DNA of 64,000 bases from a virus. Position 1 is the first letter of the stretch, and each line of letters opens with the position of its first letter. The position numbers and the translations under genes are program-made. This document shows, in pieces, positions 1 through 64,000 of the stretch. Location: the IMG/VR virus record IMGVR_UViG_3300044639_000880, positions 1-64,000 of that record. One strand, written 5' to 3'. Under the pieces are notes generated by a model that did no database searches, was not told where the DNA came from, and saw only the letters and a program-made list of their open reading frames with translations.

Positions 1-24
1 AAAAGAATATCCCCCGAAGGGGAT
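1..24 (-). terminator. Intrinsic terminator of the leftward gene
   Basis: Read on the minus strand, the stem ATCCCC pairs with GGGGAT around a TTCG tetraloop and is followed by ATTCTTTT. It lies 5 bases beyond the stop codon of the leftward gene at 29-319, so it fits a Rho-independent terminator ending that transcript. The T-tract runs to the window edge. Confidence 0.8.
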
Positions 25-28
25 TGTT

Positions 29-319
29 CTATGAAGCAAGGTTCTTCTTGATAAGCCTAAAGAGTATATCTTTAGCTTTACTATTAGAAGGGAATGCACC
101 GCCAAAGATTATAAGATCTTTGTTTGAGCATTCATGGTACATCAACCCTGACTTTAGATTAGGATATTCTACAGAGAAGTCAGTCCAGACCTTGCGGGCA
201 ACTGCTTTCTTAGATATAAACTTAATACCGAAGGTGTTAGGTTGATTAGTTGGGTATTCAAACCCGAAGTCTTCTAAGCCTAATAGGAAAGAAGACATAG
301 CTTTTGTATCTGTTTTCAT
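29..319 (-). CDS. Small protein of unknown function, leftward module
   Basis: This 96-aa protein is the only leftward gene in the window. The frame is open back to 370, but I chose the ATG at 319 because the upstream residues are an unlikely Leu/Cys-rich extension and the sequence from MKTDTKAM onward looks like ordinary soluble protein. No motif is recognised and there is no signal peptide or membrane segment. The mixed charged and aromatic composition suggests a small globular protein. It is followed directly by a strong terminator, so it is the last gene of a leftward unit. In crAss-like genomes the module opposite to the virion genes usually carries replication and early functions, so an early role is an inference from orientation only. 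Confidence 0.65.
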   Translation of the reverse strand: MKTDTKAMSSFLLGLEDFGFEYPTNQPNTFGIKFISKKAVARKVWTDFSVEYPNLKSGLMYHECSNKDLIIFGGAFPSNSKAKDILFRLIKKNLAS

Positions 320-486
320 AATATAGTTTAGACATAGACATAGACTTAAATAAGTAAAACATATGAGCACTGGTGAGCATGAGCTTGTAGCAGAGCTTCC
401 TAGCTACCATACCCATCTAGCTTCTTCTTCTGTTAGAAAAAAACATTTTACTAGACTAGATTTAGGATTGCCTAGTATAAAACATG

Positions 487-543
487 GGGGGTAGGGGGGA
501 AGTTGTGAGAGGCCGGGGTTGTTTTATAGAAGACCCCACCCCC
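487..543. promoter_or_regulatory. GC-rich competing hairpins in the switch region
   Basis: GGGGGT (487-492), a bulged A, and GGGG (494-497) can pair with CCCC (534-537) and ACCCCC (538-543). An alternative inner hairpin pairs GGGGT (515-519) with ACCCC (533-537). Both use the same C-run, so they cannot form together. Runs of G and C like these are exceptional in this AT-rich sequence. The element sits 13 bases before a promoter box. It could be a bidirectional terminator, an attenuator or a protein-binding site; the sequence alone does not decide. Confidence 0.45.
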
Positions 544-555
544 TGGTACATATAG

Positions 556-563
556 TATATTTG
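556..563 (+). promoter_or_regulatory. Bacteroidota-type -7 box
   Basis: TATATTTG matches the Bacteroidota sigma-ABfA -7 consensus TAnnTTTG exactly. It lies 67 bases before the first rightward gene (630). No good -33 TTTG is seen upstream. Confidence 0.45.
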
Positions 564-629
564 CCATACCATTTCCTATATACCCTACAAGATCTTGTTT
601 TTGTTCTTATATATATGTATATTTAATAT

Positions 630-794
630 ATGGAAGAATGGGAAGTATTACTCCGCGAAAAGTTAGAGCTTGAGATTCCGGAAGGGATCTATTCTATAGA
701 GATGGAAGGTAAGAAGTATCTCACCGGCAGAAATGGTATTATTGATTATCTGGTATATAAGGAAAGAGAAGTTAGGTTGAGTGGAAATAAGTGA
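630..794 (+). CDS. Small acidic protein of unknown function
   Basis: A 54-aa open frame starts at ATG 630 and ends with TGA. It is rich in Glu, Lys and aromatic residues, with a short strand-like sequence around residues 20-36. No family is recognised. It lies between a promoter box and the GroES gene and shares the rightward direction. The GroES promoter box begins at the base after its stop codon. Length, codon use and position make it a plausible real gene. Confidence 0.5.
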   Translation: MEEWEVLLREKLELEIPEGIYSIEMEGKKYLTGRNGIIDYLVYKEREVRLSGNK

Positions 795-802
795 TATCTT
801 TG
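795..802 (+). promoter_or_regulatory. Bacteroidota-type -7 box for the GroES gene
   Basis: TATCTTTG matches TAnnTTTG and lies 22 bases before the GroES ATG. A TTG at 777-779 could act as a -33 element, but the spacing (15 bases) is shorter than usual. Confidence 0.5.
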
Positions 803-824
803 CACCTATAAATAAACCAACAAT

Positions 825-1091
825 ATGAAAGTAAAACCATTAGCTAACAGGGTGATCATTTCACCAACAGATCAAGAGACAGAAGAGGTAAGAGCCTCCG
901 GATTAATTACCATGAAAAAAGAACTGCCTCCTTCCACTCGTGGAAAAGTAATGGCCATAGGAGAGAAGGTTTCAGCTGATGTTAAAGTAGGAGATCTTGT
1001 TCAATATGGTCAGCACTCAGGAATCATTTTTGAATGGGAAGAAAAAGAATATTTAATTATGCGTGAACCAGATATTATTTGTGTATTGTAA
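825..1091 (+). CDS. groES: GroES-like co-chaperonin (Cpn10)
   Basis: The 88-aa protein has the Cpn10 architecture. It opens with KVKPLANRVIISP, matching the start of GroES, followed by a mobile-loop segment around residues 22-34 with SGLIT where GroES usually has GGI(V/I)L. A GKVMAIGEK strand, the KVGDLVQYG segment and a C-terminal EKEYLIMREPDI strand complete the fold. Cpn10 caps the GroEL chamber, and phage versions such as T4 gp31 redirect host GroEL to fold the capsid protein. No GroEL is present in the window, so it presumably works with the host chaperonin. It has its own promoter box, an AACCAACA leader motif at 815-822 and a terminator, so it can be expressed separately from the fibre genes. 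Confidence 0.9.
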   Translation: MKVKPLANRVIISPTDQETEEVRASGLITMKKELPPSTRGKVMAIGEKVSADVKVGDLVQYGQHSGIIFEWEEKEYLIMREPDIICVL

Positions 1092-1153
1092 AAAATAAAG
1101 CCTAACTTTAAAGGCTTGTTCTATTGATATGTTTTTAGGGAAAACAGTAAAAG

Positions 1154-1189
1154 ATCCTCATTAAGAAATTTTTGAGGATTTTTTATTTT
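1154..1189 (+). terminator. Intrinsic terminator after groES
   Basis: ATCCTCA (1154-1160) pairs with TGAGGAT (1173-1179) and is followed by a T-rich tract to 1189. It separates the GroES unit from the fibre genes. Confidence 0.8.
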
Positions 1190-1214
1190 GTTATAATAAT
1201 AATATGTATATTAG

Positions 1215-1232
1215 TACTTTATTTATAAAGTA
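1215..1232. promoter_or_regulatory. Perfect palindrome before the fibre genes
   Basis: TACTTTAT and ATAAAGTA are perfect inverted repeats around a TT centre, ending six bases before the ATG of the first fibre gene. The same AAAGTATAAA string recurs in the duplicated promoter at 8582-8634. It could be an operator or an RNA hairpin near the start codon. Confidence 0.35.
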
Positions 1233-1238
1233 TAAAAC

Positions 1239-1835
1239 ATGGATCCAATAAGTTGGGATGCTCTAAAAGCAAGAGGTCAGATAATTAACTTAGCAGATAT
1301 CAATAGAGACAAGGATTATTTTGTTCTTGGTCATTATGATAATAGACGCAGGGAGTATCAATGGACTGACTATCCTTTATATCTAGTAAAGGCTTCTGAT
1401 ATTCTTGGACAAATAAATTTTGTAGATAAACAAAAAGTAAATTCAAACACAACATTCCAAACATTATTAAGTACATATATAGATGTACCTTTTATGACTC
1501 TTACAACTCAAGAGTTAGGTGGACCAACACCGGGAGCACTTGGAAATTATCAAATACATTTTTCAGCTAGCTATCAACTTTCAGATCTAGGATCTTCAGC
1601 TGAATTCATTTTAAATATTGATGGAGTAGATATACTTCCTACCGAGGTGATAGAGTCTCCAAATAATACAGGTATCTATAGAACAAGTATAATCTGGCAA
1701 GTAGATAGTTTACCAGCCAATAAAGTAATTAAAGTAAAATTCAAAATCATACCAATAACTCCTACTGTATCTACATTAACTGTGTTTAATAGAGTATTGA
1801 TGATTGATGGTGCTAACACATTAAATGTAATATAA
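1239..1835 (+). CDS. Short fibre or fibre-adaptor protein
   Basis: The 198-aa protein has an N-terminal domain (about residues 3-60) that recurs in the proteins at 1837 and 3575. It follows the pattern helix, then I-x(3)-D-x(4)-DY-x-V/L-G, then Y-x-L-x(3)-D/E-I/L-G. This is the expected arrangement of a virion-attachment domain shared by several fibres. The C-terminal part is short and rich in predicted beta strands and Thr/Pro/Ile, with no long repeats. A trimeric plug or adaptor is a reasonable guess. It is the first gene after the terminator at 1154-1189 and is followed one base later by the next fibre gene. The receptor or polymer it binds cannot be inferred. Confidence 0.6.
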   Translation: MDPISWDALKARGQIINLADINRDKDYFVLGHYDNRRREYQWTDYPLYLVKASDILGQINFVDKQKVNSNTTFQTLLSTYIDVPFMTLTTQELGGPTPGALGNYQIHFSASYQLSDLGSSAEFILNIDGVDILPTEVIESPNNTGIYRTSIIWQVDSLPANKVIKVKFKIIPITPTVSTLTVFNRVLMIDGANTLNVI

Positions 1836-1836
1836 C

Positions 1837-3324
1837 ATGGAAGACACAACAATTGAATCTCTAATAGCTAACAATCTAGTATTGACTAAAGCAGATCTTA
1901 TTAATCCTGCTAATGATTATATAGTTGTTGGTATGTATCAACAAGGTACTAATAAGTATAGAGGAGCCGGAACAAGCTATAAGAATTATGCACTTGCTCT
2001 TAGTGAAATTGCTGGAAACAGTGTTAGTAATAGTAATAAGAATATAATAGTAGTAGATTCAGTTTTTGGTGATGATGCTTCAGCAGCAGCTGCTGGCAAC
2101 TATGACTTTAACAAACCTTTTCAGACTATTAATAATGCTGTAGCTAATGCTAATAACGGAGATACTCTTTGGGTACTAGGAGGAACTTATACTATTCTAA
2201 ACAATCTTCTAGATAAACAGCTGACTATTTATGCATGGAATTGTCAATTACTATTTAGAGGACCACAAACAGGATCAATTTTTACAGAACTTACTATTAA
2301 AGGTAATGCTGATATATATATTTTATCTGGTGCAGCCTTTAATACAACACCTTGTGTGAATGCTAATATAAACATAGAGTGTAATGTATTGTATGCATAT
2401 GAAGATGTACCTTTTTATCTAGATCATCAAGACTATAGTCAAGCATGTTACTTTACATTAAAAGCAAATTACTTAGATATACAAGGTGTATTCTTTGCTT
2501 TTATAGCATTAAACTATAATGTAAATGTTGATGTAACAACCTTGGAAAGAAATGGACCAACTCCACCTTTTTCTATGGGAGATTTTTGGTTTACTAATCT
2601 TGGTGCTGGTGCTGTTACAGGATTTGATACAACATCTAGATTTAACTTTGGTAGTACTAACATTAGTTCAAAGAGTGGTCACTCTCTTATAAAGTTAGAC
2701 TATGGTGCACCTGAAAATAAATACTTTGTAACAGGTAATTACTTTGCAGAAAACTATGCTGGAGTAAGTGGTCCAACAGCTATTGTTTCTCATGATACTT
2801 CACAAAGTTTTGTAGAGATAGATGCCACAATGAATCTTATAGGTGTAAGTGTTTATGTTTCAAGAGGTGCTGCATCACAAGCTATAATCAAAGGTAATAT
2901 TATCCATGATTCTAATACTTATGTATCAGATTTTGCTTCTTGCTATTATATAAGAGATGGCAAATTAAAACTGTATGCTGATACTAGAAGTATAGGTAAT
3001 CAAATTCTTGTTGTACCTGCAGTAACTGCATTAACTCCAGAAATAGATATTAATAACTGTAAGCTAGTTAATGCAGGAGGTCTTAATAATATAATCCTTA
3101 CTCTACAAGCGGCTTGTACACTAAGAATATTTAATGCCAAGTTTATAGTAGATCTTGCTAATACATATTCAGCTACAGCATCAACAACATTACTAGCAGA
3201 AGTTTATTCATTATATGATAATGTAGCAATGGATGCTACTATAGGTAATAGTTTGGGTACAGGTTCACCAGATCAATCAATAGGTGAGCTTACCAATACA
3301 AACATGACAGACATAGGATTTTAA
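1837..3324 (+). CDS. Fibre protein with beta-helix (pectin-lyase-like) shaft
   Basis: The 495-aa protein begins with the shared attachment-like domain (residues 5-60). It continues with a segment reading NYDFNKPFQTINNAVANA, then NGDTLWVLGGTY. This is the characteristic entry of right-handed parallel beta-helix phage tailspikes (PF-x-TI-x-x-A...GDT-x-x-V-x-x-G-x-Y). The remaining 370 residues are rich in short Asn/Gly/Thr-punctuated strands, as expected for a beta-helix. No catalytic residues can be assigned, so enzymatic activity is open. The gene is packed between two other fibre-type genes and probably makes a receptor-binding fibre. Confidence 0.7.
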   Translation: MEDTTIESLIANNLVLTKADLINPANDYIVVGMYQQGTNKYRGAGTSYKNYALALSEIAGNSVSNSNKNIIVVDSVFGDDASAAAAGNYDFNKPFQTINNAVANANNGDTLWVLGGTYTILNNLLDKQLTIYAWNCQLLFRGPQTGSIFTELTIKGNADIYILSGAAFNTTPCVNANINIECNVLYAYEDVPFYLDHQDYSQACYFTLKANYLDIQGVFFAFIALNYNVNVDVTTLERNGPTPPFSMGDFWFTNLGAGAVTGFDTTSRFNFGSTNISSKSGHSLIKLDYGAPENKYFVTGNYFAENYAGVSGPTAIVSHDTSQSFVEIDATMNLIGVSVYVSRGAASQAIIKGNIIHDSNTYVSDFASCYYIRDGKLKLYADTRSIGNQILVVPAVTALTPEIDINNCKLVNAGGLNNIILTLQAACTLRIFNAKFIVDLANTYSATASTTLLAEVYSLYDNVAMDATIGNSLGTGSPDQSIGELTNTNMTDIGF

Positions 3325-3341
3325 CATTTAAAAATAACACA

Positions 3342-3536
3342 ATGAAAATATCAATCAATACATTAGAAGTAAAAGCAGAAGGTACAAATGGCACATCTAT
3401 TAGCCTTACTAATATAAACTTTAATACAGAGGCTACTAAACTAGGAATGTCTAATAAAGTTGTAGACACTGAATCTCTTTCTTCTGGAGAAAAAGCAATA
3501 GTGGCTGCATTTGTTAATCTTATAAACAGCAAGTAA
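3342..3536 (+). CDS. Small protein between fibre genes, unknown
   Basis: The 64-aa protein is Ser/Thr/Asn-rich, with a short strand at the N terminus and a helix at the C terminus around GEKAIVAAFVNLIN. No family is recognised. Its position between two fibre genes and its size suggest a fibre assembly helper or small virion component, but that is inference from context. The intergenic gaps on both sides are short (17 and 38 bases). Confidence 0.55.
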   Translation: MKISINTLEVKAEGTNGTSISLTNINFNTEATKLGMSNKVVDTESLSSGEKAIVAAFVNLINSK

Positions 3537-3574
3537 TCATGAGTGTAGGCAACTTAAAATAATAGAACAATAAA

Positions 3575-4918
3575 ATGGACATATTTAATATACAAGCTCT
3601 CATAAAAGAAGGAAGACTTATTATAGCTAATGATGTTGACCCAACTGAATCATATCTACAAGTAGGTGTTTTTCAAAAAGGTAATAGACCGAGTAATGCT
3701 AGTAACGCTGACACCTATCGTTCTTATGCACTTGCTCTTAGTGAGTTATCAGGAAGTTCACTACCTATAGTGCGTTATGTTTATTTAGTACAAGATGCTA
3801 GTGATGCCCTTCGTATGGGTGGCACTGCAAGTAATGTATACACTACTTTTCAAACAGCTTATGATGCAGCTAATACTTTACAACTAACTTTAGGTGGATC
3901 AAATACCGTTGTTATACTAGTTGGAAATACTACCGCTGCAACAGTAGGTAATCTTACACTTACAGCAAACTATAACCGGTTTGTCTTAATAAAAGGGATA
4001 AACCTTTATAGCTCTATTCTTGGAAATATTATAGCTACAAATAACCTAGGTGATGGATATCATGTGGGTGTAAATACCAGTACAGCTGTTACTATAACAG
4101 ATGTAAGAATTGGAACAATAAGTACTAATGCAACGGGTGCTACAGGAACTTCAGGAAATGTGTCTACTCGCCTCAATGCTGTCCAGTTAGGTAATATAGA
4201 CACGTCTATAACAAACACATTAAACACAACAGGAAATGGGGGGTCAGTTACTGTAAGTGTTAATACCAATAATTTTGTTGTATTTGGAAACATAACAACT
4301 TCAAGCAAAGGCCCAACAAGTTCTGCAGGATCAGTTGCCATTGTTGCGGCTTCTTTTTCATTTAGTCAAATTATTACAGCAAATGGAAACTTAAATGGAA
4401 ATGTAACACTTGGTGCAATACAAGGAAGCTTTTTTGGAAACCGTGTTAAATTATCAAGTGTTGGTGGCCTACAATCAGCATTTACAATGCAGAATGGACA
4501 AATAAGTCAATTAGACCTATCTACAGCAGGCAGCATAACCCTTACGGAAGCGGTAGTTGGAAGTCTTGCTGTAGTTAACACTAGCCCAACACTTACTCCT
4601 AATACTTTAACCATTATAGATTCAAGACTTATTAATAAGACAATTTCCGATTTGTTAACAGTAATAACAGCAAAACTAAGCTCTTTCAATTCTATAGAAC
4701 AAGTAGGTGATAATTCTATTATCTCAAATTGTGTATTTGATGGTATAGATACATCAGGAATCAGTCCAACAATAAGTGAAATTGGCACAGGTTGTTCAAT
4801 ATACAATTGCACTGTACTGCAAGGATCCTTAGGTATTGATAATAGTTTACCAGTAACTGTAAATGGTTTTGGAACTATATTTGTAAATGGTGTAGGAGCA
4901 AACGTAACAATAATTTAA
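3575..4918 (+). CDS. Fibre protein with shared N-terminal domain and beta-rich body
   Basis: The 447-aa protein starts with the same attachment-like domain as the products of 1239 and 1837 (residues 4-62, ending YRSYALALSELSG). The middle (about 85-130) resembles the start of a beta-helix or an exposed ladder. The body is made of Thr/Ser/Asn/Gly/Val-rich strands with several TGNGGSVTVSVN-like turns. There are almost no cysteines or tryptophans. It is probably a second long fibre of the same virion, differing from its neighbour only in the distal body. Receptor and enzymatic function are unknown. Confidence 0.65.
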   Translation: MDIFNIQALIKEGRLIIANDVDPTESYLQVGVFQKGNRPSNASNADTYRSYALALSELSGSSLPIVRYVYLVQDASDALRMGGTASNVYTTFQTAYDAANTLQLTLGGSNTVVILVGNTTAATVGNLTLTANYNRFVLIKGINLYSSILGNIIATNNLGDGYHVGVNTSTAVTITDVRIGTISTNATGATGTSGNVSTRLNAVQLGNIDTSITNTLNTTGNGGSVTVSVNTNNFVVFGNITTSSKGPTSSAGSVAIVAASFSFSQIITANGNLNGNVTLGAIQGSFFGNRVKLSSVGGLQSAFTMQNGQISQLDLSTAGSITLTEAVVGSLAVVNTSPTLTPNTLTIIDSRLINKTISDLLTVITAKLSSFNSIEQVGDNSIISNCVFDGIDTSGISPTISEIGTGCSIYNCTVLQGSLGIDNSLPVTVNGFGTIFVNGVGANVTII

Positions 4919-4929
4919 AACATATAATT

Positions 4930-6234
4930 ATGAGCATAGGTAATACAAAAGACAAGAATAATAATTATGGTAATAATTACCCATACCAACTAGCTAGTCT
5001 AAAACTATTAGGTAATATAAGTGATGCTGTTAGTAATCAAGTTGTTGGACCTATGGCTAACGATGCCTTTGGTAGACTAAGAGTATCTAGTCCTTTAACA
5101 CTATTTGATTCATCTCATAGATACAGAGACAATGGTTTGTGGAATACTTCTACAGCTAGTGGAGGTGCCGCTGTGTTTAGTGCTAATGAAGGTTTAGTTA
5201 ATCTTAATGTAAATACTACTAGTGGTTCACAAGTACTGAGAGAAACTACAAAAGTATTTTCTTATCAGCCAGGTAAGTCTTTACTAGTGTTTAACACTTT
5301 TGTAATGGCTCCTGCTCAAACTAACCTTAGACAAAGAGTAGGTTATTTTGGTACACAAAATGGACTATACATTCAGTTAAACAATAGTACTTTAAGCTTT
5401 GTAAAAAGAAGCTTAGTTACAGGAGTTGTTACAGAAACTGTTGTAAATCAATCAGCCTGGAGTGTAGACAAAATGGATGGCACCGGCCCATCTGGTGTTA
5501 CATTAGACATCACTAAAGCTCAGATTCTCTTTATGGATATTGAGTGGCTTGGTGAAGGTACTGTAAGATTAGGCTTTGTAATAGATGGTAATTTTATACT
5601 TTGCCACAGATTCAACCATGCAAATATTATTACCTCAACTTACATTACAACTGCTTCTCTTCCTCTGAGATATGAGATAACTAACACAGGAGCAACTGCA
5701 ATTTCTAGTACACTAAAACAAGTATGCTCTACTGTAATCTCAGAAGGAGGATATGAATTAAAAGGTACACAACAAACTGTAGGAACACCTATTACAGCCC
5801 CTACAAATTTAGCTGTTGCTGGTACATATTATCCTGTTATAAGTATAAAACTTGGAGCAAGTTATTTGGATGCAGTAGTAATACCAAGTGCTTTATCTAT
5901 AATGGGTGTTTCATCAGGTATTTACAACTGGAAAGTAGTAGCTACAGGAACAACAACAGGAGGAGCATGGGTTCCTGCTTCAGCAACATCTGCTGTAGAA
6001 TATAACATTACAGGAACAAGTTTTGCTTTAGGTAGAACTTTAGCATCTGGTTTCCTTACATCAAGTGCACTAGCTTCAGTAGCACTAGATATTTTAAAAG
6101 AAGCCTTGTTTGCTTTTCAACTAGAAAGAGACAGTTTTACAAGTACCCCTTATGAATTAACCTTAGTAGTAGCAGCTAGTACAAACACAGAACTTGTATA
6201 TGCTTCTATGGACTGGGAAGAAGTAAGTAGATAA
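4930..6234 (+). CDS. Widespread phage virion protein (fibre-associated family)
   Basis: The 434-aa protein contains a recognisable block common in many large tailed phages: DAFGRLRVS at residues 46-54, LFDSSHRY, a strand-rich middle, then DKMDGTGPSGVTLD, an EWLGEGTVRLGFVIDG segment and a C-terminal SEGGYELKG. I know this block as a conserved virion-associated family without a firmly assigned role. It lacks the N-terminal domain shared by the three upstream fibres. As the last gene before the lysis cassette it may form a fibre tip or a decoration protein. The C-terminal 180 residues are more variable and Ala/Thr-rich. Confidence 0.65.
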   Translation: MSIGNTKDKNNNYGNNYPYQLASLKLLGNISDAVSNQVVGPMANDAFGRLRVSSPLTLFDSSHRYRDNGLWNTSTASGGAAVFSANEGLVNLNVNTTSGSQVLRETTKVFSYQPGKSLLVFNTFVMAPAQTNLRQRVGYFGTQNGLYIQLNNSTLSFVKRSLVTGVVTETVVNQSAWSVDKMDGTGPSGVTLDITKAQILFMDIEWLGEGTVRLGFVIDGNFILCHRFNHANIITSTYITTASLPLRYEITNTGATAISSTLKQVCSTVISEGGYELKGTQQTVGTPITAPTNLAVAGTYYPVISIKLGASYLDAVVIPSALSIMGVSSGIYNWKVVATGTTTGGAWVPASATSAVEYNITGTSFALGRTLASGFLTSSALASVALDILKEALFAFQLERDSFTSTPYELTLVVAASTNTELVYASMDWEEVSR

Positions 6235-6252
6235 ACATATTAACTTTAAACT

Positions 6253-6798
6253 ATGAAAAAATATACAGTAGAAGAGCTTAAAGCTCAATTCCAAAAACAC
6301 AATTATGAGTGGCTTCCATTTCACTTTGTAGGCATTAGATCTACAGCTAACTTACCTAACCAGTTTGATGACTTGTTTGGTATGGTATATGGTGATAAAG
6401 TAGAATGGTTTACATGCACTACTAACCCAGGTACACACTGGTTAAAGAACTTGCTTAATCCAAAAGGTACTGCATTACTTAAAGCTAACCAGTATAAAGA
6501 TACTTGGTCTATAGGTATGCACCAAGGAAAGTACAAAGCTTTTTGCCAAGTTAAACCGGTAGAAGTATTCCGTGACAAAAACTTAGATGACAAAGCAGAA
6601 GAAACAGCTACTATAGACAAAGGCTTGTTTGGTATAAACATCCACAGAGCTAATGAGAAGTTTACTTCTAAGCTTATAGACAAGTGGTCAGCCGGTTGTC
6701 AAGTACTTAACAATCCAGCAGACTTTGCTAAAATATTGTTTGCTGCTGAGTCTAGTAAGCAAAAGTTTTTTACATACACTTTATTAAAAGAATTCTAA
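6253..6798 (+). CDS. Putative endolysin with YkuD-like H-x14-SAGC motif
   Basis: The 181-aa protein carries GINIHRA with His131, followed 15 residues later by SAGCQVL with Ser146 and Cys149. This spacing matches the catalytic pattern of L,D-transpeptidase (YkuD) folds (His, 14-17 residues, Ser/Thr-x-Gly-Cys). In phages such domains act as peptidoglycan hydrolases or L,D-peptidases. There is no signal peptide, so release would depend on the holin. It is the first gene of a coupled lysis cassette, followed two bases later by spanin-like and holin genes. The assignment as endolysin is well supported by motif plus context; the exact bond cut is not known. Confidence 0.75.
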   Translation: MKKYTVEELKAQFQKHNYEWLPFHFVGIRSTANLPNQFDDLFGMVYGDKVEWFTCTTNPGTHWLKNLLNPKGTALLKANQYKDTWSIGMHQGKYKAFCQVKPVEVFRDKNLDDKAEETATIDKGLFGINIHRANEKFTSKLIDKWSAGCQVLNNPADFAKILFAAESSKQKFFTYTLLKEF

Positions 6799-6799
6799 T

Positions 6800-7081
6800 A
6801 TGAAACTACCTATATCTTTCAAAGACTTTTCTAAAGACCCAGTTAAAGGTCTTTTATTCATAGTATTATTAGCAGTAGGCTACCTTTACTATGACAACAA
6901 AGCTAGCTACCAAGCTCAAACAAAAGAGTACAAAGCTCAGTATACTGACTGTGGTGTTAAAGTAGAAGCTCTAGAAAAAAAGCTTGATCAGAAAACAGAA
7001 AGACTTAGAAGAGCTGATAGTGTTATGGCTATTTCAGTAGCTAGATTAGAAGTGTTAAATGAAATAAATCAGATAAAATGA
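6800..7081 (+). CDS. Probable inner-membrane spanin subunit
   Basis: The 93-aa protein has a short basic N terminus, one membrane segment (about residues 18-31, GLLFIVLLAVGYLY), and then a charged coiled-coil region to the end. This is the layout of an Rz-like inner-membrane spanin. Its last bases overlap the next gene, which is a lipoprotein, as expected for an Rz/Rz1-type pair. Spanins fuse the inner and outer membranes in the last step of lysis of Gram-negative hosts. Confidence 0.6.
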   Translation: MKLPISFKDFSKDPVKGLLFIVLLAVGYLYYDNKASYQAQTKEYKAQYTDCGVKVEALEKKLDQKTERLRRADSVMAISVARLEVLNEINQIK

Positions 7082-7440
7082 AAAAGTTAATAATCATCAG
7101 TTTGGTCATACTCTCTTCTTGTCAAGATAATTCTGCTCCAAAAGTAGAAGAAGCTTTTGTAATGGATACAGTTGTTTTACTTGACACAACTAGAATAGAC
7201 TCAATTTCAGAAAAAATCTCTACTCTTTTAATAAGCACAGAACATGTTGAGAAAAAAGTAACAGAGATTAAAGCAATGAAGAAAGAAAACACAAGTCTTA
7301 AAAAAGAACTTGTAGAAACTAAGGCTGAGCTTGAAGAAGTTAAAGCTGTATTAGCAGATACAACTAGTGAAGTAAAAAAGAAAAAAAGAACATTTTTACA
7401 AAAAGTAATATCAACAATTAAAAAAGACACAGCACAATGA
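7078..7440 (+). CDS. Probable outer-membrane lipoprotein spanin subunit
   Basis: The 120-aa protein has a lipoprotein signal peptide ending in ILSSC, with the modified cysteine predicted at residue 15. The mature part is a Lys/Glu-rich coiled coil (residues 50-105) with a basic C terminus. It overlaps the upstream membrane-protein gene by four bases (ATGA), a coupling typical of two-component spanins. Together they would bridge the periplasm during lysis. The coiled coil is longer than in classical Rz1. Confidence 0.65.
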   Translation: MKKLIIISLVILSSCQDNSAPKVEEAFVMDTVVLLDTTRIDSISEKISTLLISTEHVEKKVTEIKAMKKENTSLKKELVETKAELEEVKAVLADTTSEVKKKKRTFLQKVISTIKKDTAQ

Positions 7441-7691
7441 AAAAGTTTTGGACAATGTTTGATGACAACAACAGCATCAATGAAAAAGCAGTAGTAGGCT
7501 TTATAGCCTTTATAGTAATGATCCTTTTTGCCTTTGTAGATATAGGCACAGGAATAGTTAATAGACCTTTACTGGTTAATGAGTTTATCTTCAACTCATT
7601 CCAAGTTATAACAATAGCTTGTTTTGGTATAGCCTCTGTAGATAAGTGGATTAATAAAAAGCACAATACAGAAGAAAGTGGGAACAATTAA
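7437..7691 (+). CDS. Small two-segment membrane protein, holin-like or lysis accessory
   Basis: The 84-aa protein has two hydrophobic segments (residues 19-38 and 53-68) and a charged C-terminal tail, which is a class II holin topology. It overlaps the lipoprotein gene by four bases and the next holin gene by 14. Because the downstream gene looks like a more standard holin, this one may be a second holin, an antiholin or another membrane accessory. Confidence 0.55.
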   Translation: MKKFWTMFDDNNSINEKAVVGFIAFIVMILFAFVDIGTGIVNRPLLVNEFIFNSFQVITIACFGIASVDKWINKKHNTEESGNN

Positions 7692-8052
7692 GCAACACTT
7701 ATTAGCATTACTAGGATCACTTGTAGTTTATTTTCAACCAGTTTATAGTATACTATTATTAGTAGGATTCTTTGTTACTATGGATACCATAGCTGCAATG
7801 ACTGCTGCTTATAAACAAGGTGAGCCTATAACATCAAGAAAATTCAGAACTATATTTCCTAAGTTTATAATATATGGTGTAGCTGTACTAGTATCACATG
7901 TTATACAAAGACAGTTTTTTCCAGACGTTCCTGCCACCAAGATTATAGCTGGCTATATTGTTTATAGTGAGTTACTTAGTATAGATGAAAATATAGAAAA
8001 AATAACTGGACAAAGTATGTTCAGGCTCTTTATTAAAATGCTTAAGAAGTAA
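7678..8052 (+). CDS. Phage holin
   Basis: The 124-aa protein starts at GTG inside the preceding gene. It has hydrophobic segments near residues 8-35 and 62-78 and a third around 88-97. It contains a D-x-x-AA-x-x-A-x-x-x-GE...TSRKF block and a C-terminal SELLSIDENIEKITG motif. Both resemble the toxin-secretion/phage-lysis holin family (phage_holin_4 type), where S-x-x-EN-x-x-x-x-G is typical. It would permeabilise the inner membrane to release the endolysin at 6253-6798. Confidence 0.7.
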   Translation: MGTIKQHLLALLGSLVVYFQPVYSILLLVGFFVTMDTIAAMTAAYKQGEPITSRKFRTIFPKFIIYGVAVLVSHVIQRQFFPDVPATKIIAGYIVYSELLSIDENIEKITGQSMFRLFIKMLKK

Positions 8053-8579
8053 TGACAGAAAAAAAATATTCTTTTGACTGGATTAAGGTAAGCCTTATAG
8101 CTGCTGTTGTTATAATGTTTGGATTACTAACCAGGCAGTGTGATGATACTAAAGCTGTAGAAACTGATCATCTTAAAGACAGTCTAAAAACAACTATAAG
8201 AAATCAAAATAGAATAGCCGATAGCTTAAAGCTTGTAGCTAATAGTAATGACTCTGTAAGACTAGAGTACATAACTAAGTGGAGAACTAAGATTAAAACT
8301 ATAATCCAACATGACTCTATTCCTTGTGATAGCATTCTACCTATGGTTGTAAGCACATGTGATTCAATCATTTCAAAAGATAGTATTTATATTAAAGATC
8401 TTAGAGACATTATTTATACAGATAGCATAATCATGGATAGTCAAGCTCAGGTAATGGTCTTAGATTCTATAAAGATTGCTAAGCTAGAGAAAGATGTAAC
8501 AAAATTAAAGAAACATAGAAAATGGCTGTTTGGTTCAACAGCTGCACTCACAGGCATTCTGATATTATCTAGAAGATAG
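8052..8579 (+). CDS. Membrane-anchored coiled-coil protein, spanin-like
   Basis: The 175-aa protein has an N-terminal membrane segment (residues 13-26, VSLIAAVVIMFGLL), a long helical region full of D-S-I/L repeats, and a hydrophobic C terminus (about 158-173). The start overlaps the holin stop codon (TAATG). The topology resembles a spanin with ends in both membranes, or a second inner-membrane spanin. The recurrent DSI triplets (about nine in 110 residues) are an unusual feature of the rod. It ends the lysis cassette. Confidence 0.5.
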   Translation: MTEKKYSFDWIKVSLIAAVVIMFGLLTRQCDDTKAVETDHLKDSLKTTIRNQNRIADSLKLVANSNDSVRLEYITKWRTKIKTIIQHDSIPCDSILPMVVSTCDSIISKDSIYIKDLRDIIYTDSIIMDSQAQVMVLDSIKIAKLEKDVTKLKKHRKWLFGSTAALTGILILSRR

Positions 8580-8581
8580 GA

Positions 8582-8634
8582 GTTAAACTTTTAAAGTATA
8601 AATTTGGTAAGTTTAAACTTTAATAGTATATTTG
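8582..8634 (+). promoter_or_regulatory. Duplicated promoter unit with two TAnnTTTG boxes
   Basis: Two copies of a TTAAACTTT...AGTATA..TTTG unit lie in tandem (8582-8606 and 8611-8634). The first ends with TAAATTTG (8599-8606), the second with TATATTTG (8627-8634). The TTTG of the first copy (8603-8606) sits 20 bases before the second box, so it can also serve as its -33 element. The downstream ATG is at 8656. This looks like a late promoter driving the head and packaging genes. Confidence 0.6.
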
Positions 8635-8655
8635 TTTAAATTTAAAACATATACT

Positions 8656-8922
8656 ATGGCAAAAGAAACCAACACTGAGCCTCAAGCTGAAAAACTAACA
8701 TCAGAACAGCTAGAAGCTAACCGCATCAAAGCATTAAACTTTTACAAATTACAAACTGAATTACTCACTGCACAAGCTGAGTATGAAAAACTAATGGCTG
8801 ACATTGAGCAATCTCGCGCCAAGAGGATGGAGATGATTATACGTCAAGCACAGATGGCAAACCCGCCAGAACAACCTGAAGAACCTGAAGAAACTAAAGA
8901 AAGAAAACTAAAGAAATCATAA
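8656..8922 (+). CDS. Small charged helical protein, unknown
   Basis: The 88-aa protein starts at the ATG at 8656. The frame is open further upstream, but those codons lie within the promoter. It is almost entirely helical and coiled-coil-like (residues 15-65), with a Pro/Glu-rich linker and a basic tail ending KERKLKKS. It is the first gene after the duplicated promoter. A structural or scaffolding-accessory role is possible, but nothing in the sequence proves it. Confidence 0.6.
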   Translation: MAKETNTEPQAEKLTSEQLEANRIKALNFYKLQTELLTAQAEYEKLMADIEQSRAKRMEMIIRQAQMANPPEQPEEPEETKERKLKKS

Positions 8923-8940
8923 TAGTCAAAACAAACCAAC

Positions 8941-9354
8941 ATGGCTAAGTTTAATGTAGTAGAAAAAAAAATAAGCATGTCTTTGGATGATATTATTAAA
9001 TTCCAAATTATGCTATACTGCTATACTCATAAGATTGTAATCAGTGAAGCTGACTTAACTTGTCTAACATTGCTCGGCCTTAATAAAAAGGCTGAGCTTT
9101 CAGACTTTTGTAATGCTTCTTGTGCAGCGGATCAGAGAGATAGAGACACAGAATTACCTTACCAAAAGGCTATATTCAAAACTCCACAAACTGTAAGAAA
9201 CTGTATTGCTAAGATGCGTAACTTTAATCTTATAAATAAGGATACATTAAGTCATAGTAAAATGATTGAATTAAATCCTGAACTGAGTATTCAAGGAGAA
9301 GGTAATATATTGTTAAACTTTAAAATGTATCATATTGGTACCCAAGAAAGCTAA
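8941..9354 (+). CDS. Conserved-looking protein, possible winged helix
   Basis: The 137-aa protein has a helical N-terminal half and a pattern near residues 80-105 (TPQTVRNCIAKMRNFNLI) that resembles the recognition helix and wing of a winged-helix DNA-binding domain. It starts directly after an AACCAACA leader. It precedes an HU/IHF-like gene and overlaps it slightly. A DNA-binding or packaging-associated function is a tentative inference. Confidence 0.6.
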   Translation: MAKFNVVEKKISMSLDDIIKFQIMLYCYTHKIVISEADLTCLTLLGLNKKAELSDFCNASCAADQRDRDTELPYQKAIFKTPQTVRNCIAKMRNFNLINKDTLSHSKMIELNPELSIQGEGNILLNFKMYHIGTQES

Positions 9355-9778
9355 GGATTTTAAAAAACCTACAGCTGAAGACTTAGGTTTACCGGAGAAT
9401 CTAGTAAATGATGTAATTGATTTTTACTGGGCTAAGGTTAGAAAACATATATCAGCTTTAGATTATGATAACATAAGCATTCCTAATCTAGGAGTTTTTA
9501 AAGTTAAGCATTGGAAAATAGATGAAACAGTAGAGAAGTACAAACTTCATATAAGCAGAATGGAAGGCAAGTTTACAGAGCATATAGTAAAAAGAGATTT
9601 AGAAGAAAGAATAGCTAAACTTCATCTGGTTAAAAAATCAGTAGAAGAAACTGAATTAAAATTTAAAGAAATAAGAGATGCTAGAAATAATAAAAACAAT
9701 ATGGAAGAACAAAGCCCTGATATGGGAGGGCTTTCTAAACAGTCTGATCAAGAAGGAACCTGTAGAGAAGATTCATAA
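9335..9778 (+). CDS. HU/IHF-like DNA-binding protein
   Basis: The 147-aa protein contains FYWAKVRKHISALDYDNISI followed by PNLGVFKVK (about residues 29-57). This is the helix followed by beta-arm entry found in the HU/IHF-like proteins of crAss-like phages. The rest is a charged helix. The start appears to be TTG at 9335: the next upstream in-frame stop is at 9314 and there is no ATG before the conserved core. Its last 101 bases overlap the start of the next gene in another frame. Likely role: DNA bending or head-associated DNA binding. Confidence 0.6.
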   Translation: MVPKKAKDFKKPTAEDLGLPENLVNDVIDFYWAKVRKHISALDYDNISIPNLGVFKVKHWKIDETVEKYKLHISRMEGKFTEHIVKRDLEERIAKLHLVKKSVEETELKFKEIRDARNNKNNMEEQSPDMGGLSKQSDQEGTCREDS

Positions 9779-9959
9779 TAAAAGAATGAAGATCTGCAGT
9801 ACTTGCCCAGAACTAGATCCACAAGGATCAAAATGTGTAATCACTGGTACTCAACCTTGTTGTGGTATTTGTGGTTGTAGCTTAGCTATGAAATTAAGAT
9901 CTATGGATTCTGAATGTCCACATCCTGATGGTCCTAAATGGAAAGCTGTAGAACTATGA
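9678..9959 (+). CDS. Small zinc-ribbon protein
   Basis: The 93-aa protein has a helical N terminus (WEGFLNSLIKKEPVEKIHNKRM) followed by CSTCP, CV, CCGICGC and a final ECPHP. The cysteine set fits one or two treble-clef or ribbon zinc sites. The N-terminal helix belongs to the family as I remember it, so I keep the start at 9678 although it overlaps the previous gene by 101 bases; an ATG at 9786 is a shorter alternative. Such proteins are common near packaging genes in Bacteroidota phages, but their function is unknown. Confidence 0.65.
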   Translation: MLEIIKTIWKNKALIWEGFLNSLIKKEPVEKIHNKRMKICSTCPELDPQGSKCVITGTQPCCGICGCSLAMKLRSMDSECPHPDGPKWKAVEL

Positions 9960-9993
9960 GTAATAAACAGAAAGAAGCAAAAGAATATCACAA

Positions 9994-10191
9994 ATGAACA
10001 CACAGTATACTCTAAAAGATCCTGTAATAAAGGATGTAAGACAGTTTGCAGAAAACTTCAGACATCATCTTATTTTAGATAATAAAATAGAGCTAGACGA
10101 ATTTGAAGGATTAAATAAACTTATAGCATCTGAAGATGCTGAGAGTATTAACTTAGCAATAATTATGATGGAGCAAAAGAGTAACAAATGA
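9994..10191 (+). CDS. Small protein of unknown function
   Basis: The 65-aa acidic protein is predicted to be helical throughout. It overlaps the next gene by four bases (ATGA-type), which indicates translational coupling. No motif is recognised. Confidence 0.55.
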   Translation: MNTQYTLKDPVIKDVRQFAENFRHHLILDNKIELDEFEGLNKLIASEDAESINLAIIMMEQKSNK

Positions 10192-10505
10192 ATATGAACA
10201 CCTGGATAGCTGAAAGAGAAAAACAACATCTAGCTCAAATAGCTATTGAGACGGAGCGTCAGCTTATGTGGGGTGATAACTCTTACAAAAGAAATGCGCT
10301 TAGGCTAGATCTTGCTGATTTATATAAACAAGGCAAAGTAGATTTAGCAGAGCAAAAAAGAATTATGGATATGATAGATTCTCCAGCAGGAGAAGATCTA
10401 ACCTTTGCAGAGATCCTTATAGAAACAATATCAACTCAAAAATCAATTCAACATGTCAGTAACATTTACAGCGGGAAATCACAAATATCAGAGCTTAGAT
10501 CCTAA
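10188..10505 (+). CDS. Small helical protein of unknown function
   Basis: The 105-aa protein is Gln/Glu/Lys-rich and helical, with no recognised family. It overlaps the preceding gene by four bases and the following nuclease gene by 53 bases. It is likely co-translated with the nuclease. Confidence 0.55.
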   Translation: MNMNTWIAEREKQHLAQIAIETERQLMWGDNSYKRNALRLDLADLYKQGKVDLAEQKRIMDMIDSPAGEDLTFAEILIETISTQKSIQHVSNIYSGKSQISELRS

Positions 10506-11271
10506 TGAAAGGATAGACTGGGTAAGCGTAACTAGTTTTGTAGGACAGTTCAAGCAAAAGTTTGATCCTGTTGCCCAATCTATTAAGTCATCTAAAAATA
10601 AAAATTCTAAGTGGTTTGGTATAGATCCTAAAAAGATTCAAGAGATCTGGTCAGGTGAAGGTGATCGTGCAGTAACAGCCGGTTCATGGTATCATGATGA
10701 GAGAGAAGCAGACATTACAAGCATTGATACTATTCAGAGATCGGGTGTAGCTGTTGCTATTATTAAACCAATTTGGGAAGGTGGAATTAAATATGCACCT
10801 AACCAAAGATTGACAGAAGGGATTTATCCTGAACATTTTGTATATTTGAAGTCAGCAGGTGTGTGTGGACAATCAGATAGAGTTGAGGTAGTAAAAGGTG
10901 TAGTAGATGTTATTGATTACAAAACTAATAAAGAAATCAAAAAAAATAGTTTTGTAAACTGGGAGGGTAAGTCTCAGAAGATGACTGGGCCTTTATCTCA
11001 TTTAGATGATTGTAACTTTAACCATTATGCTTTACAATTAAGTACCTATATGTATATTATTCTTAAACATAATCCTCAGTATAAAGTTGGAAAGCAAATG
11101 CTTCATCATGTTATATTTGAGAAGGATGGTGAGGATGAGTTTGGTTACCCTATTGTAAAAAAAGATACTTCCGGAAATCCTATTGTGAAGACTGTAGTTC
11201 CTTATGAGGTGCCTTATTTGAAATCAGAAGTAATAGCTATGATTGATCATCTTAAAAATAACCCAAAATGA
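10453..11271 (+). CDS. PD-(D/E)XK superfamily nuclease
   Basis: The 272-aa protein shows the RecB/Cas4-like nuclease motif set. GQSDRVEV supplies Asp142, VDVIDYKTNK supplies the Asp155-x-Lys157 core, and ALQLSTYMYI supplies Gln195 of the QxxxY motif. An N-terminal GSWYH-x-x-R segment (about residues 77-84) is the usual first helix motif. Proteins of this type cut DNA ends. In crAss-like phages a similar gene accompanies the packaging genes, so a role in genome processing or host DNA degradation is plausible. It is the second gene in this window with this fold; the other domain is in the giant at 59123. Confidence 0.8.
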   Translation: MSVTFTAGNHKYQSLDPNERIDWVSVTSFVGQFKQKFDPVAQSIKSSKNKNSKWFGIDPKKIQEIWSGEGDRAVTAGSWYHDEREADITSIDTIQRSGVAVAIIKPIWEGGIKYAPNQRLTEGIYPEHFVYLKSAGVCGQSDRVEVVKGVVDVIDYKTNKEIKKNSFVNWEGKSQKMTGPLSHLDDCNFNHYALQLSTYMYIILKHNPQYKVGKQMLHHVIFEKDGEDEFGYPIVKKDTSGNPIVKTVVPYEVPYLKSEVIAMIDHLKNNPK

Positions 11272-11402
11272 GAATACCTAAGATAACTTTTACAACCTTT
11301 CCTGGCCTATGTGTAGGAGTAGGTTTTCCATGGACTGATTATAGTGATATGTATATTACTATACTGTTTGTAGGTATTCATATTAAATTTAGAAAAAGAT
11401 GA
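11268..11402 (+). CDS. Very small hydrophobic protein, unknown
   Basis: The 44-aa open frame begins in the ATGA overlap with the nuclease stop and ends in TGA. It contains a run of hydrophobic residues (MYITILFVGIHI) and a basic tail (KFRKR). A small membrane protein or a short beta-structure are both possible. The coupling supports its being real. Confidence 0.5.
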   Translation: MRIPKITFTTFPGLCVGVGFPWTDYSDMYITILFVGIHIKFRKR

Positions 11403-11404
11403 CT

Positions 11405-11578
11405 ATGAGTGAAGATGAATATCAACATAAGGCTTTCTTTGAAAAGAAAAAAGCTGTAACAATAAAGGGTGAAAATATAACAGTTACTTTTATACCTGAT
11501 CCTTTATTTGATGAATCACAAGAAAAGAAACTCTTCTGTGAAGAGATTAAAACCAACAAAGATGATAAAGCTATTTGA
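11405..11578 (+). CDS. Very small charged protein, unknown
   Basis: The 57-aa open frame starts two bases after the preceding stop and overlaps the next gene by 17 bases. Composition is Lys/Glu-rich with a central beta hairpin-like stretch (AVTIKGENITVTFIP). No family is recognised. Its place in an unbroken chain of coupled genes supports its being real. Confidence 0.5.
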   Translation: MSEDEYQHKAFFEKKKAVTIKGENITVTFIPDPLFDESQEKKLFCEEIKTNKDDKAI

Positions 11579-12077
11579 TTTACAAAATGGGAAGATTATT
11601 CCTACAGAACATTGTTACACTTTAGGATTTCTTAAAGACATTATGGATGCGCATCCTGCACAACATCTAAGCATATACGCGTATCTCTTTTACATGACCT
11701 GTCCTAATCCTGAAATTAATCCATACTTTAATATGCCTATTGATGAGAAGGAGTATATTATCTTGCAAGATATTCGCGCAGAATTTAGTCCTGAGGAAGA
11801 TATGATAATTACAGCATTAGGTAAGTGCACATTGATGTATGAAACCCCTACTGTTAGAGCCTTCAGAGGTATCAGTGCTATGCTAGATAGATTAGCAAGT
11901 TACATGGAGAAGACTCCTGTATCTCATGGACGGGATGGAAACATCAACTCCCTGGTGAGTGCTGCTAAGAACTTTGATGGAATCCGTAACTCATTTAAAG
12001 GAGCTTATAAAGATCTTCAAGAAGAACAACAAACAAGAACTCGCGGTGGTGGAGAACTAGCTTATGATCAGAAATAA
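11562..12077 (+). CDS. Candidate terminase small subunit (position-based)
   Basis: The 171-aa protein starts at ATG 11562; the frame is open further upstream from a TTG at 11508, but the MIKLFDLQNG start fits better. It is helical, with a GKCTLMYETPTVRAFRG block in the middle and a Gln/Arg-rich, probably disordered C terminus. It sits directly before TerL, with which it shares a stop/start overlap (TAATGG). That is where small terminase subunits usually lie, but no helix-turn-helix can be identified with confidence. In crAss-like phages this position holds a conserved protein of uncertain role. Confidence 0.55.
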   Translation: MIKLFDLQNGKIIPTEHCYTLGFLKDIMDAHPAQHLSIYAYLFYMTCPNPEINPYFNMPIDEKEYIILQDIRAEFSPEEDMIITALGKCTLMYETPTVRAFRGISAMLDRLASYMEKTPVSHGRDGNINSLVSAAKNFDGIRNSFKGAYKDLQEEQQTRTRGGGELAYDQK

Positions 12078-14281
12078 TGGATAAATTTTTCTATACAGAT
12101 ATACCCACTTGGGATAATGGTGTTTGGACTACTACCAGTTTTGATACTAGAGAAGAATTTAGAGATCTAGTTTTATCTGTATTTAAAGAACCAGGTAAAT
12201 ATGATTTTGATGAAACATCTTTCATATTTAATGAAGAAGCTGCTAAGTATAACGCGCAAGGATTTTATACACCAGCTCCTGTAAGAAGTAAAGATTATAT
12301 TACTTATTGGGATGAGATGAATGCGCGATGTAGAAAAGGTGTGATCTTTAAGAATAAGAAGAAGACCTGGTACCTCACGCGTGAGTACTATATGTGGATA
12401 AACTTCCTACCTATCAACAACAAAGAAATAAGAAAGTTTGCTTTCCCTGATATACGCGATGCTCAATATCACTTAGCTCTTTATGAGATCTTAGCTGAAT
12501 TGTTTTATAAGCATGCTGCTATTCTTAAGAAACGGCAGATAGCCTCTTCGTATTTTCATGCAGCTAAACTGATTAACCAGATCTGGTTTGAACAAACTCC
12601 TATTCTAAAAATGGGAGCAAGTCTTAAAGCTTATGTACAAGATACTTGGAGATTTTTAGCAGAGTATAGAAACTTCTTAGATGAGAATACAGCTTGGTAC
12701 CGGCCTATGAATCCAGGTAAGGTTCTTGACTGGCAACAACAAATTGAAACAACTATTCCAGGAACTACAAGAAAAACCTTAAGAGGTTTAAAAGGTGTTA
12801 TTAAAGGAACATCCTTTGAGCAAGATCCAACAGCCGGTGTAGGTGGACCCTGTACTTATTTCTTTCATGAAGAAGCCGGGATTGCTCCGGACATGATGTT
12901 TACTTATGGATACATGAAGCCTGCTTTGAAATCAGGTATGATTACAACTGGTACTTTTATAGCAGCTGGATCCGTGGGTGACTTAGAACAGTGTGAGCCT
13001 TTAAGAAAAATGATTCAGACTCCTGAGGCTAATGAGATATTTTATGTTAACTCTAATCTTCTAGATGAGAGAGGGACGGTAGGAAGAACTGGTTTATTTA
13101 TTCCAGAGCAGTGGTCAATGCCACCTTGTGTAGATAAGTTTGGTAACTCTGAAGTAGAAAAGGCTCTTGTAATGCTTGATGAATATTTTGCTAAAATTAA
13201 AAAAGATTTAGCACCTGAGGATTATCAATTAGAAGTATCTCAGCATCCGCGCAATATTGAAGAGGCCTTTGCAACAAGAAGTGTATCCTTATTTCCTAGT
13301 CATTTAGTTGCTGCTCAGAAGAGAAGAATTGAAGATAAAGAATACCATACAGAATTTATAGATTTATCTAGGAATGCGCAAGGTGTATGGGTTATAGAAA
13401 AAAGTAAAAAGCTTCCTGTATCAAAGTTTCCAGTAGAGAAGAATGCTGAAGATAAAAGTGGTGTAATTGTAATGTATGAAAAACCAGATTTAAAGGCTGA
13501 GTGGGGTACATACTATGCATCTATAGATCCCGTGTCACAAGGTAAAACTACAACATCAGAATCCTTATGCTCTATCTTTATTTATAAGATTCCTATTGAA
13601 GTAACTAGACAAGATGGTGTAGATGTATCTACATACATAGAACAAGATAAAATTGTAGCCAGCTGGTGTGGAAGATTTGATGATATCAATGAGACTCATA
13701 AAAGATTAGAGAACATGATTGAATGGTATAATGCCTGGACCCTTGTTGAGAGCAACGTCCCCGGCTTTATAACTCACATGATCAAGCAAAAAAAACAAAA
13801 GTATTTAGTTCCCAAGAGTCAGATTACTTTCAGAAAAGACATTGATAATGTTCAAACTTATCACCAGGAGTATGGATGGAGAAATACTGGAACAATATTC
13901 CGGGCCCACATCTTACCTTACCTAATAGACTTTTGTAAAGAAGTTTTAGAAGAAGTAACCACAGATGAAGGTAAGGTAGTTAAAGTAGTTTATGGTATTG
14001 AGAGAATTCCTGATAAGATGGTTATGGTTGAGATGCAACAATACAGGGAAGGACTCAATGTAGATAGATTAATTGCACTAGGAGCTCTCATAGCTTTTGC
14101 AAAAGTTCAAGAAGCAAATAGAGGTATCAAAAAGAGATTAGATACTACTGATAAAAAAGACTTGTCCAAATCAGAAAATTTATATAAATTTACTAACAAT
14201 CCCTTCAGGCATATTGGAGGGGGTAGTAAAGTTATGAATGATGCTAAACCAGTCAGAAATCCTTTTAAAAATATAAGATAA
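12077..14281 (+). CDS. terL: Terminase large subunit
   Basis: The 734-aa protein shows both terminase modules. A deviant Walker A lies at KKRQIASS (residues 151-158), and the Walker B strand at YFFHEE has the Asp replaced by His264 and Glu265-Glu266. The C-terminal nuclease has Asp484 in YASIDPVSQG, Glu558 in LVESNVPG and Asp663 in NVDRLIALG, the expected three acidic positions. The protein threads DNA into the prohead and cuts it. It is followed 6 bases later by the portal gene. The size fits crAss-like TerL. The gene was kept from the ATG overlapping the previous stop. Confidence 0.92.
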   Translation: MDKFFYTDIPTWDNGVWTTTSFDTREEFRDLVLSVFKEPGKYDFDETSFIFNEEAAKYNAQGFYTPAPVRSKDYITYWDEMNARCRKGVIFKNKKKTWYLTREYYMWINFLPINNKEIRKFAFPDIRDAQYHLALYEILAELFYKHAAILKKRQIASSYFHAAKLINQIWFEQTPILKMGASLKAYVQDTWRFLAEYRNFLDENTAWYRPMNPGKVLDWQQQIETTIPGTTRKTLRGLKGVIKGTSFEQDPTAGVGGPCTYFFHEEAGIAPDMMFTYGYMKPALKSGMITTGTFIAAGSVGDLEQCEPLRKMIQTPEANEIFYVNSNLLDERGTVGRTGLFIPEQWSMPPCVDKFGNSEVEKALVMLDEYFAKIKKDLAPEDYQLEVSQHPRNIEEAFATRSVSLFPSHLVAAQKRRIEDKEYHTEFIDLSRNAQGVWVIEKSKKLPVSKFPVEKNAEDKSGVIVMYEKPDLKAEWGTYYASIDPVSQGKTTTSESLCSIFIYKIPIEVTRQDGVDVSTYIEQDKIVASWCGRFDDINETHKRLENMIEWYNAWTLVESNVPGFITHMIKQKKQKYLVPKSQITFRKDIDNVQTYHQEYGWRNTGTIFRAHILPYLIDFCKEVLEEVTTDEGKVVKVVYGIERIPDKMVMVEMQQYREGLNVDRLIALGALIAFAKVQEANRGIKKRLDTTDKKDLSKSENLYKFTNNPFRHIGGGSKVMNDAKPVRNPFKNIR

Positions 14282-14287
14282 TATACC

Positions 14288-17056
14288 ATGCAAGTACTCA
14301 ACGCATTACAAATGAAATCCGGCAAAAAAGCCGAGTATAATAGGATGGGTTCTATTACTCAGCCTTTACAGTTTTTGCCAAGAAAAGACAAAGATCCGGA
14401 GTGGGCTGCTTGGAATCTAGACTGGCTTGAGTGGAACGGCCTTAAGCAACTTCGCAGAAATGCAAGAAGGCTTATGAAAAATTATAAGTTAGCTAAAGGA
14501 GTAATTGATAGAAATGATTATGTCATAGAGGAAGATAATGAAATGAGAGATCTTGTAGATACTCTTACTAAAGAAGATCCTAGTGTACTTGAGTTAAAGT
14601 TCTATCCTATCATTCCTAATATTATAAATGTTCTTACCTCAGAGTTTTCTAAAAGAAATAGTAAAATCACTTTTCAAGCAAAAGATGAGTATTCTTACAA
14701 TGAACAACTAGAACAAAAAAGATCTCAAGTTGAGAATGTTCTTCTACAACAAGCTGAACAAAAGCTTTTAGCTAAAATGCTTGAGCAAGGTCTTGATGAG
14801 AATGATCCTGAAGTTCAGCAACAAATGCAACAACAACTGTCTCCAGAAAACCTTAAAACACTTCCTGAAATACAAAACTTCTTTGATAAAGATTATAGAA
14901 GTATGTGTGAACAATGGGCTATGCATCAAACTAAAATTGATGAAGAGCGCTTTAAGATGGATGAATTAGAAGAGCGTGGTTTCCGTGATTCTCTTATTAC
15001 AGATAGAGAGTTCTGGCATTTTAAGATGATGGAAGATGATTATGATATTGAGTTATGGAATCCTGTGACTACTTTTTATCATAAATCTCCTGAAGCAAGA
15101 TATATCTCTCAAGGTAATTGGGTTGGTAGAATTGAGATGTTAACTGTTGCTGATGTTATTGATAAGTATGGTTATGCCATGACTCAAGAACAATTGGAAT
15201 CTATTGAAGCTATTTATCCGGTTAGATCTGCTGGTTATCCTCTACAGGGTTACCAGAATGATGGATCATATTATGATGCTACCAAGTCTCATGAATGGAA
15301 TACTAATATGCCGTCCTTAGCCTACAGACAGTTTACATCTATGTATGACAACTTTGTGTATAATGGTGGTGATATTATTAATTGGATCATGGCTGAAGGA
15401 GAAGACTACGCGCCTATGGGTGCAGCTTTCTTACTCCGTGTAACAACTGCTTATTGGAAATCACAAAGAAAAGTAGGTCACTTAACTAAGATTAGTGATA
15501 ATGGTGAAGTAGCTACAGATATCATTGGTGAAGATTATATCATCACAGACAAACCTATCTATGATACAACTTTAATAAAAAATAAAAGTAAAGATAATTT
15601 AATTTTTGGTGAGCATATAGATTGGATTTGGATTAATCAAACATGGGGTGGTGTAAAGATTGGCCCTAATCATCCAAGCTTTTGGGGTATGAATAATCCA
15701 GGAGGAATAAATCCTATGTATTTAGGTATTGATCAAAATAGAATGGGTCCTCTTAAGTTTCAGTTCAAAGGTGAGAATACTCTTTATGGATGTAAACTAC
15801 CTGTAGAGGGAGCTGTATTCAATGACAGAAATACAAGATCAACTTCTATGGTTGACTTAATGAAGCCTTTCCAGATCGGGTACAATATTGTAAACAATCA
15901 GATTGCTGATATCCTTATTGACGAGCTAGGCACAGTAATCATGTTAGATCAGAATGCATTACCTAAGCGCTCATTAGGAGAAGACTGGGGTAAGAACAAC
16001 TTTGCCAAGGCTTATGTAGCAATGAAGAATTTTCAGATCTTACCTTTAGATACATCTATTGCTAATACAGAAAACTCAATCTCTCAGAATCCTTTCCAGG
16101 TAATGAACTTAGAGCAGACTAACCGTATGATGTCTAGGATCCAAATGGCTAATTATTTCAAGCAACAATGTTTTGAAGTAATAGGAATTACACCACAAAG
16201 ATTAGGTCAACAGATTGGACAAACAGATACAGCCAAAGGCATAGAACAAGCTGTTGCAGGATCTTTTGCTCAAACAGAACCATACTTTATTCAACACTCT
16301 GATTACTTGATGCCTCGCGTGCACCAGATGCGCACAGACCTAGCCCAGTATTATCAATCAACTAAACCTTCTATTAGATTACAATACATAACATCTAGTG
16401 ATGAGAAAGTTAATTTTGAAATGAATGGTACAGATCTTTTATTAAGAGATCTTAATATTTTTGCTACAACTAAGGCTAATCAAAGAGCTATTCTAGAACA
16501 AATGAAAAACTTAGCAGTTAGTAATAATACTGCCGGTGCTACTATTTATGATCTAGGAACTATCATGCAAACAGAATCTATGGGTGAGCTTACAAATTCA
16601 CTTAAAGCTATTGATAGAAAAACTACAGCTCAACGTCAAGAAGAGCAACAGCATGCTCAGCAAATGCAAGAACAAGAAATGCAAACTAGACTTCAAGAGA
16701 AGCAAATGCAGCTTGATCATGATATGCAAGAGAAAGAAAAAGATAGAAGAAAAGATATTCTTATTGCAGAGATTAAATCTGCAGGATACGGTGCTATGGA
16801 GGATATTAATGCTAATCAACAAAGTGATTATTTAGATGCATTAGGTCAGATTCAAAAGTCAGAACAATTTCAGGAAACAATGGGTCTTCAGAATAGCAAA
16901 GAAACTAATAGAATGACCAATGATAGAGAGAAAGCACAAATTGAAAGAGAAAAAATGCAGACTCAAATAAAGTTAAAGCAAACAGATTTGGAGATAGCCA
17001 GGGAAAATAAGAATAAATTTGATAATAAAAAGCCTGATACAAAGAAGAAGAAATAG
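14288..17056 (+). CDS. Portal protein
   Basis: The 922-aa protein lies directly after TerL and before the capsid genes, as expected for the portal. It has an N-terminal helical part (NARRLMKNYKLAKGVIDRND), a central clip and stem region with WIWINQTWGGVKIG, and a long C-terminal Gln/Glu/Lys-rich coiled coil (about residues 780-915). The C terminus ends in KKPDTKKKK, echoing the lysine tails of the small genes at 22-25 kb. Portals of crAss-like phages are of similar large size. The dodecameric portal is the entry and exit channel for DNA. Confidence 0.85.
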   Translation: MQVLNALQMKSGKKAEYNRMGSITQPLQFLPRKDKDPEWAAWNLDWLEWNGLKQLRRNARRLMKNYKLAKGVIDRNDYVIEEDNEMRDLVDTLTKEDPSVLELKFYPIIPNIINVLTSEFSKRNSKITFQAKDEYSYNEQLEQKRSQVENVLLQQAEQKLLAKMLEQGLDENDPEVQQQMQQQLSPENLKTLPEIQNFFDKDYRSMCEQWAMHQTKIDEERFKMDELEERGFRDSLITDREFWHFKMMEDDYDIELWNPVTTFYHKSPEARYISQGNWVGRIEMLTVADVIDKYGYAMTQEQLESIEAIYPVRSAGYPLQGYQNDGSYYDATKSHEWNTNMPSLAYRQFTSMYDNFVYNGGDIINWIMAEGEDYAPMGAAFLLRVTTAYWKSQRKVGHLTKISDNGEVATDIIGEDYIITDKPIYDTTLIKNKSKDNLIFGEHIDWIWINQTWGGVKIGPNHPSFWGMNNPGGINPMYLGIDQNRMGPLKFQFKGENTLYGCKLPVEGAVFNDRNTRSTSMVDLMKPFQIGYNIVNNQIADILIDELGTVIMLDQNALPKRSLGEDWGKNNFAKAYVAMKNFQILPLDTSIANTENSISQNPFQVMNLEQTNRMMSRIQMANYFKQQCFEVIGITPQRLGQQIGQTDTAKGIEQAVAGSFAQTEPYFIQHSDYLMPRVHQMRTDLAQYYQSTKPSIRLQYITSSDEKVNFEMNGTDLLLRDLNIFATTKANQRAILEQMKNLAVSNNTAGATIYDLGTIMQTESMGELTNSLKAIDRKTTAQRQEEQQHAQQMQEQEMQTRLQEKQMQLDHDMQEKEKDRRKDILIAEIKSAGYGAMEDINANQQSDYLDALGQIQKSEQFQETMGLQNSKETNRMTNDREKAQIEREKMQTQIKLKQTDLEIARENKNKFDNKKPDTKKKK

Positions 17057-17128
17057 TCTATAGCTATATATTGCAAAATTTTAATATAGGGCTTATAGAA
17101 TATTTCAAATGTATAAAGTTTAATTAGT

Positions 17129-17136
17129 TAAATTTG
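17129..17136 (+). promoter_or_regulatory. Bacteroidota-type -7 box
   Basis: TAAATTTG matches TAnnTTTG and lies 28 bases before the ATG of the acidic pre-capsid gene. An AACCAACA motif follows at 17154-17161. It could boost scaffold and capsid expression. Confidence 0.5.
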
Positions 17137-17164
17137 TTACAGTAAATTAAATAAACCAACAACT

Positions 17165-18421
17165 ATGAGTAATAATGAAACAACTACAGTAAATCAACAA
17201 GACATAAATCTTGATGACTTACTAGGTACACCGGGTGCAGAGAACATCATGGTGCCTGAAAAGAAAGAAGAGAAACCAGGGATGTTTTCTAGAGCTTCTA
17301 AAGTAGATCTTACGTTCCTTGATAAAGCTGATGATTCTTCTTCAGAAGAAGCTGGTGAAAATGCTGATAAAGCTGCACCTAACATCAGTGTAGAAGAGGC
17401 TAATAAGACTTTAGATAATCTTATTACTAATCCAGAAGATACTTCTAATAATGAAGAGTCTTCTAAAAAAACAGGAAGACCTACAGGCCTAGTAGAATTA
17501 GGTACAAGACTTATTGAAAAAGGTATCTTAACTCCTTTTGAAGGAGAAGAAGATGTAAGTAAATATACTCTTAAAGATTGGGAAGAGTTATTTGAATCTA
17601 ATGAAAATGCCAAAAAACAAAAGTTTGGTAAAGAAGCTTCTGAAGAATTCTATGAACAACTTCCTGAAGAATTACAAGTAGCAGCACACTATGTTGCTAA
17701 TGGTGGTAATGACCTAAAGAGCTTATTTAGATCCTTAGCAGCGGTAGAAGAAATTCGCCAGTTAGATACTTCTGATGAATCCAGTCAAGAACAAATTGTT
17801 AGAAGCTATTTACATGCTACACAATTTGGTACAGCTGAAGATATTGAAGAGGAAATAGAAGCTTGGAAAGATAGAGATGAATTAGAGGCTAAGGCTAACA
17901 AATTCAAACCAAAATTAGATGCTATGCAAGAGCAAATTGTTGCAAGACAATTACAACAACAAGAAGTTAAGCGTAAGCAACAACAACAACAAGCTGCAAT
18001 ATACACAGATTCAATATATAAAACTCTTGAACCTGGTGAGATTAATGGAATTAAGATAGACAAGAAAGTACAGAATATGTTATTTGGCGGTTTAACTCAA
18101 GCAAATTATCCTTCAGTATCTGGTAGAAATACAAACTTACTTGGTCACTTATTAGAAAAGTATCAATATGTAGAACCTAATCCTGCTCTGATTAGTGAAG
18201 CACTTTGGTTATTAGCTGATCCAGATGGATACAAAGCTAAGCTTAAAGCTGTAGGTGGTAAAGATCAAGTAGAGAAAACAGTGCGTACACTGAAGACAGA
18301 ACAAAACAATAAAATTACATCTAACTTTCAAGAAGAAGATGACAATGCTAGCAGAAAAAAATCAGGTGGTTCACCAGGTTTAGCAAGACCTTCTGGTAGC
18401 TTTTTTGCAAGAAATAAATAA
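17165..18421 (+). CDS. Acidic, helical protein, likely scaffold-type
   Basis: The 418-aa protein lies between portal and major capsid protein, the usual place for scaffolding or head-morphogenesis proteins. The first 130 residues are Asp/Glu/Ser-rich and probably disordered. Helical segments follow, with a Gln-rich coiled coil (about 255-285), and the C terminus is basic, ending SFFARNK. Acidic-disordered plus helical plus basic-tail architecture is common in scaffolds. There is no visible protease motif. Function is inferred from position and composition. Confidence 0.6.
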   Translation: MSNNETTTVNQQDINLDDLLGTPGAENIMVPEKKEEKPGMFSRASKVDLTFLDKADDSSSEEAGENADKAAPNISVEEANKTLDNLITNPEDTSNNEESSKKTGRPTGLVELGTRLIEKGILTPFEGEEDVSKYTLKDWEELFESNENAKKQKFGKEASEEFYEQLPEELQVAAHYVANGGNDLKSLFRSLAAVEEIRQLDTSDESSQEQIVRSYLHATQFGTAEDIEEEIEAWKDRDELEAKANKFKPKLDAMQEQIVARQLQQQEVKRKQQQQQAAIYTDSIYKTLEPGEINGIKIDKKVQNMLFGGLTQANYPSVSGRNTNLLGHLLEKYQYVEPNPALISEALWLLADPDGYKAKLKAVGGKDQVEKTVRTLKTEQNNKITSNFQEEDDNASRKKSGGSPGLARPSGSFFARNK

Positions 18422-18463
18422 CAACAATTAAATATAAATATAAACTAAAAACAAAAACAAAAA

Positions 18464-20101
18464 ATGGCAACTCCAGTATTAAACAATGGTATATTCTTGC
18501 GTGACACAAACTACAATGCTAGTTCTCACGTAGATTCATACCACTTAGTAAACATGTTAAAAGATGCAGAACCAATGGACTTAGGTCCGGTAGACATTTG
18601 GGCTATGGCTCAAAAAGTTGAAATGCCTCTTTACCAATTATCTTCATTTGGTGGTAAGAATATTATCATGGTTGAAAATGCTCGTGGTGAGTACAAATGG
18701 CAAACTCCTGTTAGTCAAGACTTACCATACATCATTGAAGACATTGAACCAGCTAACCTTACTAAAGGTGTTGATGGTACTCCTTTCAAAATTAAAGTTA
18801 ACAAGCGTGAGTTTGGTCATGGTGATATTATCACTTATGACAAATACAATGGTTGTGAGATGTACATTACTGCAGATGATATCCTACCTATGGGTGATGG
18901 TTTTATCTACACTGTACAATTAGTAAACAATGACAACTACAAGTTCCTTGAGAACAAGTATTTAGTATCTCAAACTAAATTATTCCGTAAAGGTTCTGCC
19001 CGCGGAGAGTATGGTGAGAGATTCTCTGATATTCAGACTCGCTCTGGATTCCGTGAGTTCTATAACTTCGTAGGAGGTGCAGAAGCTCATGTACATTATT
19101 CTATCTCATCTCGTGCTGACTTGATGTTAAAAGGTGGAATGGCTGCAGATGGTACAGTTCCTGTAACTGAGATCTGGAGAAACTTTGATACACAATTAGA
19201 TCCTGCTATTAGCAAGATTGAAGATGTAGCAAGCAAAATGGGTAAAGATTACTTAAAGCGTGCTATTGGTAATGGTACTTTAACCCGTACTTTCTTAACT
19301 ACTATGGAAGCAGCTCACTTAACTAAGATTGCTACTGACATCGAGACTTACTTAATGTGGGGTCATGGTGGACGTATTAAGCAAGATGGTCCAGATGACA
19401 TGCGTTTATCAGTAGGTTTATGGAAGCAATTAGACAACTCTTACAAGCGTGTGTATAACAAAGCTAGCTTTAGCTTAGAATTATTCCGTGCTGAGTTATA
19501 TAACTTCTATGCAGGACGTGTTGAATTCCAAGGTCCAGATCCTAAGAGACAATTAATTGTTCAAACAGGTATGGGTGGTATGAGATTAGTAAATGAGGCT
19601 ATCAAGCGTGAGGCAGTAAACACAGGTTTAATGATCAACATGGGTGATGGTAAAAATGGTGGAGGCGGTATTGGAGCTATCACTGGTCAAGGTATGGATC
19701 TAAACTTTGGATTCTCTTTCACTAGTTATGTAATTCCTTTCTTAGCTAATGTTAAGTTTGTTCTTAACCCAGCATTTGATAACTTACACACTAATGATAT
19801 TGAGAACCCAATCATTGATGGAAATCCATTAAGCTCTTATAGCTTTGTGATCTTTGATATCACTGATACAGGAAATGACAACATCTTCATGTTGAAATTA
19901 TCTTGGGATAATCAATTAAAGTGGTGGTACCAAAATGGTACTATGGATTACATGGGAAGAACTCAAGGGTTCCAATCTAGTGGACAATTCAATGGATACC
20001 GTGTTATGATGACTCAAACAATGCCAGCTATCTGGGTAAAAGATCCTACCAAGGTTCTTAAGATTGTAATGAGAAATCCTATCACTGGAGGATCATTCTA
20101 A
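18464..20101 (+). CDS. Major capsid protein
   Basis: The 545-aa protein has the order and features of crAss-like HK97-fold capsid proteins. The N-terminal region runs through DLGPVDIWAMAQKVEMPLYQL, a GSARGEYGERFSDIQTR segment lies near residues 180-197, and the C-terminal half is strand-rich. Its arginine codons are mostly CGT, unlike most neighbouring genes that use AGA, which suggests selection for high expression. It has a long A-rich leader and is followed by structured RNA. It assembles the icosahedral shell. Confidence 0.88.
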   Translation: MATPVLNNGIFLRDTNYNASSHVDSYHLVNMLKDAEPMDLGPVDIWAMAQKVEMPLYQLSSFGGKNIIMVENARGEYKWQTPVSQDLPYIIEDIEPANLTKGVDGTPFKIKVNKREFGHGDIITYDKYNGCEMYITADDILPMGDGFIYTVQLVNNDNYKFLENKYLVSQTKLFRKGSARGEYGERFSDIQTRSGFREFYNFVGGAEAHVHYSISSRADLMLKGGMAADGTVPVTEIWRNFDTQLDPAISKIEDVASKMGKDYLKRAIGNGTLTRTFLTTMEAAHLTKIATDIETYLMWGHGGRIKQDGPDDMRLSVGLWKQLDNSYKRVYNKASFSLELFRAELYNFYAGRVEFQGPDPKRQLIVQTGMGGMRLVNEAIKREAVNTGLMINMGDGKNGGGGIGAITGQGMDLNFGFSFTSYVIPFLANVKFVLNPAFDNLHTNDIENPIIDGNPLSSYSFVIFDITDTGNDNIFMLKLSWDNQLKWWYQNGTMDYMGRTQGFQSSGQFNGYRVMMTQTMPAIWVKDPTKVLKIVMRNPITGGSF

Positions 20102-20106
20102 TACTT

Positions 20107-20152
20107 GTGCTTGAGGGAAGATTTTTCATACTTTTCTTCCCTCATATAAGCA
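20107..20152 (+). terminator. Strong hairpin after the capsid gene, terminator-like
   Basis: GTGCTTGAGGGAAGA pairs with TCTTCCCTC and, after a bulge, with AAGCAC. It lies six bases after the capsid stop codon. There is no T-tract directly after the stem, so it may stabilise the capsid mRNA end or terminate only partly rather than act as a classical terminator. Confidence 0.5.
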
Positions 20153-20156
20153 CCTG

Positions 20157-20198
20157 CCTGGGGATGCGTCATTAACAGAGCTCGTAACTCTGCCCAGG
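20157..20198 (+). ncRNA. tRNA-like minimal fold between capsid gene and next gene
   Basis: CCTGGG (20157-20162) pairs with CCCAGG (20193-20198). Directly inside the 3' arm lies a perfect 5-bp stem CAGAG/CTCTG (20176-20180 with 20188-20192) closing a 7-base loop CTCGTAA. The loop has T at the second position, as in an anticodon loop (anticodon reading CGT). There is no D-loop consensus, T-arm or CCA end, so it is not a functional tRNA. It may be a tRNA fragment or an RNA-processing or stability element. Confidence 0.35.
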
Positions 20199-20229
20199 AA
20201 CTAATTATTAATATTTAAAAACATATACA

Positions 20230-20817
20230 ATGAAATTATTCAATAACAATCCAGCAAGTACTTTTAAAAATATTAAACAATTTGTAACTTATTTTCAAGG
20301 AGATAATAGACTTGGGGCAAGCATACAACAAGTAAATGATGTAATTACAAATTTTAATAGTATACTTTCATATAGAGTATATGATTTGTTAATCTCAATT
20401 CCTGGTCCAGTTTTTCAACCAGAAAATTTTCGATTACTTGCTACTGGTGGTAATAATGAAACAGGTTGTACTGTAAGTTGTAATCCAAATTATCAAACAT
20501 GTTGTGCTGGACAAAGTAAAGAGGATGTAGGCTTTGTTATGGACTCTGTAGTTTATATTGGGGTTGGTGTATACGACTTTACTTTTAAGGCTAATGCAAA
20601 GGTTTATCCAACAGGAATAGACCATATAGGATTTTCTTTTACTCCTTTTTCTGATATAGCTCATCAGGTGGCTGTTGAAAGAATAATATCTGGAGGTACT
20701 GTTGATCCATTAATTGCCACATACAGAGTTAAAACTTTTAATGCAGCAGTACCTGCAGATAATATTTTAAATAAAACTATAATGGCTACAAAAACCTATT
20801 TTATAGGAGTAAATTAA
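20230..20817 (+). CDS. Virion protein candidate, unknown
   Basis: The 195-aa protein has a helical N-terminal third and a beta-rich C-terminal two-thirds with a cysteine cluster near residues 79-93 (CTVSCNPNYQTCCAG). It lies between the capsid gene and another capsid-proximal gene. Its lower-complexity, AGA-using codon pattern differs from the capsid gene. It could be a head decoration or auxiliary protein, but no family is recognised. Confidence 0.55.
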   Translation: MKLFNNNPASTFKNIKQFVTYFQGDNRLGASIQQVNDVITNFNSILSYRVYDLLISIPGPVFQPENFRLLATGGNNETGCTVSCNPNYQTCCAGQSKEDVGFVMDSVVYIGVGVYDFTFKANAKVYPTGIDHIGFSFTPFSDIAHQVAVERIISGGTVDPLIATYRVKTFNAAVPADNILNKTIMATKTYFIGVN

Positions 20818-20855
20818 GATCAAATAAATAATATAAACCAACAAAAAAAACCAAC

Positions 20856-21872
20856 ATGAGTATCACAATTGTATCCCTAGCTGAGACAGCTAAATCTGGC
20901 AGTATATCTGTTAAACCGTTCTTTGACCCCAATAAAGCTAATCTAGGCCTAGAGAAATATGGCTTAGCATTATTTGATGGAGTATTTCATGAAGAGCAAC
21001 TTGCTTGTATTGAGCGTAATGGTATCAAGAGATACATTACAGGTCTTAATGAGTTTGCCCCAGAGGTTAAACTTATTGCAGACAAAGAAGTACGCGAAGC
21101 TAAGATCAGAGAGATCCGTACAATAGTAACACAACTTGAAAGAGAACTTGCTACTAATGTGCTAGATCCTGAGGATCCTGATTTTTGGAATAAAGTTCAA
21201 TTACTTCAACCAAACAATCATGAGTTCTGGGAAAGAATCTCAATCCGTTGTGGTAATGAGCCGGTGCATTTAGATCCTGCAAAAGATCCTTATGACTTAA
21301 TTAAGTTATATGCAATTGATGCTGGTGGATTCTCTATTGTATGTAAAAGTTATGATGAGGCCCGCAGTAAAGCTGTTCCACCTAAGTTTTACTTAGACAG
21401 ATTTATAGATACTGTATCTACTAAAACTGAGATCAGCAAAATCCGTAATAAAGCATTATCTGAGCTTATTAAAATGTTTGATAAAAACCAGAATAAGTTG
21501 TTTTATGTATGTAAAGTTGTTGATGGAAATAGTGTTCAATACAAGAAGACTACTCCTAATGATGTTCTATATGACAACATGGATAAATTCATTACAGGAG
21601 AAGGTATTGAGACTAACTTAAGAAGAGCTGCTCAGACATTCTTGGATGCATGCGCGCTAGATATGGAGACACTTAAAATTAAGTCAATTGTAAAAGATGC
21701 AACTTTTTATAAGTTTATCTCTCCTAAAGCTGACGGGTTTATCTACCACACAGACAGTGCTTCAATGTTAGGTAGAAATGTATCTGATTGTATAGAGTAT
21801 TTGAAGAATCCATTAAATGATTCTATCTTACTTGATTTAACTAAGAAAGTAGAAAAGTATTGGAGTGTATAA
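20856..21872 (+). CDS. Conserved capsid-proximal protein, unknown
   Basis: The 338-aa protein is helical and charged, with no obvious catalytic motif. Two AACCAACA motifs lie in its leader (20836-20843 and 20849-20856), the second touching the start codon. In crAss-like phages the region after the capsid gene encodes auxiliary head proteins, and the size and order fit this. Codon use is mixed, between capsid-like CGT and AGA arginines. Its exact role is not known. Confidence 0.6.
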   Translation: MSITIVSLAETAKSGSISVKPFFDPNKANLGLEKYGLALFDGVFHEEQLACIERNGIKRYITGLNEFAPEVKLIADKEVREAKIREIRTIVTQLERELATNVLDPEDPDFWNKVQLLQPNNHEFWERISIRCGNEPVHLDPAKDPYDLIKLYAIDAGGFSIVCKSYDEARSKAVPPKFYLDRFIDTVSTKTEISKIRNKALSELIKMFDKNQNKLFYVCKVVDGNSVQYKKTTPNDVLYDNMDKFITGEGIETNLRRAAQTFLDACALDMETLKIKSIVKDATFYKFISPKADGFIYHTDSASMLGRNVSDCIEYLKNPLNDSILLDLTKKVEKYWSV

Positions 21873-21895
21873 TAAAAACTAAAAAATAATATATC

Positions 21896-22066
21896 ATGAC
21901 TGGACAAATGAAAAACCCAAATGTATGTCCTGTAGTTGTAACAACTCCAGGCGGGCGCGTAGGAGGCACAAATGCTTCTGTAACAGTATTAACTAACCCA
22001 ACCAAGTATACTGGTGGCTTTAATAAAGCTGCTTGTGATGTACCAACTGGTAAATTAAAAAAATAA
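21896..22066 (+). CDS. Small Gly/Thr-rich protein, unknown
   Basis: The 56-aa protein is Gly/Thr/Val-rich with a basic C terminus (GKLKK). It starts 24 bases after the preceding gene and stops three bases before the first lysine-rich gene. Composition suggests a small virion peptide. No family is recognised. Confidence 0.55.
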   Translation: MTGQMKNPNVCPVVVTTPGGRVGGTNASVTVLTNPTKYTGGFNKAACDVPTGKLKK

Positions 22067-22069
22067 GAC

Positions 22070-22387
22070 ATGGCAAAAAAACTAGAAAAAGCCCAAGCGG
22101 GTAAGATAGTAAAAGCAGTAGCCAAGGGTGCTAAAGGCGCATATAAAAATTATATGAGGAATGTAGACCAGCCTAGAACTAAAGCTTACGTAGCTGCATT
22201 AGGTGTTGGAGCAGGTGCTGGTTATGCTGCACTAACACCAACCATCCGGAAAGTTGAAGCTAGAGAAAAAGCTTTAGTACCAATTAAAGAAAAATATGGA
22301 AACAATGTAGCAGATTCTACAAGAGCTAAGATGCGAAGGATGGACGATAAAAAAACAGGTGGAGCAACTAAATCTAAAAAGAAATAA
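22070..22387 (+). CDS. Lysine-rich small protein with KAQ start and GG tail
   Basis: The 105-aa basic protein begins with a KAQAGKIVKA segment (residues 7-16) and continues with a short hydrophobic Ala/Gly stretch (about 41-56) that could be membrane-active or amphipathic. It ends KKTGGATKSKKK. It is the first member of the array. Start and tail are shared with later members, so the central part may be the variable module. Role inferred as virion peptide. Confidence 0.65.
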   Translation: MAKKLEKAQAGKIVKAVAKGAKGAYKNYMRNVDQPRTKAYVAALGVGAGAGYAALTPTIRKVEAREKALVPIKEKYGNNVADSTRAKMRRMDDKKTGGATKSKKK

Positions 22388-22389
22388 TT

Positions 22390-22590
22390 ATGAAAGATAT
22401 CAAAGCTAAAGTGGTTACTAAACCTACAGGTAAAACAGGTGGTACTAATGGTACTGCTAAAGTACAAAAAAGTATTAAAGCTAAACCTTCTGGTAAAGTT
22501 AACACTCCACCAAAAGGTGCAGTTCCTGCTGCTAAGTATGGTACTATGATGAAAAAAGGCGGTATGGTTAAATCTAAAAAATCTTGTTAA
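22390..22590 (+). CDS. Lysine-rich small protein with GG tail
   Basis: The 66-aa protein is Lys/Thr/Pro/Gly-rich, probably disordered, and ends KKGGMVKSKKSC. It lacks the KAQ start. The C-terminal cysteine is the only one in the protein. It fits the array as a DNA-binding or cargo peptide. Confidence 0.6.
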   Translation: MKDIKAKVVTKPTGKTGGTNGTAKVQKSIKAKPSGKVNTPPKGAVPAAKYGTMMKKGGMVKSKKSC

Positions 22591-22591
22591 T

Positions 22592-22843
22592 ATGAAAAAG
22601 TTAGCTAAAAAACAAACAGGTGGATCTAAAGCTACAATCACTAGCACAACAGGTACTGCAACTAAGAAGATTCGTCCAGTAATTGGAAAAGGTCCTACTA
22701 GAGAAAAAAGTATAGCTGATTTACCTCCAGCAAAAAATCCAATGTCTGGTCCATCATCACCAAAACCTTCTAATCTTATACCACGTAAGATGAAGAGTGG
22801 TGGATCAACCGGTGCATTTGATAGATATTCTAAAAAGAAATAG
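22592..22843 (+). CDS. Lysine-rich small protein, array member
   Basis: The 83-aa protein begins MKKLAKKQTGG, a variant of the KAQ start, and ends KSGGSTGAFDRYSKKK. The middle is Pro/Ser/Lys-rich and likely disordered. It starts one base after the previous stop. Confidence 0.6.
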   Translation: MKKLAKKQTGGSKATITSTTGTATKKIRPVIGKGPTREKSIADLPPAKNPMSGPSSPKPSNLIPRKMKSGGSTGAFDRYSKKK

Positions 22844-22845
22844 TA

Positions 22846-23079
22846 ATGGCAAAAAAATTAGCAAAAGCTCAATTTGGTAAAATAATCAAAGCAGCTGTTA
22901 AAACAGTAGCTAAAGAAGCAAAGCCTGTAGTTAAGGCTGTAAAACCTATGCTTGATATTTCAAAAAAAGAAGTAGGTAATGCAGTAGCTTTATCTGAAAG
23001 AGCTAGATTAAAAGCACATCTTGAATCTTTATCTAAGAAAAAAATGGGTGGTGCCACTAAAACTAAAAAAAAGAAATAA
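22846..23079 (+). CDS. Lysine-rich small protein with KAQ start and GG tail
   Basis: The 77-aa protein begins MAKKLAKAQFGKIIKA and ends KKMGGATKTKKKK. The middle is an amphipathic lysine/alanine/valine helix region. Its start closely matches an internal segment of the 1755-aa giant (KAQLGKIITRP at residues 1339-1349). It is the clearest example linking the small genes with the giants. Confidence 0.65.
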   Translation: MAKKLAKAQFGKIIKAAVKTVAKEAKPVVKAVKPMLDISKKEVGNAVALSERARLKAHLESLSKKKMGGATKTKKKK

Positions 23080-23081
23080 TC

Positions 23082-23408
23082 ATGGCAAAAAAATGTGCAG
23101 CTTGTGAAAAAGCTAAAATGAAAAAAATGCAGTCTGGTGGTTCTATAGAGAGTTTTTTAAAATCAAAACCTTCTAAATCAGATAGTGCTAGAGCTGCTGA
23201 AAGTAAAAAAGCTATTAATGAATATATGAGTAAAAGCTTTAACAAAGATGTTAAAAATAGTCCTATAAGTAATGCAGCTAAAACTAAGACTATGGCTAAA
23301 GGTGGTTCTTTCCCTGATCTTAATAAAGATGGAAAAGTAACTAAAGCTGATATCTTAAAAGGCAGAGGTGTTATTAAAAAAATGGGTGGTCCTACTAAAA
23401 AGAAGTAA
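23082..23408 (+). CDS. Lysine-rich small protein with a single EF-hand loop
   Basis: The 108-aa protein contains DLNKDGKVTKAD (residues 74-85), which fits the EF-hand/dockerin calcium loop (Asp1, Asn3, Asp5, Gly6, Val8, Asp12), followed by ILKGRGVI. It starts with two cysteines (KKCAACEKAK) that could bind metal or form disulfides. It ends KKMGGPTKKK. Calcium binding is inferred from the loop only; the surrounding helices are short. Confidence 0.7.
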   Translation: MAKKCAACEKAKMKKMQSGGSIESFLKSKPSKSDSARAAESKKAINEYMSKSFNKDVKNSPISNAAKTKTMAKGGSFPDLNKDGKVTKADILKGRGVIKKMGGPTKKK

Positions 23409-23409
23409 T

Positions 23410-23691
23410 ATGAAAAAACTAGCAAAAGCTCAAATGGGCAAGATTGTTAAATCTGTAGGTAATACACTTCTTAAGAAAAGACCTACAAAACAAGTCTTTG
23501 GTGCAGCTGGTGCTATAACTGGTGGTTTAGGAACTGCAGCTGCTATCTCAACATATCAAGCTAAAAAACAATTTGCAGAAAAAGAAAAAAGTCCAGAAGG
23601 TATTGCTCAAAAGAAAAAGTATGAAGATTTAAAAAAACAATATCCAAAGTCTTTTAAAAAAAAGATGGGTGGCTCAATTAAAAAGAAATAG
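23410..23691 (+). CDS. Lysine-rich small protein with KAQ start and GG tail
   Basis: The 93-aa protein starts at ATG 23410 after a TAATATG junction, and begins MKKLAKAQMGKIVKS. An Ala/Gly hydrophobic stretch lies near residues 35-50, and the end is KKKMGGSIKKK. The layout is the same as in the product of 22070. Confidence 0.65.
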   Translation: MKKLAKAQMGKIVKSVGNTLLKKRPTKQVFGAAGAITGGLGTAAAISTYQAKKQFAEKEKSPEGIAQKKKYEDLKKQYPKSFKKKMGGSIKKK

Positions 23692-23692
23692 T

Positions 23693-23983
23693 ATGAAAAA
23701 AACAAGTAAAGCTTTACCTAAAGCACAGTATGGAAAAGTTATAAAAGCTGCTGGTAAAAGAGCTGCAGATGCTATAGTAAGAAAGAAAGAAATGGCTAAT
23801 GATCTTAAAGCAGCAGCTGCACTAGGAGTAGGAGCAGGAGGATGGATGGCTGTAAATGAAGATGTTAAAAAGAAAAAATTAGGACCATACTCTTCAAATA
23901 GCAGTGTTAACAAAACTCAAACAGACTCTCTTAGTAAAGCAAAGAAAAAAGTAGGTGGTGCTATTAAAAGTAAAAAGAAATAG
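23693..23983 (+). CDS. Lysine-rich small protein with KAQ start and GG tail
   Basis: The 96-aa protein starts at ATG 23693 and begins MKKTSKALPKAQYGKVIKA. It has an Ala/Gly-rich hydrophobic segment (about 38-54) and ends KKKVGGAIKSKKK. It closely parallels the products of 22070 and 23410, suggesting duplication of the module. Confidence 0.65.
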   Translation: MKKTSKALPKAQYGKVIKAAGKRAADAIVRKKEMANDLKAAAALGVGAGGWMAVNEDVKKKKLGPYSSNSSVNKTQTDSLSKAKKKVGGAIKSKKK

Positions 23984-23985
23984 TA

Positions 23986-24141
23986 ATGGCTGAAAAAAAG
24001 GATAAGAATTGGATACAAAAAGCAGTTAATCCTGCACATAAAGGATACTGCACTCCAATGACTAAAGCTACTTGTACTCCTAAAAGGAAAGCATTAGCTA
24101 TGACTTTTAAGAAAATGGCAGCTGCTAGAAAAAAGAAATAA
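23986..24141 (+). CDS. Very small basic protein, array member
   Basis: The 51-aa protein is basic with two cysteines (YC and TC, ten residues apart near residues 21-31) and ends AARKKK without the GG element. It starts two bases after the previous stop and is kept as a real gene because of the coupling and composition. Confidence 0.55.
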   Translation: MAEKKDKNWIQKAVNPAHKGYCTPMTKATCTPKRKALAMTFKKMAAARKKK

Positions 24142-24142
24142 T

Positions 24143-24292
24143 ATGGCAAAGCAGATGATCAAAAGAAAAGATGGTAGTGTATCTCAAAGAGGTCTTTGGG
24201 ATAACATCAGAGCTAACAAAGGTTCTGGTAAAGCACCTACCAAAGAAATGCTTAAACAAGAAAAAAAGATTAAAGCTAAAACTAAGAAATAA
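24143..24292 (+). CDS. Very small basic protein, array member
   Basis: The 49-aa protein is Lys/Gly-rich (RKDGSVSQRGLWDNIRANKG) and ends KAKTKK. It overlaps the next start codon by one base (TAATG). No family is recognised. Confidence 0.55.
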   Translation: MAKQMIKRKDGSVSQRGLWDNIRANKGSGKAPTKEMLKQEKKIKAKTKK

Positions 24293-24564
24293 TGGCAAAG
24301 ACTGCAGCTTGGACCAGAAAAGAAGGTAAGAATCCTTCTGGAGGATTAAATAAAAAAGGTGTTGCTTCTTATAGAGCAGCTAATCCTGGTAGTAAACTTC
24401 AAACAGCTGTTACTACTAAACCATCTAAACTTGATCCGGATAGCAAAGATGCTAAAAGGAGAAAGTCATTTTGTGCAAGAATGTCTGGTGTTAAAGGACC
24501 TATGAAAGATGAAAAAGGAAGACCTACTAGAAAAGCTCTTTCTTTAAAAAAGTGGAACTGTTAA
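24292..24564 (+). CDS. DUF6321-type small phage protein
   Basis: The 90-aa protein begins with AAWTRKEGKNPSGGLNKKG and contains RRKSFCARMSG and a C-terminal TRKALSLKKWNC. This pattern recurs in many marine and freshwater phages as a domain of unknown function that I recall as DUF6321. It is the only member of the array with a clear external family. It probably is a virion or DNA-associated protein, but the function is not established. Confidence 0.75.
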   Translation: MAKTAAWTRKEGKNPSGGLNKKGVASYRAANPGSKLQTAVTTKPSKLDPDSKDAKRRKSFCARMSGVKGPMKDEKGRPTRKALSLKKWNC

Positions 24565-24575
24565 AATAATATACT

Positions 24576-25181
24576 ATGAAAAAAACAACTAACTCAAATC
24601 CATTAAAGTACTTTAATGATGAGAAGGCTAAAAAAGTAGCTAAGCTTACTAAGGCTCAAGATGGGATGAACTATACTCGTAAATATGTATCTAATGTATT
24701 TGACAATGACCAATCTTTTTTAAATAGTACTAAAGAGGCACCTAAGAAATTTAATATTGTAAAAAACATTAAAGAAAAAATTAATGAGTATAAAGAAGAT
24801 AAAGCCAATAGAGATGCTTATAAAAATAGACCAAGATTTACAGCTACATCTGTATTGGTTCCAATACCTGAATCCTATACAAATACAAAAGCTGTGTCTG
24901 ATACTTCTTCTACTAAAAAAGTTAATACTACCCCTACTAAAAAAGTAGAAACAAAAGGTCCTAAAGGAGTAATTCCAGGAACTAGTACAAGTAAAAGTAC
25001 TTATACAGATAAAGATAGTAAACCTGTTTATACAGATACTTCTAGACCTAATGAATACTTTACTATGACAAAAACAAAAGCTGGTCAGGATAGTTTAGCT
25101 CCATACAATTCTCAAATGGGATTATATGGTGAAGTAAGAAAAAAATCAGGTGGTCAAACTAAATCTAAAAAGAAGAAATAA
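24576..25181 (+). CDS. Lysine/Thr-rich protein with KAQ and GG tail
   Basis: The 201-aa protein has a KAQDGMNY segment near residues 27-34 and ends KKSGGQTKSKKKK. The middle is Ser/Thr/Lys/Pro-rich and probably disordered. It is the largest member of the array and shares both end signatures with the small members. It overlaps the next gene by one base. Confidence 0.6.
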   Translation: MKKTTNSNPLKYFNDEKAKKVAKLTKAQDGMNYTRKYVSNVFDNDQSFLNSTKEAPKKFNIVKNIKEKINEYKEDKANRDAYKNRPRFTATSVLVPIPESYTNTKAVSDTSSTKKVNTTPTKKVETKGPKGVIPGTSTSKSTYTDKDSKPVYTDTSRPNEYFTMTKTKAGQDSLAPYNSQMGLYGEVRKKSGGQTKSKKKK

Positions 25182-25366
25182 TGGGAAAATATAAATTACC
25201 AAGCTATCCTAACAGTGAAAACCAGGATGCAAAGAATAACAAGATTATGGAGCAATTCCGTAAGTTTAAAGAACAAGGTAACCGCGTAGAGGCTGTTAGT
25301 GTATTCAACTTAGACAACATGCCTCCAACTGTAGTTCCTGATTTTAAAAAACCTAAGAAAAAATAA
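25181..25366 (+). CDS. Small protein, array end
   Basis: The 61-aa protein is polar with a NKIMEQFRKFKEQGNRVEA helix and ends FKKPKKK. It shares one base with the next start codon. No family is recognised. Confidence 0.55.
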   Translation: MGKYKLPSYPNSENQDAKNNKIMEQFRKFKEQGNRVEAVSVFNLDNMPPTVVPDFKKPKKK

Positions 25367-26070
25367 TGTTAGCTAGCACTATACTTTTAAAGGTTCAAGA
25401 AAGACTTAATAAGCTTGCAAGTAATGACTATGATAATATTCAGAACTGGCAAATTGTTGAAGCTTTTAATAAGGGTCAAGTAGATTGGTGCCGTAGAAAC
25501 CTTCATGGTTTAAATATTGTTAAAGAAGGTGATGAGCAATCTACTCGTAGAATAGATGACTTGCAAGTACTGCTTGTTAATACTATTTTAAATATGAATA
25601 ACAAACAAACCTATTATGAAAGTGTGACCTTTCCTACTGATTATTTACAGTGGAAAAGAGTATCTGCAGGCGCTACTAGTGAATGTTGTCCAGATCCTAA
25701 ACCTATTGTTATATACTTAGCTGAGGTTGCCAATGTGGATGAGCTTCTTAGAGATTTTAATAAGCGCCCAGACTTTGAGTTTGGTGAAACTTTTGCTACC
25801 TTATCTAACAATAATTTAAAGATCTATACTAATGGTTTATTTAAACCGGTTAATGTAACTTTATATTATTATAGACAACCTGTAAGAATGCAGATTGCTG
25901 GAGTAGAAGATCCTTACACAGGACTTATCCCTACAGTAACAGTTAATCCTGAATTTAAGGATGACTTAGTAGAGGTGTTTGTAGATGAAGCGGTTAAGAT
26001 CCTTGCCGGTGATATTGAGTCTATGACTCAGTACCAAAGAATGAGTCAATCAACAGAAGAAAATAACTAA
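25366..26070 (+). CDS. Adaptor or ring-type protein
   Basis: The 234-aa protein begins MLASTILLKVQERLNKLA and contains FNKGQVDWCRRNLHG, a pattern I know from head-tail adaptor/ring proteins of crAss-like phages. The middle is beta-rich and the C terminus helical. The gene lies between head and tail genes. It would attach to the portal and form part of the connector. The identity as ring protein is from pattern and order. Confidence 0.6.
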   Translation: MLASTILLKVQERLNKLASNDYDNIQNWQIVEAFNKGQVDWCRRNLHGLNIVKEGDEQSTRRIDDLQVLLVNTILNMNNKQTYYESVTFPTDYLQWKRVSAGATSECCPDPKPIVIYLAEVANVDELLRDFNKRPDFEFGETFATLSNNNLKIYTNGLFKPVNVTLYYYRQPVRMQIAGVEDPYTGLIPTVTVNPEFKDDLVEVFVDEAVKILAGDIESMTQYQRMSQSTEENN

Positions 26071-26072
26071 TC

Positions 26073-26573
26073 ATGGAAGAAACACAATCTAGATTTTTAA
26101 AAAGAACTCCTGAAAAAATACAAGGAATCAGTAGACCAAAACCTGAACCGGTAAAAGCAAATCCTGCACCAAATACTGGAGCAGGTGGAAGTTCTGTGGA
26201 TAATATGGTATCAGCATGTGCCTCAGAACTCATGAATGCTAGAACTAGTTTTCATAAACTTCATTTAAAGATTAAAGGTGATGGTTCTTATGCAGCTCAT
26301 ACTGCTCTAAATGCTTTCTACGATGAACTACCTGATCAAACAGACACTCTTATTGAAGGCTACCAAGGAGCTGCTGAAAAACTATTAAGTTATACAGAAA
26401 CTACTCCTAGAATACTAGATACAGTTTCAGATGCTGTAGCTTATTTAAGAGATTTGTCAGCTATTATCACAAAACTACAAGGAATGCTGCCTTACTCAGA
26501 AATTGTTAACAACTTAGATCTAGTTAAAGACTCTATTAATTCAACTAAATATAAATTACTTTTCTTAAAATAA
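26073..26573 (+). CDS. Helical protein, connector-associated candidate
   Basis: The 166-aa protein has a Pro/Gly-rich disordered start (residues 1-45) and then a four-helix-like region with regular spacing of Leu and Ala. HTALNAFYDELPDQTDTLIE resembles the helical core of ferritin-like DNA-binding (Dps) proteins, but the metal ligands cannot be confirmed. It lies two bases after the adaptor gene. It could be a virion-associated protein with a Dps-like fold. Confidence 0.5.
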   Translation: MEETQSRFLKRTPEKIQGISRPKPEPVKANPAPNTGAGGSSVDNMVSACASELMNARTSFHKLHLKIKGDGSYAAHTALNAFYDELPDQTDTLIEGYQGAAEKLLSYTETTPRILDTVSDAVAYLRDLSAIITKLQGMLPYSEIVNNLDLVKDSINSTKYKLLFLK

Positions 26574-26643
26574 TTTGCATATAATAAAACTAATTAATAC
26601 ATTTACTACTTATTTATTTATAAACTAAAAAACAAAAAAAAAC

Positions 26644-28263
26644 ATGGCTTATTTTAATCATGCCTTCACCAAGATGTTTCTTGGAACAGGCGCAACTCGC
26701 GATCTTGTGAGCACAGGTGCAGCTGCTTCAGCAATAGTACCTTACAATCCTTATTCAACAGGTGGTATGATAACTACAATTGGAACACCAACTGTTGCAT
26801 TAGCAAACTTACCTGTCTATCCTAACAATCCTCACACAGGTTATTTTGGATTTTTTGATCCTAAAACTTACTTGTCAATTAACACAGGTCTTACTAATTA
26901 TGATTGCTGTCCAATTATATTAGCTAGTTCTTCTGTATTACAGAATGACAAAATTGGTCCTTTCCATGGTGGTTATCAAGAGACTAACAAGTCTAAAATG
27001 ATCAATCCTAAGTATGTTCAAAAAACATACCGTGTAGATTCATGTGTACCTAAACAAGCAATAGTATCTATTGGTAACACTCCAACAACAGGTACAGGTA
27101 TTATTACTTTTGCTGGATTAGTTGGTGGTACTGGTTACGCTAATGGTACTTATGTAGTGAATGTTACAGGTGGTACAGGAGTTGGTGCTAAATTTACTAT
27201 AACTGTAGCTGCTGGTATTGTTACTGGTGCTGTATTATATAATGCAGGTACAGGATACACTGTTGCTGATGTTCTTACTTTAGTTGGTGGAAACAATGAT
27301 GCTACAGTAACTGTTGCTTCAGTTTCTACAGGACCTGCTTTAAATCCAAATGGATTCCAAGGCGGAACTACAGATGCACAATGCTGCTTCCAGTTCTTAT
27401 GTGGTGAGACTTATTACTTACGTATTGATGTTAAAGGTTCTCCTGCATTACGTGCTTTAAATCACAATGCTTACCAAACTCTTGATGCTTATACAGGATG
27501 TTGTGCTGGTCCTACACCTACTGTTGTAGATTCGACTTTAGTGATGATCTCTTGGGCTGAAAAAGTACTTATTAATAACTACTTAAAACCGTTTATATTA
27601 CCTGTTGTATTTGATGAATTAGGTGTTGCTTGGTATGCTCCAGGAACAACTGTTGATCCTATTACAAATGCTGCTGTATTACCAGCTCAGTGGTGGACTG
27701 CTTATGTATCTCCGGGTCATACTGCTGGTCAATGTGCAGGTCTTCGTTTATTTGGTGCCTTTGTTGGTACTGTATTTGGAGATTGTACTTTTCAAATCAC
27801 TGACTTTTTTGAGAAAGAGCCTGTTAAAATTATTGCTTCAATGGTTGATTATACTGGAGATCCTTGTGTATTTGAAGGCATCTGTGTGTACAATGACTGT
27901 TTAGGTTTACAAGGTATGGGCTTTGGTGACCAAGTTGTAAAAGACTTAATCTTAGCTGAATCATACTTACAAAACTTCTTTGCTAACAATGATCTACGTA
28001 TCCGTGAGATTACTCAAGGTTATGACATGACAAGTGCTATTAACCGTAATGCATTATACACAAGATATTTCTTGTTGCATAGTGTTCCACGTTGGAATAA
28101 CCCAACTGGTGTGTTTGATGCAGACCGTTACATGTTAGAGATTATTACTACTGCGCCTAATGCAGCTTTAAATCAATTCTTAACAAACTGGTTAACATCA
28201 TGTGCTGATTGTGTTGAATTTGAAGCAAATACTTGCACACCTTGTGTACCAGTAAATAACTAA
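26644..28263 (+). CDS. Abundant virion protein with a Gly-rich inserted domain
   Basis: The 539-aa protein is interrupted near residues 147-234 by a Gly/Thr/Val-rich module (GGTGYANGTY, then TGGTGVGAKFTITV, then NAGTGYTVADVLTL). This repeat type is found as an exposed add-on in many phage structural proteins. The flanking parts carry several cysteines (CC pairs) and form the main body. Arginines are mostly encoded by CGT, as in the capsid gene, which suggests high expression. A terminator follows directly. It may be a major tail, sheath-like or head-coat protein. Confidence 0.6.
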   Translation: MAYFNHAFTKMFLGTGATRDLVSTGAAASAIVPYNPYSTGGMITTIGTPTVALANLPVYPNNPHTGYFGFFDPKTYLSINTGLTNYDCCPIILASSSVLQNDKIGPFHGGYQETNKSKMINPKYVQKTYRVDSCVPKQAIVSIGNTPTTGTGIITFAGLVGGTGYANGTYVVNVTGGTGVGAKFTITVAAGIVTGAVLYNAGTGYTVADVLTLVGGNNDATVTVASVSTGPALNPNGFQGGTTDAQCCFQFLCGETYYLRIDVKGSPALRALNHNAYQTLDAYTGCCAGPTPTVVDSTLVMISWAEKVLINNYLKPFILPVVFDELGVAWYAPGTTVDPITNAAVLPAQWWTAYVSPGHTAGQCAGLRLFGAFVGTVFGDCTFQITDFFEKEPVKIIASMVDYTGDPCVFEGICVYNDCLGLQGMGFGDQVVKDLILAESYLQNFFANNDLRIREITQGYDMTSAINRNALYTRYFLLHSVPRWNNPTGVFDADRYMLEIITTAPNAALNQFLTNWLTSCADCVEFEANTCTPCVPVNN

Positions 28264-28286
28264 GAATTTATTAACCTATAAAGATT

Positions 28287-28320
28287 AAAGGGAGGTTGCT
28301 TTGCTTCCTCCCTTTTTTTC
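28287..28320 (+). terminator. Intrinsic terminator
   Basis: AAAGGGAGG (28287-28295) pairs with CCTCCCTTT (28307-28315) and is followed by a T-tract ending at 28319. It closes the head/adaptor transcription unit. Confidence 0.85.
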
Positions 28321-28323
28321 TTT

Positions 28324-28331
28324 TATATTTG
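28324..28331 (+). promoter_or_regulatory. Bacteroidota-type -7 box after the terminator
   Basis: TATATTTG matches TAnnTTTG and lies only four bases after the terminator and eight before the ATG at 28339. The cysteine-rich block may thus have its own promoter with an extremely short leader. Confidence 0.5.
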
Positions 28332-28338
28332 TAAGATT

Positions 28339-28902
28339 ATGGCTAGACACGTATTAAGTTTGGAAATTCCAGACACTCTCAATAAATGTATTTTTAGAAT
28401 AGTAGATACTAGTGTATATGCACCTGATGTAGAAGTTACTTGTCCTTTATTGCAGATAACGCTTCCGGGATTTATACATCCTGTAAATATTGCACCTCCT
28501 CAAATTAATCCAGGATTTAATGCTAATCTAACAGCATGTGATTTAGGTATTCAAAGTGCAGATTGTGGTACAACTTTTTATGACATTCCTGATGGAATAT
28601 ATATTGTAAAATATAGTGTTGAACCAAAAGATCTTGTGTATGTAGAATACAATCATTTAAGAATGACTTGTGCTTTAAACAAGGTTAGACAGATCTATTG
28701 TGAATTAGATATGGGGGCTTGTTTGCCTTCAGAAACTATAATGCTTAAGTTACAAAAAATAAGATTAATACAACAACAATTACAAGCTGCTAAAGCATAT
28801 GTAGAAGATTGCCATAACCCAAAAGGAGGAATGGAACTATATAAATATGCAGTAAGTCAGCTAGATAAATTATCATGCGGAGCAGTCTGCAAAACTTGTT
28901 AA
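28339..28902 (+). CDS. Conserved-looking virion protein, cysteine-containing
   Basis: The 187-aa protein has a beta-rich N-terminal domain (residues 5-115) including DIPDGIYIVKYSVEP and VYVEYNHLRMT, and a helical C-terminal part. It has about a dozen cysteines. The YVEYNHLR element recurs, as far as I remember, in large Bacteroidota phages next to fibre genes. It opens the cysteine-rich block and is probably an adaptor for the large protein downstream. Confidence 0.6.
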   Translation: MARHVLSLEIPDTLNKCIFRIVDTSVYAPDVEVTCPLLQITLPGFIHPVNIAPPQINPGFNANLTACDLGIQSADCGTTFYDIPDGIYIVKYSVEPKDLVYVEYNHLRMTCALNKVRQIYCELDMGACLPSETIMLKLQKIRLIQQQLQAAKAYVEDCHNPKGGMELYKYAVSQLDKLSCGAVCKTC

Positions 28903-28922
28903 ACCAATAAAACCAACATAAA

Positions 28923-29111
28923 ATGAGTGCATGTTTAAATTGTGGAGTATCCATGGGATGTAGTTGTCAAAGAAGAGTTGCTAGTGATGGCAAATCTGTA
29001 TGTGGAACTTGTATAGCAGAATATGAAAAAAAAATAAAGGGCACCGCTGTCCAAAAACCAACTAATAGCACAGCACCAACTAATGTAAATGTATTTTATA
29101 AAGCACCTTAA
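28923..29111 (+). CDS. Small zinc-ribbon-like protein
   Basis: The 62-aa protein has C-x2-C (CLNC), C-x-C (CSC) and C-x2-C (CGTC) sets within the first 32 residues, followed by a short charged helix and a disordered tail. A zinc site is likely. It precedes the cysteine-rich giant and follows an AACCAACA leader (28911-28918). Function unknown. Confidence 0.6.
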   Translation: MSACLNCGVSMGCSCQRRVASDGKSVCGTCIAEYEKKIKGTAVQKPTNSTAPTNVNVFYKAP

Positions 29112-29124
29112 ATAATTAAAACAA

Positions 29125-32100
29125 ATGGCATGCTATAAACTCTCCTCATGTACAGCAGGTAATACAACAATACTTTGGTCTAATGATCCTGGTTTTGCAG
29201 GATTAGTTGGACAAACAATTCAACTTACACCTTATTCTGGTATATGTCTTACTGTAGAGTTAATAGAAACACCATGTATTTGTCAACCAAATAGTCCTGA
29301 TGTCAATGCAACTCAGGCCTCATCTTGTGAATGCACCAGTCCTAATGATTGTTATAAATTAACAGAGTGTAATGATTCAATACCTCCTATCTATGTAAGT
29401 AACAATCTTAATCCTTATATAGGATTATCTATTGCAGTAGAAGAATATCCAGGTTATTGTTTTAATGTAACTGGTGTTGAGGATCCAGCAGAGTGTGAGG
29501 CTAACTTACCTAATATTCAAGTTACATGTGTTAATCTATGTACTTGTGATCTTTTTTGTTACGAGCTTACTAACTGTTTAGTTGCTGATACAATTATAGT
29601 TCATACATCTTTAACTCTTACTTTAAATACAGTTATTGCAATAACTCCTGCTGTAATTGCGCCTGGTGGAAATAACTGCTGGACAGTAACAGATCTTTAT
29701 GTTCAGCCTTGTGATATTAGTACAGGAGTACTTGTAACCAGTATCATCCCTTACGGAGTAAGTGGTTGCGCTGCTTGTGGAATACCTCTGCCTTGTTATA
29801 CATTAGCTGATTGTTCTGGTAATATATTACCTTTTAATACAAATTCTAACTTGGCTGCCTATATAGGACAAGCTGTTCATTTAACTGAATATGGAGGTTG
29901 TGCAGGTCCTTGCTTTTTAGTAAGTCTTAATGCCGGACCTTGTCCAGTTGTTGAACCAGCAACGGTTACTCTAGGTTGTGTACTTTGTCCACCTTGTAAT
30001 CAAACATGTTATAAATTAATTGATTGTGAAACTAGAATTCAATATGCTATACTATCAAGTCCTACAGCAAACGGAGTTGACTTAAGCTTACTTGTTGGTC
30101 AAAGTATTGGCAAAGTATGTCTTAGTCCAGAACCTGTAGAATGTACTACTGGTTGTTGGGAAGTACAAATTTCAAATACTTGTGGAGGTGCTATATCAGC
30201 TTATGTATATAATATTTATGATGATTGCAATGCTTGTACAAATAGTTGTTATGTTTTTCAAAATTGTCAGACGGGTGCGCTAGGTCCTATAATTAAGTAT
30301 ACAGTTCCTAATCCTAATGGTTTACCTAATCCTAGTACTTTAACAGGAGCAGTAGGTTCTTTATGTTTTACGGCTCCTACTGGATGTCTTACAGGTTGTT
30401 ATCAATTATTACCACAACCAGGTGCTTCTTGTGTAGGTAGTATTGATTGGTCAACGGCTGTAAGTTATACACCATATAATGATTGCTTTAGCTGTTTACC
30501 AAAGTGTTATCTACTTACAGAATGTGCTCCCGCAATTTCAGTACCTATAGTAGTAAATAATGATCTTAGTCTGTATGTAGGACAAGTAGCTAAAATATGT
30601 GATTCATTAGGAGAATGTCATTGTTATAATGTAGAAATTTCACAGAGTTGTAATGGAGCTATCACTATTGATAATGCTAGTGCTAGTTTTACAACTTGTG
30701 AAGAATGTAATTCATGCGAGTGTCCTCCAGGCTATACTAAAGTAGGAGAGTTTTGTCAGAAGATAACAAGTATTCCAGCTGTAGCAAATCCTGTAATATA
30801 TTCAACAGGTCCTGGTAGTTTAAATACTGCCTTCTATGGAATACTAGGAACAAACTTTTATGGTAATATTTCAGCTTTACCTTTTCCATTAACTGCAGTT
30901 ACCGGCCCAGATCGTTTTCAAGATGCTTCTGCTACAAATGTAGTAGCTGTAAATAATATTATTGGTGTATGGGGTCCTGGTGCAGCATCAAGATTAAACT
31001 CTGTTGGTGTATGGACTACAGTTAATCCTAATCCTTTATCACAATGGATTGGTTTTACAGAATGCATTACTATCCCAACTACTGGTATTTATTGTATAGG
31101 TATTGGTGGCGATGATGCTGTAAGAATAAAAATTGATGGTGTATTGGTTGCTATAGCTAACATAGGCTTATTTGATTTTCGATACTGGCATGTATTTGAA
31201 ATCAGTCTTACTGCAGGAACTCACATAATCACCTTAGAAGGTTATAATACCGCAGGTAATACAGCTTTTGCTGCAGAAATATATAATGTAACTTCAGCAA
31301 CTCTTCAAACTTATACTACATCTGTTCAGGTACAGTTAGCTACAATATTTAGTACTTTTCCTAAAAGAATAAGTGGTACTTTTCAAACAGGTGAAACCTC
31401 TGGTTATTCATGTCCTCCCGGTTATGCTCTTAATTCATGCGGTGATAAACTTGTTTGTAGTTTAATTGAAACCATTCCTTATGTAGAATGCGCGGCTACT
31501 TATTTAGTAACAAGTTGTGAACCAGGTGTAGAACCTTTTTTAACTAATACTGACTTATCCGCGTATATAGGATCAACCTATAAAGCTTGTATAACCAATC
31601 CTACATATTCTACAACTTGTTTTATTTTAAAAGATTGTAATAGATTAGTTTCTGATATTGTTACTAATACTAATCTAACAAGCAGCTTATGGCAAATAAT
31701 TAAGGTTGATGGTTATCCAGGATCTTGTTTTATTGTAACAGGTGTTCCTGTAGGAAATCCTTGCATTGCTCCTATCCCTGTAGTAGCTTCATCACCTGTT
31801 GAAGGTTCTTGTAATTGTCCAGGAGCTCAAGTTCCTTGGCCAAATGGTTGTTATTGTGTAACTGTAGAAGAAGTTGCTTCAGAAGTTGCTATAAATTTTT
31901 TAGGAGTTTTTACAACAGAATATGTAGCATGCGAAGATTGTTTACAAGTTTGTTATGTTCTTACTGATTGTAATGATGCTTTAGATCCTGTTACTGTTTG
32001 TAATGATTTAGAAAATTATATAGGACAAGTTATTAAAATAGAAGGTTGTGGTGATATTTGCTGGCAAGTATCTCTTGCATTAAATTGTGATTCTAATTTA

Positions 32101-33414
32101 GCTATACCAGGCAAGATAACGCTTTATGAAGATTGTGAAGCTTGTCTTCCTCCTCTTCCGCCAGTTCCACCACCTTATGATTTACATTTAAGAAAAATTA
32201 AACCAGGTTGGAAGAGTCCTAATAGTTGTTATACTTTAGATTATATAGAAAGAATTAACTGTACTTTTGGACAGCAAATTTATAATGAAATGCTTGTTGC
32301 AAGATATGGTATAACCGTATGTTGTGATGAGGATGTCAATAAGTGGGATATTAAGAAACAAATGTTAGATCTTGATATGCTTAAAGATCCTAATCTTTGT
32401 AAGTCAACTTTATGCTGTTGTCCTGCTCCTTGTTTTATAGAAGCTTTTGTAACAGTGCTTCCTTTCTGTGGAGTTCCTAATATAGTATCTGTAGTTTTTA
32501 ATCTACCTTGTCCTGCGCCTGTATTAATTGATGTGGAAATTGAGGTACTTAGTGAACCTGCTGCATGTCGTTGCTTTTCTGTAGAAGTATTAGATGAACC
32601 GGTTAGTATTAGTTATATTGATTGTTGCTGTGTAGTTCAAACACAAGTAATAGATGCAGTAGGTATTTATCCTATATGTTCTTCTACAGCGCCTGTATCA
32701 ATAAATAATCCATCAAGTATTGTTGTTACTGACAGTGGTTTATGCGGTGTATCTCCTTTATGTACACCTCCACCTTTTCAAGTATGTTCATGTTGGTCAA
32801 TCTATAATCCAACAGTTGCAACTTTAGGATTTAGTATTGCTGCTATTTGCCCAGCTGGTCCAGATCCTGTAGAACAAGCAGGAACAATTGCTCCTCTAGT
32901 AACTATATATAATTGTTCTGTTGCACCTCCTGTAGTTGCTAATGGTTTAATAGTTACAAATACAGGACCTTGTAGTGATTACTGTGGTCCTATTCCTGCT
33001 GTATGTGTATGTTATTTACTACATGCTACTGAATCTTGTGCTTATACTTATCCTGATTGTAATGGTCGGCCAGCAAGTGGAACTTTAGTAATTGGTGATA
33101 ATTATATATGTGCTTATAGTATGCCTCTATTAGATCCAGCTTGTGCAGATTTTGTTACAATAGCTGCTACAGCAAATGTTTGTGTTGATGGTCAATGTGG
33201 ACCACCTTGTATATGTTATGTAGTAACAGTACCGTCTGATGGTAATCAGCATTTTATTACCATAACAGATTGTTTAGGTAATCTTATTATTAATACACCA
33301 TATTTTGGAGGTACATATTATATTTGTTCTCAAAATAGTATTTTAAGTGATCCAAACGTGTCTTATTCACCTACATCATTTGGATGTGGGCCAGGTCAAT
33401 GTGTAGAACCATAG
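29125..33414 (+). CDS. Cysteine-rich repeat protein with PA14-like module
   Basis: The 1429-aa protein contains about ten units of 45-60 residues that start CY-x-L-x-x-C, have a central N-D/N-L-x-x-YIGQ-like strand and end C-W/F/Y-x-V-x(5-8)-C. After the seventh unit lies a CPPGYTKVGEFC element and a domain (about 551-722) resembling PA14 carbohydrate-binding domains (WIGFTECITIPTTGIYCIGI, then GGDDAVRIKIDGVLVA, then LTAGTHIITLEGYN). Three further units follow. A W-x-IK-x-x-x-LDLDML-x-DP-x-LC element near 1070-1095 and further Cys-rich strands end the protein. It is probably a cell-surface-binding fibre stabilised by disulfides or metal. No enzyme motif is seen. Confidence 0.7.
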   Translation: MACYKLSSCTAGNTTILWSNDPGFAGLVGQTIQLTPYSGICLTVELIETPCICQPNSPDVNATQASSCECTSPNDCYKLTECNDSIPPIYVSNNLNPYIGLSIAVEEYPGYCFNVTGVEDPAECEANLPNIQVTCVNLCTCDLFCYELTNCLVADTIIVHTSLTLTLNTVIAITPAVIAPGGNNCWTVTDLYVQPCDISTGVLVTSIIPYGVSGCAACGIPLPCYTLADCSGNILPFNTNSNLAAYIGQAVHLTEYGGCAGPCFLVSLNAGPCPVVEPATVTLGCVLCPPCNQTCYKLIDCETRIQYAILSSPTANGVDLSLLVGQSIGKVCLSPEPVECTTGCWEVQISNTCGGAISAYVYNIYDDCNACTNSCYVFQNCQTGALGPIIKYTVPNPNGLPNPSTLTGAVGSLCFTAPTGCLTGCYQLLPQPGASCVGSIDWSTAVSYTPYNDCFSCLPKCYLLTECAPAISVPIVVNNDLSLYVGQVAKICDSLGECHCYNVEISQSCNGAITIDNASASFTTCEECNSCECPPGYTKVGEFCQKITSIPAVANPVIYSTGPGSLNTAFYGILGTNFYGNISALPFPLTAVTGPDRFQDASATNVVAVNNIIGVWGPGAASRLNSVGVWTTVNPNPLSQWIGFTECITIPTTGIYCIGIGGDDAVRIKIDGVLVAIANIGLFDFRYWHVFEISLTAGTHIITLEGYNTAGNTAFAAEIYNVTSATLQTYTTSVQVQLATIFSTFPKRISGTFQTGETSGYSCPPGYALNSCGDKLVCSLIETIPYVECAATYLVTSCEPGVEPFLTNTDLSAYIGSTYKACITNPTYSTTCFILKDCNRLVSDIVTNTNLTSSLWQIIKVDGYPGSCFIVTGVPVGNPCIAPIPVVASSPVEGSCNCPGAQVPWPNGCYCVTVEEVASEVAINFLGVFTTEYVACEDCLQVCYVLTDCNDALDPVTVCNDLENYIGQVIKIEGCGDICWQVSLALNCDSNLAIPGKITLYEDCEACLPPLPPVPPPYDLHLRKIKPGWKSPNSCYTLDYIERINCTFGQQIYNEMLVARYGITVCCDEDVNKWDIKKQMLDLDMLKDPNLCKSTLCCCPAPCFIEAFVTVLPFCGVPNIVSVVFNLPCPAPVLIDVEIEVLSEPAACRCFSVEVLDEPVSISYIDCCCVVQTQVIDAVGIYPICSSTAPVSINNPSSIVVTDSGLCGVSPLCTPPPFQVCSCWSIYNPTVATLGFSIAAICPAGPDPVEQAGTIAPLVTIYNCSVAPPVVANGLIVTNTGPCSDYCGPIPAVCVCYLLHATESCAYTYPDCNGRPASGTLVIGDNYICAYSMPLLDPACADFVTIAATANVCVDGQCGPPCICYVVTVPSDGNQHFITITDCLGNLIINTPYFGGTYYICSQNSILSDPNVSYSPTSFGCGPGQCVEP
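29131..32090 (+). repeat. Ten divergent cysteine-framed coding repeats
   Basis: Units start near residues 3, 70, 146, 222, 296, 371 and 458 with CYKL, CYKL, CYEL, CYTL, CYKL, CYVF and CYLL. After the PA14-like module come TYLVTSC, CFILKDC and CYVLTDC. The repeats differ widely at the DNA level, so they are old duplications rather than recent copies. Confidence 0.65.
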
Positions 33415-33465
33415 ATGATTAATTAAAATAATAAAATAATAAGTATATTTAACAATAAATAAAAT

Positions 33466-34932
33466 ATGAAACCTTTAAACATAGATAAGACCGGATGTAG
33501 TAATATATCATCTAACTGCGTAACATGGCAGGGGCCAGATATTGAATGTATAAATTTATGTAAGGGAGATTCCGTTACAGAAGTTGTATACAAAATGGCT
33601 TTAGAGCTGTGTAAATTGATGGATACCTTTGATTTAACAAATTATGATTTAAAATGCTTTTCAAGTGGAGTATGTCAACCACAAGATTTTAAAGATTTTA
33701 TCAACATACTTATTAACAAAGTATGTCTTATACAAACCTGTTCTGGTTGTGCAGATCCTTGTTCACCAACACCTGTAGTAGTTACTGCTCAGTCTGTTCT
33801 TGGAAGTTCTGATTCTCAGTATGTGCCTATTGCTAAAGAGTTTCAGTATACTAATAGTTTAGGTGATCTAGTTACTACTATGTTAGTTAGTGATTATGTT
33901 CAAGCTATTGGAAATAAAGTATCTATTTTAGTTAATTCTACAACTGCAATACAAGAACAGTTGTTAGATCATACTTTAAGAATACAAGCTTTGGAAGATG
34001 CGCCAGCTCCAGTATTTACATTACCTCTTATTACAAATAGTGATGGAGATCAAATGTCTTTATCAGAAGCTACTCAAAATCTTCAAACTGCTTTTTATCA
34101 GTTAGAAACTGCTACAGGAACACCAAATGAAATTTATACTAACATTGCTAAGCAATCAGGCAGTCTTAATACAGCTGCTAGTTTATCTGTACCAAATGCT
34201 ACTATGGCATCTTTACCAGGATGGAATACTACTGTTGTAAATCAAGCTGATAGTGTTGGTAATATTTGGCAAACTGTTCTTGATATGCGTCTTGCTTTAC
34301 AGAACTTAATAACTAATTATATTCCTAGCGAGTGTAGATCAATTTCTATAAGTCTTATTGCAACATATGCTACTGATACAATAACTTTGTTTATGACAGG
34401 AGTTATTCCTTCAAGCTTTACAAATACTATACCTGGCGGTACACCTTTTACAATAACTGATATGTACGGTAATGTATTAGTTGTTAATATTAATATACCT
34501 ACTGTTATAAATAATCCAGAAGGTTTTGCTATTTCTATTACAGGAACAAGAATTAATCCAGCAGGTAATTTAGCTATTACAGCTGAACCTAGTTTTACAA
34601 ATAATACATCAGGATCTGAATGCAAATCAATTCTTCAATATCTTATAAGTAATCAAGCATCTTGTCCTGCAGTTACCTATGTACCTACAAGCACAAGTAT
34701 TGAGTTTTCATTTCTTACAGATACCGGTAACAAGATTTACACTGCTGAATTATGGGCTCCAGGAGCTGTAGCACCTACTAGTAGTCAATCATTTACTTCG
34801 ACAGCTGTTGGTACAATAACTAGTGTATTTGCAACATTAACTGCAAATACAGCTTACAGACTTAGAATATTAATAAATATAAATGGTATAATCACAACTT
34901 GTCCATTTACTGCAGTAAATACATTAATTTAA
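33466..34932 (+). CDS. Virion protein with coiled-coil middle and Ig/FnIII-like end
   Basis: The 488-aa protein has a Cys-rich N-terminal domain (CSNISSNCVTWQGPDIEC), a middle with QEQLLDHTLRIQALE coiled coil (about residues 165-180), and a strand-rich C terminus ending with an Ig/FnIII-like domain (about 405-488). The NCVTWQGPDIECINLCKGD pattern recurs in the product of 34944 (SKCVIYTGEDIPCFSIETGN). The two are therefore likely paralogous at their N termini. Probably a fibre or baseplate-like component. Confidence 0.6.
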   Translation: MKPLNIDKTGCSNISSNCVTWQGPDIECINLCKGDSVTEVVYKMALELCKLMDTFDLTNYDLKCFSSGVCQPQDFKDFINILINKVCLIQTCSGCADPCSPTPVVVTAQSVLGSSDSQYVPIAKEFQYTNSLGDLVTTMLVSDYVQAIGNKVSILVNSTTAIQEQLLDHTLRIQALEDAPAPVFTLPLITNSDGDQMSLSEATQNLQTAFYQLETATGTPNEIYTNIAKQSGSLNTAASLSVPNATMASLPGWNTTVVNQADSVGNIWQTVLDMRLALQNLITNYIPSECRSISISLIATYATDTITLFMTGVIPSSFTNTIPGGTPFTITDMYGNVLVVNINIPTVINNPEGFAISITGTRINPAGNLAITAEPSFTNNTSGSECKSILQYLISNQASCPAVTYVPTSTSIEFSFLTDTGNKIYTAELWAPGAVAPTSSQSFTSTAVGTITSVFATLTANTAYRLRILININGIITTCPFTAVNTLI

Positions 34933-34943
34933 AATAAAAAGAA

Positions 34944-36155
34944 ATGACTACTAATTGTTCAAAATGTGGAACTTGTGATTGTGATTGTATACCTCAGGGT
35001 CTTACAACACCTAACTATTGTCCATCAGATCTACCACCTTGCCCAGATCCTAGTCCATGTAATGAGACTTTTGATAGCAAGTGTGTTATATATACAGGAG
35101 AAGATATTCCTTGTTTTAGTATTGAAACAGGAAATACTGTAGAAGAGGTTATAACAAATATGACTTCTCTATTACAACCTTTATTGTGTTTAAATTGTAC
35201 TATAATAAATATCCCGGCTAATGATGCTTTACAAGTACCGGTCAATCAAATCATGAGTTGGAATATTGTTCCTGGTGCTACATATTATGATGTGTATTTT
35301 GGAACAAATCCTACTACTCCTCCTTTGGTGGCTGCCGGCCAAATTAGCACTGCCTATACACATCCTTATCCTTTAGTTCCCAATACAGATTATTATTGGA
35401 AAGTGATACCAGGAAATAATGCAGGCAGTGTAAATGCTTGCCCTATTTACCATTTTAAGACTAAGGAATTACTTTGTGTAAATCCTTTATCTTATATGCT
35501 TGATTATGTTATGAGTGAACAACCATCAGGTAATGTACTAAATGTAGAAACTCTTGTTGAATCAATAAATGAGTTTCTTGACAATGGTGAGTTAATAACT
35601 AATTGTAATTTCTGTTGCCCTGATTGTACAGATACTCATAGATATGTATTAGCATCTGCTCCGGTATTTGCTACATATTATAATGATTTTTATGATATTA
35701 ATACTTGTCCTCCTGTATGTTGTATTGAAGTAGATGCATCATTAACAGCTCTTACTACTGTACTTGCTCCAGGATCACCTACATTAGCTGCTGCTTTTAA
35801 AGCTGTACCTCCTCCAACTAATTGTTGTGGAACTAATTTTAGTGAATGTAGTGAAAGCTTAAAAATAGCATTAGGCACATCACGCGATGCAATCTTTAAA
35901 ATACTAGGTGTAGTAGAAGAATCTACAATCAACCTTAGTACAGAACTTTGTATTCTTGCAACTTTCTTAAATGGATTACCTACAGCTGTTACACCTTTAC
36001 AAAAAGCATTAATCATTGCTGCAATTCTTAATAAAGGTTTTGTTGTAGATTGCCGTCCAGAAGGTACAATCATATCAGGATTATTAAAATATAAAGAATA
36101 TGTAGTTGCCGCAGAAGATGGCTGTCTATGTTATATACCATGTGTAATATCTTAA
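34944..36155 (+). CDS. Cysteine-rich virion protein with a fibronectin III-like domain
   Basis: The 403-aa protein has an N-terminal CSKCGTCDCDC cluster, a CVIYTGEDIPC segment shared in form with the previous gene, and then a fibronectin-type-III-like domain (about residues 95-175). That domain includes MSWNIVPGATYYDVYFGTN and PNTDYYWKVIPGNNAGS. The C-terminal half is helical and Cys-containing. FnIII domains in phage structural proteins are usually exposed. A role in adsorption is likely. Confidence 0.65.
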   Translation: MTTNCSKCGTCDCDCIPQGLTTPNYCPSDLPPCPDPSPCNETFDSKCVIYTGEDIPCFSIETGNTVEEVITNMTSLLQPLLCLNCTIINIPANDALQVPVNQIMSWNIVPGATYYDVYFGTNPTTPPLVAAGQISTAYTHPYPLVPNTDYYWKVIPGNNAGSVNACPIYHFKTKELLCVNPLSYMLDYVMSEQPSGNVLNVETLVESINEFLDNGELITNCNFCCPDCTDTHRYVLASAPVFATYYNDFYDINTCPPVCCIEVDASLTALTTVLAPGSPTLAAAFKAVPPPTNCCGTNFSECSESLKIALGTSRDAIFKILGVVEESTINLSTELCILATFLNGLPTAVTPLQKALIIAAILNKGFVVDCRPEGTIISGLLKYKEYVVAAEDGCLCYIPCVIS

Positions 36156-36165
36156 ACTAATAAAT

Positions 36166-36882
36166 ATGTTAACACCAGCAACAATAACAGTAAATTTCAC
36201 AGCCAATTATGCAGGCGCGCATAGAATATGTTGGAGACAATGTAATGTAGGTTCTTATGTATGTACTAATGTAGTATCATGTGTAGGAGGCGGCAATGTG
36301 TGTAGTGCTACTATTTCTATAATGGTAGATCCAGAAAGTTGTACACCAATATGCTTTGAGGGATATATTCAAGCAACTTGTAATCCTGAGAATTCTTCTG
36401 TAGGCCAAGTACCTTGGTCAACTACTTTTACACCAACTCCAACTTGTAGTATGTATTCTATTACTTGTACAAGTCCTCCACTTAATCAACCTTGTGGAGT
36501 AATTTCTGCAGCTACAATGGGTTTAGATTGTAATGGTACACCAAGACCAGAGGTAGGACCTATTACTGCTGCTACTTCTGTATATGTATGTGCTACTGGA
36601 TTAATTCCAAATCTTCCTTTAGGTTATGAGATGACACTTTTTGATGGATGTTGTACTGATTGTGAACAATACACTATTACAATTATGCCTGGTATTATGC
36701 CTAGTGAATTAGATGGATCTTCTATTTATTACATAGATTGTGCAACAAAAGAACTTATCAGAATAGACTTAACAGGTAGTGTGTCTTATACTTTAACAGC
36801 TTGTATGGTTACCGGATCTATTAATCTGTATTTAACTCCGACTGTTAGTGGTATAATTACACAAGGTATACCTTGTCCATAA
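36166..36882 (+). CDS. Cysteine-rich virion protein, unknown
   Basis: The 238-aa protein is beta-rich and Cys-rich (about 20 cysteines) with no signal peptide. It has no membrane segment. It is the last gene of the cysteine-rich block, followed by a hairpin and a terminator. It shares composition, not clear motifs, with the 1429-aa protein. Confidence 0.55.
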   Translation: MLTPATITVNFTANYAGAHRICWRQCNVGSYVCTNVVSCVGGGNVCSATISIMVDPESCTPICFEGYIQATCNPENSSVGQVPWSTTFTPTPTCSMYSITCTSPPLNQPCGVISAATMGLDCNGTPRPEVGPITAATSVYVCATGLIPNLPLGYEMTLFDGCCTDCEQYTITIMPGIMPSELDGSSIYYIDCATKELIRIDLTGSVSYTLTACMVTGSINLYLTPTVSGIITQGIPCP

Positions 36883-36891
36883 TATTAAAAT

Positions 36892-36917
36892 GTCATGATT
36901 TGTTGGTTCAACATGAC
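36892..36917 (+). other. Hairpin before the terminator
   Basis: GTCATG pairs with CATGAC around a 14-base loop, just before the terminator hairpin. Possible mRNA 3'-end structure. Confidence 0.4.
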
Positions 36918-36928
36918 TAATAGGTGAG

Positions 36929-36957
36929 AACCCCGGTTAAATTATACTGGGGTTTTT
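36929..36957 (+). terminator. Intrinsic terminator of the cysteine-rich block
   Basis: AACCCC (36929-36934) pairs with GGGGTT (36949-36954), followed by TTTTT. The unit downstream starts at 36989. Confidence 0.8.
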
Positions 36958-36977
36958 GCTACTTGAAAAAAAAGATG

Positions 36978-36985
36978 TAAATTTA
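36978..36985 (+). promoter_or_regulatory. Variant -7 box
   Basis: TAAATTTA differs from TAnnTTTG only at the last base and lies three bases before the ATG at 36989, directly after a terminator. Similar TATATTTA or TAAATTTA variants lie before 630, 33466, 54941 and 56319. Their activity is uncertain. Confidence 0.3.
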
Positions 36986-36988
36986 GCT

Positions 36989-37582
36989 ATGATAAAAGAG
37001 TTTAAAAAGCCAGACTTAACCGCTCCAAGATGTAGACCCGGAGCACATAAAATAGTGAATGCTAGCTTTTTAAAAGAGTTTAAAGAAAAGCATCCTCAAT
37101 ATAAAGACTTAACTAATCATGAGATTAATCTTATTCTATCTACTTTTCATGGAAAGTTGTGGGATCATACTCTTCTTAATAGAGATGGTATAGAGCTATT
37201 AGAAGGATTGGGTTATATATTTATTGGAACTTGTTTTTCAGCTAAAAAATTTAATATTGATGTAGCTAATTCTATAAAGAATAAGTTTAAAACTAGACAT
37301 AACAATTTTGAATCTGATAATTATTTAGCAAAAATATTTTATACAAATTTTTCTACTAAGTATAGATTTAAAAATAGAGAGATGTGGACTTTTAAAGCAA
37401 CAAGAGATTTTAAAAGAAGTGTAGCTAAAGTATATCCTGTAAACTGGAAACTTTATGTACAAGTTGAGAGCGGAAAAAATATTGCTAACTACATGAAAAG
37501 AGCTAGAAAGAATGATTACTTTAGAAAGATTGGAGAAACTTTTATAGCTGATTCTTCATATAATGAATTTGATTTAAACTAG
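36989..37582 (+). CDS. Conserved-looking tail-module protein, possibly HU-like
   Basis: The 197-aa protein starts at ATG 36989, since the longer frame begins inside the terminator. It contains FKEKHPQYKDLTNHEINLIL and LLNRDGIELLEGLGYIFIGTC (about residues 28-76), a pattern also seen in HU/IHF-like phage proteins. The C-terminal half is basic (NREMWTFKATRDFKRS, then MKRARKND). It precedes the ring-protein genes. A DNA-binding or tail-assembly role is possible. Confidence 0.55.
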   Translation: MIKEFKKPDLTAPRCRPGAHKIVNASFLKEFKEKHPQYKDLTNHEINLILSTFHGKLWDHTLLNRDGIELLEGLGYIFIGTCFSAKKFNIDVANSIKNKFKTRHNNFESDNYLAKIFYTNFSTKYRFKNREMWTFKATRDFKRSVAKVYPVNWKLYVQVESGKNIANYMKRARKNDYFRKIGETFIADSSYNEFDLN

Positions 37583-37588
37583 TATACA

Positions 37589-38260
37589 ATGACAACAATA
37601 GGTGAAGCTATCTCAAGAGTTCGTAATACAATCAAAGGTGTAAAAGAAGATGCCTTTCTTACAGATAGATTTATATACAGTCTTCTTATTAAACATGCTA
37701 ATTATATTGTCCGCAAGTTGGACAATGAGAATAAGATCATGCGTATCCAAAGCTTATTTGAGAAAATACCTTGTGTAGATCTTATTGAAGTAAGTACTAT
37801 TGACGCGTGTTGTGCAGGTGTGAAAACCAACTGTACTATAATGAGAACTAAAGAACATATACCAGAACCTATGGAAGGATCTGAAGGACCATTAATTAGA
37901 ACAGTTACTTCTTTAGATGGTTCTATTATCATGAATAATACAAATCCAAGTACTTATGTATACATGACTGGCCAACCTACTTTCAAATATAATAAAACTA
38001 AGTACTACTGGTATCTAGAAGGACATTTATATTTTCCAAATATTGAGTGGGAAGGTGTAAGAGTAGATGGTATATTTACATCATCTACAAAGAAGTTTCA
38101 CTGTGATCAAGATCCGTGTGCACCAAGACAGGATGATAGATTAGCAGTTCCAGAATTTATATTTGCTGAAGTAGAACAATTAGTTTTGAAAGATCTTGCA
38201 TTTATGTTGCAAACACCAACAGAGACACAAGACGATAAAATGAATCCTTTAAGATCTTAA
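37589..38260 (+). CDS. Ring-type tail protein
   Basis: The 223-aa protein begins MTTIGEAISRVRNTIKGVKED and then FLTDRFIYSLLIKHANYIVR, a pattern I associate with ring proteins of the crAss-like tail barrel. The body is beta-rich with cysteine pairs (DACCAG, DQDPCAP). It precedes another ring-type gene and the muzzle-type gene. Identity as a ring protein is from pattern and order. Confidence 0.65.
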   Translation: MTTIGEAISRVRNTIKGVKEDAFLTDRFIYSLLIKHANYIVRKLDNENKIMRIQSLFEKIPCVDLIEVSTIDACCAGVKTNCTIMRTKEHIPEPMEGSEGPLIRTVTSLDGSIIMNNTNPSTYVYMTGQPTFKYNKTKYYWYLEGHLYFPNIEWEGVRVDGIFTSSTKKFHCDQDPCAPRQDDRLAVPEFIFAEVEQLVLKDLAFMLQTPTETQDDKMNPLRS

Positions 38261-38264
38261 ATCC

Positions 38265-39293
38265 ATGAGTTATAACTATACCCTTAGATACAGAACATTT
38301 GACCAGCTTCTTGATGCTGCCAGAATAGATCTTACTCAATATGATTTAACTAATTATATTGAACCTCAGCAATTGATTAAAGTTGCTAAAAGAGTTAACT
38401 ATGATCTTGGATTAAGAATCATGGGTACAAAAGAAACTTTATTAGAAGTAAAAAAAGGAAAAGTAAGATTACCCACAGACTTTTATGTATTGAATTATGC
38501 ATTAGTTTGTGATAATGTAACTGTGCACGAGCCCGTAAGCCAAGGCACTTTTATAGAAGAGAGACCTGTAGGAATTCCTACTTATAAATCAATTGGTCCA
38601 GCTGTTATCAACTCTTGTACAGATGGTACTGTTAACTGTCAGACCTGTGGTATTCCTTGTAATACTTGTACTTGTCAACAACTTCCTGCAGCATGTCCTG
38701 CTTTACCGGATGATCAGAGTTATTGTAAAACTCCTAGACTTGAGTTAAACTGTAAAGGTGAGAGCTTTGAATTAGTGCAGATTGTTCATGGTACAACGCG
38801 TACTTATAGAAGGATGTGGCCATTAAGACTTATTACAAATAATGAAACTATTGCTTGTGATTGTCCTAATCTTTATGTAAAGTCTGCAGATCATGCTTGG
38901 ATTCAAGGTGATTTCTTATTTACTAATTTAGAAACAGCTAATATTTATATTAGTTACCAAGGTCAATTAGAAGATGATAATGGAAACTTATTAGTTCCGG
39001 ATCATGATTTACTTAATGAGTATTATGAATATGCTATTAAGCAACGGATTCTAGAGAACTTAATTATGAATGATGAGCCTGTAGGTCAGAAGTTACAATT
39101 AGTTGAAGCAAGATTACGTGTAGCAAAAAGTGCAGCTAATGCTCTTGTGCACACTCCCAATTTTGCAGAGATGCGTGAGATGTGGTGGACTAACAGAAAA
39201 GCTCAGTATGGTAAATACTATGAGGCTTTTAAGTCTTATCCGTGGAACCAACAAAGTAATCCTAATGTTAATGGTCAAATGAATAGATTCTAA
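38265..39293 (+). CDS. Ring-type tail protein, muzzle neighbour
   Basis: The 342-aa protein begins with a helix (TFDQLLDAARIDLTQYDLTN) and has a Cys-rich loop near residues 120-160 (CQTCGIPCNTCTC). The C-terminal half is helical. It lies directly before the muzzle-type gene, the place of R1-type ring proteins in described crAss-like phages. The loop may bind zinc. It shares one base with the next start codon (TAATGG). Confidence 0.65.
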   Translation: MSYNYTLRYRTFDQLLDAARIDLTQYDLTNYIEPQQLIKVAKRVNYDLGLRIMGTKETLLEVKKGKVRLPTDFYVLNYALVCDNVTVHEPVSQGTFIEERPVGIPTYKSIGPAVINSCTDGTVNCQTCGIPCNTCTCQQLPAACPALPDDQSYCKTPRLELNCKGESFELVQIVHGTTRTYRRMWPLRLITNNETIACDCPNLYVKSADHAWIQGDFLFTNLETANIYISYQGQLEDDNGNLLVPDHDLLNEYYEYAIKQRILENLIMNDEPVGQKLQLVEARLRVAKSAANALVHTPNFAEMREMWWTNRKAQYGKYYEAFKSYPWNQQSNPNVNGQMNRF

Positions 39294-42200
39294 TGGCAGA
39301 GCAAAATAACAGTACTAGCAGCAATGACTCAAAGAGTTTTGATAAATCACTTAACAAAGATGTTAATGATTTTCACTTGCCCACCAATGAATGGAGCGGA
39401 GCTAGAAATGCTATAAACAATTCTATCACCGGTGATTTAGGTAAATTAGGTAATGAACCCGCAAACTTATTATGTCTGACAACAGATTTAAAGTATCCTA
39501 TAATTGGGTTCATTCATATTATAGAAGATAAATGGGCTGTGTTTTCTACAGACAGTGTTAATTCTGAAATTGGTCTGTTTGTAGAAAGTAATTGTGGTGT
39601 TCCAGATCCTATAAAGAACCCTGCATACAGTGTTGTTGTTAATGCAGCCTGTCTTAATTTTAAACCGGAGAACCTGATCATAGGTGTTAGCCGTGCTACA
39701 AGTACTTGTACATACAAATTATATTGGGATGATGGTCTTAATCCATCTAGAGTACTTGAGATTGATGTAGATAATCCTCTTAACAATCTTCCTTTTCTTC
39801 CTCCTCCAGCGCCTCCAGGAACTAACAATCCTAACAGTCCTATTCCTTGGGTACAGAACTGTGTTGATTCAAATGGTCCAGCTCCTGGTGGATGTATCAT
39901 CTGTACCAACACTCCGGTTCTAGATTGTGATAAGTTAAGACTTGCTCAATTTATGAGTCCTATTTGTCCTAGAGTAGCTAATGGTGTATCTGGTGGGAAT
40001 CTTTTAAATGGTTCTTACCTGGTTGCTATGGCGTATGCTATCAAAGGCCAAAAAATAAGTGACTGGTATGTATCAAATGTGCAATCTCTATGGACCCAAG
40101 GAAATTCATCAGGATCACTTGATGTCTTTATAGATAGCATTGATCTAGATTTTGATGAGATTCTAGTTACTCTTATCTCAGTAGTTAATCAACAAGCTGT
40201 TGGTAGAGATGCTGGTATATACAGCACACGTCAAACAAGATTAAGCTTTGATATTATTAATGATGCTTGGCCGGCTGTTCCTGTGGAGCAACTTCCAATC
40301 ATGACTCCTATTGTAGATAAGTCAGATGCTATGTATGCAGTAGGTGATTACTTAATACGCGTAGGACCAACAAACAAACAAGACTTTAATTATCAACCCT
40401 TAGCTAATCAGATAGTAGCTAAGTGGCAATCTGTAGAATATTCCGGAGACTATTATGCAAAAGGTGGTAATAAAACTAACTACATGCGCGATGAAGTATA
40501 TGCATTTTTCATCCAGTGGATTTATGATACAGGTGATAAGTCTGCTTCATATCATATCCCAGGTAGACCGGCTTTTCCTAATGATATTACACCAGCTAAT
40601 GTTTTAAATGCTTTTACCGGAGATACTCTTAATTGGCAAGTAGAAAATACAGCAACAGCTATTCCTATAGCTCCTGTACCTCAATCCGATGGTGGAGTTC
40701 TTATAGGAGAAGGTTATATGGGATACTGGGAATCAACTGAATTCTATCCAGATAAAACACCTCAAATATGGAATGCTGATTCACAATGTTGGTCATCATT
40801 AACTCCTAATCTTATACCAAATTGTACAGAACCTATTCCTCCAATTCCTTATCCGGGAACTGTTGCAGGAAATGCTTCATACAATTTATGTGGGACTCCT
40901 ATTAGACATCATAAGTTTCCTGAAGACAATCTTACTGCTGAGACTAACCGATACAATGCAGGCTTGGGCACCACAATAAGAATCATGGGAGTTAAGTTTG
41001 AGAATATCAGAGCTCCTAGAGATAACTCAGGTAATCTTATTCCTGGAATTATTGGATATAGAATATTGAGAGGCACGCGTAATGGTAACAAGACTATTAT
41101 TGCTAAGGGTATGATTAATAACATGCATGAGTATACTGTACCAGGAAGTACTAAGAGTCACTACATGCCTAACTATCCTTATAATGATCTTGAGGCTGAT
41201 CCATTCTTAAGTACTACTAAAACATTTACATCATCTTCCTTTAATCCACTAGGTAATGGTGGTGGTGTTCAAGGAGATACACCCTTTCCAGGAGGTTTTG
41301 GTAGTTTGCAGTTTAGTCCAAACTATGTAACTTTTCATTCACCAGATACTAATTTTAAAGATCCTTTTTTATCAGCTAAAGAACTTAGAATATATCAAAA
41401 TATTCATGGTGATGTTACTGGTAAATTTGAATTATCTGAGAAGCATCCTAGAGAAAAGCTTATGACAGATTATGTATTTTTAGTATCTGCTATAGGTGGT
41501 TTAGGAATTGCTGCTTTAAACTTAAATGGTGAAAGAACAACTAATACTAATGTACCAAATTATCAAGGATTTTCTTATAGAGAGTTGTATTCTAAGACAG
41601 CTGATTATGATTTAGACCATGGGGGAACTAATACTTTACAACCAGGTGGCATACAAACCTATGGCCCAGCAATGCCGAATGCTGGAACATTAACTCAAAC
41701 TACGGGTGCAACCACAAATGTAAATGAGAATACTACTGGTGATGTTACAAATTCTGCACCTATTAAAGCCGGTTTTGCTTCTGGACCAGATCCTGACTTT
41801 TGGGATACACTTCTAATACAAGGTCCTTTAATAACGCAACTTGGATTCTTTAATGCATATGCGGGCACAGTGGGTTTGAGCAATCTTATAGGTGCTACTA
41901 CTGGTTCAGGAGGTCCGGCTGATAGTTTAAAAACTCAAGCTGGTTTAATGAATAATGATGCGGCTATCTTTAATGCGGGTGGCTCTTGGGCATACGGTAC
42001 TACTAATATATCTTACAAGGATGGTCAACAAAATAGAATTCCAAGTTTTTTAAATACAGTTGTAGCACTTCCTACATTCTTAAATTACTTTAGTGATGGT
42101 ACTGATAGTTTTATAAGATTGATTTTAGCTATTTTAAGATATAGAGATTATGCTGTAAGATATCATTCACATGGTTTTTATAATAAGACAGATTTAAAAC

Positions 42201-44689
42201 CTACTGTTTTTAGAACTACTTTAGCTTCTCAACAATATATTGATCCTGAAATACTAGATTATCAACCAGGAGTAGTTGTTAATAATTTATATAGACAAAG
42301 AACTGTTGTCTTAGAGATGGGAAAATCCTTTGGTGTAGATATAGCTCCGCCACCAGTTATTGATAAAACTAGATATGATGCGGCAGGCTTAACTGCTCCT
42401 GGTTTTTGGGATGTTAATATATTTAATAATCCTATATATACTATAGAAGATTTATGTTCAAAAGAAATTACAGGATCTCAAACTAAAAATAATGGTCAAA
42501 TATGTTCATCTTATTATGCTGCTTTAAAAGTAAGAATAGATAATCAATATGGACAACTTAATAGAATAGTACAAGTTCCTATTGATAATTGTTATGTACC
42601 GGTTACAATTAATAAAGTAACTAAACAAATTGTTCCTGGAAAAGGTAACTTTACAAAGTCTTTATTTGGTGGAGATACTTATGTAAATAGATATACAGAA
42701 AAGAATAACTTTCAATTCTTTTATGATTGGTTATATGGAGAACCAGAAGGTGCACAATTTAATTACCAGCAGCACAATATGATTCCATATCCTAAGTATT
42801 GGGCTAATTTTAATAAGTTTCAGACTAGTGATTTTACAACATCTTTTACAGCATTTTTAATTAATCCTGTTAACTGGCCTAATATAGGTAATCCGGGAAC
42901 AATAATTACTCCTAGAGATTATTATGCATTAGATGGTCCTGGTAATTCTGGACCATGGGTTACTAATATTAAAGATAATTTTAGATTTGATAAGAGAGGT
43001 TGGTTCTATTTATTTAATTCTGGTATCAGAGACTTCTTTGTAGAGAGTGAGATAAATCTAGCACAGCGTGAGCGCGGAGAGCTACAAGCTGAAAGATTTT
43101 ACAATCCTTACTTTGGAGGAAACTCAAAAGATCTAACAACAACTGATATTATTAAAGTAGGTAATTATTATAAGTATGATGAGTCATTAAGTATAGCTAA
43201 GTTATTTATTAACTATGCATCTTGGGCATCAACTCAATCACCAAGTTATAATCCTTATATAGCAGAGACTTGTTTTCTGTATCAACCTAAAAGAGTTATC
43301 TATTCTTTACCAGCTCAGTTTGAAGGATTAAGAGATGGATGGAAAATCTTCTTACCTAATAACTATCAAGATTTTCTTAATATTGTTACTTGTATAAAGC
43401 CTGTAAATAAAAGTGGTGCTATGATATTCTTTGATGCAGCTAGTCCTGTTCAATTTCAAGGCACTGATCAATTACAAACAGACTTAGGTACCAAGCTTAC
43501 TATTGGTGATGGTGGATTATTTACTCAACCTCTACAAGCTCTTATTAATGTTGATGCATCTCATGAGTATGCTAGTTGTCAAAATAGATTAAGTGTTATT
43601 AATACACCAGCTGGTTTATTCTGGATGAGTCAAAACCAAGGTAAAGTATTTAGTCTTGCTGATGGTATCAAGGAAGTTTCTAATATTAATCTTAAGTGGT
43701 GGTTTGCAAAATATTTACCTTATAAGATCATAGAAGATTTTCCTGATTTTGCACTAATAGATAATCCTGTAATAGGTGTAGGATGTCAATCTATTTATGA
43801 TAATCAAAATGGCTTAATTTATTTCTGTAAAAAAGATTATATTTTAAGAAAAGATATAACTGAGACTCTTACTTATGTTGGATCAAATAAATTTAAAGTA
43901 GTTGAAACAGGCGCTCCTGTTATACTTGGTAATCCTTTATTCTTTGAAGATGCTAGTTGGACAATAAGTTATGATCCTAAAACTGGAGGTTGGTTAAGTC
44001 AACATGATTGGCACCCAACATTAAACATGCCGGGTAAGAATACTTTCATGACAGTTAATCCTACAGATAAGAAAGGTATATGGATACACAATACAAGATG
44101 TGATCTTTATGCTAATTACTATGGTAAGAATTATCCTTTTGAAGTAGAGTTCATAGTTAACAGTGGACAGCAAATTAATACTCTAAGAAGTATTGAGTAC
44201 ATCATGGAGGTTTATAAGTACGCGGAGAATTGTTATGATAGATTCCATGTATTAGATTTCAACTTTGATGAAGCTGTTATTTACAACACGGAGCAGGTCT
44301 CAGGTTTACTTAAGTTAAATCTTAGCCCACTGAATAATCCATTTGGTTTATTAAACTATCCTGTTGTAGGCCCAACTGATATTCAGATCCTATTTACTAA
44401 GAAAGAGAACAAATACAGATTTAATCAGTTCTGGGATATTACAGATGATAGAGGAGAATTCTTCAATCCAGCTATTCCAGGATTTGCTCAAAGACCTATT
44501 TGGGATACCAAACCAAATGGTTATATTAGAACTCTGAATCCTAGTAACTTAAATTATAGTAAAGATCCTTTTCAAAGAAAAAAATTCAGACACTACACTG
44601 TCTCTGTTTTATTAAGAAGAAAAGTATCCGGAGATAAGAAGATGCTAGTGATGATAGCAAATGTTAAGAACCTTTATTCACCAAGATAA
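39293..44689 (+). CDS. Muzzle-type tail protein (very large)
   Basis: The 1798-aa protein begins DKSLNKDVNDFHLPTNEW followed by GARNAINNSITGDLGKLGNE (residues 18-55). This is characteristic of the tail-stabilisation/muzzle proteins of crAss-like phages. The body is beta-rich with many aromatic residues and Pro/Asn loops. A short proline-rich linker with PPPAPPG lies near residue 170. The size fits this family. It would close the end of the tail barrel and contact the host surface. The gene is followed by the cargo module with a one-base overlap. Confidence 0.75.
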   Translation: MAEQNNSTSSNDSKSFDKSLNKDVNDFHLPTNEWSGARNAINNSITGDLGKLGNEPANLLCLTTDLKYPIIGFIHIIEDKWAVFSTDSVNSEIGLFVESNCGVPDPIKNPAYSVVVNAACLNFKPENLIIGVSRATSTCTYKLYWDDGLNPSRVLEIDVDNPLNNLPFLPPPAPPGTNNPNSPIPWVQNCVDSNGPAPGGCIICTNTPVLDCDKLRLAQFMSPICPRVANGVSGGNLLNGSYLVAMAYAIKGQKISDWYVSNVQSLWTQGNSSGSLDVFIDSIDLDFDEILVTLISVVNQQAVGRDAGIYSTRQTRLSFDIINDAWPAVPVEQLPIMTPIVDKSDAMYAVGDYLIRVGPTNKQDFNYQPLANQIVAKWQSVEYSGDYYAKGGNKTNYMRDEVYAFFIQWIYDTGDKSASYHIPGRPAFPNDITPANVLNAFTGDTLNWQVENTATAIPIAPVPQSDGGVLIGEGYMGYWESTEFYPDKTPQIWNADSQCWSSLTPNLIPNCTEPIPPIPYPGTVAGNASYNLCGTPIRHHKFPEDNLTAETNRYNAGLGTTIRIMGVKFENIRAPRDNSGNLIPGIIGYRILRGTRNGNKTIIAKGMINNMHEYTVPGSTKSHYMPNYPYNDLEADPFLSTTKTFTSSSFNPLGNGGGVQGDTPFPGGFGSLQFSPNYVTFHSPDTNFKDPFLSAKELRIYQNIHGDVTGKFELSEKHPREKLMTDYVFLVSAIGGLGIAALNLNGERTTNTNVPNYQGFSYRELYSKTADYDLDHGGTNTLQPGGIQTYGPAMPNAGTLTQTTGATTNVNENTTGDVTNSAPIKAGFASGPDPDFWDTLLIQGPLITQLGFFNAYAGTVGLSNLIGATTGSGGPADSLKTQAGLMNNDAAIFNAGGSWAYGTTNISYKDGQQNRIPSFLNTVVALPTFLNYFSDGTDSFIRLILAILRYRDYAVRYHSHGFYNKTDLKPTVFRTTLASQQYIDPEILDYQPGVVVNNLYRQRTVVLEMGKSFGVDIAPPPVIDKTRYDAAGLTAPGFWDVNIFNNPIYTIEDLCSKEITGSQTKNNGQICSSYYAALKVRIDNQYGQLNRIVQVPIDNCYVPVTINKVTKQIVPGKGNFTKSLFGGDTYVNRYTEKNNFQFFYDWLYGEPEGAQFNYQQHNMIPYPKYWANFNKFQTSDFTTSFTAFLINPVNWPNIGNPGTIITPRDYYALDGPGNSGPWVTNIKDNFRFDKRGWFYLFNSGIRDFFVESEINLAQRERGELQAERFYNPYFGGNSKDLTTTDIIKVGNYYKYDESLSIAKLFINYASWASTQSPSYNPYIAETCFLYQPKRVIYSLPAQFEGLRDGWKIFLPNNYQDFLNIVTCIKPVNKSGAMIFFDAASPVQFQGTDQLQTDLGTKLTIGDGGLFTQPLQALINVDASHEYASCQNRLSVINTPAGLFWMSQNQGKVFSLADGIKEVSNINLKWWFAKYLPYKIIEDFPDFALIDNPVIGVGCQSIYDNQNGLIYFCKKDYILRKDITETLTYVGSNKFKVVETGAPVILGNPLFFEDASWTISYDPKTGGWLSQHDWHPTLNMPGKNTFMTVNPTDKKGIWIHNTRCDLYANYYGKNYPFEVEFIVNSGQQINTLRSIEYIMEVYKYAENCYDRFHVLDFNFDEAVIYNTEQVSGLLKLNLSPLNNPFGLLNYPVVGPTDIQILFTKKENKYRFNQFWDITDDRGEFFNPAIPGFAQRPIWDTKPNGYIRTLNPSNLNYSKDPFQRKKFRHYTVSVLLRRKVSGDKKMLVMIANVKNLYSPR

Positions 44690-47600
44690 TGAAGCAGAAC
44701 AAAGTACCTAAGAATGAATACACAAACGGGGAACCTTCTCCTTATAGAAAGAACCCTTTCAATAAAGATGTATTCTATGGAGATGATGGTCAATATGCAC
44801 ACCCTGGTCAAGTAACTAGAATACCTGGTGATGCTTTTGGTACTCATATAACAATGAAAGGTATCAATCAACCTTTGTATGCAAGAGATGATCAAGGTAA
44901 TGAACAGATGATGCAACCTGGTGAAGACTATACTTTTCCAGGACAGTATGTTACTGAGTATCCTCAAATACAAACAGCTCAATATGGTGAACAATTTAAT
45001 ACTTATGAAGCAGATCTTATATCTAAAGTATTAATGAATAGAAACAGAGATAAAGACTTTGTTAAAAGAGCTTATGATGTAGGAGCTTATCCTGATTCTA
45101 ATATGTTTACAGGATTAGATACAGAAGATTTTGGAAATAGAATGAGTCATAAAATGTCTTGGGGTGAAGATGATTCTGGACAAGCTTATATGTATCCTGA
45201 TATTTATAATCCTAACAATGAAGCTATAAAAGTTCCTAATCAATATGCAGATTATATATCTTCTGAAGGATATAAAAAAGCTACAGGAATGCCTGTTAAA
45301 AAATATGGTGGTGGACTTTTAAACAAGACTCTCACTTGTCCTAGTTGTGGTTGGTCTTGGAAAGCTGCAGATGGTGGTAAAGATATTGCAACATGTCATA
45401 AATGTGGAGGTACAGCTAAACTAGCTTATGGTGGAATACCTATGGCTCAAGAAGGATTTGAAAATCAAGAAGATCCTATAGCTCATCTTAAGTGGGGTAA
45501 GTATATTGATGATCCTAACAGAAGAAAACAACACATAGTTGATGTTTATCAATATCTTATGGATTCAAGATGGGATCCTAAGAATATTGTATCTTTTATG
45601 AAAAATGTAGGTGGCTATGGTTCTAAAAGCAGAGGGTCTCTTGCTAAGAGTGGAGCTGATTGGGGTTGGGATAATGAAGATATTACCAATGAAGTTTTAG
45701 GAGAAGCTTGGGATGACTATTACAACAAAGTAAGAAAGATTAAAAGCAAGCAAGCTTATGGCGGAAATCCTTCTCTACCTAACATAGAAAGTCATTATCA
45801 AAAAGGGGGCACTAAAATTTATACAGATAAAGCATTATTTGATAAAGCATACAAAGCTGAAACAGATAGTTTAAATCTTTATAATTTATCTAATCAATTA
45901 GTAAGAGGTAACTATGGATTTTCAGATAATTATGAATTTCCAGCAAATCCTAAATATTGGGAAGATTATAAAATTAAGTATAATCCTTCTGGTTTTACAA
46001 AAGACATTAATAATAATAAAATACCAATAGGTAGTAATAATACTAGAAAAGAAGTAGAAGCAAGTCTTAAAAGAAAAATTAAACCTCTTGGTTATACTTA
46101 TTCTGATTTTGCGGTACCGGTATATAAAAAACCAGTAATACATAATGTATATCAAGAACCTGTACCAGAAGCTGTCAAAGAACAACCTAAGAAAACAGAA
46201 GCTTCTAAGAAAGATTATCATCACAGACAAGTTGATTTCAGTAGTCCTTATGGTGCAGTGATGAAGTACTATGATGAGGCAGGAAAAGTAATAAGAGAAG
46301 AACCTTACAAAAAACCTTTTGGTGGTATACATAGTAAGACTCATACTCACATGCAAGAAGGTGGATGGTTAGATGACCTAGACAAATATCAAGGAGGCGG
46401 CTGGGATGAAAACTTTCAAAGACCTGGACCAGTTGCTGAAAACTCTATACCTGTTGCTAGCCCATCTTTTAATCCTAAAATATCACAAGAGTTTATACAG
46501 CAAAATGTTACTCCTTATTCTTATCAACTACCTCCTTTAAGAACTTTTAAAGATTTTAAAGGAAAAAGATCTAGTCCTGCTGTAGATTATAAGGATTACC
46601 TGGATTATAAATGGCATAGTGATAGAAATGATTTAGAATCAGCCGAAGATCTATATCAAAGGAGAGGAGAATGGGAGAATGAGATATTAGGATCAGAATT
46701 CTTAAAAGACCCTGAAATAAAAGCTTTTACAAAACTAGATAGGCTAGATGATGTTTATTATGATAAAAGTAAAGAAAACCAATATTATATTCCAAGTGGC
46801 AAAAAAATAAAACTTACACAAGGCAGATATAATCTTGGTAAGATTGATACAGGTCTTATAGATGAGGTTGTAAAAAAAGCTAAACAATACGGTGTTGATC
46901 CTTTAGATATATTATCAATTGCTGGTAGAGAATCTACTTTTGGACAACCTTATGGTGACCCAAGTAGTGTGAGACGAGAGAATGATTTAACAGAAGTATT
47001 TAGTGCCTGGGCAAATTCTGAGGCAAATGATGGTAATTTTTATAACTACTTTGGAAAAAAGAAACATCCAGGACTAAAGTTGGTAAAAAATAAAAGTGGA
47101 TGGAACTACCGTCCTGAAGATGAAAGCAAAAAAACTCAAATATTTACTCAAGAGGATGTAGATGAGTATTTAAAGTACAGACAAGAACAAGAAAAAATAA
47201 AATCTAAAGATAATGCTTTAGATTTTGTAGCAAAGAAGATAAAGAACAAGGAGCTTCATAAGTATAATCCTGGAGATCCTGATTATCAAAATAAACTTGC
47301 TAATGAGAAAAAACTTTTAGCTCAAGAAAAAGAGTTGATGAAATATCTTAAAAGTAACAAAGAAGATCAATTAACAACTAAACAATATGGTGGCTGGCTA
47401 GATGAACTAGATGAAGAATACAGAAGAGGTGGTATGGTTAATCCTCTAATGAAATCTAGAAGTAAGAGATCAGGAACATCTAAGAATATCCAGTCTTCTA
47501 TTAATAAGCTCTTCTTAAGAAACCGTGATATATTTGGACCAGGTGGTAAGAATATTTATGATCCAAAATCTAAGTATCAAGATGGTGGAGATCTTCCTAA

Positions 47601-49956
47601 AGCTCAGCTAGGAGCTCTTCTAAAGAAAGGTGCAAAGGCTGCATTAAAAGTTGCTAAGTCTGCATCACCTCACGGAAGTTGGACTCATGTAGAAGCTATA
47701 AAACCAAGAACAAAACTTGAAAAAGTTATTGATGTAACAAAAAGCTTAGCTAAAGATGTAGCTCATAATGTTGACAAAAAAATAGTAACACCTATTCAGT
47801 TTAGAAAAGACATAAAGCAAATAAAAAACAAAGCTGCTAAACAGCATGAGTATTTTCAAAAACCTGAAGTTGTAAAAAAACTAGAAGATATTGGAGCAAG
47901 TCCTTCTGCTATAAAATTTTTGCAAAGACCTAACCAGGTTGATCTATCTTTTGTACCTAACATTGGAAGTCATTATGATACAGTATTTGATCATATAAAC
48001 ATAGACATGAGACAAGCAAAAAAGTTGTCTAAAAAGCTTGGTATGACACCAATGCAAGCTTATGAACATGAGTTAGGTCATAAAATACAACAAAATATAG
48101 ATCTAGGTTCTGCTGAGTTTCAACAAAAATATGCTAAGTATAAAAAAGATCTTGAAGACTATACTATTAGAAAAGGTTTACAAAGTAATACATCTAGTTT
48201 AGATCCTATGGCTGTAAGAAACATGTCAGACTTTGTAAAGAACATGGATATTCCACTGCCTCCTAGAGCTACATCTAAACCTACTCTTTTAGATAAACAA
48301 GCTGCTGGTATGCTTAGACTTAGAGCTAAGGATAAAAAATTACTTACACCAGAAGAAAAGAAAATACTTCATTACTACCACTCTGAATATCCAGATCAAG
48401 GTATATCAAAAATAGGTTATGATATAGAACATGGTGCAGAAAGAGTTCCTCATTTAAGAGAGATGAGACAAGCTATGATTGATAAAGGTCATATAGAAAA
48501 TGAACTATCACCTATTACTGAAGATATTGTAAGAAACTTTATTAAAGAAAATCCTAGTAACAGAATAGCTCAGTTCATGGATCCTAACTTTAACATTAAC
48601 TATAAAAAGCTTGTTAAGACATTTAAACATTTGCCAGCTCTTGCTCCTATTGGAATAGGTGCTGCTGCTTTACAAGAAGAAAAAGATGGAGGTTGGTTAG
48701 ACAAAGCTCAACTTGGTAAAATTATAACTAGACCTTTAACACTACTTACCAAAACAGAAATGTTAAGTAAAAAAGGTAAAAATATGGGTTATAGAAAAAT
48801 AGGTAATGTTGCTGGCTTACAAGATCTTATTAGAAAAAAAGGTGCACAAGCTCCTGCTCCCATGAAAATGAGATCTGGTTTATATGCAGATACACCATTT
48901 TTTGGAATGGGTAAAAAACCTAATGAAAATTATAAAGGTATTTATGCAGTAGAGGTAGATCCTCATAATCCAAAATATAACTGGACATCAAGAGTTGCTG
49001 GAACAGATAATTTAGGAGTAGCACCTATAAATCCTAAAACAGGAGAGCTTATTAAAAACATTCCACTAGAAGACTTAAATGTTTATAGAAAAAAATGGTT
49101 TAGTGATAATTATAAAAGGCTAGATCCAGAAAATCTAGAAGAAGGTTTAAAAAATGCAAAGTTACAATCAGGATTAGAAAATGCTTGGAAGTGGGGTGTA
49201 AGAGGTACTGCTGCTGTTGCTGCTCATGATTATATGTCAAAGGATAGTGATGATTGGGCACCTCAAATACAAAACTATCTAAACATAAAACAAAAAGGTG
49301 GAAACAATATTAGTGAAAGCACTTTTGTAAGAAAGCCTATAGTAAATATTAAAAAACCAAATAGACAACCAACAGCTGATGACTTAGCTTGGTATAGTAT
49401 GATGGCTGCTCAAGAAAGACAACCAGATGTCTTACAACAAAAACAAGCACAAGGAAAAGGTAGCAAAGCTTGGGATATTATGATGAATCCTTTTACTGCT
49501 GCCGGTCACATGTATCAACATGGATCAATTCCTGATAATTTTACACAAGGTCCAACAAGTGCATTAGATATAGCACCTCAGTTTGTTAACCCTGTCACTT
49601 ATGCTGAGATGATTTACAACACAGGAAAAGCAGCAGTTAACCCACAGACTTACAAAGACATGGCAAAAACTGCACAAGGTTTAGGTATGAAAGCTATGGG
49701 TAAAGAAGGTCCTGAAGGTTGGCAAGAAGCCGGACTTAATACTTTAGGTATGGGTATAGATGCAGTATTTGCTTTACCAGGTGTAAAAATGGCAAAAGGT
49801 CTTAAGAAAAATATTAGTAAGTCTATAAACAAGTCTATCAATAAGACAGCTAAGGGTATAAAAAAAGGAGTAAGTGAGAATATGAGAAATTATCCAGGGC
49901 CAGCAATTACTCCAACTAACTTTAAAACAGGTGGCTGGCTTGATAATTTACATTAA
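44689..49956 (+). CDS. Giant multi-domain cargo protein with HExxH and transglycosylase-like domains
   Basis: The 1755-aa protein is modular. A zinc ribbon lies at Cys217/220/236/239. A transglycosylase-like segment YGVDPLDILSIAGREST has Glu748 as candidate acid. A metallopeptidase motif is HELGH (His1127-Glu1128...His1131) with a later GAERVPHLREMR that supplies Glu1251. A further domain at about 1368-1480 is of unknown function. GG-W-L-D motifs lie at 558, 901, 1334 and 1748, and GG...AQ-x-G motifs at 248-256, 966-975 and 1334-1343, between domains. Likely packaged in the virion and possibly delivered to the host. Cell-wall and protease activity are inferred from motifs only. Confidence 0.7.
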   Translation: MKQNKVPKNEYTNGEPSPYRKNPFNKDVFYGDDGQYAHPGQVTRIPGDAFGTHITMKGINQPLYARDDQGNEQMMQPGEDYTFPGQYVTEYPQIQTAQYGEQFNTYEADLISKVLMNRNRDKDFVKRAYDVGAYPDSNMFTGLDTEDFGNRMSHKMSWGEDDSGQAYMYPDIYNPNNEAIKVPNQYADYISSEGYKKATGMPVKKYGGGLLNKTLTCPSCGWSWKAADGGKDIATCHKCGGTAKLAYGGIPMAQEGFENQEDPIAHLKWGKYIDDPNRRKQHIVDVYQYLMDSRWDPKNIVSFMKNVGGYGSKSRGSLAKSGADWGWDNEDITNEVLGEAWDDYYNKVRKIKSKQAYGGNPSLPNIESHYQKGGTKIYTDKALFDKAYKAETDSLNLYNLSNQLVRGNYGFSDNYEFPANPKYWEDYKIKYNPSGFTKDINNNKIPIGSNNTRKEVEASLKRKIKPLGYTYSDFAVPVYKKPVIHNVYQEPVPEAVKEQPKKTEASKKDYHHRQVDFSSPYGAVMKYYDEAGKVIREEPYKKPFGGIHSKTHTHMQEGGWLDDLDKYQGGGWDENFQRPGPVAENSIPVASPSFNPKISQEFIQQNVTPYSYQLPPLRTFKDFKGKRSSPAVDYKDYLDYKWHSDRNDLESAEDLYQRRGEWENEILGSEFLKDPEIKAFTKLDRLDDVYYDKSKENQYYIPSGKKIKLTQGRYNLGKIDTGLIDEVVKKAKQYGVDPLDILSIAGRESTFGQPYGDPSSVRRENDLTEVFSAWANSEANDGNFYNYFGKKKHPGLKLVKNKSGWNYRPEDESKKTQIFTQEDVDEYLKYRQEQEKIKSKDNALDFVAKKIKNKELHKYNPGDPDYQNKLANEKKLLAQEKELMKYLKSNKEDQLTTKQYGGWLDELDEEYRRGGMVNPLMKSRSKRSGTSKNIQSSINKLFLRNRDIFGPGGKNIYDPKSKYQDGGDLPKAQLGALLKKGAKAALKVAKSASPHGSWTHVEAIKPRTKLEKVIDVTKSLAKDVAHNVDKKIVTPIQFRKDIKQIKNKAAKQHEYFQKPEVVKKLEDIGASPSAIKFLQRPNQVDLSFVPNIGSHYDTVFDHINIDMRQAKKLSKKLGMTPMQAYEHELGHKIQQNIDLGSAEFQQKYAKYKKDLEDYTIRKGLQSNTSSLDPMAVRNMSDFVKNMDIPLPPRATSKPTLLDKQAAGMLRLRAKDKKLLTPEEKKILHYYHSEYPDQGISKIGYDIEHGAERVPHLREMRQAMIDKGHIENELSPITEDIVRNFIKENPSNRIAQFMDPNFNINYKKLVKTFKHLPALAPIGIGAAALQEEKDGGWLDKAQLGKIITRPLTLLTKTEMLSKKGKNMGYRKIGNVAGLQDLIRKKGAQAPAPMKMRSGLYADTPFFGMGKKPNENYKGIYAVEVDPHNPKYNWTSRVAGTDNLGVAPINPKTGELIKNIPLEDLNVYRKKWFSDNYKRLDPENLEEGLKNAKLQSGLENAWKWGVRGTAAVAAHDYMSKDSDDWAPQIQNYLNIKQKGGNNISESTFVRKPIVNIKKPNRQPTADDLAWYSMMAAQERQPDVLQQKQAQGKGSKAWDIMMNPFTAAGHMYQHGSIPDNFTQGPTSALDIAPQFVNPVTYAEMIYNTGKAAVNPQTYKDMAKTAQGLGMKAMGKEGPEGWQEAGLNTLGMGIDAVFALPGVKMAKGLKKNISKSINKSINKTAKGIKKGVSENMRNYPGPAITPTNFKTGGWLDNLH

Positions 49957-49962
49957 TTTTAA

Positions 49963-49970
49963 TATATTTG
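49963..49970 (+). promoter_or_regulatory. Bacteroidota-type -7 box
   Basis: TATATTTG matches TAnnTTTG, four bases before the ATG of the next giant gene. It could give separate expression of the following cargo genes. Confidence 0.4.
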
Positions 49971-49974
49971 TACT

Positions 49975-52794
49975 ATGACCAAAGATGAGATTTTAAATGG
50001 CATGTCAGAGCAAGAGTTCTACAGCATGTATCCTACTAGAGAGGCTTGGGAACAGTCTCAACAAGAAATGGCCTATGGTGGTTCTCCTTTTATTCAAGGC
50101 TTTCCTTTTGGTGCTGGTATAACAATGGCACATGGTGGAACTCCTTATTATGGTGGTCCAATTTATCCAGCTCAAGATGGAATACAAACTCCAGGATTTG
50201 ATAGTACTAACATGGTTCTTACAGGACAAGATAATCTTAGTGATCAACAAATAGCAAATGCTAACTTAAAGTCGTTAGGTAATAATGAATATATAAACAG
50301 TGAAGGTGATAGCCGCTTTGTAAAGAATGTTAATCCAGTTGTAGTTCCTTTTAATCCTTATGGTGTACAATCAAAAGGAAAATTTGCCAATAATCCTAAT
50401 TCTTTTCTTAATACAGGAATTCCTGGAGTTAGCACTTCAACAAATAATAGTTCTGTAACAGATCAACAAGTTAATACTAAAGTAAGAGGTTCAGTACTTC
50501 CTATTCTAGGAAAAAAACAAAAATATGGTGGATTGCCTGGTGGGCCTCATCAATATGATATGCCTTGTATGAATTGTGGTGGTTATATGGAAGATGGCGG
50601 TAATGCTAGTCCATTTAACTACGGAGCATTTCCTGCTATGCAAGGTGGTGGTGATCCTAATGATTTATGGTTAGCTCAACAACAATTAGCTTTAGAAAAA
50701 AGAACTAAACAAGGTGTTCCTTCCGATGTTAAACCTACAGGAACTAATCCTCTTAACTTTAATCCTTACATTAAAGGAAGTGATATTGCTCAGACTGATT
50801 CTATGCATACTAGTCCTTACAATCCTAACATTGCTGCTTACTTTAAAGGTAATAAGATGATAGCAGGACCTGCGCAAAATACAGGACAAGCTATTAAAGC
50901 AGCAAGGAAAGTCAATACCGGAAAGTTTTATAAAAAAGATAATGAAATCTACCCTAACTATCAACAAGATGGTGGAGGATTTATTAATGATGGAAGCTAT
51001 CCTCAAATGAATTTTGGTGGAATAGATTATTCTAGTACTATTAATGATGTGTTTTCTAAATACCAAAAGAAGTCTGGTGGAGTTACTAGTCAAGGAGGTA
51101 ATCAAAATTTGATTAAGAAACAACAAGCTGATTTTTACAATGCTATTCAAAGCAATGTGATTAATAAGTTCAATCAAGATGAACGCGATATAGCAAACCA
51201 GGTTACACAACAAGCTACTCAAGAAGTTGATCAAGCTTATCAAGGATATCAAATGGGTGGTGGTCCAGGAATGAGTTATGGTTATAATGCATATGGTGCA
51301 CCTAACTTAGATAATCAATATAATCAAGAGATGCTTCAAGCTAAACTTGATAGTTATAATGATCAACATGCTTTAGATAGAGAGAATATGCGCGGAGCTA
51401 ATCAAATGCTTGCAGGTTATATTGATCAAACATTAAGTAATAGAAGAGCCGGTGCACAAGAAGCAATGGGTATGTATAAAGCTCAATCTGGTGGTGATTG
51501 GGATGCTGCTTGGGCTCAACAAGAAGCTGAAGAAGCTCGGAGAACAGCAGCCTACTCTATAGAAAAGAAAAAAGCTAAAGAAGCTTATATAAATAGTCTT
51601 AGACAAAAAGGTAAAACTGCTGAAAATACTCAAAATCTATCATGGTCTCAACAAGCAATGCAAAGCTTTGGACCAGATAATAGACTTAATGGATTTAATT
51701 ACTTTCCTGGTAATGTTGGTAGAGGGTATGAATTTGGTAAAGCTGATATGGCTAAGTTATCAAAGCTTACAGCTAACGATCCTCTCACAGGTGTACAACT
51801 TAATTATGGAAGATTAGGTAGAATGGCTCCAAGATTTTTTGGTCCTAAGTCTATTACTTTTGGTACAGTGAATCCTAATAAAGGTTACTTTGAAGATCTT
51901 AAAGAACCTGTTTCATATGATCAATCTCAACAACAAAATACTGATGTAAATTATTTTAAAGAAGATCGTGAAGCAACAAAAAGAAGAGCTGAGATAGCTA
52001 AGATTGGACCAGATGCTTATAAAAGAAACCAAGCATTTGATGATATGAGTTGGAGTGAAAAAAGAGCTTCTAAAAAAGCTATGAATCAAAATCTTAATCA
52101 AAATATTGACCAAGAAAAAAGATTTGAAAAATCAAAAAAAGCAGTAGGAGCTGTGGATACAGAAAATGCTTATGGTGGATTATATAAAGCTCAAGAGGGT
52201 TATGAAAATCCTTTGGCTTTCAAACCTACTCTAACAGAAGATGACGGTATGGATATCATGCCGCCACCAATGTCTGTTGCTAATAAACCAGTAGATCCAA
52301 ACTATAATCCTTTTACTGATCAAGCTGCTATTCAGAAAAGAAGACAAGAACAAAGAGATATGTTTGGTCCTCCTATAGATGATCAACCAGATATCATGGC
52401 TCCCGATTCTGTTACAGCTAAATCAAAATTAAAAGGTGTAAAAAATTTAATAGGTCAATATGCAGTACCGGGTATTAACAAGTTAGCTAATATGTTTGAA
52501 CAAGATGATCGTGAGAATAGCGAAAGAGCATTAGAGCAAGGTATGTTAGCTGATAATGCTAAAGTAACAAGACCCGCTAATGCTTTTAATATGGGAACTT
52601 ACAATGTTAATTCAGGAGACTTTAGAGAGAATCAAAAAAACTCTAGTCAATATCCTGGATTTAATGCACAATTTGGTGGATTCAATACTATGCAAATGGG
52701 TGGAGGAATGGATGATTCATGGGAAGATGATTTAACTGAAGATGAAATTGAGAACTTAAGAGCACAAGGATATAACATTGAATATTTAGATTAA
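49975..52794 (+). CDS. Large cargo protein with GG/AQ junction motifs
   Basis: The 939-aa protein is Gln/Asn/Gly/Tyr-rich and probably largely disordered between helical segments. GGPIYPAQDG (residues 60-69) and GGLYKAQEG (734-742) repeat the junction motif of the previous giant, and there are several YGG elements. A CMNCGG pair lies near residue 200. The helical segment at about 500-545 is highly charged. It is probably part of the packaged cargo; no enzymatic motif is seen. Confidence 0.6.
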   Translation: MTKDEILNGMSEQEFYSMYPTREAWEQSQQEMAYGGSPFIQGFPFGAGITMAHGGTPYYGGPIYPAQDGIQTPGFDSTNMVLTGQDNLSDQQIANANLKSLGNNEYINSEGDSRFVKNVNPVVVPFNPYGVQSKGKFANNPNSFLNTGIPGVSTSTNNSSVTDQQVNTKVRGSVLPILGKKQKYGGLPGGPHQYDMPCMNCGGYMEDGGNASPFNYGAFPAMQGGGDPNDLWLAQQQLALEKRTKQGVPSDVKPTGTNPLNFNPYIKGSDIAQTDSMHTSPYNPNIAAYFKGNKMIAGPAQNTGQAIKAARKVNTGKFYKKDNEIYPNYQQDGGGFINDGSYPQMNFGGIDYSSTINDVFSKYQKKSGGVTSQGGNQNLIKKQQADFYNAIQSNVINKFNQDERDIANQVTQQATQEVDQAYQGYQMGGGPGMSYGYNAYGAPNLDNQYNQEMLQAKLDSYNDQHALDRENMRGANQMLAGYIDQTLSNRRAGAQEAMGMYKAQSGGDWDAAWAQQEAEEARRTAAYSIEKKKAKEAYINSLRQKGKTAENTQNLSWSQQAMQSFGPDNRLNGFNYFPGNVGRGYEFGKADMAKLSKLTANDPLTGVQLNYGRLGRMAPRFFGPKSITFGTVNPNKGYFEDLKEPVSYDQSQQQNTDVNYFKEDREATKRRAEIAKIGPDAYKRNQAFDDMSWSEKRASKKAMNQNLNQNIDQEKRFEKSKKAVGAVDTENAYGGLYKAQEGYENPLAFKPTLTEDDGMDIMPPPMSVANKPVDPNYNPFTDQAAIQKRRQEQRDMFGPPIDDQPDIMAPDSVTAKSKLKGVKNLIGQYAVPGINKLANMFEQDDRENSERALEQGMLADNAKVTRPANAFNMGTYNVNSGDFRENQKNSSQYPGFNAQFGGFNTMQMGGGMDDSWEDDLTEDEIENLRAQGYNIEYLD

Positions 52795-52798
52795 TAAC

Positions 52799-54919
52799 AT
52801 GGCAAGAGTTAGAATAACCAAAACACCTAAAGCTCTATCAGGGCTTGAAGTAAAGATGAAGGATATGAAATCAGGATTGTATGGTACTAATGGTAACCGT
52901 CAATTTAGTTTACCTAATCAAATACAAAGCAGTAGATTCTCAGAACCTCTTACTGAGGTGAGAAATACTTTACAACCTGTAGCTAGAGAAAGTGCTAACC
53001 TTGAAGCTGAGAGAGGTGAAACTGCAATAGTTAATATGGGAGGTATGCCAGCACATTTTAAGATTGGTGGCAAGAGACATTCAGAAGGTGGTACTCCATT
53101 GAATCTTCCTGATAACTCTTTTATCTATAGTGATACTGCTAAGATGAAGATTAAAGATCTTATTATCCAAGCTCAGTTTGGTATGGTACCAAAAAAGTCT
53201 GGATACACTCCGGCTGAGATCTCTAAGAAATATGATATCAATAAATTCAGAAAAGTTCTAGCTGATAAAAACTCAGAACCAGTTGAGAGAAAGACTGCAG
53301 AGATGATGATCTCTAACTACAACTTAAAATTAGCTAAGCTAGCTTTAATACAAGAATCAATGAAAGGATTCCCTCAAGGAATTCCTCTTGTAGCTATGCC
53401 TTATATTATAGAGAATGAAATGGATGCCTCTCAATTCTTACCAGATCAAGCTCAAGAACAATTAGAAGGAGCTGAACAACCAGATGCTGATACCGGTGAA
53501 GCTAGATATGGTGCTAATGTTATCTCTACATGGGACACACATAGATATGGTGGTATACCTAAAGCTCAGTTTGGTGTTAATACAACTATGGACTCTGTTC
53601 CAAGATTTGATCCAGCATTGATAGCTCAACAAGTTGCTGCAGAAGAACTTGCAGCTAAACAAAAAGGAACAATGACAACAGGGTCAGCTCCTAGAACAGT
53701 AACAGGTACTCCTTCATACAATGTACCTTTACAAATAAATGATGGAGAGTATCAACAAACAGAACCTGATATGTTTACAAAAGCTTTACAAGGTGTTGGT
53801 GCTATTATGGAAGCTCCTCAAAGAGCTATGATGTATGCTGGTACAAGTATGTTTGGAGATGAAAACTATGAAATGACTAATCCAAAAACTGGTAAAAAAG
53901 AATGGATAGATAAAGATATTGTTGATATAAGAATGAAACAAGGATATACACCTACAGGTAAAAAGAAAACAGGATTTTATGAAATGCCATCTGAAACATT
54001 AGAAAGAGGATATCCTGATGCTTCTCCTGCTCTTAAGTTTGCATCTGATGTTTTTGGTGATCCTTTGCTTCCTGTAACAGCATGGAAAACTGCAGGAAGA
54101 TTAGCTACTAAACAAATATCTAAACCTTTAACACAAGCTATTTATCAATCTAAAGGAACACTAAGCAAAACAGAAGCTATTAAAAATTTAGGTCCTAAAC
54201 TATCACCAAGAAAAAAAGAAATAGCATCTAAGGTTTATGATAAGATAATGGATGCTTATAAAAAGAATCCATCAGTTGATGAAGCTAAACTATTAAAGAT
54301 AGCGGCCCCTGCAGCTCATAATGCTGCAATAGCTCATGATGCTGAAAAAGCTTCAAAAGAAGCTGTTAGAATAGCTAGAGAAGCTGCAGAAGAAGTTGCT
54401 AGAAAAGCAGAGTATGCATATGTTTATGGTATTGAAAAAGCTAAAGAAATATATGATAAAGCACATCCAGTAATCAAAAAAATTGCTAAAGGAACAAAAA
54501 AAGTTGCTGAAAAAGTTTATAATGCTGTTGATGATCCTTACTTAGGACCAACTTTTAAGATGGCTGGAAAAAATATAATCACTTCAGGAGGTAAAACTAT
54601 ATTTGCAGATGAAGCCAAGAAAGAAACTAAATACTATAAAAATTTAGCACAAGAAGAAAAAGAAAGAGCAAACAAAGCAGAACAAAAATCAGACAGTTTA
54701 AGTGTGCTTTTAGCTAAGAAACCTAAAGAATCTGAACAGAAATATGGTCCTATTATTAGTAATAGTATTGGCCAACTTGGGCCAGGTTCTATAGCAAGAA
54801 AAAATTTAGCTACAGGAGAAGAAGAATGGTTTGATCAAAAAACTGGTAAACCATGGGCTGGTAATGTAGCTCCAGCAGATACCACAAGTAAAGTAACACC
54901 TGTTCAAGGAGATTGGTAA
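52799..54919 (+). CDS. Large cargo protein with conserved N-terminal region
   Basis: The 706-aa protein has EAERGETAIVNMGG, KRHSEGGTPLNLPDNSFIYS and PKKSGYTPAEISKKYDINKF. This arrangement is known to me from crAss-like phages, followed by a helical part (NYNLKLAKLALIQESMKGFP). GGIPKAQFG lies at 251-259. The C-terminal half is Lys/Ala-rich and helical (residues 455-620). It is a likely component of the ejected cargo. No catalytic motif is recognised. Confidence 0.65.
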   Translation: MARVRITKTPKALSGLEVKMKDMKSGLYGTNGNRQFSLPNQIQSSRFSEPLTEVRNTLQPVARESANLEAERGETAIVNMGGMPAHFKIGGKRHSEGGTPLNLPDNSFIYSDTAKMKIKDLIIQAQFGMVPKKSGYTPAEISKKYDINKFRKVLADKNSEPVERKTAEMMISNYNLKLAKLALIQESMKGFPQGIPLVAMPYIIENEMDASQFLPDQAQEQLEGAEQPDADTGEARYGANVISTWDTHRYGGIPKAQFGVNTTMDSVPRFDPALIAQQVAAEELAAKQKGTMTTGSAPRTVTGTPSYNVPLQINDGEYQQTEPDMFTKALQGVGAIMEAPQRAMMYAGTSMFGDENYEMTNPKTGKKEWIDKDIVDIRMKQGYTPTGKKKTGFYEMPSETLERGYPDASPALKFASDVFGDPLLPVTAWKTAGRLATKQISKPLTQAIYQSKGTLSKTEAIKNLGPKLSPRKKEIASKVYDKIMDAYKKNPSVDEAKLLKIAAPAAHNAAIAHDAEKASKEAVRIAREAAEEVARKAEYAYVYGIEKAKEIYDKAHPVIKKIAKGTKKVAEKVYNAVDDPYLGPTFKMAGKNIITSGGKTIFADEAKKETKYYKNLAQEEKERANKAEQKSDSLSVLLAKKPKESEQKYGPIISNSIGQLGPGSIARKNLATGEEEWFDQKTGKPWAGNVAPADTTSKVTPVQGDW

Positions 54920-54940
54920 TTATATTTAAAATTTTAACAC

Positions 54941-56254
54941 ATGGGAAAAGAATCCGGCCTTAAAGCAACTACCATTTCAAAAGATGGTACTAAATTAAGA
55001 GATGAGTATAATGATGGAACATTTGGAAATGTAAGACCAAATCCTAATTATAAAAAAGAAGAAAAGCCTAAAGAAGGCAAATCTTCTACTACAAAAGAAC
55101 AAGGTGAACCACCTTTGTTAATTGAACCTTATGCTTATAATACAGATAAGTTACATCATTCTAAATATGATAAAGCTCAGTGGAGAAAATGGGCTCAAGA
55201 AACAGGATTTAAACCTAAAAGTAGAACAGTAGCTGGGCAAAATAAAGAATTCCAATTATATTTATTGCAAGATGATAAATTTAAAGACAAAGTAAAAGCT
55301 ATTCATAAAGAATTAGGTATGCCTTATGCAGGTAAACCTGATGATGAATTTCTTGGAGAAAGATGGGATAAGATAATGGAAAAGCTTACAACTGAACCAG
55401 AAAAACAACCAGAACCAGAAAAAGATTTACCTGAGCTTACTGTTAAGAAAGATGAAGAAAAGCCAGCAGAAGAACAAGATGTAAAGAGAAACACACCACA
55501 AGGTGTAACTGGAAACAGAAGAGCTCCTTGGTGGTTACAAGATATTATTAAAACTTCTGGTGCTGCAGCTGACTTAGCTAGAATAAAGAAGTATGATCCT
55601 TGGCAAGATACTCCACAAGTATTTTTACCTAATGCTACTTATTATGATCCTACACGCGAACTAGCTGCTAATACTGAACAAGCTAATTTAGCTAGTCAGT
55701 TTCATCAAGCATTCACTGGTCCTAAGTCAGGAGCTATATCTGGAGTTCAAGGTAAAGCTTTGGATAATGCTGCTAATATAATGGCTAAGTACAATAACTT
55801 AAATGTTGGTTTAGCCAATCAACTATCTCAAGAAAGAGCAAGTATCTTGAATCAAGCTTCTCAAAATCAAGCTGGTTTAAATACTCAACTTTTTGATAAG
55901 TATACTATAGCTAATCAAACATTTAATACCTCTAAGAATATGGCCCGCCAGAACTTGAGACAATCTTATATGGATGCTATCACTAATAGAGCTAAGACAC
56001 AAGCATTAAATACTTTATATCCTAACTATTACACAGATCCTTCTGATGGAGGATATCTTACTTTTAATCCTAACTATACACCAACTCCTACTTATAAAGG
56101 TGATACTAATGAATTTGATGAAGCTGTAAAAAAATATGGTAGTGTAGAAAATGCTAGTAAGTACATGGATTGGAAATATCGCAAGGCATCTAAAAAAGCT
56201 TCATCAGATTATCCATATGAAGGATATGAAGGATATCAAGGAAATGAAGTATAA
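54941..56254 (+). CDS. Helical cargo-type protein
   Basis: The 437-aa protein has a Lys/Glu/Pro-rich disordered N-terminal third containing KFKDKVKAIHKELG. A long Ala/Asn/Gln-rich helical region follows (about residues 230-350), including NIMAKYNNLNVGLANQLSQE and ASILNQASQNQAGLNTQLFD. The C terminus is polar. In related phages the matching sequence is, as I remember, part of a longer protein, so the three genes from 49975 to 56254 may be a split version. Probably virion-internal. Confidence 0.6.
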   Translation: MGKESGLKATTISKDGTKLRDEYNDGTFGNVRPNPNYKKEEKPKEGKSSTTKEQGEPPLLIEPYAYNTDKLHHSKYDKAQWRKWAQETGFKPKSRTVAGQNKEFQLYLLQDDKFKDKVKAIHKELGMPYAGKPDDEFLGERWDKIMEKLTTEPEKQPEPEKDLPELTVKKDEEKPAEEQDVKRNTPQGVTGNRRAPWWLQDIIKTSGAAADLARIKKYDPWQDTPQVFLPNATYYDPTRELAANTEQANLASQFHQAFTGPKSGAISGVQGKALDNAANIMAKYNNLNVGLANQLSQERASILNQASQNQAGLNTQLFDKYTIANQTFNTSKNMARQNLRQSYMDAITNRAKTQALNTLYPNYYTDPSDGGYLTFNPNYTPTPTYKGDTNEFDEAVKKYGSVENASKYMDWKYRKASKKASSDYPYEGYEGYQGNEV

Positions 56255-56318
56255 TAAACTTTATAAGTGTATTACTATACCATATAAATTTAATAGATTT
56301 ACAATATAAAATTAACTC

Positions 56319-59123
56319 ATGGCAACATATCTTCAAGGCGTAACCGACTATATACCTCAAATTCAACCTTTTCAACCGGATCTTAATTTTTACAGCAATG
56401 TAATGCAGGCCAAGCAAGGTAAGTATGATGATGCTAAAAATAAGATAAATGACTTATATGGTAGTTTGCTATATGCAGACATGAGTAATCCTGAAAACAT
56501 CAAAAGAAGAGATAACTATTTTAAAGTTATAGATCAAGATATTAAAAAAATATCTGGATTAGATTTATCCTTACAACAAAATGTAGATCAAGCATTTAAT
56601 GTATTTAAAGGTTTCCATGATGACAAGTACATGCCTACTGATATGGCTTGGACTAGAAAATATAAAGCAGCTGTTAATAAACATGAGATGTTAAAAAACT
56701 GCACTGATCCAAAGAAGTGTGGTGATATGGTAGCTTGGAATGAAGGATTACAAGAATTAGAATATAAAAGAGAAGCTTTTGCTAAAGCTGGTTTAGAGGA
56801 AACTTTAAACATGGAAGCACCTAGTTATACCGGATACTTTAACTGGAAGCCTGGAGCAATGAAGTTTGCTAAGGACCAAGGTATGAGTATTACCAAAGAT
56901 AGCAGTACAGGTAAGTTTATAGTAAGAAACAAAAATGGTGAACTTATAAAAAATGGTATGGAAACTCTTCTTACTACTGTGTATGGTGATGATCCTAGAA
57001 TATCAGCTAATAACTATACTAAAGCTTTTGTAAATAGAAAAAATACTATTAAGTCTACTGCTGCTATGTATGGCAGTGAAGAAGAAGCTGAAAAAATGTA
57101 TATCCAGAACACCATGCATACTGGTATTAAAACATTATCTAGTAAAATAACAGATCTAAATAATGGCTTTGAGCAGTTGGATGCTATACAGAAAAAGCTA
57201 GAGAAGCAAAAAAAGATTTCTAGTTTAACTAATGCTGAAGAAAGATACTATCAAGAAATAGTACAGCAAAAAGCAAATGTAGAAAAAACTAAGAACTATT
57301 ATGACTCACAAATAAGTGAGATTCAGAATAACATGACGGATGCAGATTTAGCAACTCTTAATAGAAAAGCTGATATTGCACAAGCTTCTGTATACTTAGA
57401 TAATGATATCAAAAATATGGCTGAAGTTTTATCACATACAGATGAAGAGATTAATACTATCCAAAAAGTAGATCCTGACTATGAACATAAATTAGCTAAA
57501 AATCTAGCTAAGTATGAGAATGACTTGGGTATGATCAGAGATGCTGTACAAAGTGAGCTTAAAAAAGATGAGCTTTATTATGGTTCTTTTTTCAAAGACA
57601 GAAAAAAGGGTAAAGATAAAACAACAGACTTTGGAAATGAAGATATTATACCAGTAGAAGCTGTACCAGGTGGTAATAAAAACTTTAATGCAATAGACCA
57701 ACCAGAAGAGTTTTTTACAAAATCAGCAGCTGATTTATATTCAAAAGCTAAATCAGCAGGATCAGAAGAAAGTATACAAGTATTGTGGGATGTATTTAAT
57801 AACGCAAAAGAAGCTGCTGCTACAAAAGAGGGTGTAGGAGCAAAAAAATATCTTCAAAAGTTTTATGGTAATAAGTGGCAGAATACAATGTTTATGAACA
57901 TTACCGGTTTTAAAGCATTACTAGAAGAAAATAAAAGAAGTTCTTTTAATATGATGCATGATACTGATGATTATATTAAGGATAAGACTAATGATGTTAG
58001 AGGTTGGGGCGATGTAGCTAAAACAAAATATAATGCTGATATGGCTAAAGCTGATTTAAAAAAGTTTTCAGCTAACAGTGAAATAGACTATTTTCAAAGT
58101 GGTGTAAAGAGTGTACTTAACAATATGAGTGCTACAAAAGAGTACAAGTATGCTAAGTATCTTCCTAACAAATACGGTCAGATTAATCTTACAGATGACA
58201 TACCTCAAGAGTTTACTAAAGCTTATCTTAATGATAACAACGATGCTGATGTTGATGATGTTTTAGATGCGTATGGAGCAACAAAGAAAGAGTTCTATAG
58301 ACAATATGTATTAGCTGATAAAACTAGTATTGAACAAGGTAAAGGTTTAACTGGTTTAGGTATGAAAGGTGGTAAAGGTATAACAAAGACAGTTAATAGT
58401 AATGATCCTGAAGATGAGTTTAACAATGCTTTAATAAGTACTACTAATCAAGGTTTTGGAAATCCTGGTGCTGTTAAAATTATTATTGGTAATGCTGGTA
58501 AAGATAACTATGATATTAATAAAGAAAGTGATCCTAATGCTTCTGGTTTTATAGCAGACTTTGCATTAAAGATTAGAAGCAGAAGTACCCCTGATAAAAA
58601 GAAACCTTTATATAGAATGCTTGCTCAGGGTATAGCTGCTGATGATGATGTTAAAAGTTCTTTTACAATATACCCTACCAAAGAAGATGTAGATGAATAT
58701 TTTGGTGATTCTAAAGAAGTTAAAGAAAGTGGTGTAAAAGAAAGGATCATGAGTGAAGGTATTAGTTATGTTTATGACAATACAAAGATTGCTTCACCTA
58801 TAAGTGAGTTTTTAAATGTATCTCCTATAGAGAAACAACTTTTAAGCAAAGGCTCTTATAGAATAAGTGAGTTTGTAGAAACAGCTGGTACAGTTAAATT
58901 ATCTTATGATGGTAAAATAACAACTGTAACCTCTTTATATAAACTATTTGATAATTCAGAGCAAGGTTATTCACTAAAGGAGAAGATATATGTTGTTCCT
59001 AATATTAAAAAAGTTCAAGAAGTTGTTGATCAACAAATAATTGTATTAGAAGATTTACAACAATATAACCTTAATAGACAACAAGAGATCCGATTAGCTA
59101 ACAAATCTAAAACACAAAACTAA
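56319..59123 (+). CDS. Conserved crAss-like cargo protein
   Basis: The 934-aa protein begins MATYLQGVTDYIPQIQPFQP with a following DLNFYSNVMQAKQGKYD segment, a conserved signature known from crAss-like phages. The N-terminal 300 residues are helical, with charged heptads near 270-360. The rest is mixed. There is no catalytic motif that I recognise. It shares one base with the last gene. Likely ejected or lining the internal core. Confidence 0.7.
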   Translation: MATYLQGVTDYIPQIQPFQPDLNFYSNVMQAKQGKYDDAKNKINDLYGSLLYADMSNPENIKRRDNYFKVIDQDIKKISGLDLSLQQNVDQAFNVFKGFHDDKYMPTDMAWTRKYKAAVNKHEMLKNCTDPKKCGDMVAWNEGLQELEYKREAFAKAGLEETLNMEAPSYTGYFNWKPGAMKFAKDQGMSITKDSSTGKFIVRNKNGELIKNGMETLLTTVYGDDPRISANNYTKAFVNRKNTIKSTAAMYGSEEEAEKMYIQNTMHTGIKTLSSKITDLNNGFEQLDAIQKKLEKQKKISSLTNAEERYYQEIVQQKANVEKTKNYYDSQISEIQNNMTDADLATLNRKADIAQASVYLDNDIKNMAEVLSHTDEEINTIQKVDPDYEHKLAKNLAKYENDLGMIRDAVQSELKKDELYYGSFFKDRKKGKDKTTDFGNEDIIPVEAVPGGNKNFNAIDQPEEFFTKSAADLYSKAKSAGSEESIQVLWDVFNNAKEAAATKEGVGAKKYLQKFYGNKWQNTMFMNITGFKALLEENKRSSFNMMHDTDDYIKDKTNDVRGWGDVAKTKYNADMAKADLKKFSANSEIDYFQSGVKSVLNNMSATKEYKYAKYLPNKYGQINLTDDIPQEFTKAYLNDNNDADVDDVLDAYGATKKEFYRQYVLADKTSIEQGKGLTGLGMKGGKGITKTVNSNDPEDEFNNALISTTNQGFGNPGAVKIIIGNAGKDNYDINKESDPNASGFIADFALKIRSRSTPDKKKPLYRMLAQGIAADDDVKSSFTIYPTKEDVDEYFGDSKEVKESGVKERIMSEGISYVYDNTKIASPISEFLNVSPIEKQLLSKGSYRISEFVETAGTVKLSYDGKITTVTSLYKLFDNSEQGYSLKEKIYVVPNIKKVQEVVDQQIIVLEDLQQYNLNRQQEIRLANKSKTQN

Positions 59124-62100
59124 TGGCTGAAGAACTTTCTAACCAAGAACAAGATGCAGCTAGTTCAGAAGAATATAAAGTATCGGTTAAACCTCCTGAT
59201 TATCAAGCTCTTACAGAAAATGCTAAAAACATAGTAGCTGATATAAAAGCCGGTATGAATTTACCAGCAAGACCTACAGCTATTGATACTTATAGTAATG
59301 TAGCAGGTAATCCTATAACAGGAAGTAATCCTGGTAGTAAAAAGGCAACATCAGGTTTAGATTATATAAATGCTTTACATAGTACTGTTCAAGCTAAAGC
59401 TGCTGAATCTATAAGTCCTTTTGCAGAACTTAGACCATATACCTATAGTGGTGATATGGATGCTAGTAAGTTTGAAAGATATTATGCAACCGGTGACTTG
59501 TATAACAAGTTAGGTTTTTCTCCGTATAGAGATAATGAATCTTTATACAACAACAACATGACCTTTGGTGATCAGTTTACAAGAGCTGCTAAACAATGGG
59601 ATAATCTAGTTGGTGTTGGTTTTATGTCAGGATTAAGATCTTGGAAGACAATGTTTACTGATCCATTAGCTCCAGATATTGAAGGAGCTAGAGATATGGA
59701 AAGATATACTTCTATAGGATCTTCTTCTGCAGGTGGACTAGGTGGATTTTTTACAAATACATTTTTAAACTCTGCATACACGGTTGGTGTTGGTGCAAAC
59801 TTATTAGCTGAGAATCTAGCATTAATGGGTGTGGGTACTGCAGTAAAAGGTGTAACTACAGCACTTAGAGCTCCGGCAATGCTTGAAAAAGCTATGGGTG
59901 CTTTTAAAAGTGCTGATGTTGTAGCAGACTTTACAAAGATAAACCCAATGGATGGTGTTCGTGCTTTAGGAGAAACTATTCCTGAAGCAAGATCTTTTTG
60001 GAACACTATAGGCAAAGGTGCTAAGAAAGTTGGTGTTGGTGCTTTAGATATTATCAATCCTTTAGATAATACAATAGATGCTTTAAGAGCTAAAGATTAT
60101 GCAACTAACTATGCTAAAGTAGCCGGAACATTTGGTGCTTTTGCTGATGATATGTTGATGATGAAAGCTGCTGTATCTGAAGCTAAGCTAGAAGGTGGTA
60201 TGTCTAAGATCAATATAACTAAAGATCTTATCGAAGACTACAGACAAAGAAATGGTAGAGATCCAGAAGGAGTAGACTTAACAAACATAGAAAAGATAGC
60301 TGATGAGAAAGCACATACAGTTGCTTTCTGGAACATGCCGGCCATCATGACTAGTAACAAGTTATTATATGCTACAATGTTAGCACCACTGCGTAAAGTG
60401 ATGGGTAAGCAAGTAGCTGGTACAGTAGATGATTATATATTAAAAGATAAAACCTATTCTGTTTTAGGAGAAGATTTTATATCAAGAGCAGGAGCTGCTG
60501 TTAAATCATTAGGTAAACCAAATACTTATGGTAAGTTTGGTATGAATTATTTGACAGCAAACTTTGCAGAAGGTATTCAAGAAAATATACAAGAAGCTTT
60601 ATCAGAGGGAGCATCTCAACATGCTTTAGAGTTATTTAGAGATCCTATCAAAGCTAACTATGAAGGTTATATGCCTTACTTCTTAAAAGGTATAAAGAGT
60701 CAATTCTCTGCTCAAGGTGCTGAAACATTTGCAGGAGGTTTCTTAATGGGAGCTTTTGCACAACCTATTATGGCAGCACCTTCTATAGGTATAAGCAAAA
60801 TAATAGAAGCTGCTACAACTGATTCTGTTAGAGCTAAAGAACTAGAAGAAGAAAGAGCTAAACATAAAGCAGAAACTGCAGAAACTCTTACTGAGTTTTA
60901 TAATAATACTTTAAACTATTTAGCGCCTGACTTACCTAATGCTGTAAGAACAGGAAGACTTTCTGATGATATGTTTAGTGCTGCTAGAGTTGGAGACAAA
61001 TTAGGAACCATATCTGCACAAGAAGCAATTAAGAATCATCATATTATTACAGCCGCCAGAACTGGTAAGCTTGATGTTATGATTGATAGAGCTAAGGATT
61101 ATAAAAATCTTACCAAAGAAGAAGCTGTTGAGGCTTTTGGTAAGTATGGTGTAGAAGCTCAGGATGTTGATAAAGCTATGGCTCACATAGATGGTATAGT
61201 AGAAAGAGCAAAAGAAATAAAAGATGATTTTGAAGATGTAGCAAATAGATATCCTAATCCTTTTAATCCTAGTAATTTTAGAATAGGTAGTCCTGAGTTT
61301 ATAGCAGCAGCTGTTGCTAAAACTTCTTGGGATGAAGCTGCCCATAATCTTATATTTGCAAAGGCTACATTCAAGTCACACAGTAAGCGTATAGCTGATA
61401 TAGCTAATACTTTCTCAAAACTATCAAGCGCTTTAGCTAAGGGAGACGTAAACCTTCTTACTTCAATGCTAAGCTCAACAACAATGACCAATGAGATCAA
61501 TATGTTGAGAAAAGAGATTGCTACTCTAGATGATAGTTTACCTGAACAATCTAAGATAAAAAAACAAAAGTTAAAACATCTAGAAGGTATACAAGCTTTC
61601 TACAAAGCAATAGAGAACTATCAGTATGCTAAAACAGATGCTGAGAAAGCTATGGTAGAAAAAAGAGCTAAAGATGCTTTTGCAAAACATCTTAAAAACA
61701 TAGCTGATAAAAATGATGTACCTGTATTTGATGAAGAATTAGATGCAGCTTTCTCTTTAATAAGAGATCATATGTTATTAAAAGATCAGCAAACTGGATT
61801 GGTTAAGAACATTAATGTGTTAATGACACCTGATAGCTTTTTCCAATTCCAAAAAAGATTATACTCTACATACGCAGAGGGTGTGTACAACATACCGGAT
61901 ACTATAGGTCACAATCTTGACAGACATACTTTTACTAAAGATCTTAATGATATTATAAATGATATAAGAGGTTTAGGTTTTAATATACCACAAGATGTTA
62001 TTGCATCTTACTCTGATGCTTACTTTGCAGGAGAAGAGTTATTACCTTTGGTTTTCTTATTAGATAGTAATGGTGTTAAGATAACATCTGGTCCAGCTTT

Positions 62101-64000
62101 TGAAAAAGCTAATGGTATATGGAATACTTTTATAGAGCTTACTTCTAAAAAACGTAAGACTATAGAAGCTATGGAATATGATCAAGATAACTTCTTGACT
62201 TACCCTGAAGAGCTTAAGCAGATACTTACAGATGAATACAATGATCTTTCTGATGAAATAAAAGCTGCACAAAATCTAGAAGACTGGGCTACTGGCGATG
62301 CTAATATTGGTATAAGAAAATTATTCTTTGAAGGCAGAGCTGCTGAAACACAAGGTATAGAAGAAAGATATAAGTCTATGACTATACCAGAACTTACAAC
62401 AGCTTTAGAAGAACTTGCAGAACAAGCAAAAACTGATCCTAAGTTAGATGCTAAAGTAACTGTTTTACAAGACTACATAGCCTACCGTGCAGTAGAAGCT
62501 GTTGATATGCCTGAGAAACAAAAGCAAGCATTGAGAAATATGAAAGCTCAAGCTGCTAATACTCAGAACAGAGATAAGGATAATGAAAAGTATATTCTTA
62601 ATGGTAAAAAACTAGATACCAGGGTAACAACAGTAGTACAAGAAATACTTGCTAAAAAATATGGTCTTAGTCCTTTTAATTTTCCTAACACCGGTTATGG
62701 TAAAGAAATTCTTAAGGATCAGAAAGACATGCTTGAGCAACTTATTGAAGAGAAACAAGATAAAAATATCATAGTTAATATATGGGCTGACACTGTAAGT
62801 AATACAAGAGCTTATAAAGATAGATGGGATGATAGTAAAACTGCTTTATTAAAAGAGACACTCAAAGAAAAGTTTACATATGAGGACTTTGAAAAAGCTG
62901 TATCTTCTTTAGCATATCAAGAATCTAAAACTGGTGGAAACACTGTGGATGAGATAGCTAGAAACTTCTTAACAGGAACTCCTATATCTAAGCCAGGTAA
63001 TATGACTCAAGAGGCTTTCAATAAGCTAAGAGGTATATTAAAAGATTTAATGAATACTATCAGAGAAAGAGGAGAAATCATCTTAGCTAAAGATCTTTTT
63101 CTTAAAGGTGAAGTTATCATTGATGGTGTAAAACAAACTATTGGTGGTGAGATGGACATGCTAGTTATAGACAAAGATGGTAATCTTAAAATCTATGACT
63201 TTAAAACCGGTAGAAACTATAAGTGGGAGATGTATGGTACAGAAGCTGATGAAAAAGGCACTGATACTAAAGACCCAACCTTATACAAAAAAGGATATGG
63301 TTTACAGCTCTCTTTATATAAAAGACTTATAGAAGAACAAACTGGTCTAACAGTTGATTCTAATAAACTTACCATTGTACCTTTCATTATAAATGTGAGC
63401 AATAATGGTATGATCAATGACATTGAGCTCAGCAATGAAGATAAGAATATTATACACGAGTATAATCCTGTAGTAGAGGAATACATACCCGTAACTAAAA
63501 CTGCAGCATACAGTCCTCAACCTTTTGTTCAAGCTATAGAAGTACTTAGTGATAAGAGTAAAACAGATCCAGAATTTGAAACAATAGGTAAGTACAGCAT
63601 ATCAAAACCTAGTATTGATAAAGATGGTAAAGAAATAGTAACTGTAGAAAGTACAACACGCCCAGGTAAGGGCATGACCTATATTGTAAACACAGATGAG
63701 AATGGTTCTGTAATATCTCTTACTCCTAAGAACAATCCTAAGCAACATATAGTTAATGAAAAACTACTAGTAGCTGTTGAGATAAAAAGAAATAAGTATG
63801 AGTACAACTCACCTACAATAAACAATATAGCAAAAGATGAAGAGAAATATAACAAAGTTAAAGAGCTTCTTCCTGCTGTAACCGTATTAGAAAATACTTT
63901 AAACCTTGGTCTTGATAACAGTATAACAAGTGCTTTAAATAATCTATATGCTAACAAGCCTTTAGATAGAGCTTCTTTAATAGCTATACAACTTTGGGCA
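59123..64000 (+). CDS. Giant cargo protein with PD-(D/E)XK nuclease domain (cut by window)
   Basis: The frame is open from ATG 59123 to the window end (1626 codons), so the gene continues beyond. The N-terminal 300 residues include Gly/Ala-rich hydrophobic stretches (near 195-235) that may be membrane-active, followed by long charged helices. A nuclease domain shows GGEMDMLVIDKDG with Glu1343/Asp1345, then YDFKTG with Asp1359 and Lys1361, and YGLQLSLYKRL with Gln1395, the RecB/Cas4-like motif order. The combination suggests a protein that enters the host with the DNA and acts on nucleic acids. The C-terminal part lies outside the window. Confidence 0.75.
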   Translation, partial: MAEELSNQEQDAASSEEYKVSVKPPDYQALTENAKNIVADIKAGMNLPARPTAIDTYSNVAGNPITGSNPGSKKATSGLDYINALHSTVQAKAAESISPFAELRPYTYSGDMDASKFERYYATGDLYNKLGFSPYRDNESLYNNNMTFGDQFTRAAKQWDNLVGVGFMSGLRSWKTMFTDPLAPDIEGARDMERYTSIGSSSAGGLGGFFTNTFLNSAYTVGVGANLLAENLALMGVGTAVKGVTTALRAPAMLEKAMGAFKSADVVADFTKINPMDGVRALGETIPEARSFWNTIGKGAKKVGVGALDIINPLDNTIDALRAKDYATNYAKVAGTFGAFADDMLMMKAAVSEAKLEGGMSKINITKDLIEDYRQRNGRDPEGVDLTNIEKIADEKAHTVAFWNMPAIMTSNKLLYATMLAPLRKVMGKQVAGTVDDYILKDKTYSVLGEDFISRAGAAVKSLGKPNTYGKFGMNYLTANFAEGIQENIQEALSEGASQHALELFRDPIKANYEGYMPYFLKGIKSQFSAQGAETFAGGFLMGAFAQPIMAAPSIGISKIIEAATTDSVRAKELEEERAKHKAETAETLTEFYNNTLNYLAPDLPNAVRTGRLSDDMFSAARVGDKLGTISAQEAIKNHHIITAARTGKLDVMIDRAKDYKNLTKEEAVEAFGKYGVEAQDVDKAMAHIDGIVERAKEIKDDFEDVANRYPNPFNPSNFRIGSPEFIAAAVAKTSWDEAAHNLIFAKATFKSHSKRIADIANTFSKLSSALAKGDVNLLTSMLSSTTMTNEINMLRKEIATLDDSLPEQSKIKKQKLKHLEGIQAFYKAIENYQYAKTDAEKAMVEKRAKDAFAKHLKNIADKNDVPVFDEELDAAFSLIRDHMLLKDQQTGLVKNINVLMTPDSFFQFQKRLYSTYAEGVYNIPDTIGHNLDRHTFTKDLNDIINDIRGLGFNIPQDVIASYSDAYFAGEELLPLVFLLDSNGVKITSGPAFEKANGIWNTFIELTSKKRKTIEAMEYDQDNFLTYPEELKQILTDEYNDLSDEIKAAQNLEDWATGDANIGIRKLFFEGRAAETQGIEERYKSMTIPELTTALEELAEQAKTDPKLDAKVTVLQDYIAYRAVEAVDMPEKQKQALRNMKAQAANTQNRDKDNEKYILNGKKLDTRVTTVVQEILAKKYGLSPFNFPNTGYGKEILKDQKDMLEQLIEEKQDKNIIVNIWADTVSNTRAYKDRWDDSKTALLKETLKEKFTYEDFEKAVSSLAYQESKTGGNTVDEIARNFLTGTPISKPGNMTQEAFNKLRGILKDLMNTIRERGEIILAKDLFLKGEVIIDGVKQTIGGEMDMLVIDKDGNLKIYDFKTGRNYKWEMYGTEADEKGTDTKDPTLYKKGYGLQLSLYKRLIEEQTGLTVDSNKLTIVPFIINVSNNGMINDIELSNEDKNIIHEYNPVVEEYIPVTKTAAYSPQPFVQAIEVLSDKSKTDPEFETIGKYSISKPSIDKDGKEIVTVESTTRPGKGMTYIVNTDENGSVISLTPKNNPKQHIVNEKLLVAVEIKRNKYEYNSPTINNIAKDEEKYNKVKELLPAVTVLENTLNLGLDNSITSALNNLYANKPLDRASLIAIQLWA

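Follow-up and report, generated by a model that had tools for sequence, protein, structure and literature searches.

A modular cysteine-rich protein as a likely exchangeable, disulfide-stapled host adhesin of a crAss-like phage

With moderate confidence, and judging from its sequence and gene neighbourhood, we read the 1429-aa cysteine-rich protein encoded in the window (the whole stretch of 64,000 nucleotides that was analysed) as a modular, exchangeable, disulfide-stapled host-adhesion protein of a crAss-like phage, probably located on the tail near the collar. Tail-locus adhesins are a familiar class; what is new is the modular build from a previously unnamed domain. The protein consists of seven cysteine-framed units, a PA14-like domain, two further units, a putative anchor and four copies of a different cysteine-rich repeat (type 2), which occupy the last ~280 residues (Table 1). 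Gene order is the basis for the collar position, because profiles link neither the protein encoded at 28339 to the phiCrAss001 hub protein THA nor the anchor to THB.

Table 1. Features of the 1429-aa gene and of its surroundings in the window.
Feature	Coordinates	Strand	Basis
Crassvirus major capsid protein (MCP)	18464..20101	+	Pfam Crass_capsid PF23898, E=6.3e-30, above cut-off
187-aa Cys-rich protein at tail-hub (THA) position	28339..28902	+	Homologue of Cellulophaga phage phi4:1 gp056
62-aa ORF, previously unlisted, zinc-ribbon-like C-x2-C-x5-C-x-C-x11-C-x2-C	28923..29111	+	Conserved
1429-aa Cys-rich modular protein (P0001), ATG start, 120 Cys (8.4%)	29125..33414	+	ORF
Unit 1 (residues 3-74)	29131..29346	+	Profile, leave-one-out
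Unit 2 (residues 76-142)	29350..29550	+	Profile, leave-one-out
Unit 3 (residues 145-219)	29557..29781	+	Profile, leave-one-out
Unit 4 (residues 224-293)	29794..30003	+	Profile, leave-one-out
Unit 5 (residues 295-373)	30007..30243	+	Profile, leave-one-out
Unit 6 (residues 375-459), weakest	30247..30501	+	Profile, leave-one-out
Unit 7 (residues 461-532)	30505..30720	+	Profile, leave-one-out, model
Short CPPGY (EGF-like) motif, then PA14/CBM6-like lectin domain (533-760)	30721..31404	+	Pfam, model, Foldseek
Partial unit (residues 793-831; profile 793-822, iterated profile 793-835)	31501..31617	+	Profile
Unit 8 (residues 832-902)	31618..31830	+	Profile, leave-one-out, model
Unit 9 (residues 943-1012), folded alone	31951..32160	+	Profile, leave-one-out, model
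~77-aa putative anchor domain, two predicted helices (1023-1099)	32191..32421	+	Conserved
C-terminal repeat type 2, copy 1 (1148-1215)	32566..32769	+	
C-terminal repeat type 2, copy 2 (1221-1289)	32785..32991	+	
C-terminal repeat type 2, copy 3 (1294-1360)	33004..33204	+	
C-terminal repeat type 2, copy 4 (1362-1429)	33208..33411	+	
488-aa presumed tail fibre	33466..34932	+	N-terminus conserved, rest diverged
403-aa presumed fibre or adaptor	34944..36155	+	N-terminal domain in common with 33466 protein
Crassvirus ring protein 2 homologue	37589..38260	+	Pfam CrAss_Ring_2 PF25702, E=5.3e-19, above cut-off

The strict motif C[YWF]x[LVIF]xxC occurs nine times in the protein, whose N-terminus (MACYKLSSC...) opens straight into unit 1, and a profile built from the nine units gave nine full matches and one partial match. 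Because a profile built in this way recovers its own units by construction, each unit was dropped from it in turn and scored against 500 cysteine-preserving and 500 full shuffles of itself. The left-out units scored 14.0-49.6 bits, and every full unit lay above all 1000 of its own shuffles, including the weakest, unit 6 (14.0 bits vs a shuffle maximum of 12.1). The preliminary description had reported about ten cysteine-framed repeats, and these results bear it out as to their presence; as to extent, the units form two blocks (1-7 and 8-9) split by the PA14-like domain and the C-terminus is another repeat, so that "about ten repeats" applies to some 70% of the protein, counted from its N-terminus. 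The motif given there, CY-x-L-x-x-C ... C-W-x-V-x-x-C, stands in its first part, but the second reads C[W/F/Y]xV, then a variable stretch and a C, and just 49 of 95 units have the W.

AlphaFold2 predicted one small beta fold for unit 9 alone (pLDDT 85.8), and units 7, 8 and 9 show the same order of secondary structure in a 645-aa model of moderate quality (pLDDT 75.8, pTM 0.49), which points to one common predicted fold; the outcome that the preliminary description named as refuting, units with no common fold, thus did not occur. The idea of a rod of unknown architecture has thereby gained a common predicted fold, but the units flank a lectin-like domain as linkers arranged in tandem, and a rigid rod is unsupported. 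The unit fold matched no PDB structure, the unit and anchor profiles found nothing relevant among PDB sequences, and neither Pfam nor PHROGs nor the cultured phages searched contain the domain family. Foldseek related the unit to the BFVD model A0A516LFR9 (TM 0.71, 35% identity, probability 1.00, E 0.011), an uncharacterised viral protein with a unit-like predicted fold.

The domain at residues 533-760 has, in the model, the beta-sandwich fold of PA14 domains, with pLDDT mostly 70-93. Foldseek placed it with the PA14 sugar-binding domain of Marinomonas (E 4e-4, probability 0.99), with CBM6E (probability 1.00), with several PA14 structures (probability 0.97-1.00), with an RTX-adhesin PA14 (3.5 A over 93 columns) and with the Epa and Flo adhesins; over its full length of 645 aa the query gives low TM-scores against PA14 structures. 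The Pfam PA14 match (PF07691; E=0.033, 14.4 bits) lies under the 24-bit gathering score, and relatives match at 1e-4 to 0.03 (best 22.5 bits), below the cut-off in every protein scanned. We take the GDD-V-R-x-K-I-D-G stretch of this domain to resemble PA14 sequences. The label "major head protein" that PHROG_773 lends to the PA14-like stretch was rejected as an annotation carried over through the shared domain. The anchor is the poorest part of the model (pLDDT 33-62) and its structure is therefore only putative; profile comparison supported homology neither to phiCrAss001 THB (gp39; hhalign probability 0.2%) nor to THA.

The matches to capsid and ring proteins identify the phage as crAss-like (Crassvirales). 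In addition to ring protein 2, the Pfam scan gave a Ring_1 match above cut-off (PF24228, E=1.2e-8), so that the genome holds several paralogous tail ring proteins, as is characteristic of Crassvirales, and gene 25366 is suspected to be a third. The 1429-aa gene lies between the virion-protein homologue 28339 and the ring-protein genes, in what is presumably the tail-appendage locus, and the fibre-locus gene cluster contains 6.4% Cys vs 0.75% elsewhere. The phi4:1 homologue of the 28339 protein, gp056, is a virion protein by MS/MS; homology of the 28339 protein to phiCrAss001 gp38 (THA) was unsupported in profile comparison (hhalign probability 0.3%). The fibre N-terminal domain of the 33466 and 34944 proteins also occurs in a Leptolyngbya-phage "tail fiber protein". 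The ~200-nt gap 5' of the 1429-aa gene was considered as a regulatory region and discarded when alignment revealed inside it the conserved 62-aa ORF, which the relatives examined keep immediately 3' of their 28339 homologue and which showed no match to the gp39, Lbo-JY46 and phi4:1 candidates. Searches of the locus for RNA families and for promoter- or terminator-like sites gave none above chance.

Relatives of the 1429-aa protein fall into 34 groups when clustered at 90% identity, with two groups nearly identical; searches of a cultured-phage collection, of plasmids and of 84,980 prokaryote genomes yielded none. Across the 34 groups the anchor and locus are constant and the N-terminal part varies: there are 0-12 units per group, every one N-terminal to the anchor, and the display modules are PA14-like in 13 groups, beta-propeller in 10, both in 2 and neither in 9. 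The gene starts 155-889 nt 3' of the 28339 homologue in 31 of the 33 groups that show the upstream gene, and most loci that extend far enough have R2 downstream. Compared with the related locus L005, MCP and the 28339 protein are 99.6% and 99.5% identical, and the 1429-aa protein is 42-86% identical over residues 1-1000 and 92-100% over residues 1001-1300. The presumed muzzle protein has also diverged (58% to L005), therefore divergence by itself is no proof of receptor binding. A conserved virion-proximal part with a variable display part is nevertheless the pattern of tail-locus adhesins, and the adhesion role suggested earlier is supported by the tail-appendage locus, by the PA14-type domain and by the divergence of the N-terminal two thirds vs the conserved anchor and neighbours.

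According to the proposed mechanism, the helical anchor would fix the adhesin to the virion, and the nine or ten small beta units would acquire internal disulfide staples on leaving the reducing cytoplasm. The stapled units may then space and stiffen the chain and display the PA14-type lectin domain, which, to judge from its fold, could bind surface glycans. Host recognition would be altered by gain, loss or diversification of units with the anchor kept constant, and by exchange of the display module, which may be PA14-like, a beta-propeller, both or absent.

The cysteines had been proposed to be either oxidised or metal-bound, and the pattern of their loss bears on this choice. C1 and C46 (unit-9 numbering) are missing together (96/1/8/22 over 127 units), and this holds for the 74 units below 45% identity (51/1/6/16, p=1.7e-10), while the optional C17 occurs only where C33 is present (6/0 vs 23/66, p=5e-4); the p-values treat units as independent, and the 45% filter reduces their relatedness only in part. 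The joint loss favours a disulfide rather than metal for the C1/C46 pair, and the unit is probably a small domain held by disulfide bonds, in line with the Cys enrichment of the fibre-locus cluster and with the disulfides present in virions of phiCrAss001 (PMC10172136) and phage Milano (PMC10811340). The four core cysteines, those of the CxxC included, are near-invariant (127, 124, 122 and 118 of 127 units) and could be metal ligands. C7, C37 and the terminal CxxC might form a Zn tetrathiolate, with units that fold in the reducing cytoplasm and disulfides only between optional pairs, a proposal for which the adjoining zinc-ribbon-like ORF also speaks. We consider it rather unlikely, however, since two diverged first units lack both C37 and one Cys of the CxxC and keep C7 and the other, which suits disulfide partners better, since C1 and C46 are lost as a pair, and since no Pfam zinc-ribbon family matches the 1429-aa protein. 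It is also conceivable, but doubtful, that assembly is timed by redox state, the chain being made reduced and flexible in the cytoplasm and hardened by oxidation after lysis, with the neighbouring zinc-ribbon-like protein keeping the thiols reduced or metal-loaded until release. Thioredoxin and glutaredoxin families were not found in seven records, with positive controls; an Erv1/ALR search, whose control genomes likewise gave nothing, carries no weight either way.

Other readings concern the function and place of the protein. A disulfide-crosslinked, tail-stiffening collar or spacer with no receptor role, in which the PA14-like domain is structural only, would fit the high Cys content of the whole gene cluster, the disulfide-linked hubs of crassviruses (PMC10172136), the crosslinked Milano tails (PMC10811340) and the 9 of 34 groups with no recognised display domain; it is unlikely, however, because N-terminal divergence beside near-identical neighbours and swaps between PA14-like and propeller modules are a pattern of host recognition, not of scaffolding. 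Head fibres with Ig-like tips exist in phiCrAss001 (PMC10172136), and both the neighbour 26644 and PA14-like stretches have PHROG matches with the label "head", but these are weak matches via widespread domains. Moreover, in phiCrAss001 the genes for the head fibres, gp21 and gp29, come before the MCP gene, gp32, but the 1429-aa gene follows MCP and adjoins the ring genes, an interval of tail hub genes in phiCrAss001, and a head fibre or capsid decoration is thus distinctly improbable. Type IX-sorted, secreted or surface-displayed proteins have been proposed for a "Cryophage", in which a PA14-domain gene carries a T9SS sorting signal (PMC7468147). That the host secretes or displays the 1429-aa protein during infection, instead of its being part of the virion, is very hard to credit, given that no signal peptide was seen by eye at its N-terminus, that its C-terminus is a Cys repeat and that its place among structural genes is conserved.

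The preferred reading, a modular tail adhesin, can be set beside known systems. The window phage resembles phiCrAss001 (PMC10172136; tail barrel, hubs THA/THB, fibre gp22) in its crass capsid and ring proteins, in the interval before R2 and R1 and in the 187-aa Cys-rich gene at the THA position, and the tail barrel and fibre hubs of phiCrAss001 are stabilised by disulfides; in the phiCrAss001 interval read, no array of such units was seen. BACON repeats (PMC6949934) are likewise tandem beta domains of crAss-like phage tail proteins, expanded by duplication and suspected of glycan contact, but the present units are Cys-framed, and the 1429-aa protein has no Pfam BACON match at E<=1. PA14/CBM6 domains (Marinomonas MpAFP, RTX adhesin, Epa, Flo) share the predicted fold of the lectin-like domain and differ in that the 1429-aa protein and the relatives scanned stay under the Pfam cut-off. 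The tails of Agrobacterium phage Milano (PMC10811340) are disulfide-crosslinked throughout, including receptor-binding proteins, and Cys is enriched in its structural proteins, to 2.1% vs 6.4% in the fibre-locus cluster and 8.4% in the 1429-aa protein; Milano has many inter-subunit bonds, whereas here the putative bonds lie within small repeated units.

These data suggest a probable host-binding system, present in some uncultured crAss-like phages, whose building block is missing from Pfam, PHROGs and the PDB and whose modules are naturally swapped (the number of units, a PA14-like domain or a propeller) while the anchor stays in place. They touch on a question raised by the disulfides of phiCrAss001 and Milano, namely how a phage produces virion parts rich in disulfides inside a reducing cytoplasm, and the system may help to connect crAss-like contigs with host glycans.

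The open reading frame at 29125-33414 (+) encodes the 1429 aa unit protein, with 120 cysteines (8.4%). The preliminary description had noticed in it a repeated cysteine-framed unit, CY-x-L-x-x-C, and a nine-unit profile of this motif recovered all nine units and one partial copy in the protein. Because a profile built from units finds them by construction, the search is circular, and each unit was therefore scored by leave-one-out against 500 cysteine-preserving and 500 full shuffles of its own sequence. Every unit outscored all shuffles of both kinds, unit 6 being the nearest to noise, indicating that the repeat is real. A second Cys-rich repeat, at the C-terminus of the protein (type 2), also forms part of separate ORFs in two related viral loci (L012:13521-14204 and L023:5354-6841).

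Features of the unit protein and of the segment ahead of its gene
Feature	Position	Strand	Basis or remark
62-aa ORF	28923-29111	+	previously unlisted; lies in the ~200 nt ahead of unit gene
Units 1-7	residues 3-532 of unit protein		profile
Short CPPGY (EGF-like) motif and PA14-like domain	residues 533-760 of unit protein		model, Foldseek
Partial unit and units 8-9	residues 793-1012 of unit protein		profile
Anchor, ~77 aa	residues 1023-1099 of unit protein		conserved; two predicted helices
Type-2 Cys-rich repeat, four copies	residues 1148-1429 of unit protein		

A single unit was modelled with 94 unit sequences, and a larger model covered 645 aa (residues 458-1102). The single-unit model (pLDDT 85.8) shows five short strands followed by a terminal helix, and the same order recurs in units 7, 8 and 9 of the larger model, so that the structure prediction proposed in the preliminary description points to a common fold rather than to units with none. 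The PDB gave no structural match to the unit model; its best match in BFVD was A0A516LFR9 (TM 0.71, 35% identity, E 0.011). In the larger model most of the EGF-like and PA14-like stretch reached pLDDT 70-93, and the anchor only 33-62. The predicted PA14-like domain matched PA14 and CBM6 structures in Foldseek and scored under the Pfam cut-off. PHROG_773, labelled 'major head protein', weakly matches this stretch in these putative adhesins (E 0.017 and 3e-5), a label that probably misleads here via the shared domain.

Analysis of 127 distinct units revealed that C1 and C46 (unit-9 numbering) were both present in 96, both absent in 22 and found alone in nine; restricting the count to the 74 units with less than 45% identity gave 51/1/6/16 (p=1.7e-10, relatedness of units inflating p-values). 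The optional C17 was found only in units having C33, and C37 and one CxxC cysteine were missing together in two diverged first units. These patterns fit disulfide partners and are harder to explain by metal ligands, although the four core cysteines of the unit could still bind metal. Searches of seven records turned up neither thioredoxin nor glutaredoxin. The gene cluster 26644-36882 is cysteine-rich throughout (6.4% of residues, against 0.75% for the remaining ORFs listed in the window).

By its sequence the phage (record of 72,823 bp) is crAss-like, since its major capsid protein (MCP, 18464-20101) matches Crass_capsid (6e-30) and its ring genes match CrAss_Ring_2 (37589-38260) and CrAss_Ring_1 (38265-39293). 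The nearest annotated MCP is that of Leptolyngbya phage Lbo-JY46 (PP438436.1; 27% identity), which also encodes a homologue of the protein of gene 28339; together these suggest that this cyanophage has a crass-like virion. In phiCrAss001, where disulfides stabilise both hub and barrel, the tail-hub genes sit between MCP/AUX and R2 (PMC10172136); gene 28339 occupies the matching interval. MS/MS has identified the phi4:1 homologue of its product, gp056, as a virion protein. In profile comparison the 28339 protein showed no link with gp38, and the anchor none with gp39; they were therefore not assigned as the hub proteins THA or THB.

Viral contigs were scanned with four queries (the whole unit protein, its alignment, ring protein 2 and the anchor). 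The 72 anchor-bearing ORFs, many of them from overlapping loci of the same contigs, clustered at 90% identity into 34 groups, of which L053 and L055 are near-identical. These relatives carry 0-12 units, at least one in all but one, and always on the N-terminal side of the anchor. Their display part, at the N-terminus, was PA14-like in 13 groups, a Ycf48/BNR-type propeller in 10 (Pfam PSII_BNR at 3e-12 in L031), both in two and neither in nine. Where the upstream gene was in view, the unit gene began at most 889 nt after the 28339 homologue in 31 of 33 groups. Single-sequence tblastn and motif-seeded scans of cultured phages, plasmids and 84,980 prokaryote genomes found no relative.

The 62-aa ORF has six spaced cysteines (C-x2-C-x5-C-x-C-x11-C-x2-C). 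In about 35 distinct sequences it is conserved immediately behind the 28339 homologue; this holds even for L021 and L015, whose unit gene lies 3 kb away. Weak zinc-ribbon matches are the sole clue to its role, and its product may belong to the hub or help in assembly. Another ORF, at 9678-9959 (+), encodes 93 aa with 8.6% cysteine and a zinc-ribbon-like CSTCPEL...C spacing.

Compared with the related locus L005, MCP and genes 28339, 34944 and 36166 are 97.5-99.6% identical, and the unit protein shows 42-86% identity over residues 1-1000 versus 92-100% over residues 1001-1300. The presumed tail fibre (33466-34932, +) is divided in a similar way, being 92-96% conserved over its first 50 aa and just 26-62% identical beyond residue 100 (against L005 and L006); its N-terminal domain recurs in 34944 and in a tail fiber protein of a Leptolyngbya phage. 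The presumed muzzle protein (39293-44689, +) has also diverged (58% identity to L005, the adjoining capsid/ring genes 94-99%), and divergence by itself is therefore no specific mark of receptor binding. From its position, module swapping and predicted lectin-like fold, we infer that the unit protein is a tail-attached adhesin, whose units would act as disulfide-stapled spacers or displays. Tail-locus adhesins that carry tandem beta domains are already known, as in the BACON repeats (PMC6949934). What appears new, relative to the libraries searched, is the domain family, along with the pattern of its cysteines and the swapping of its modules.
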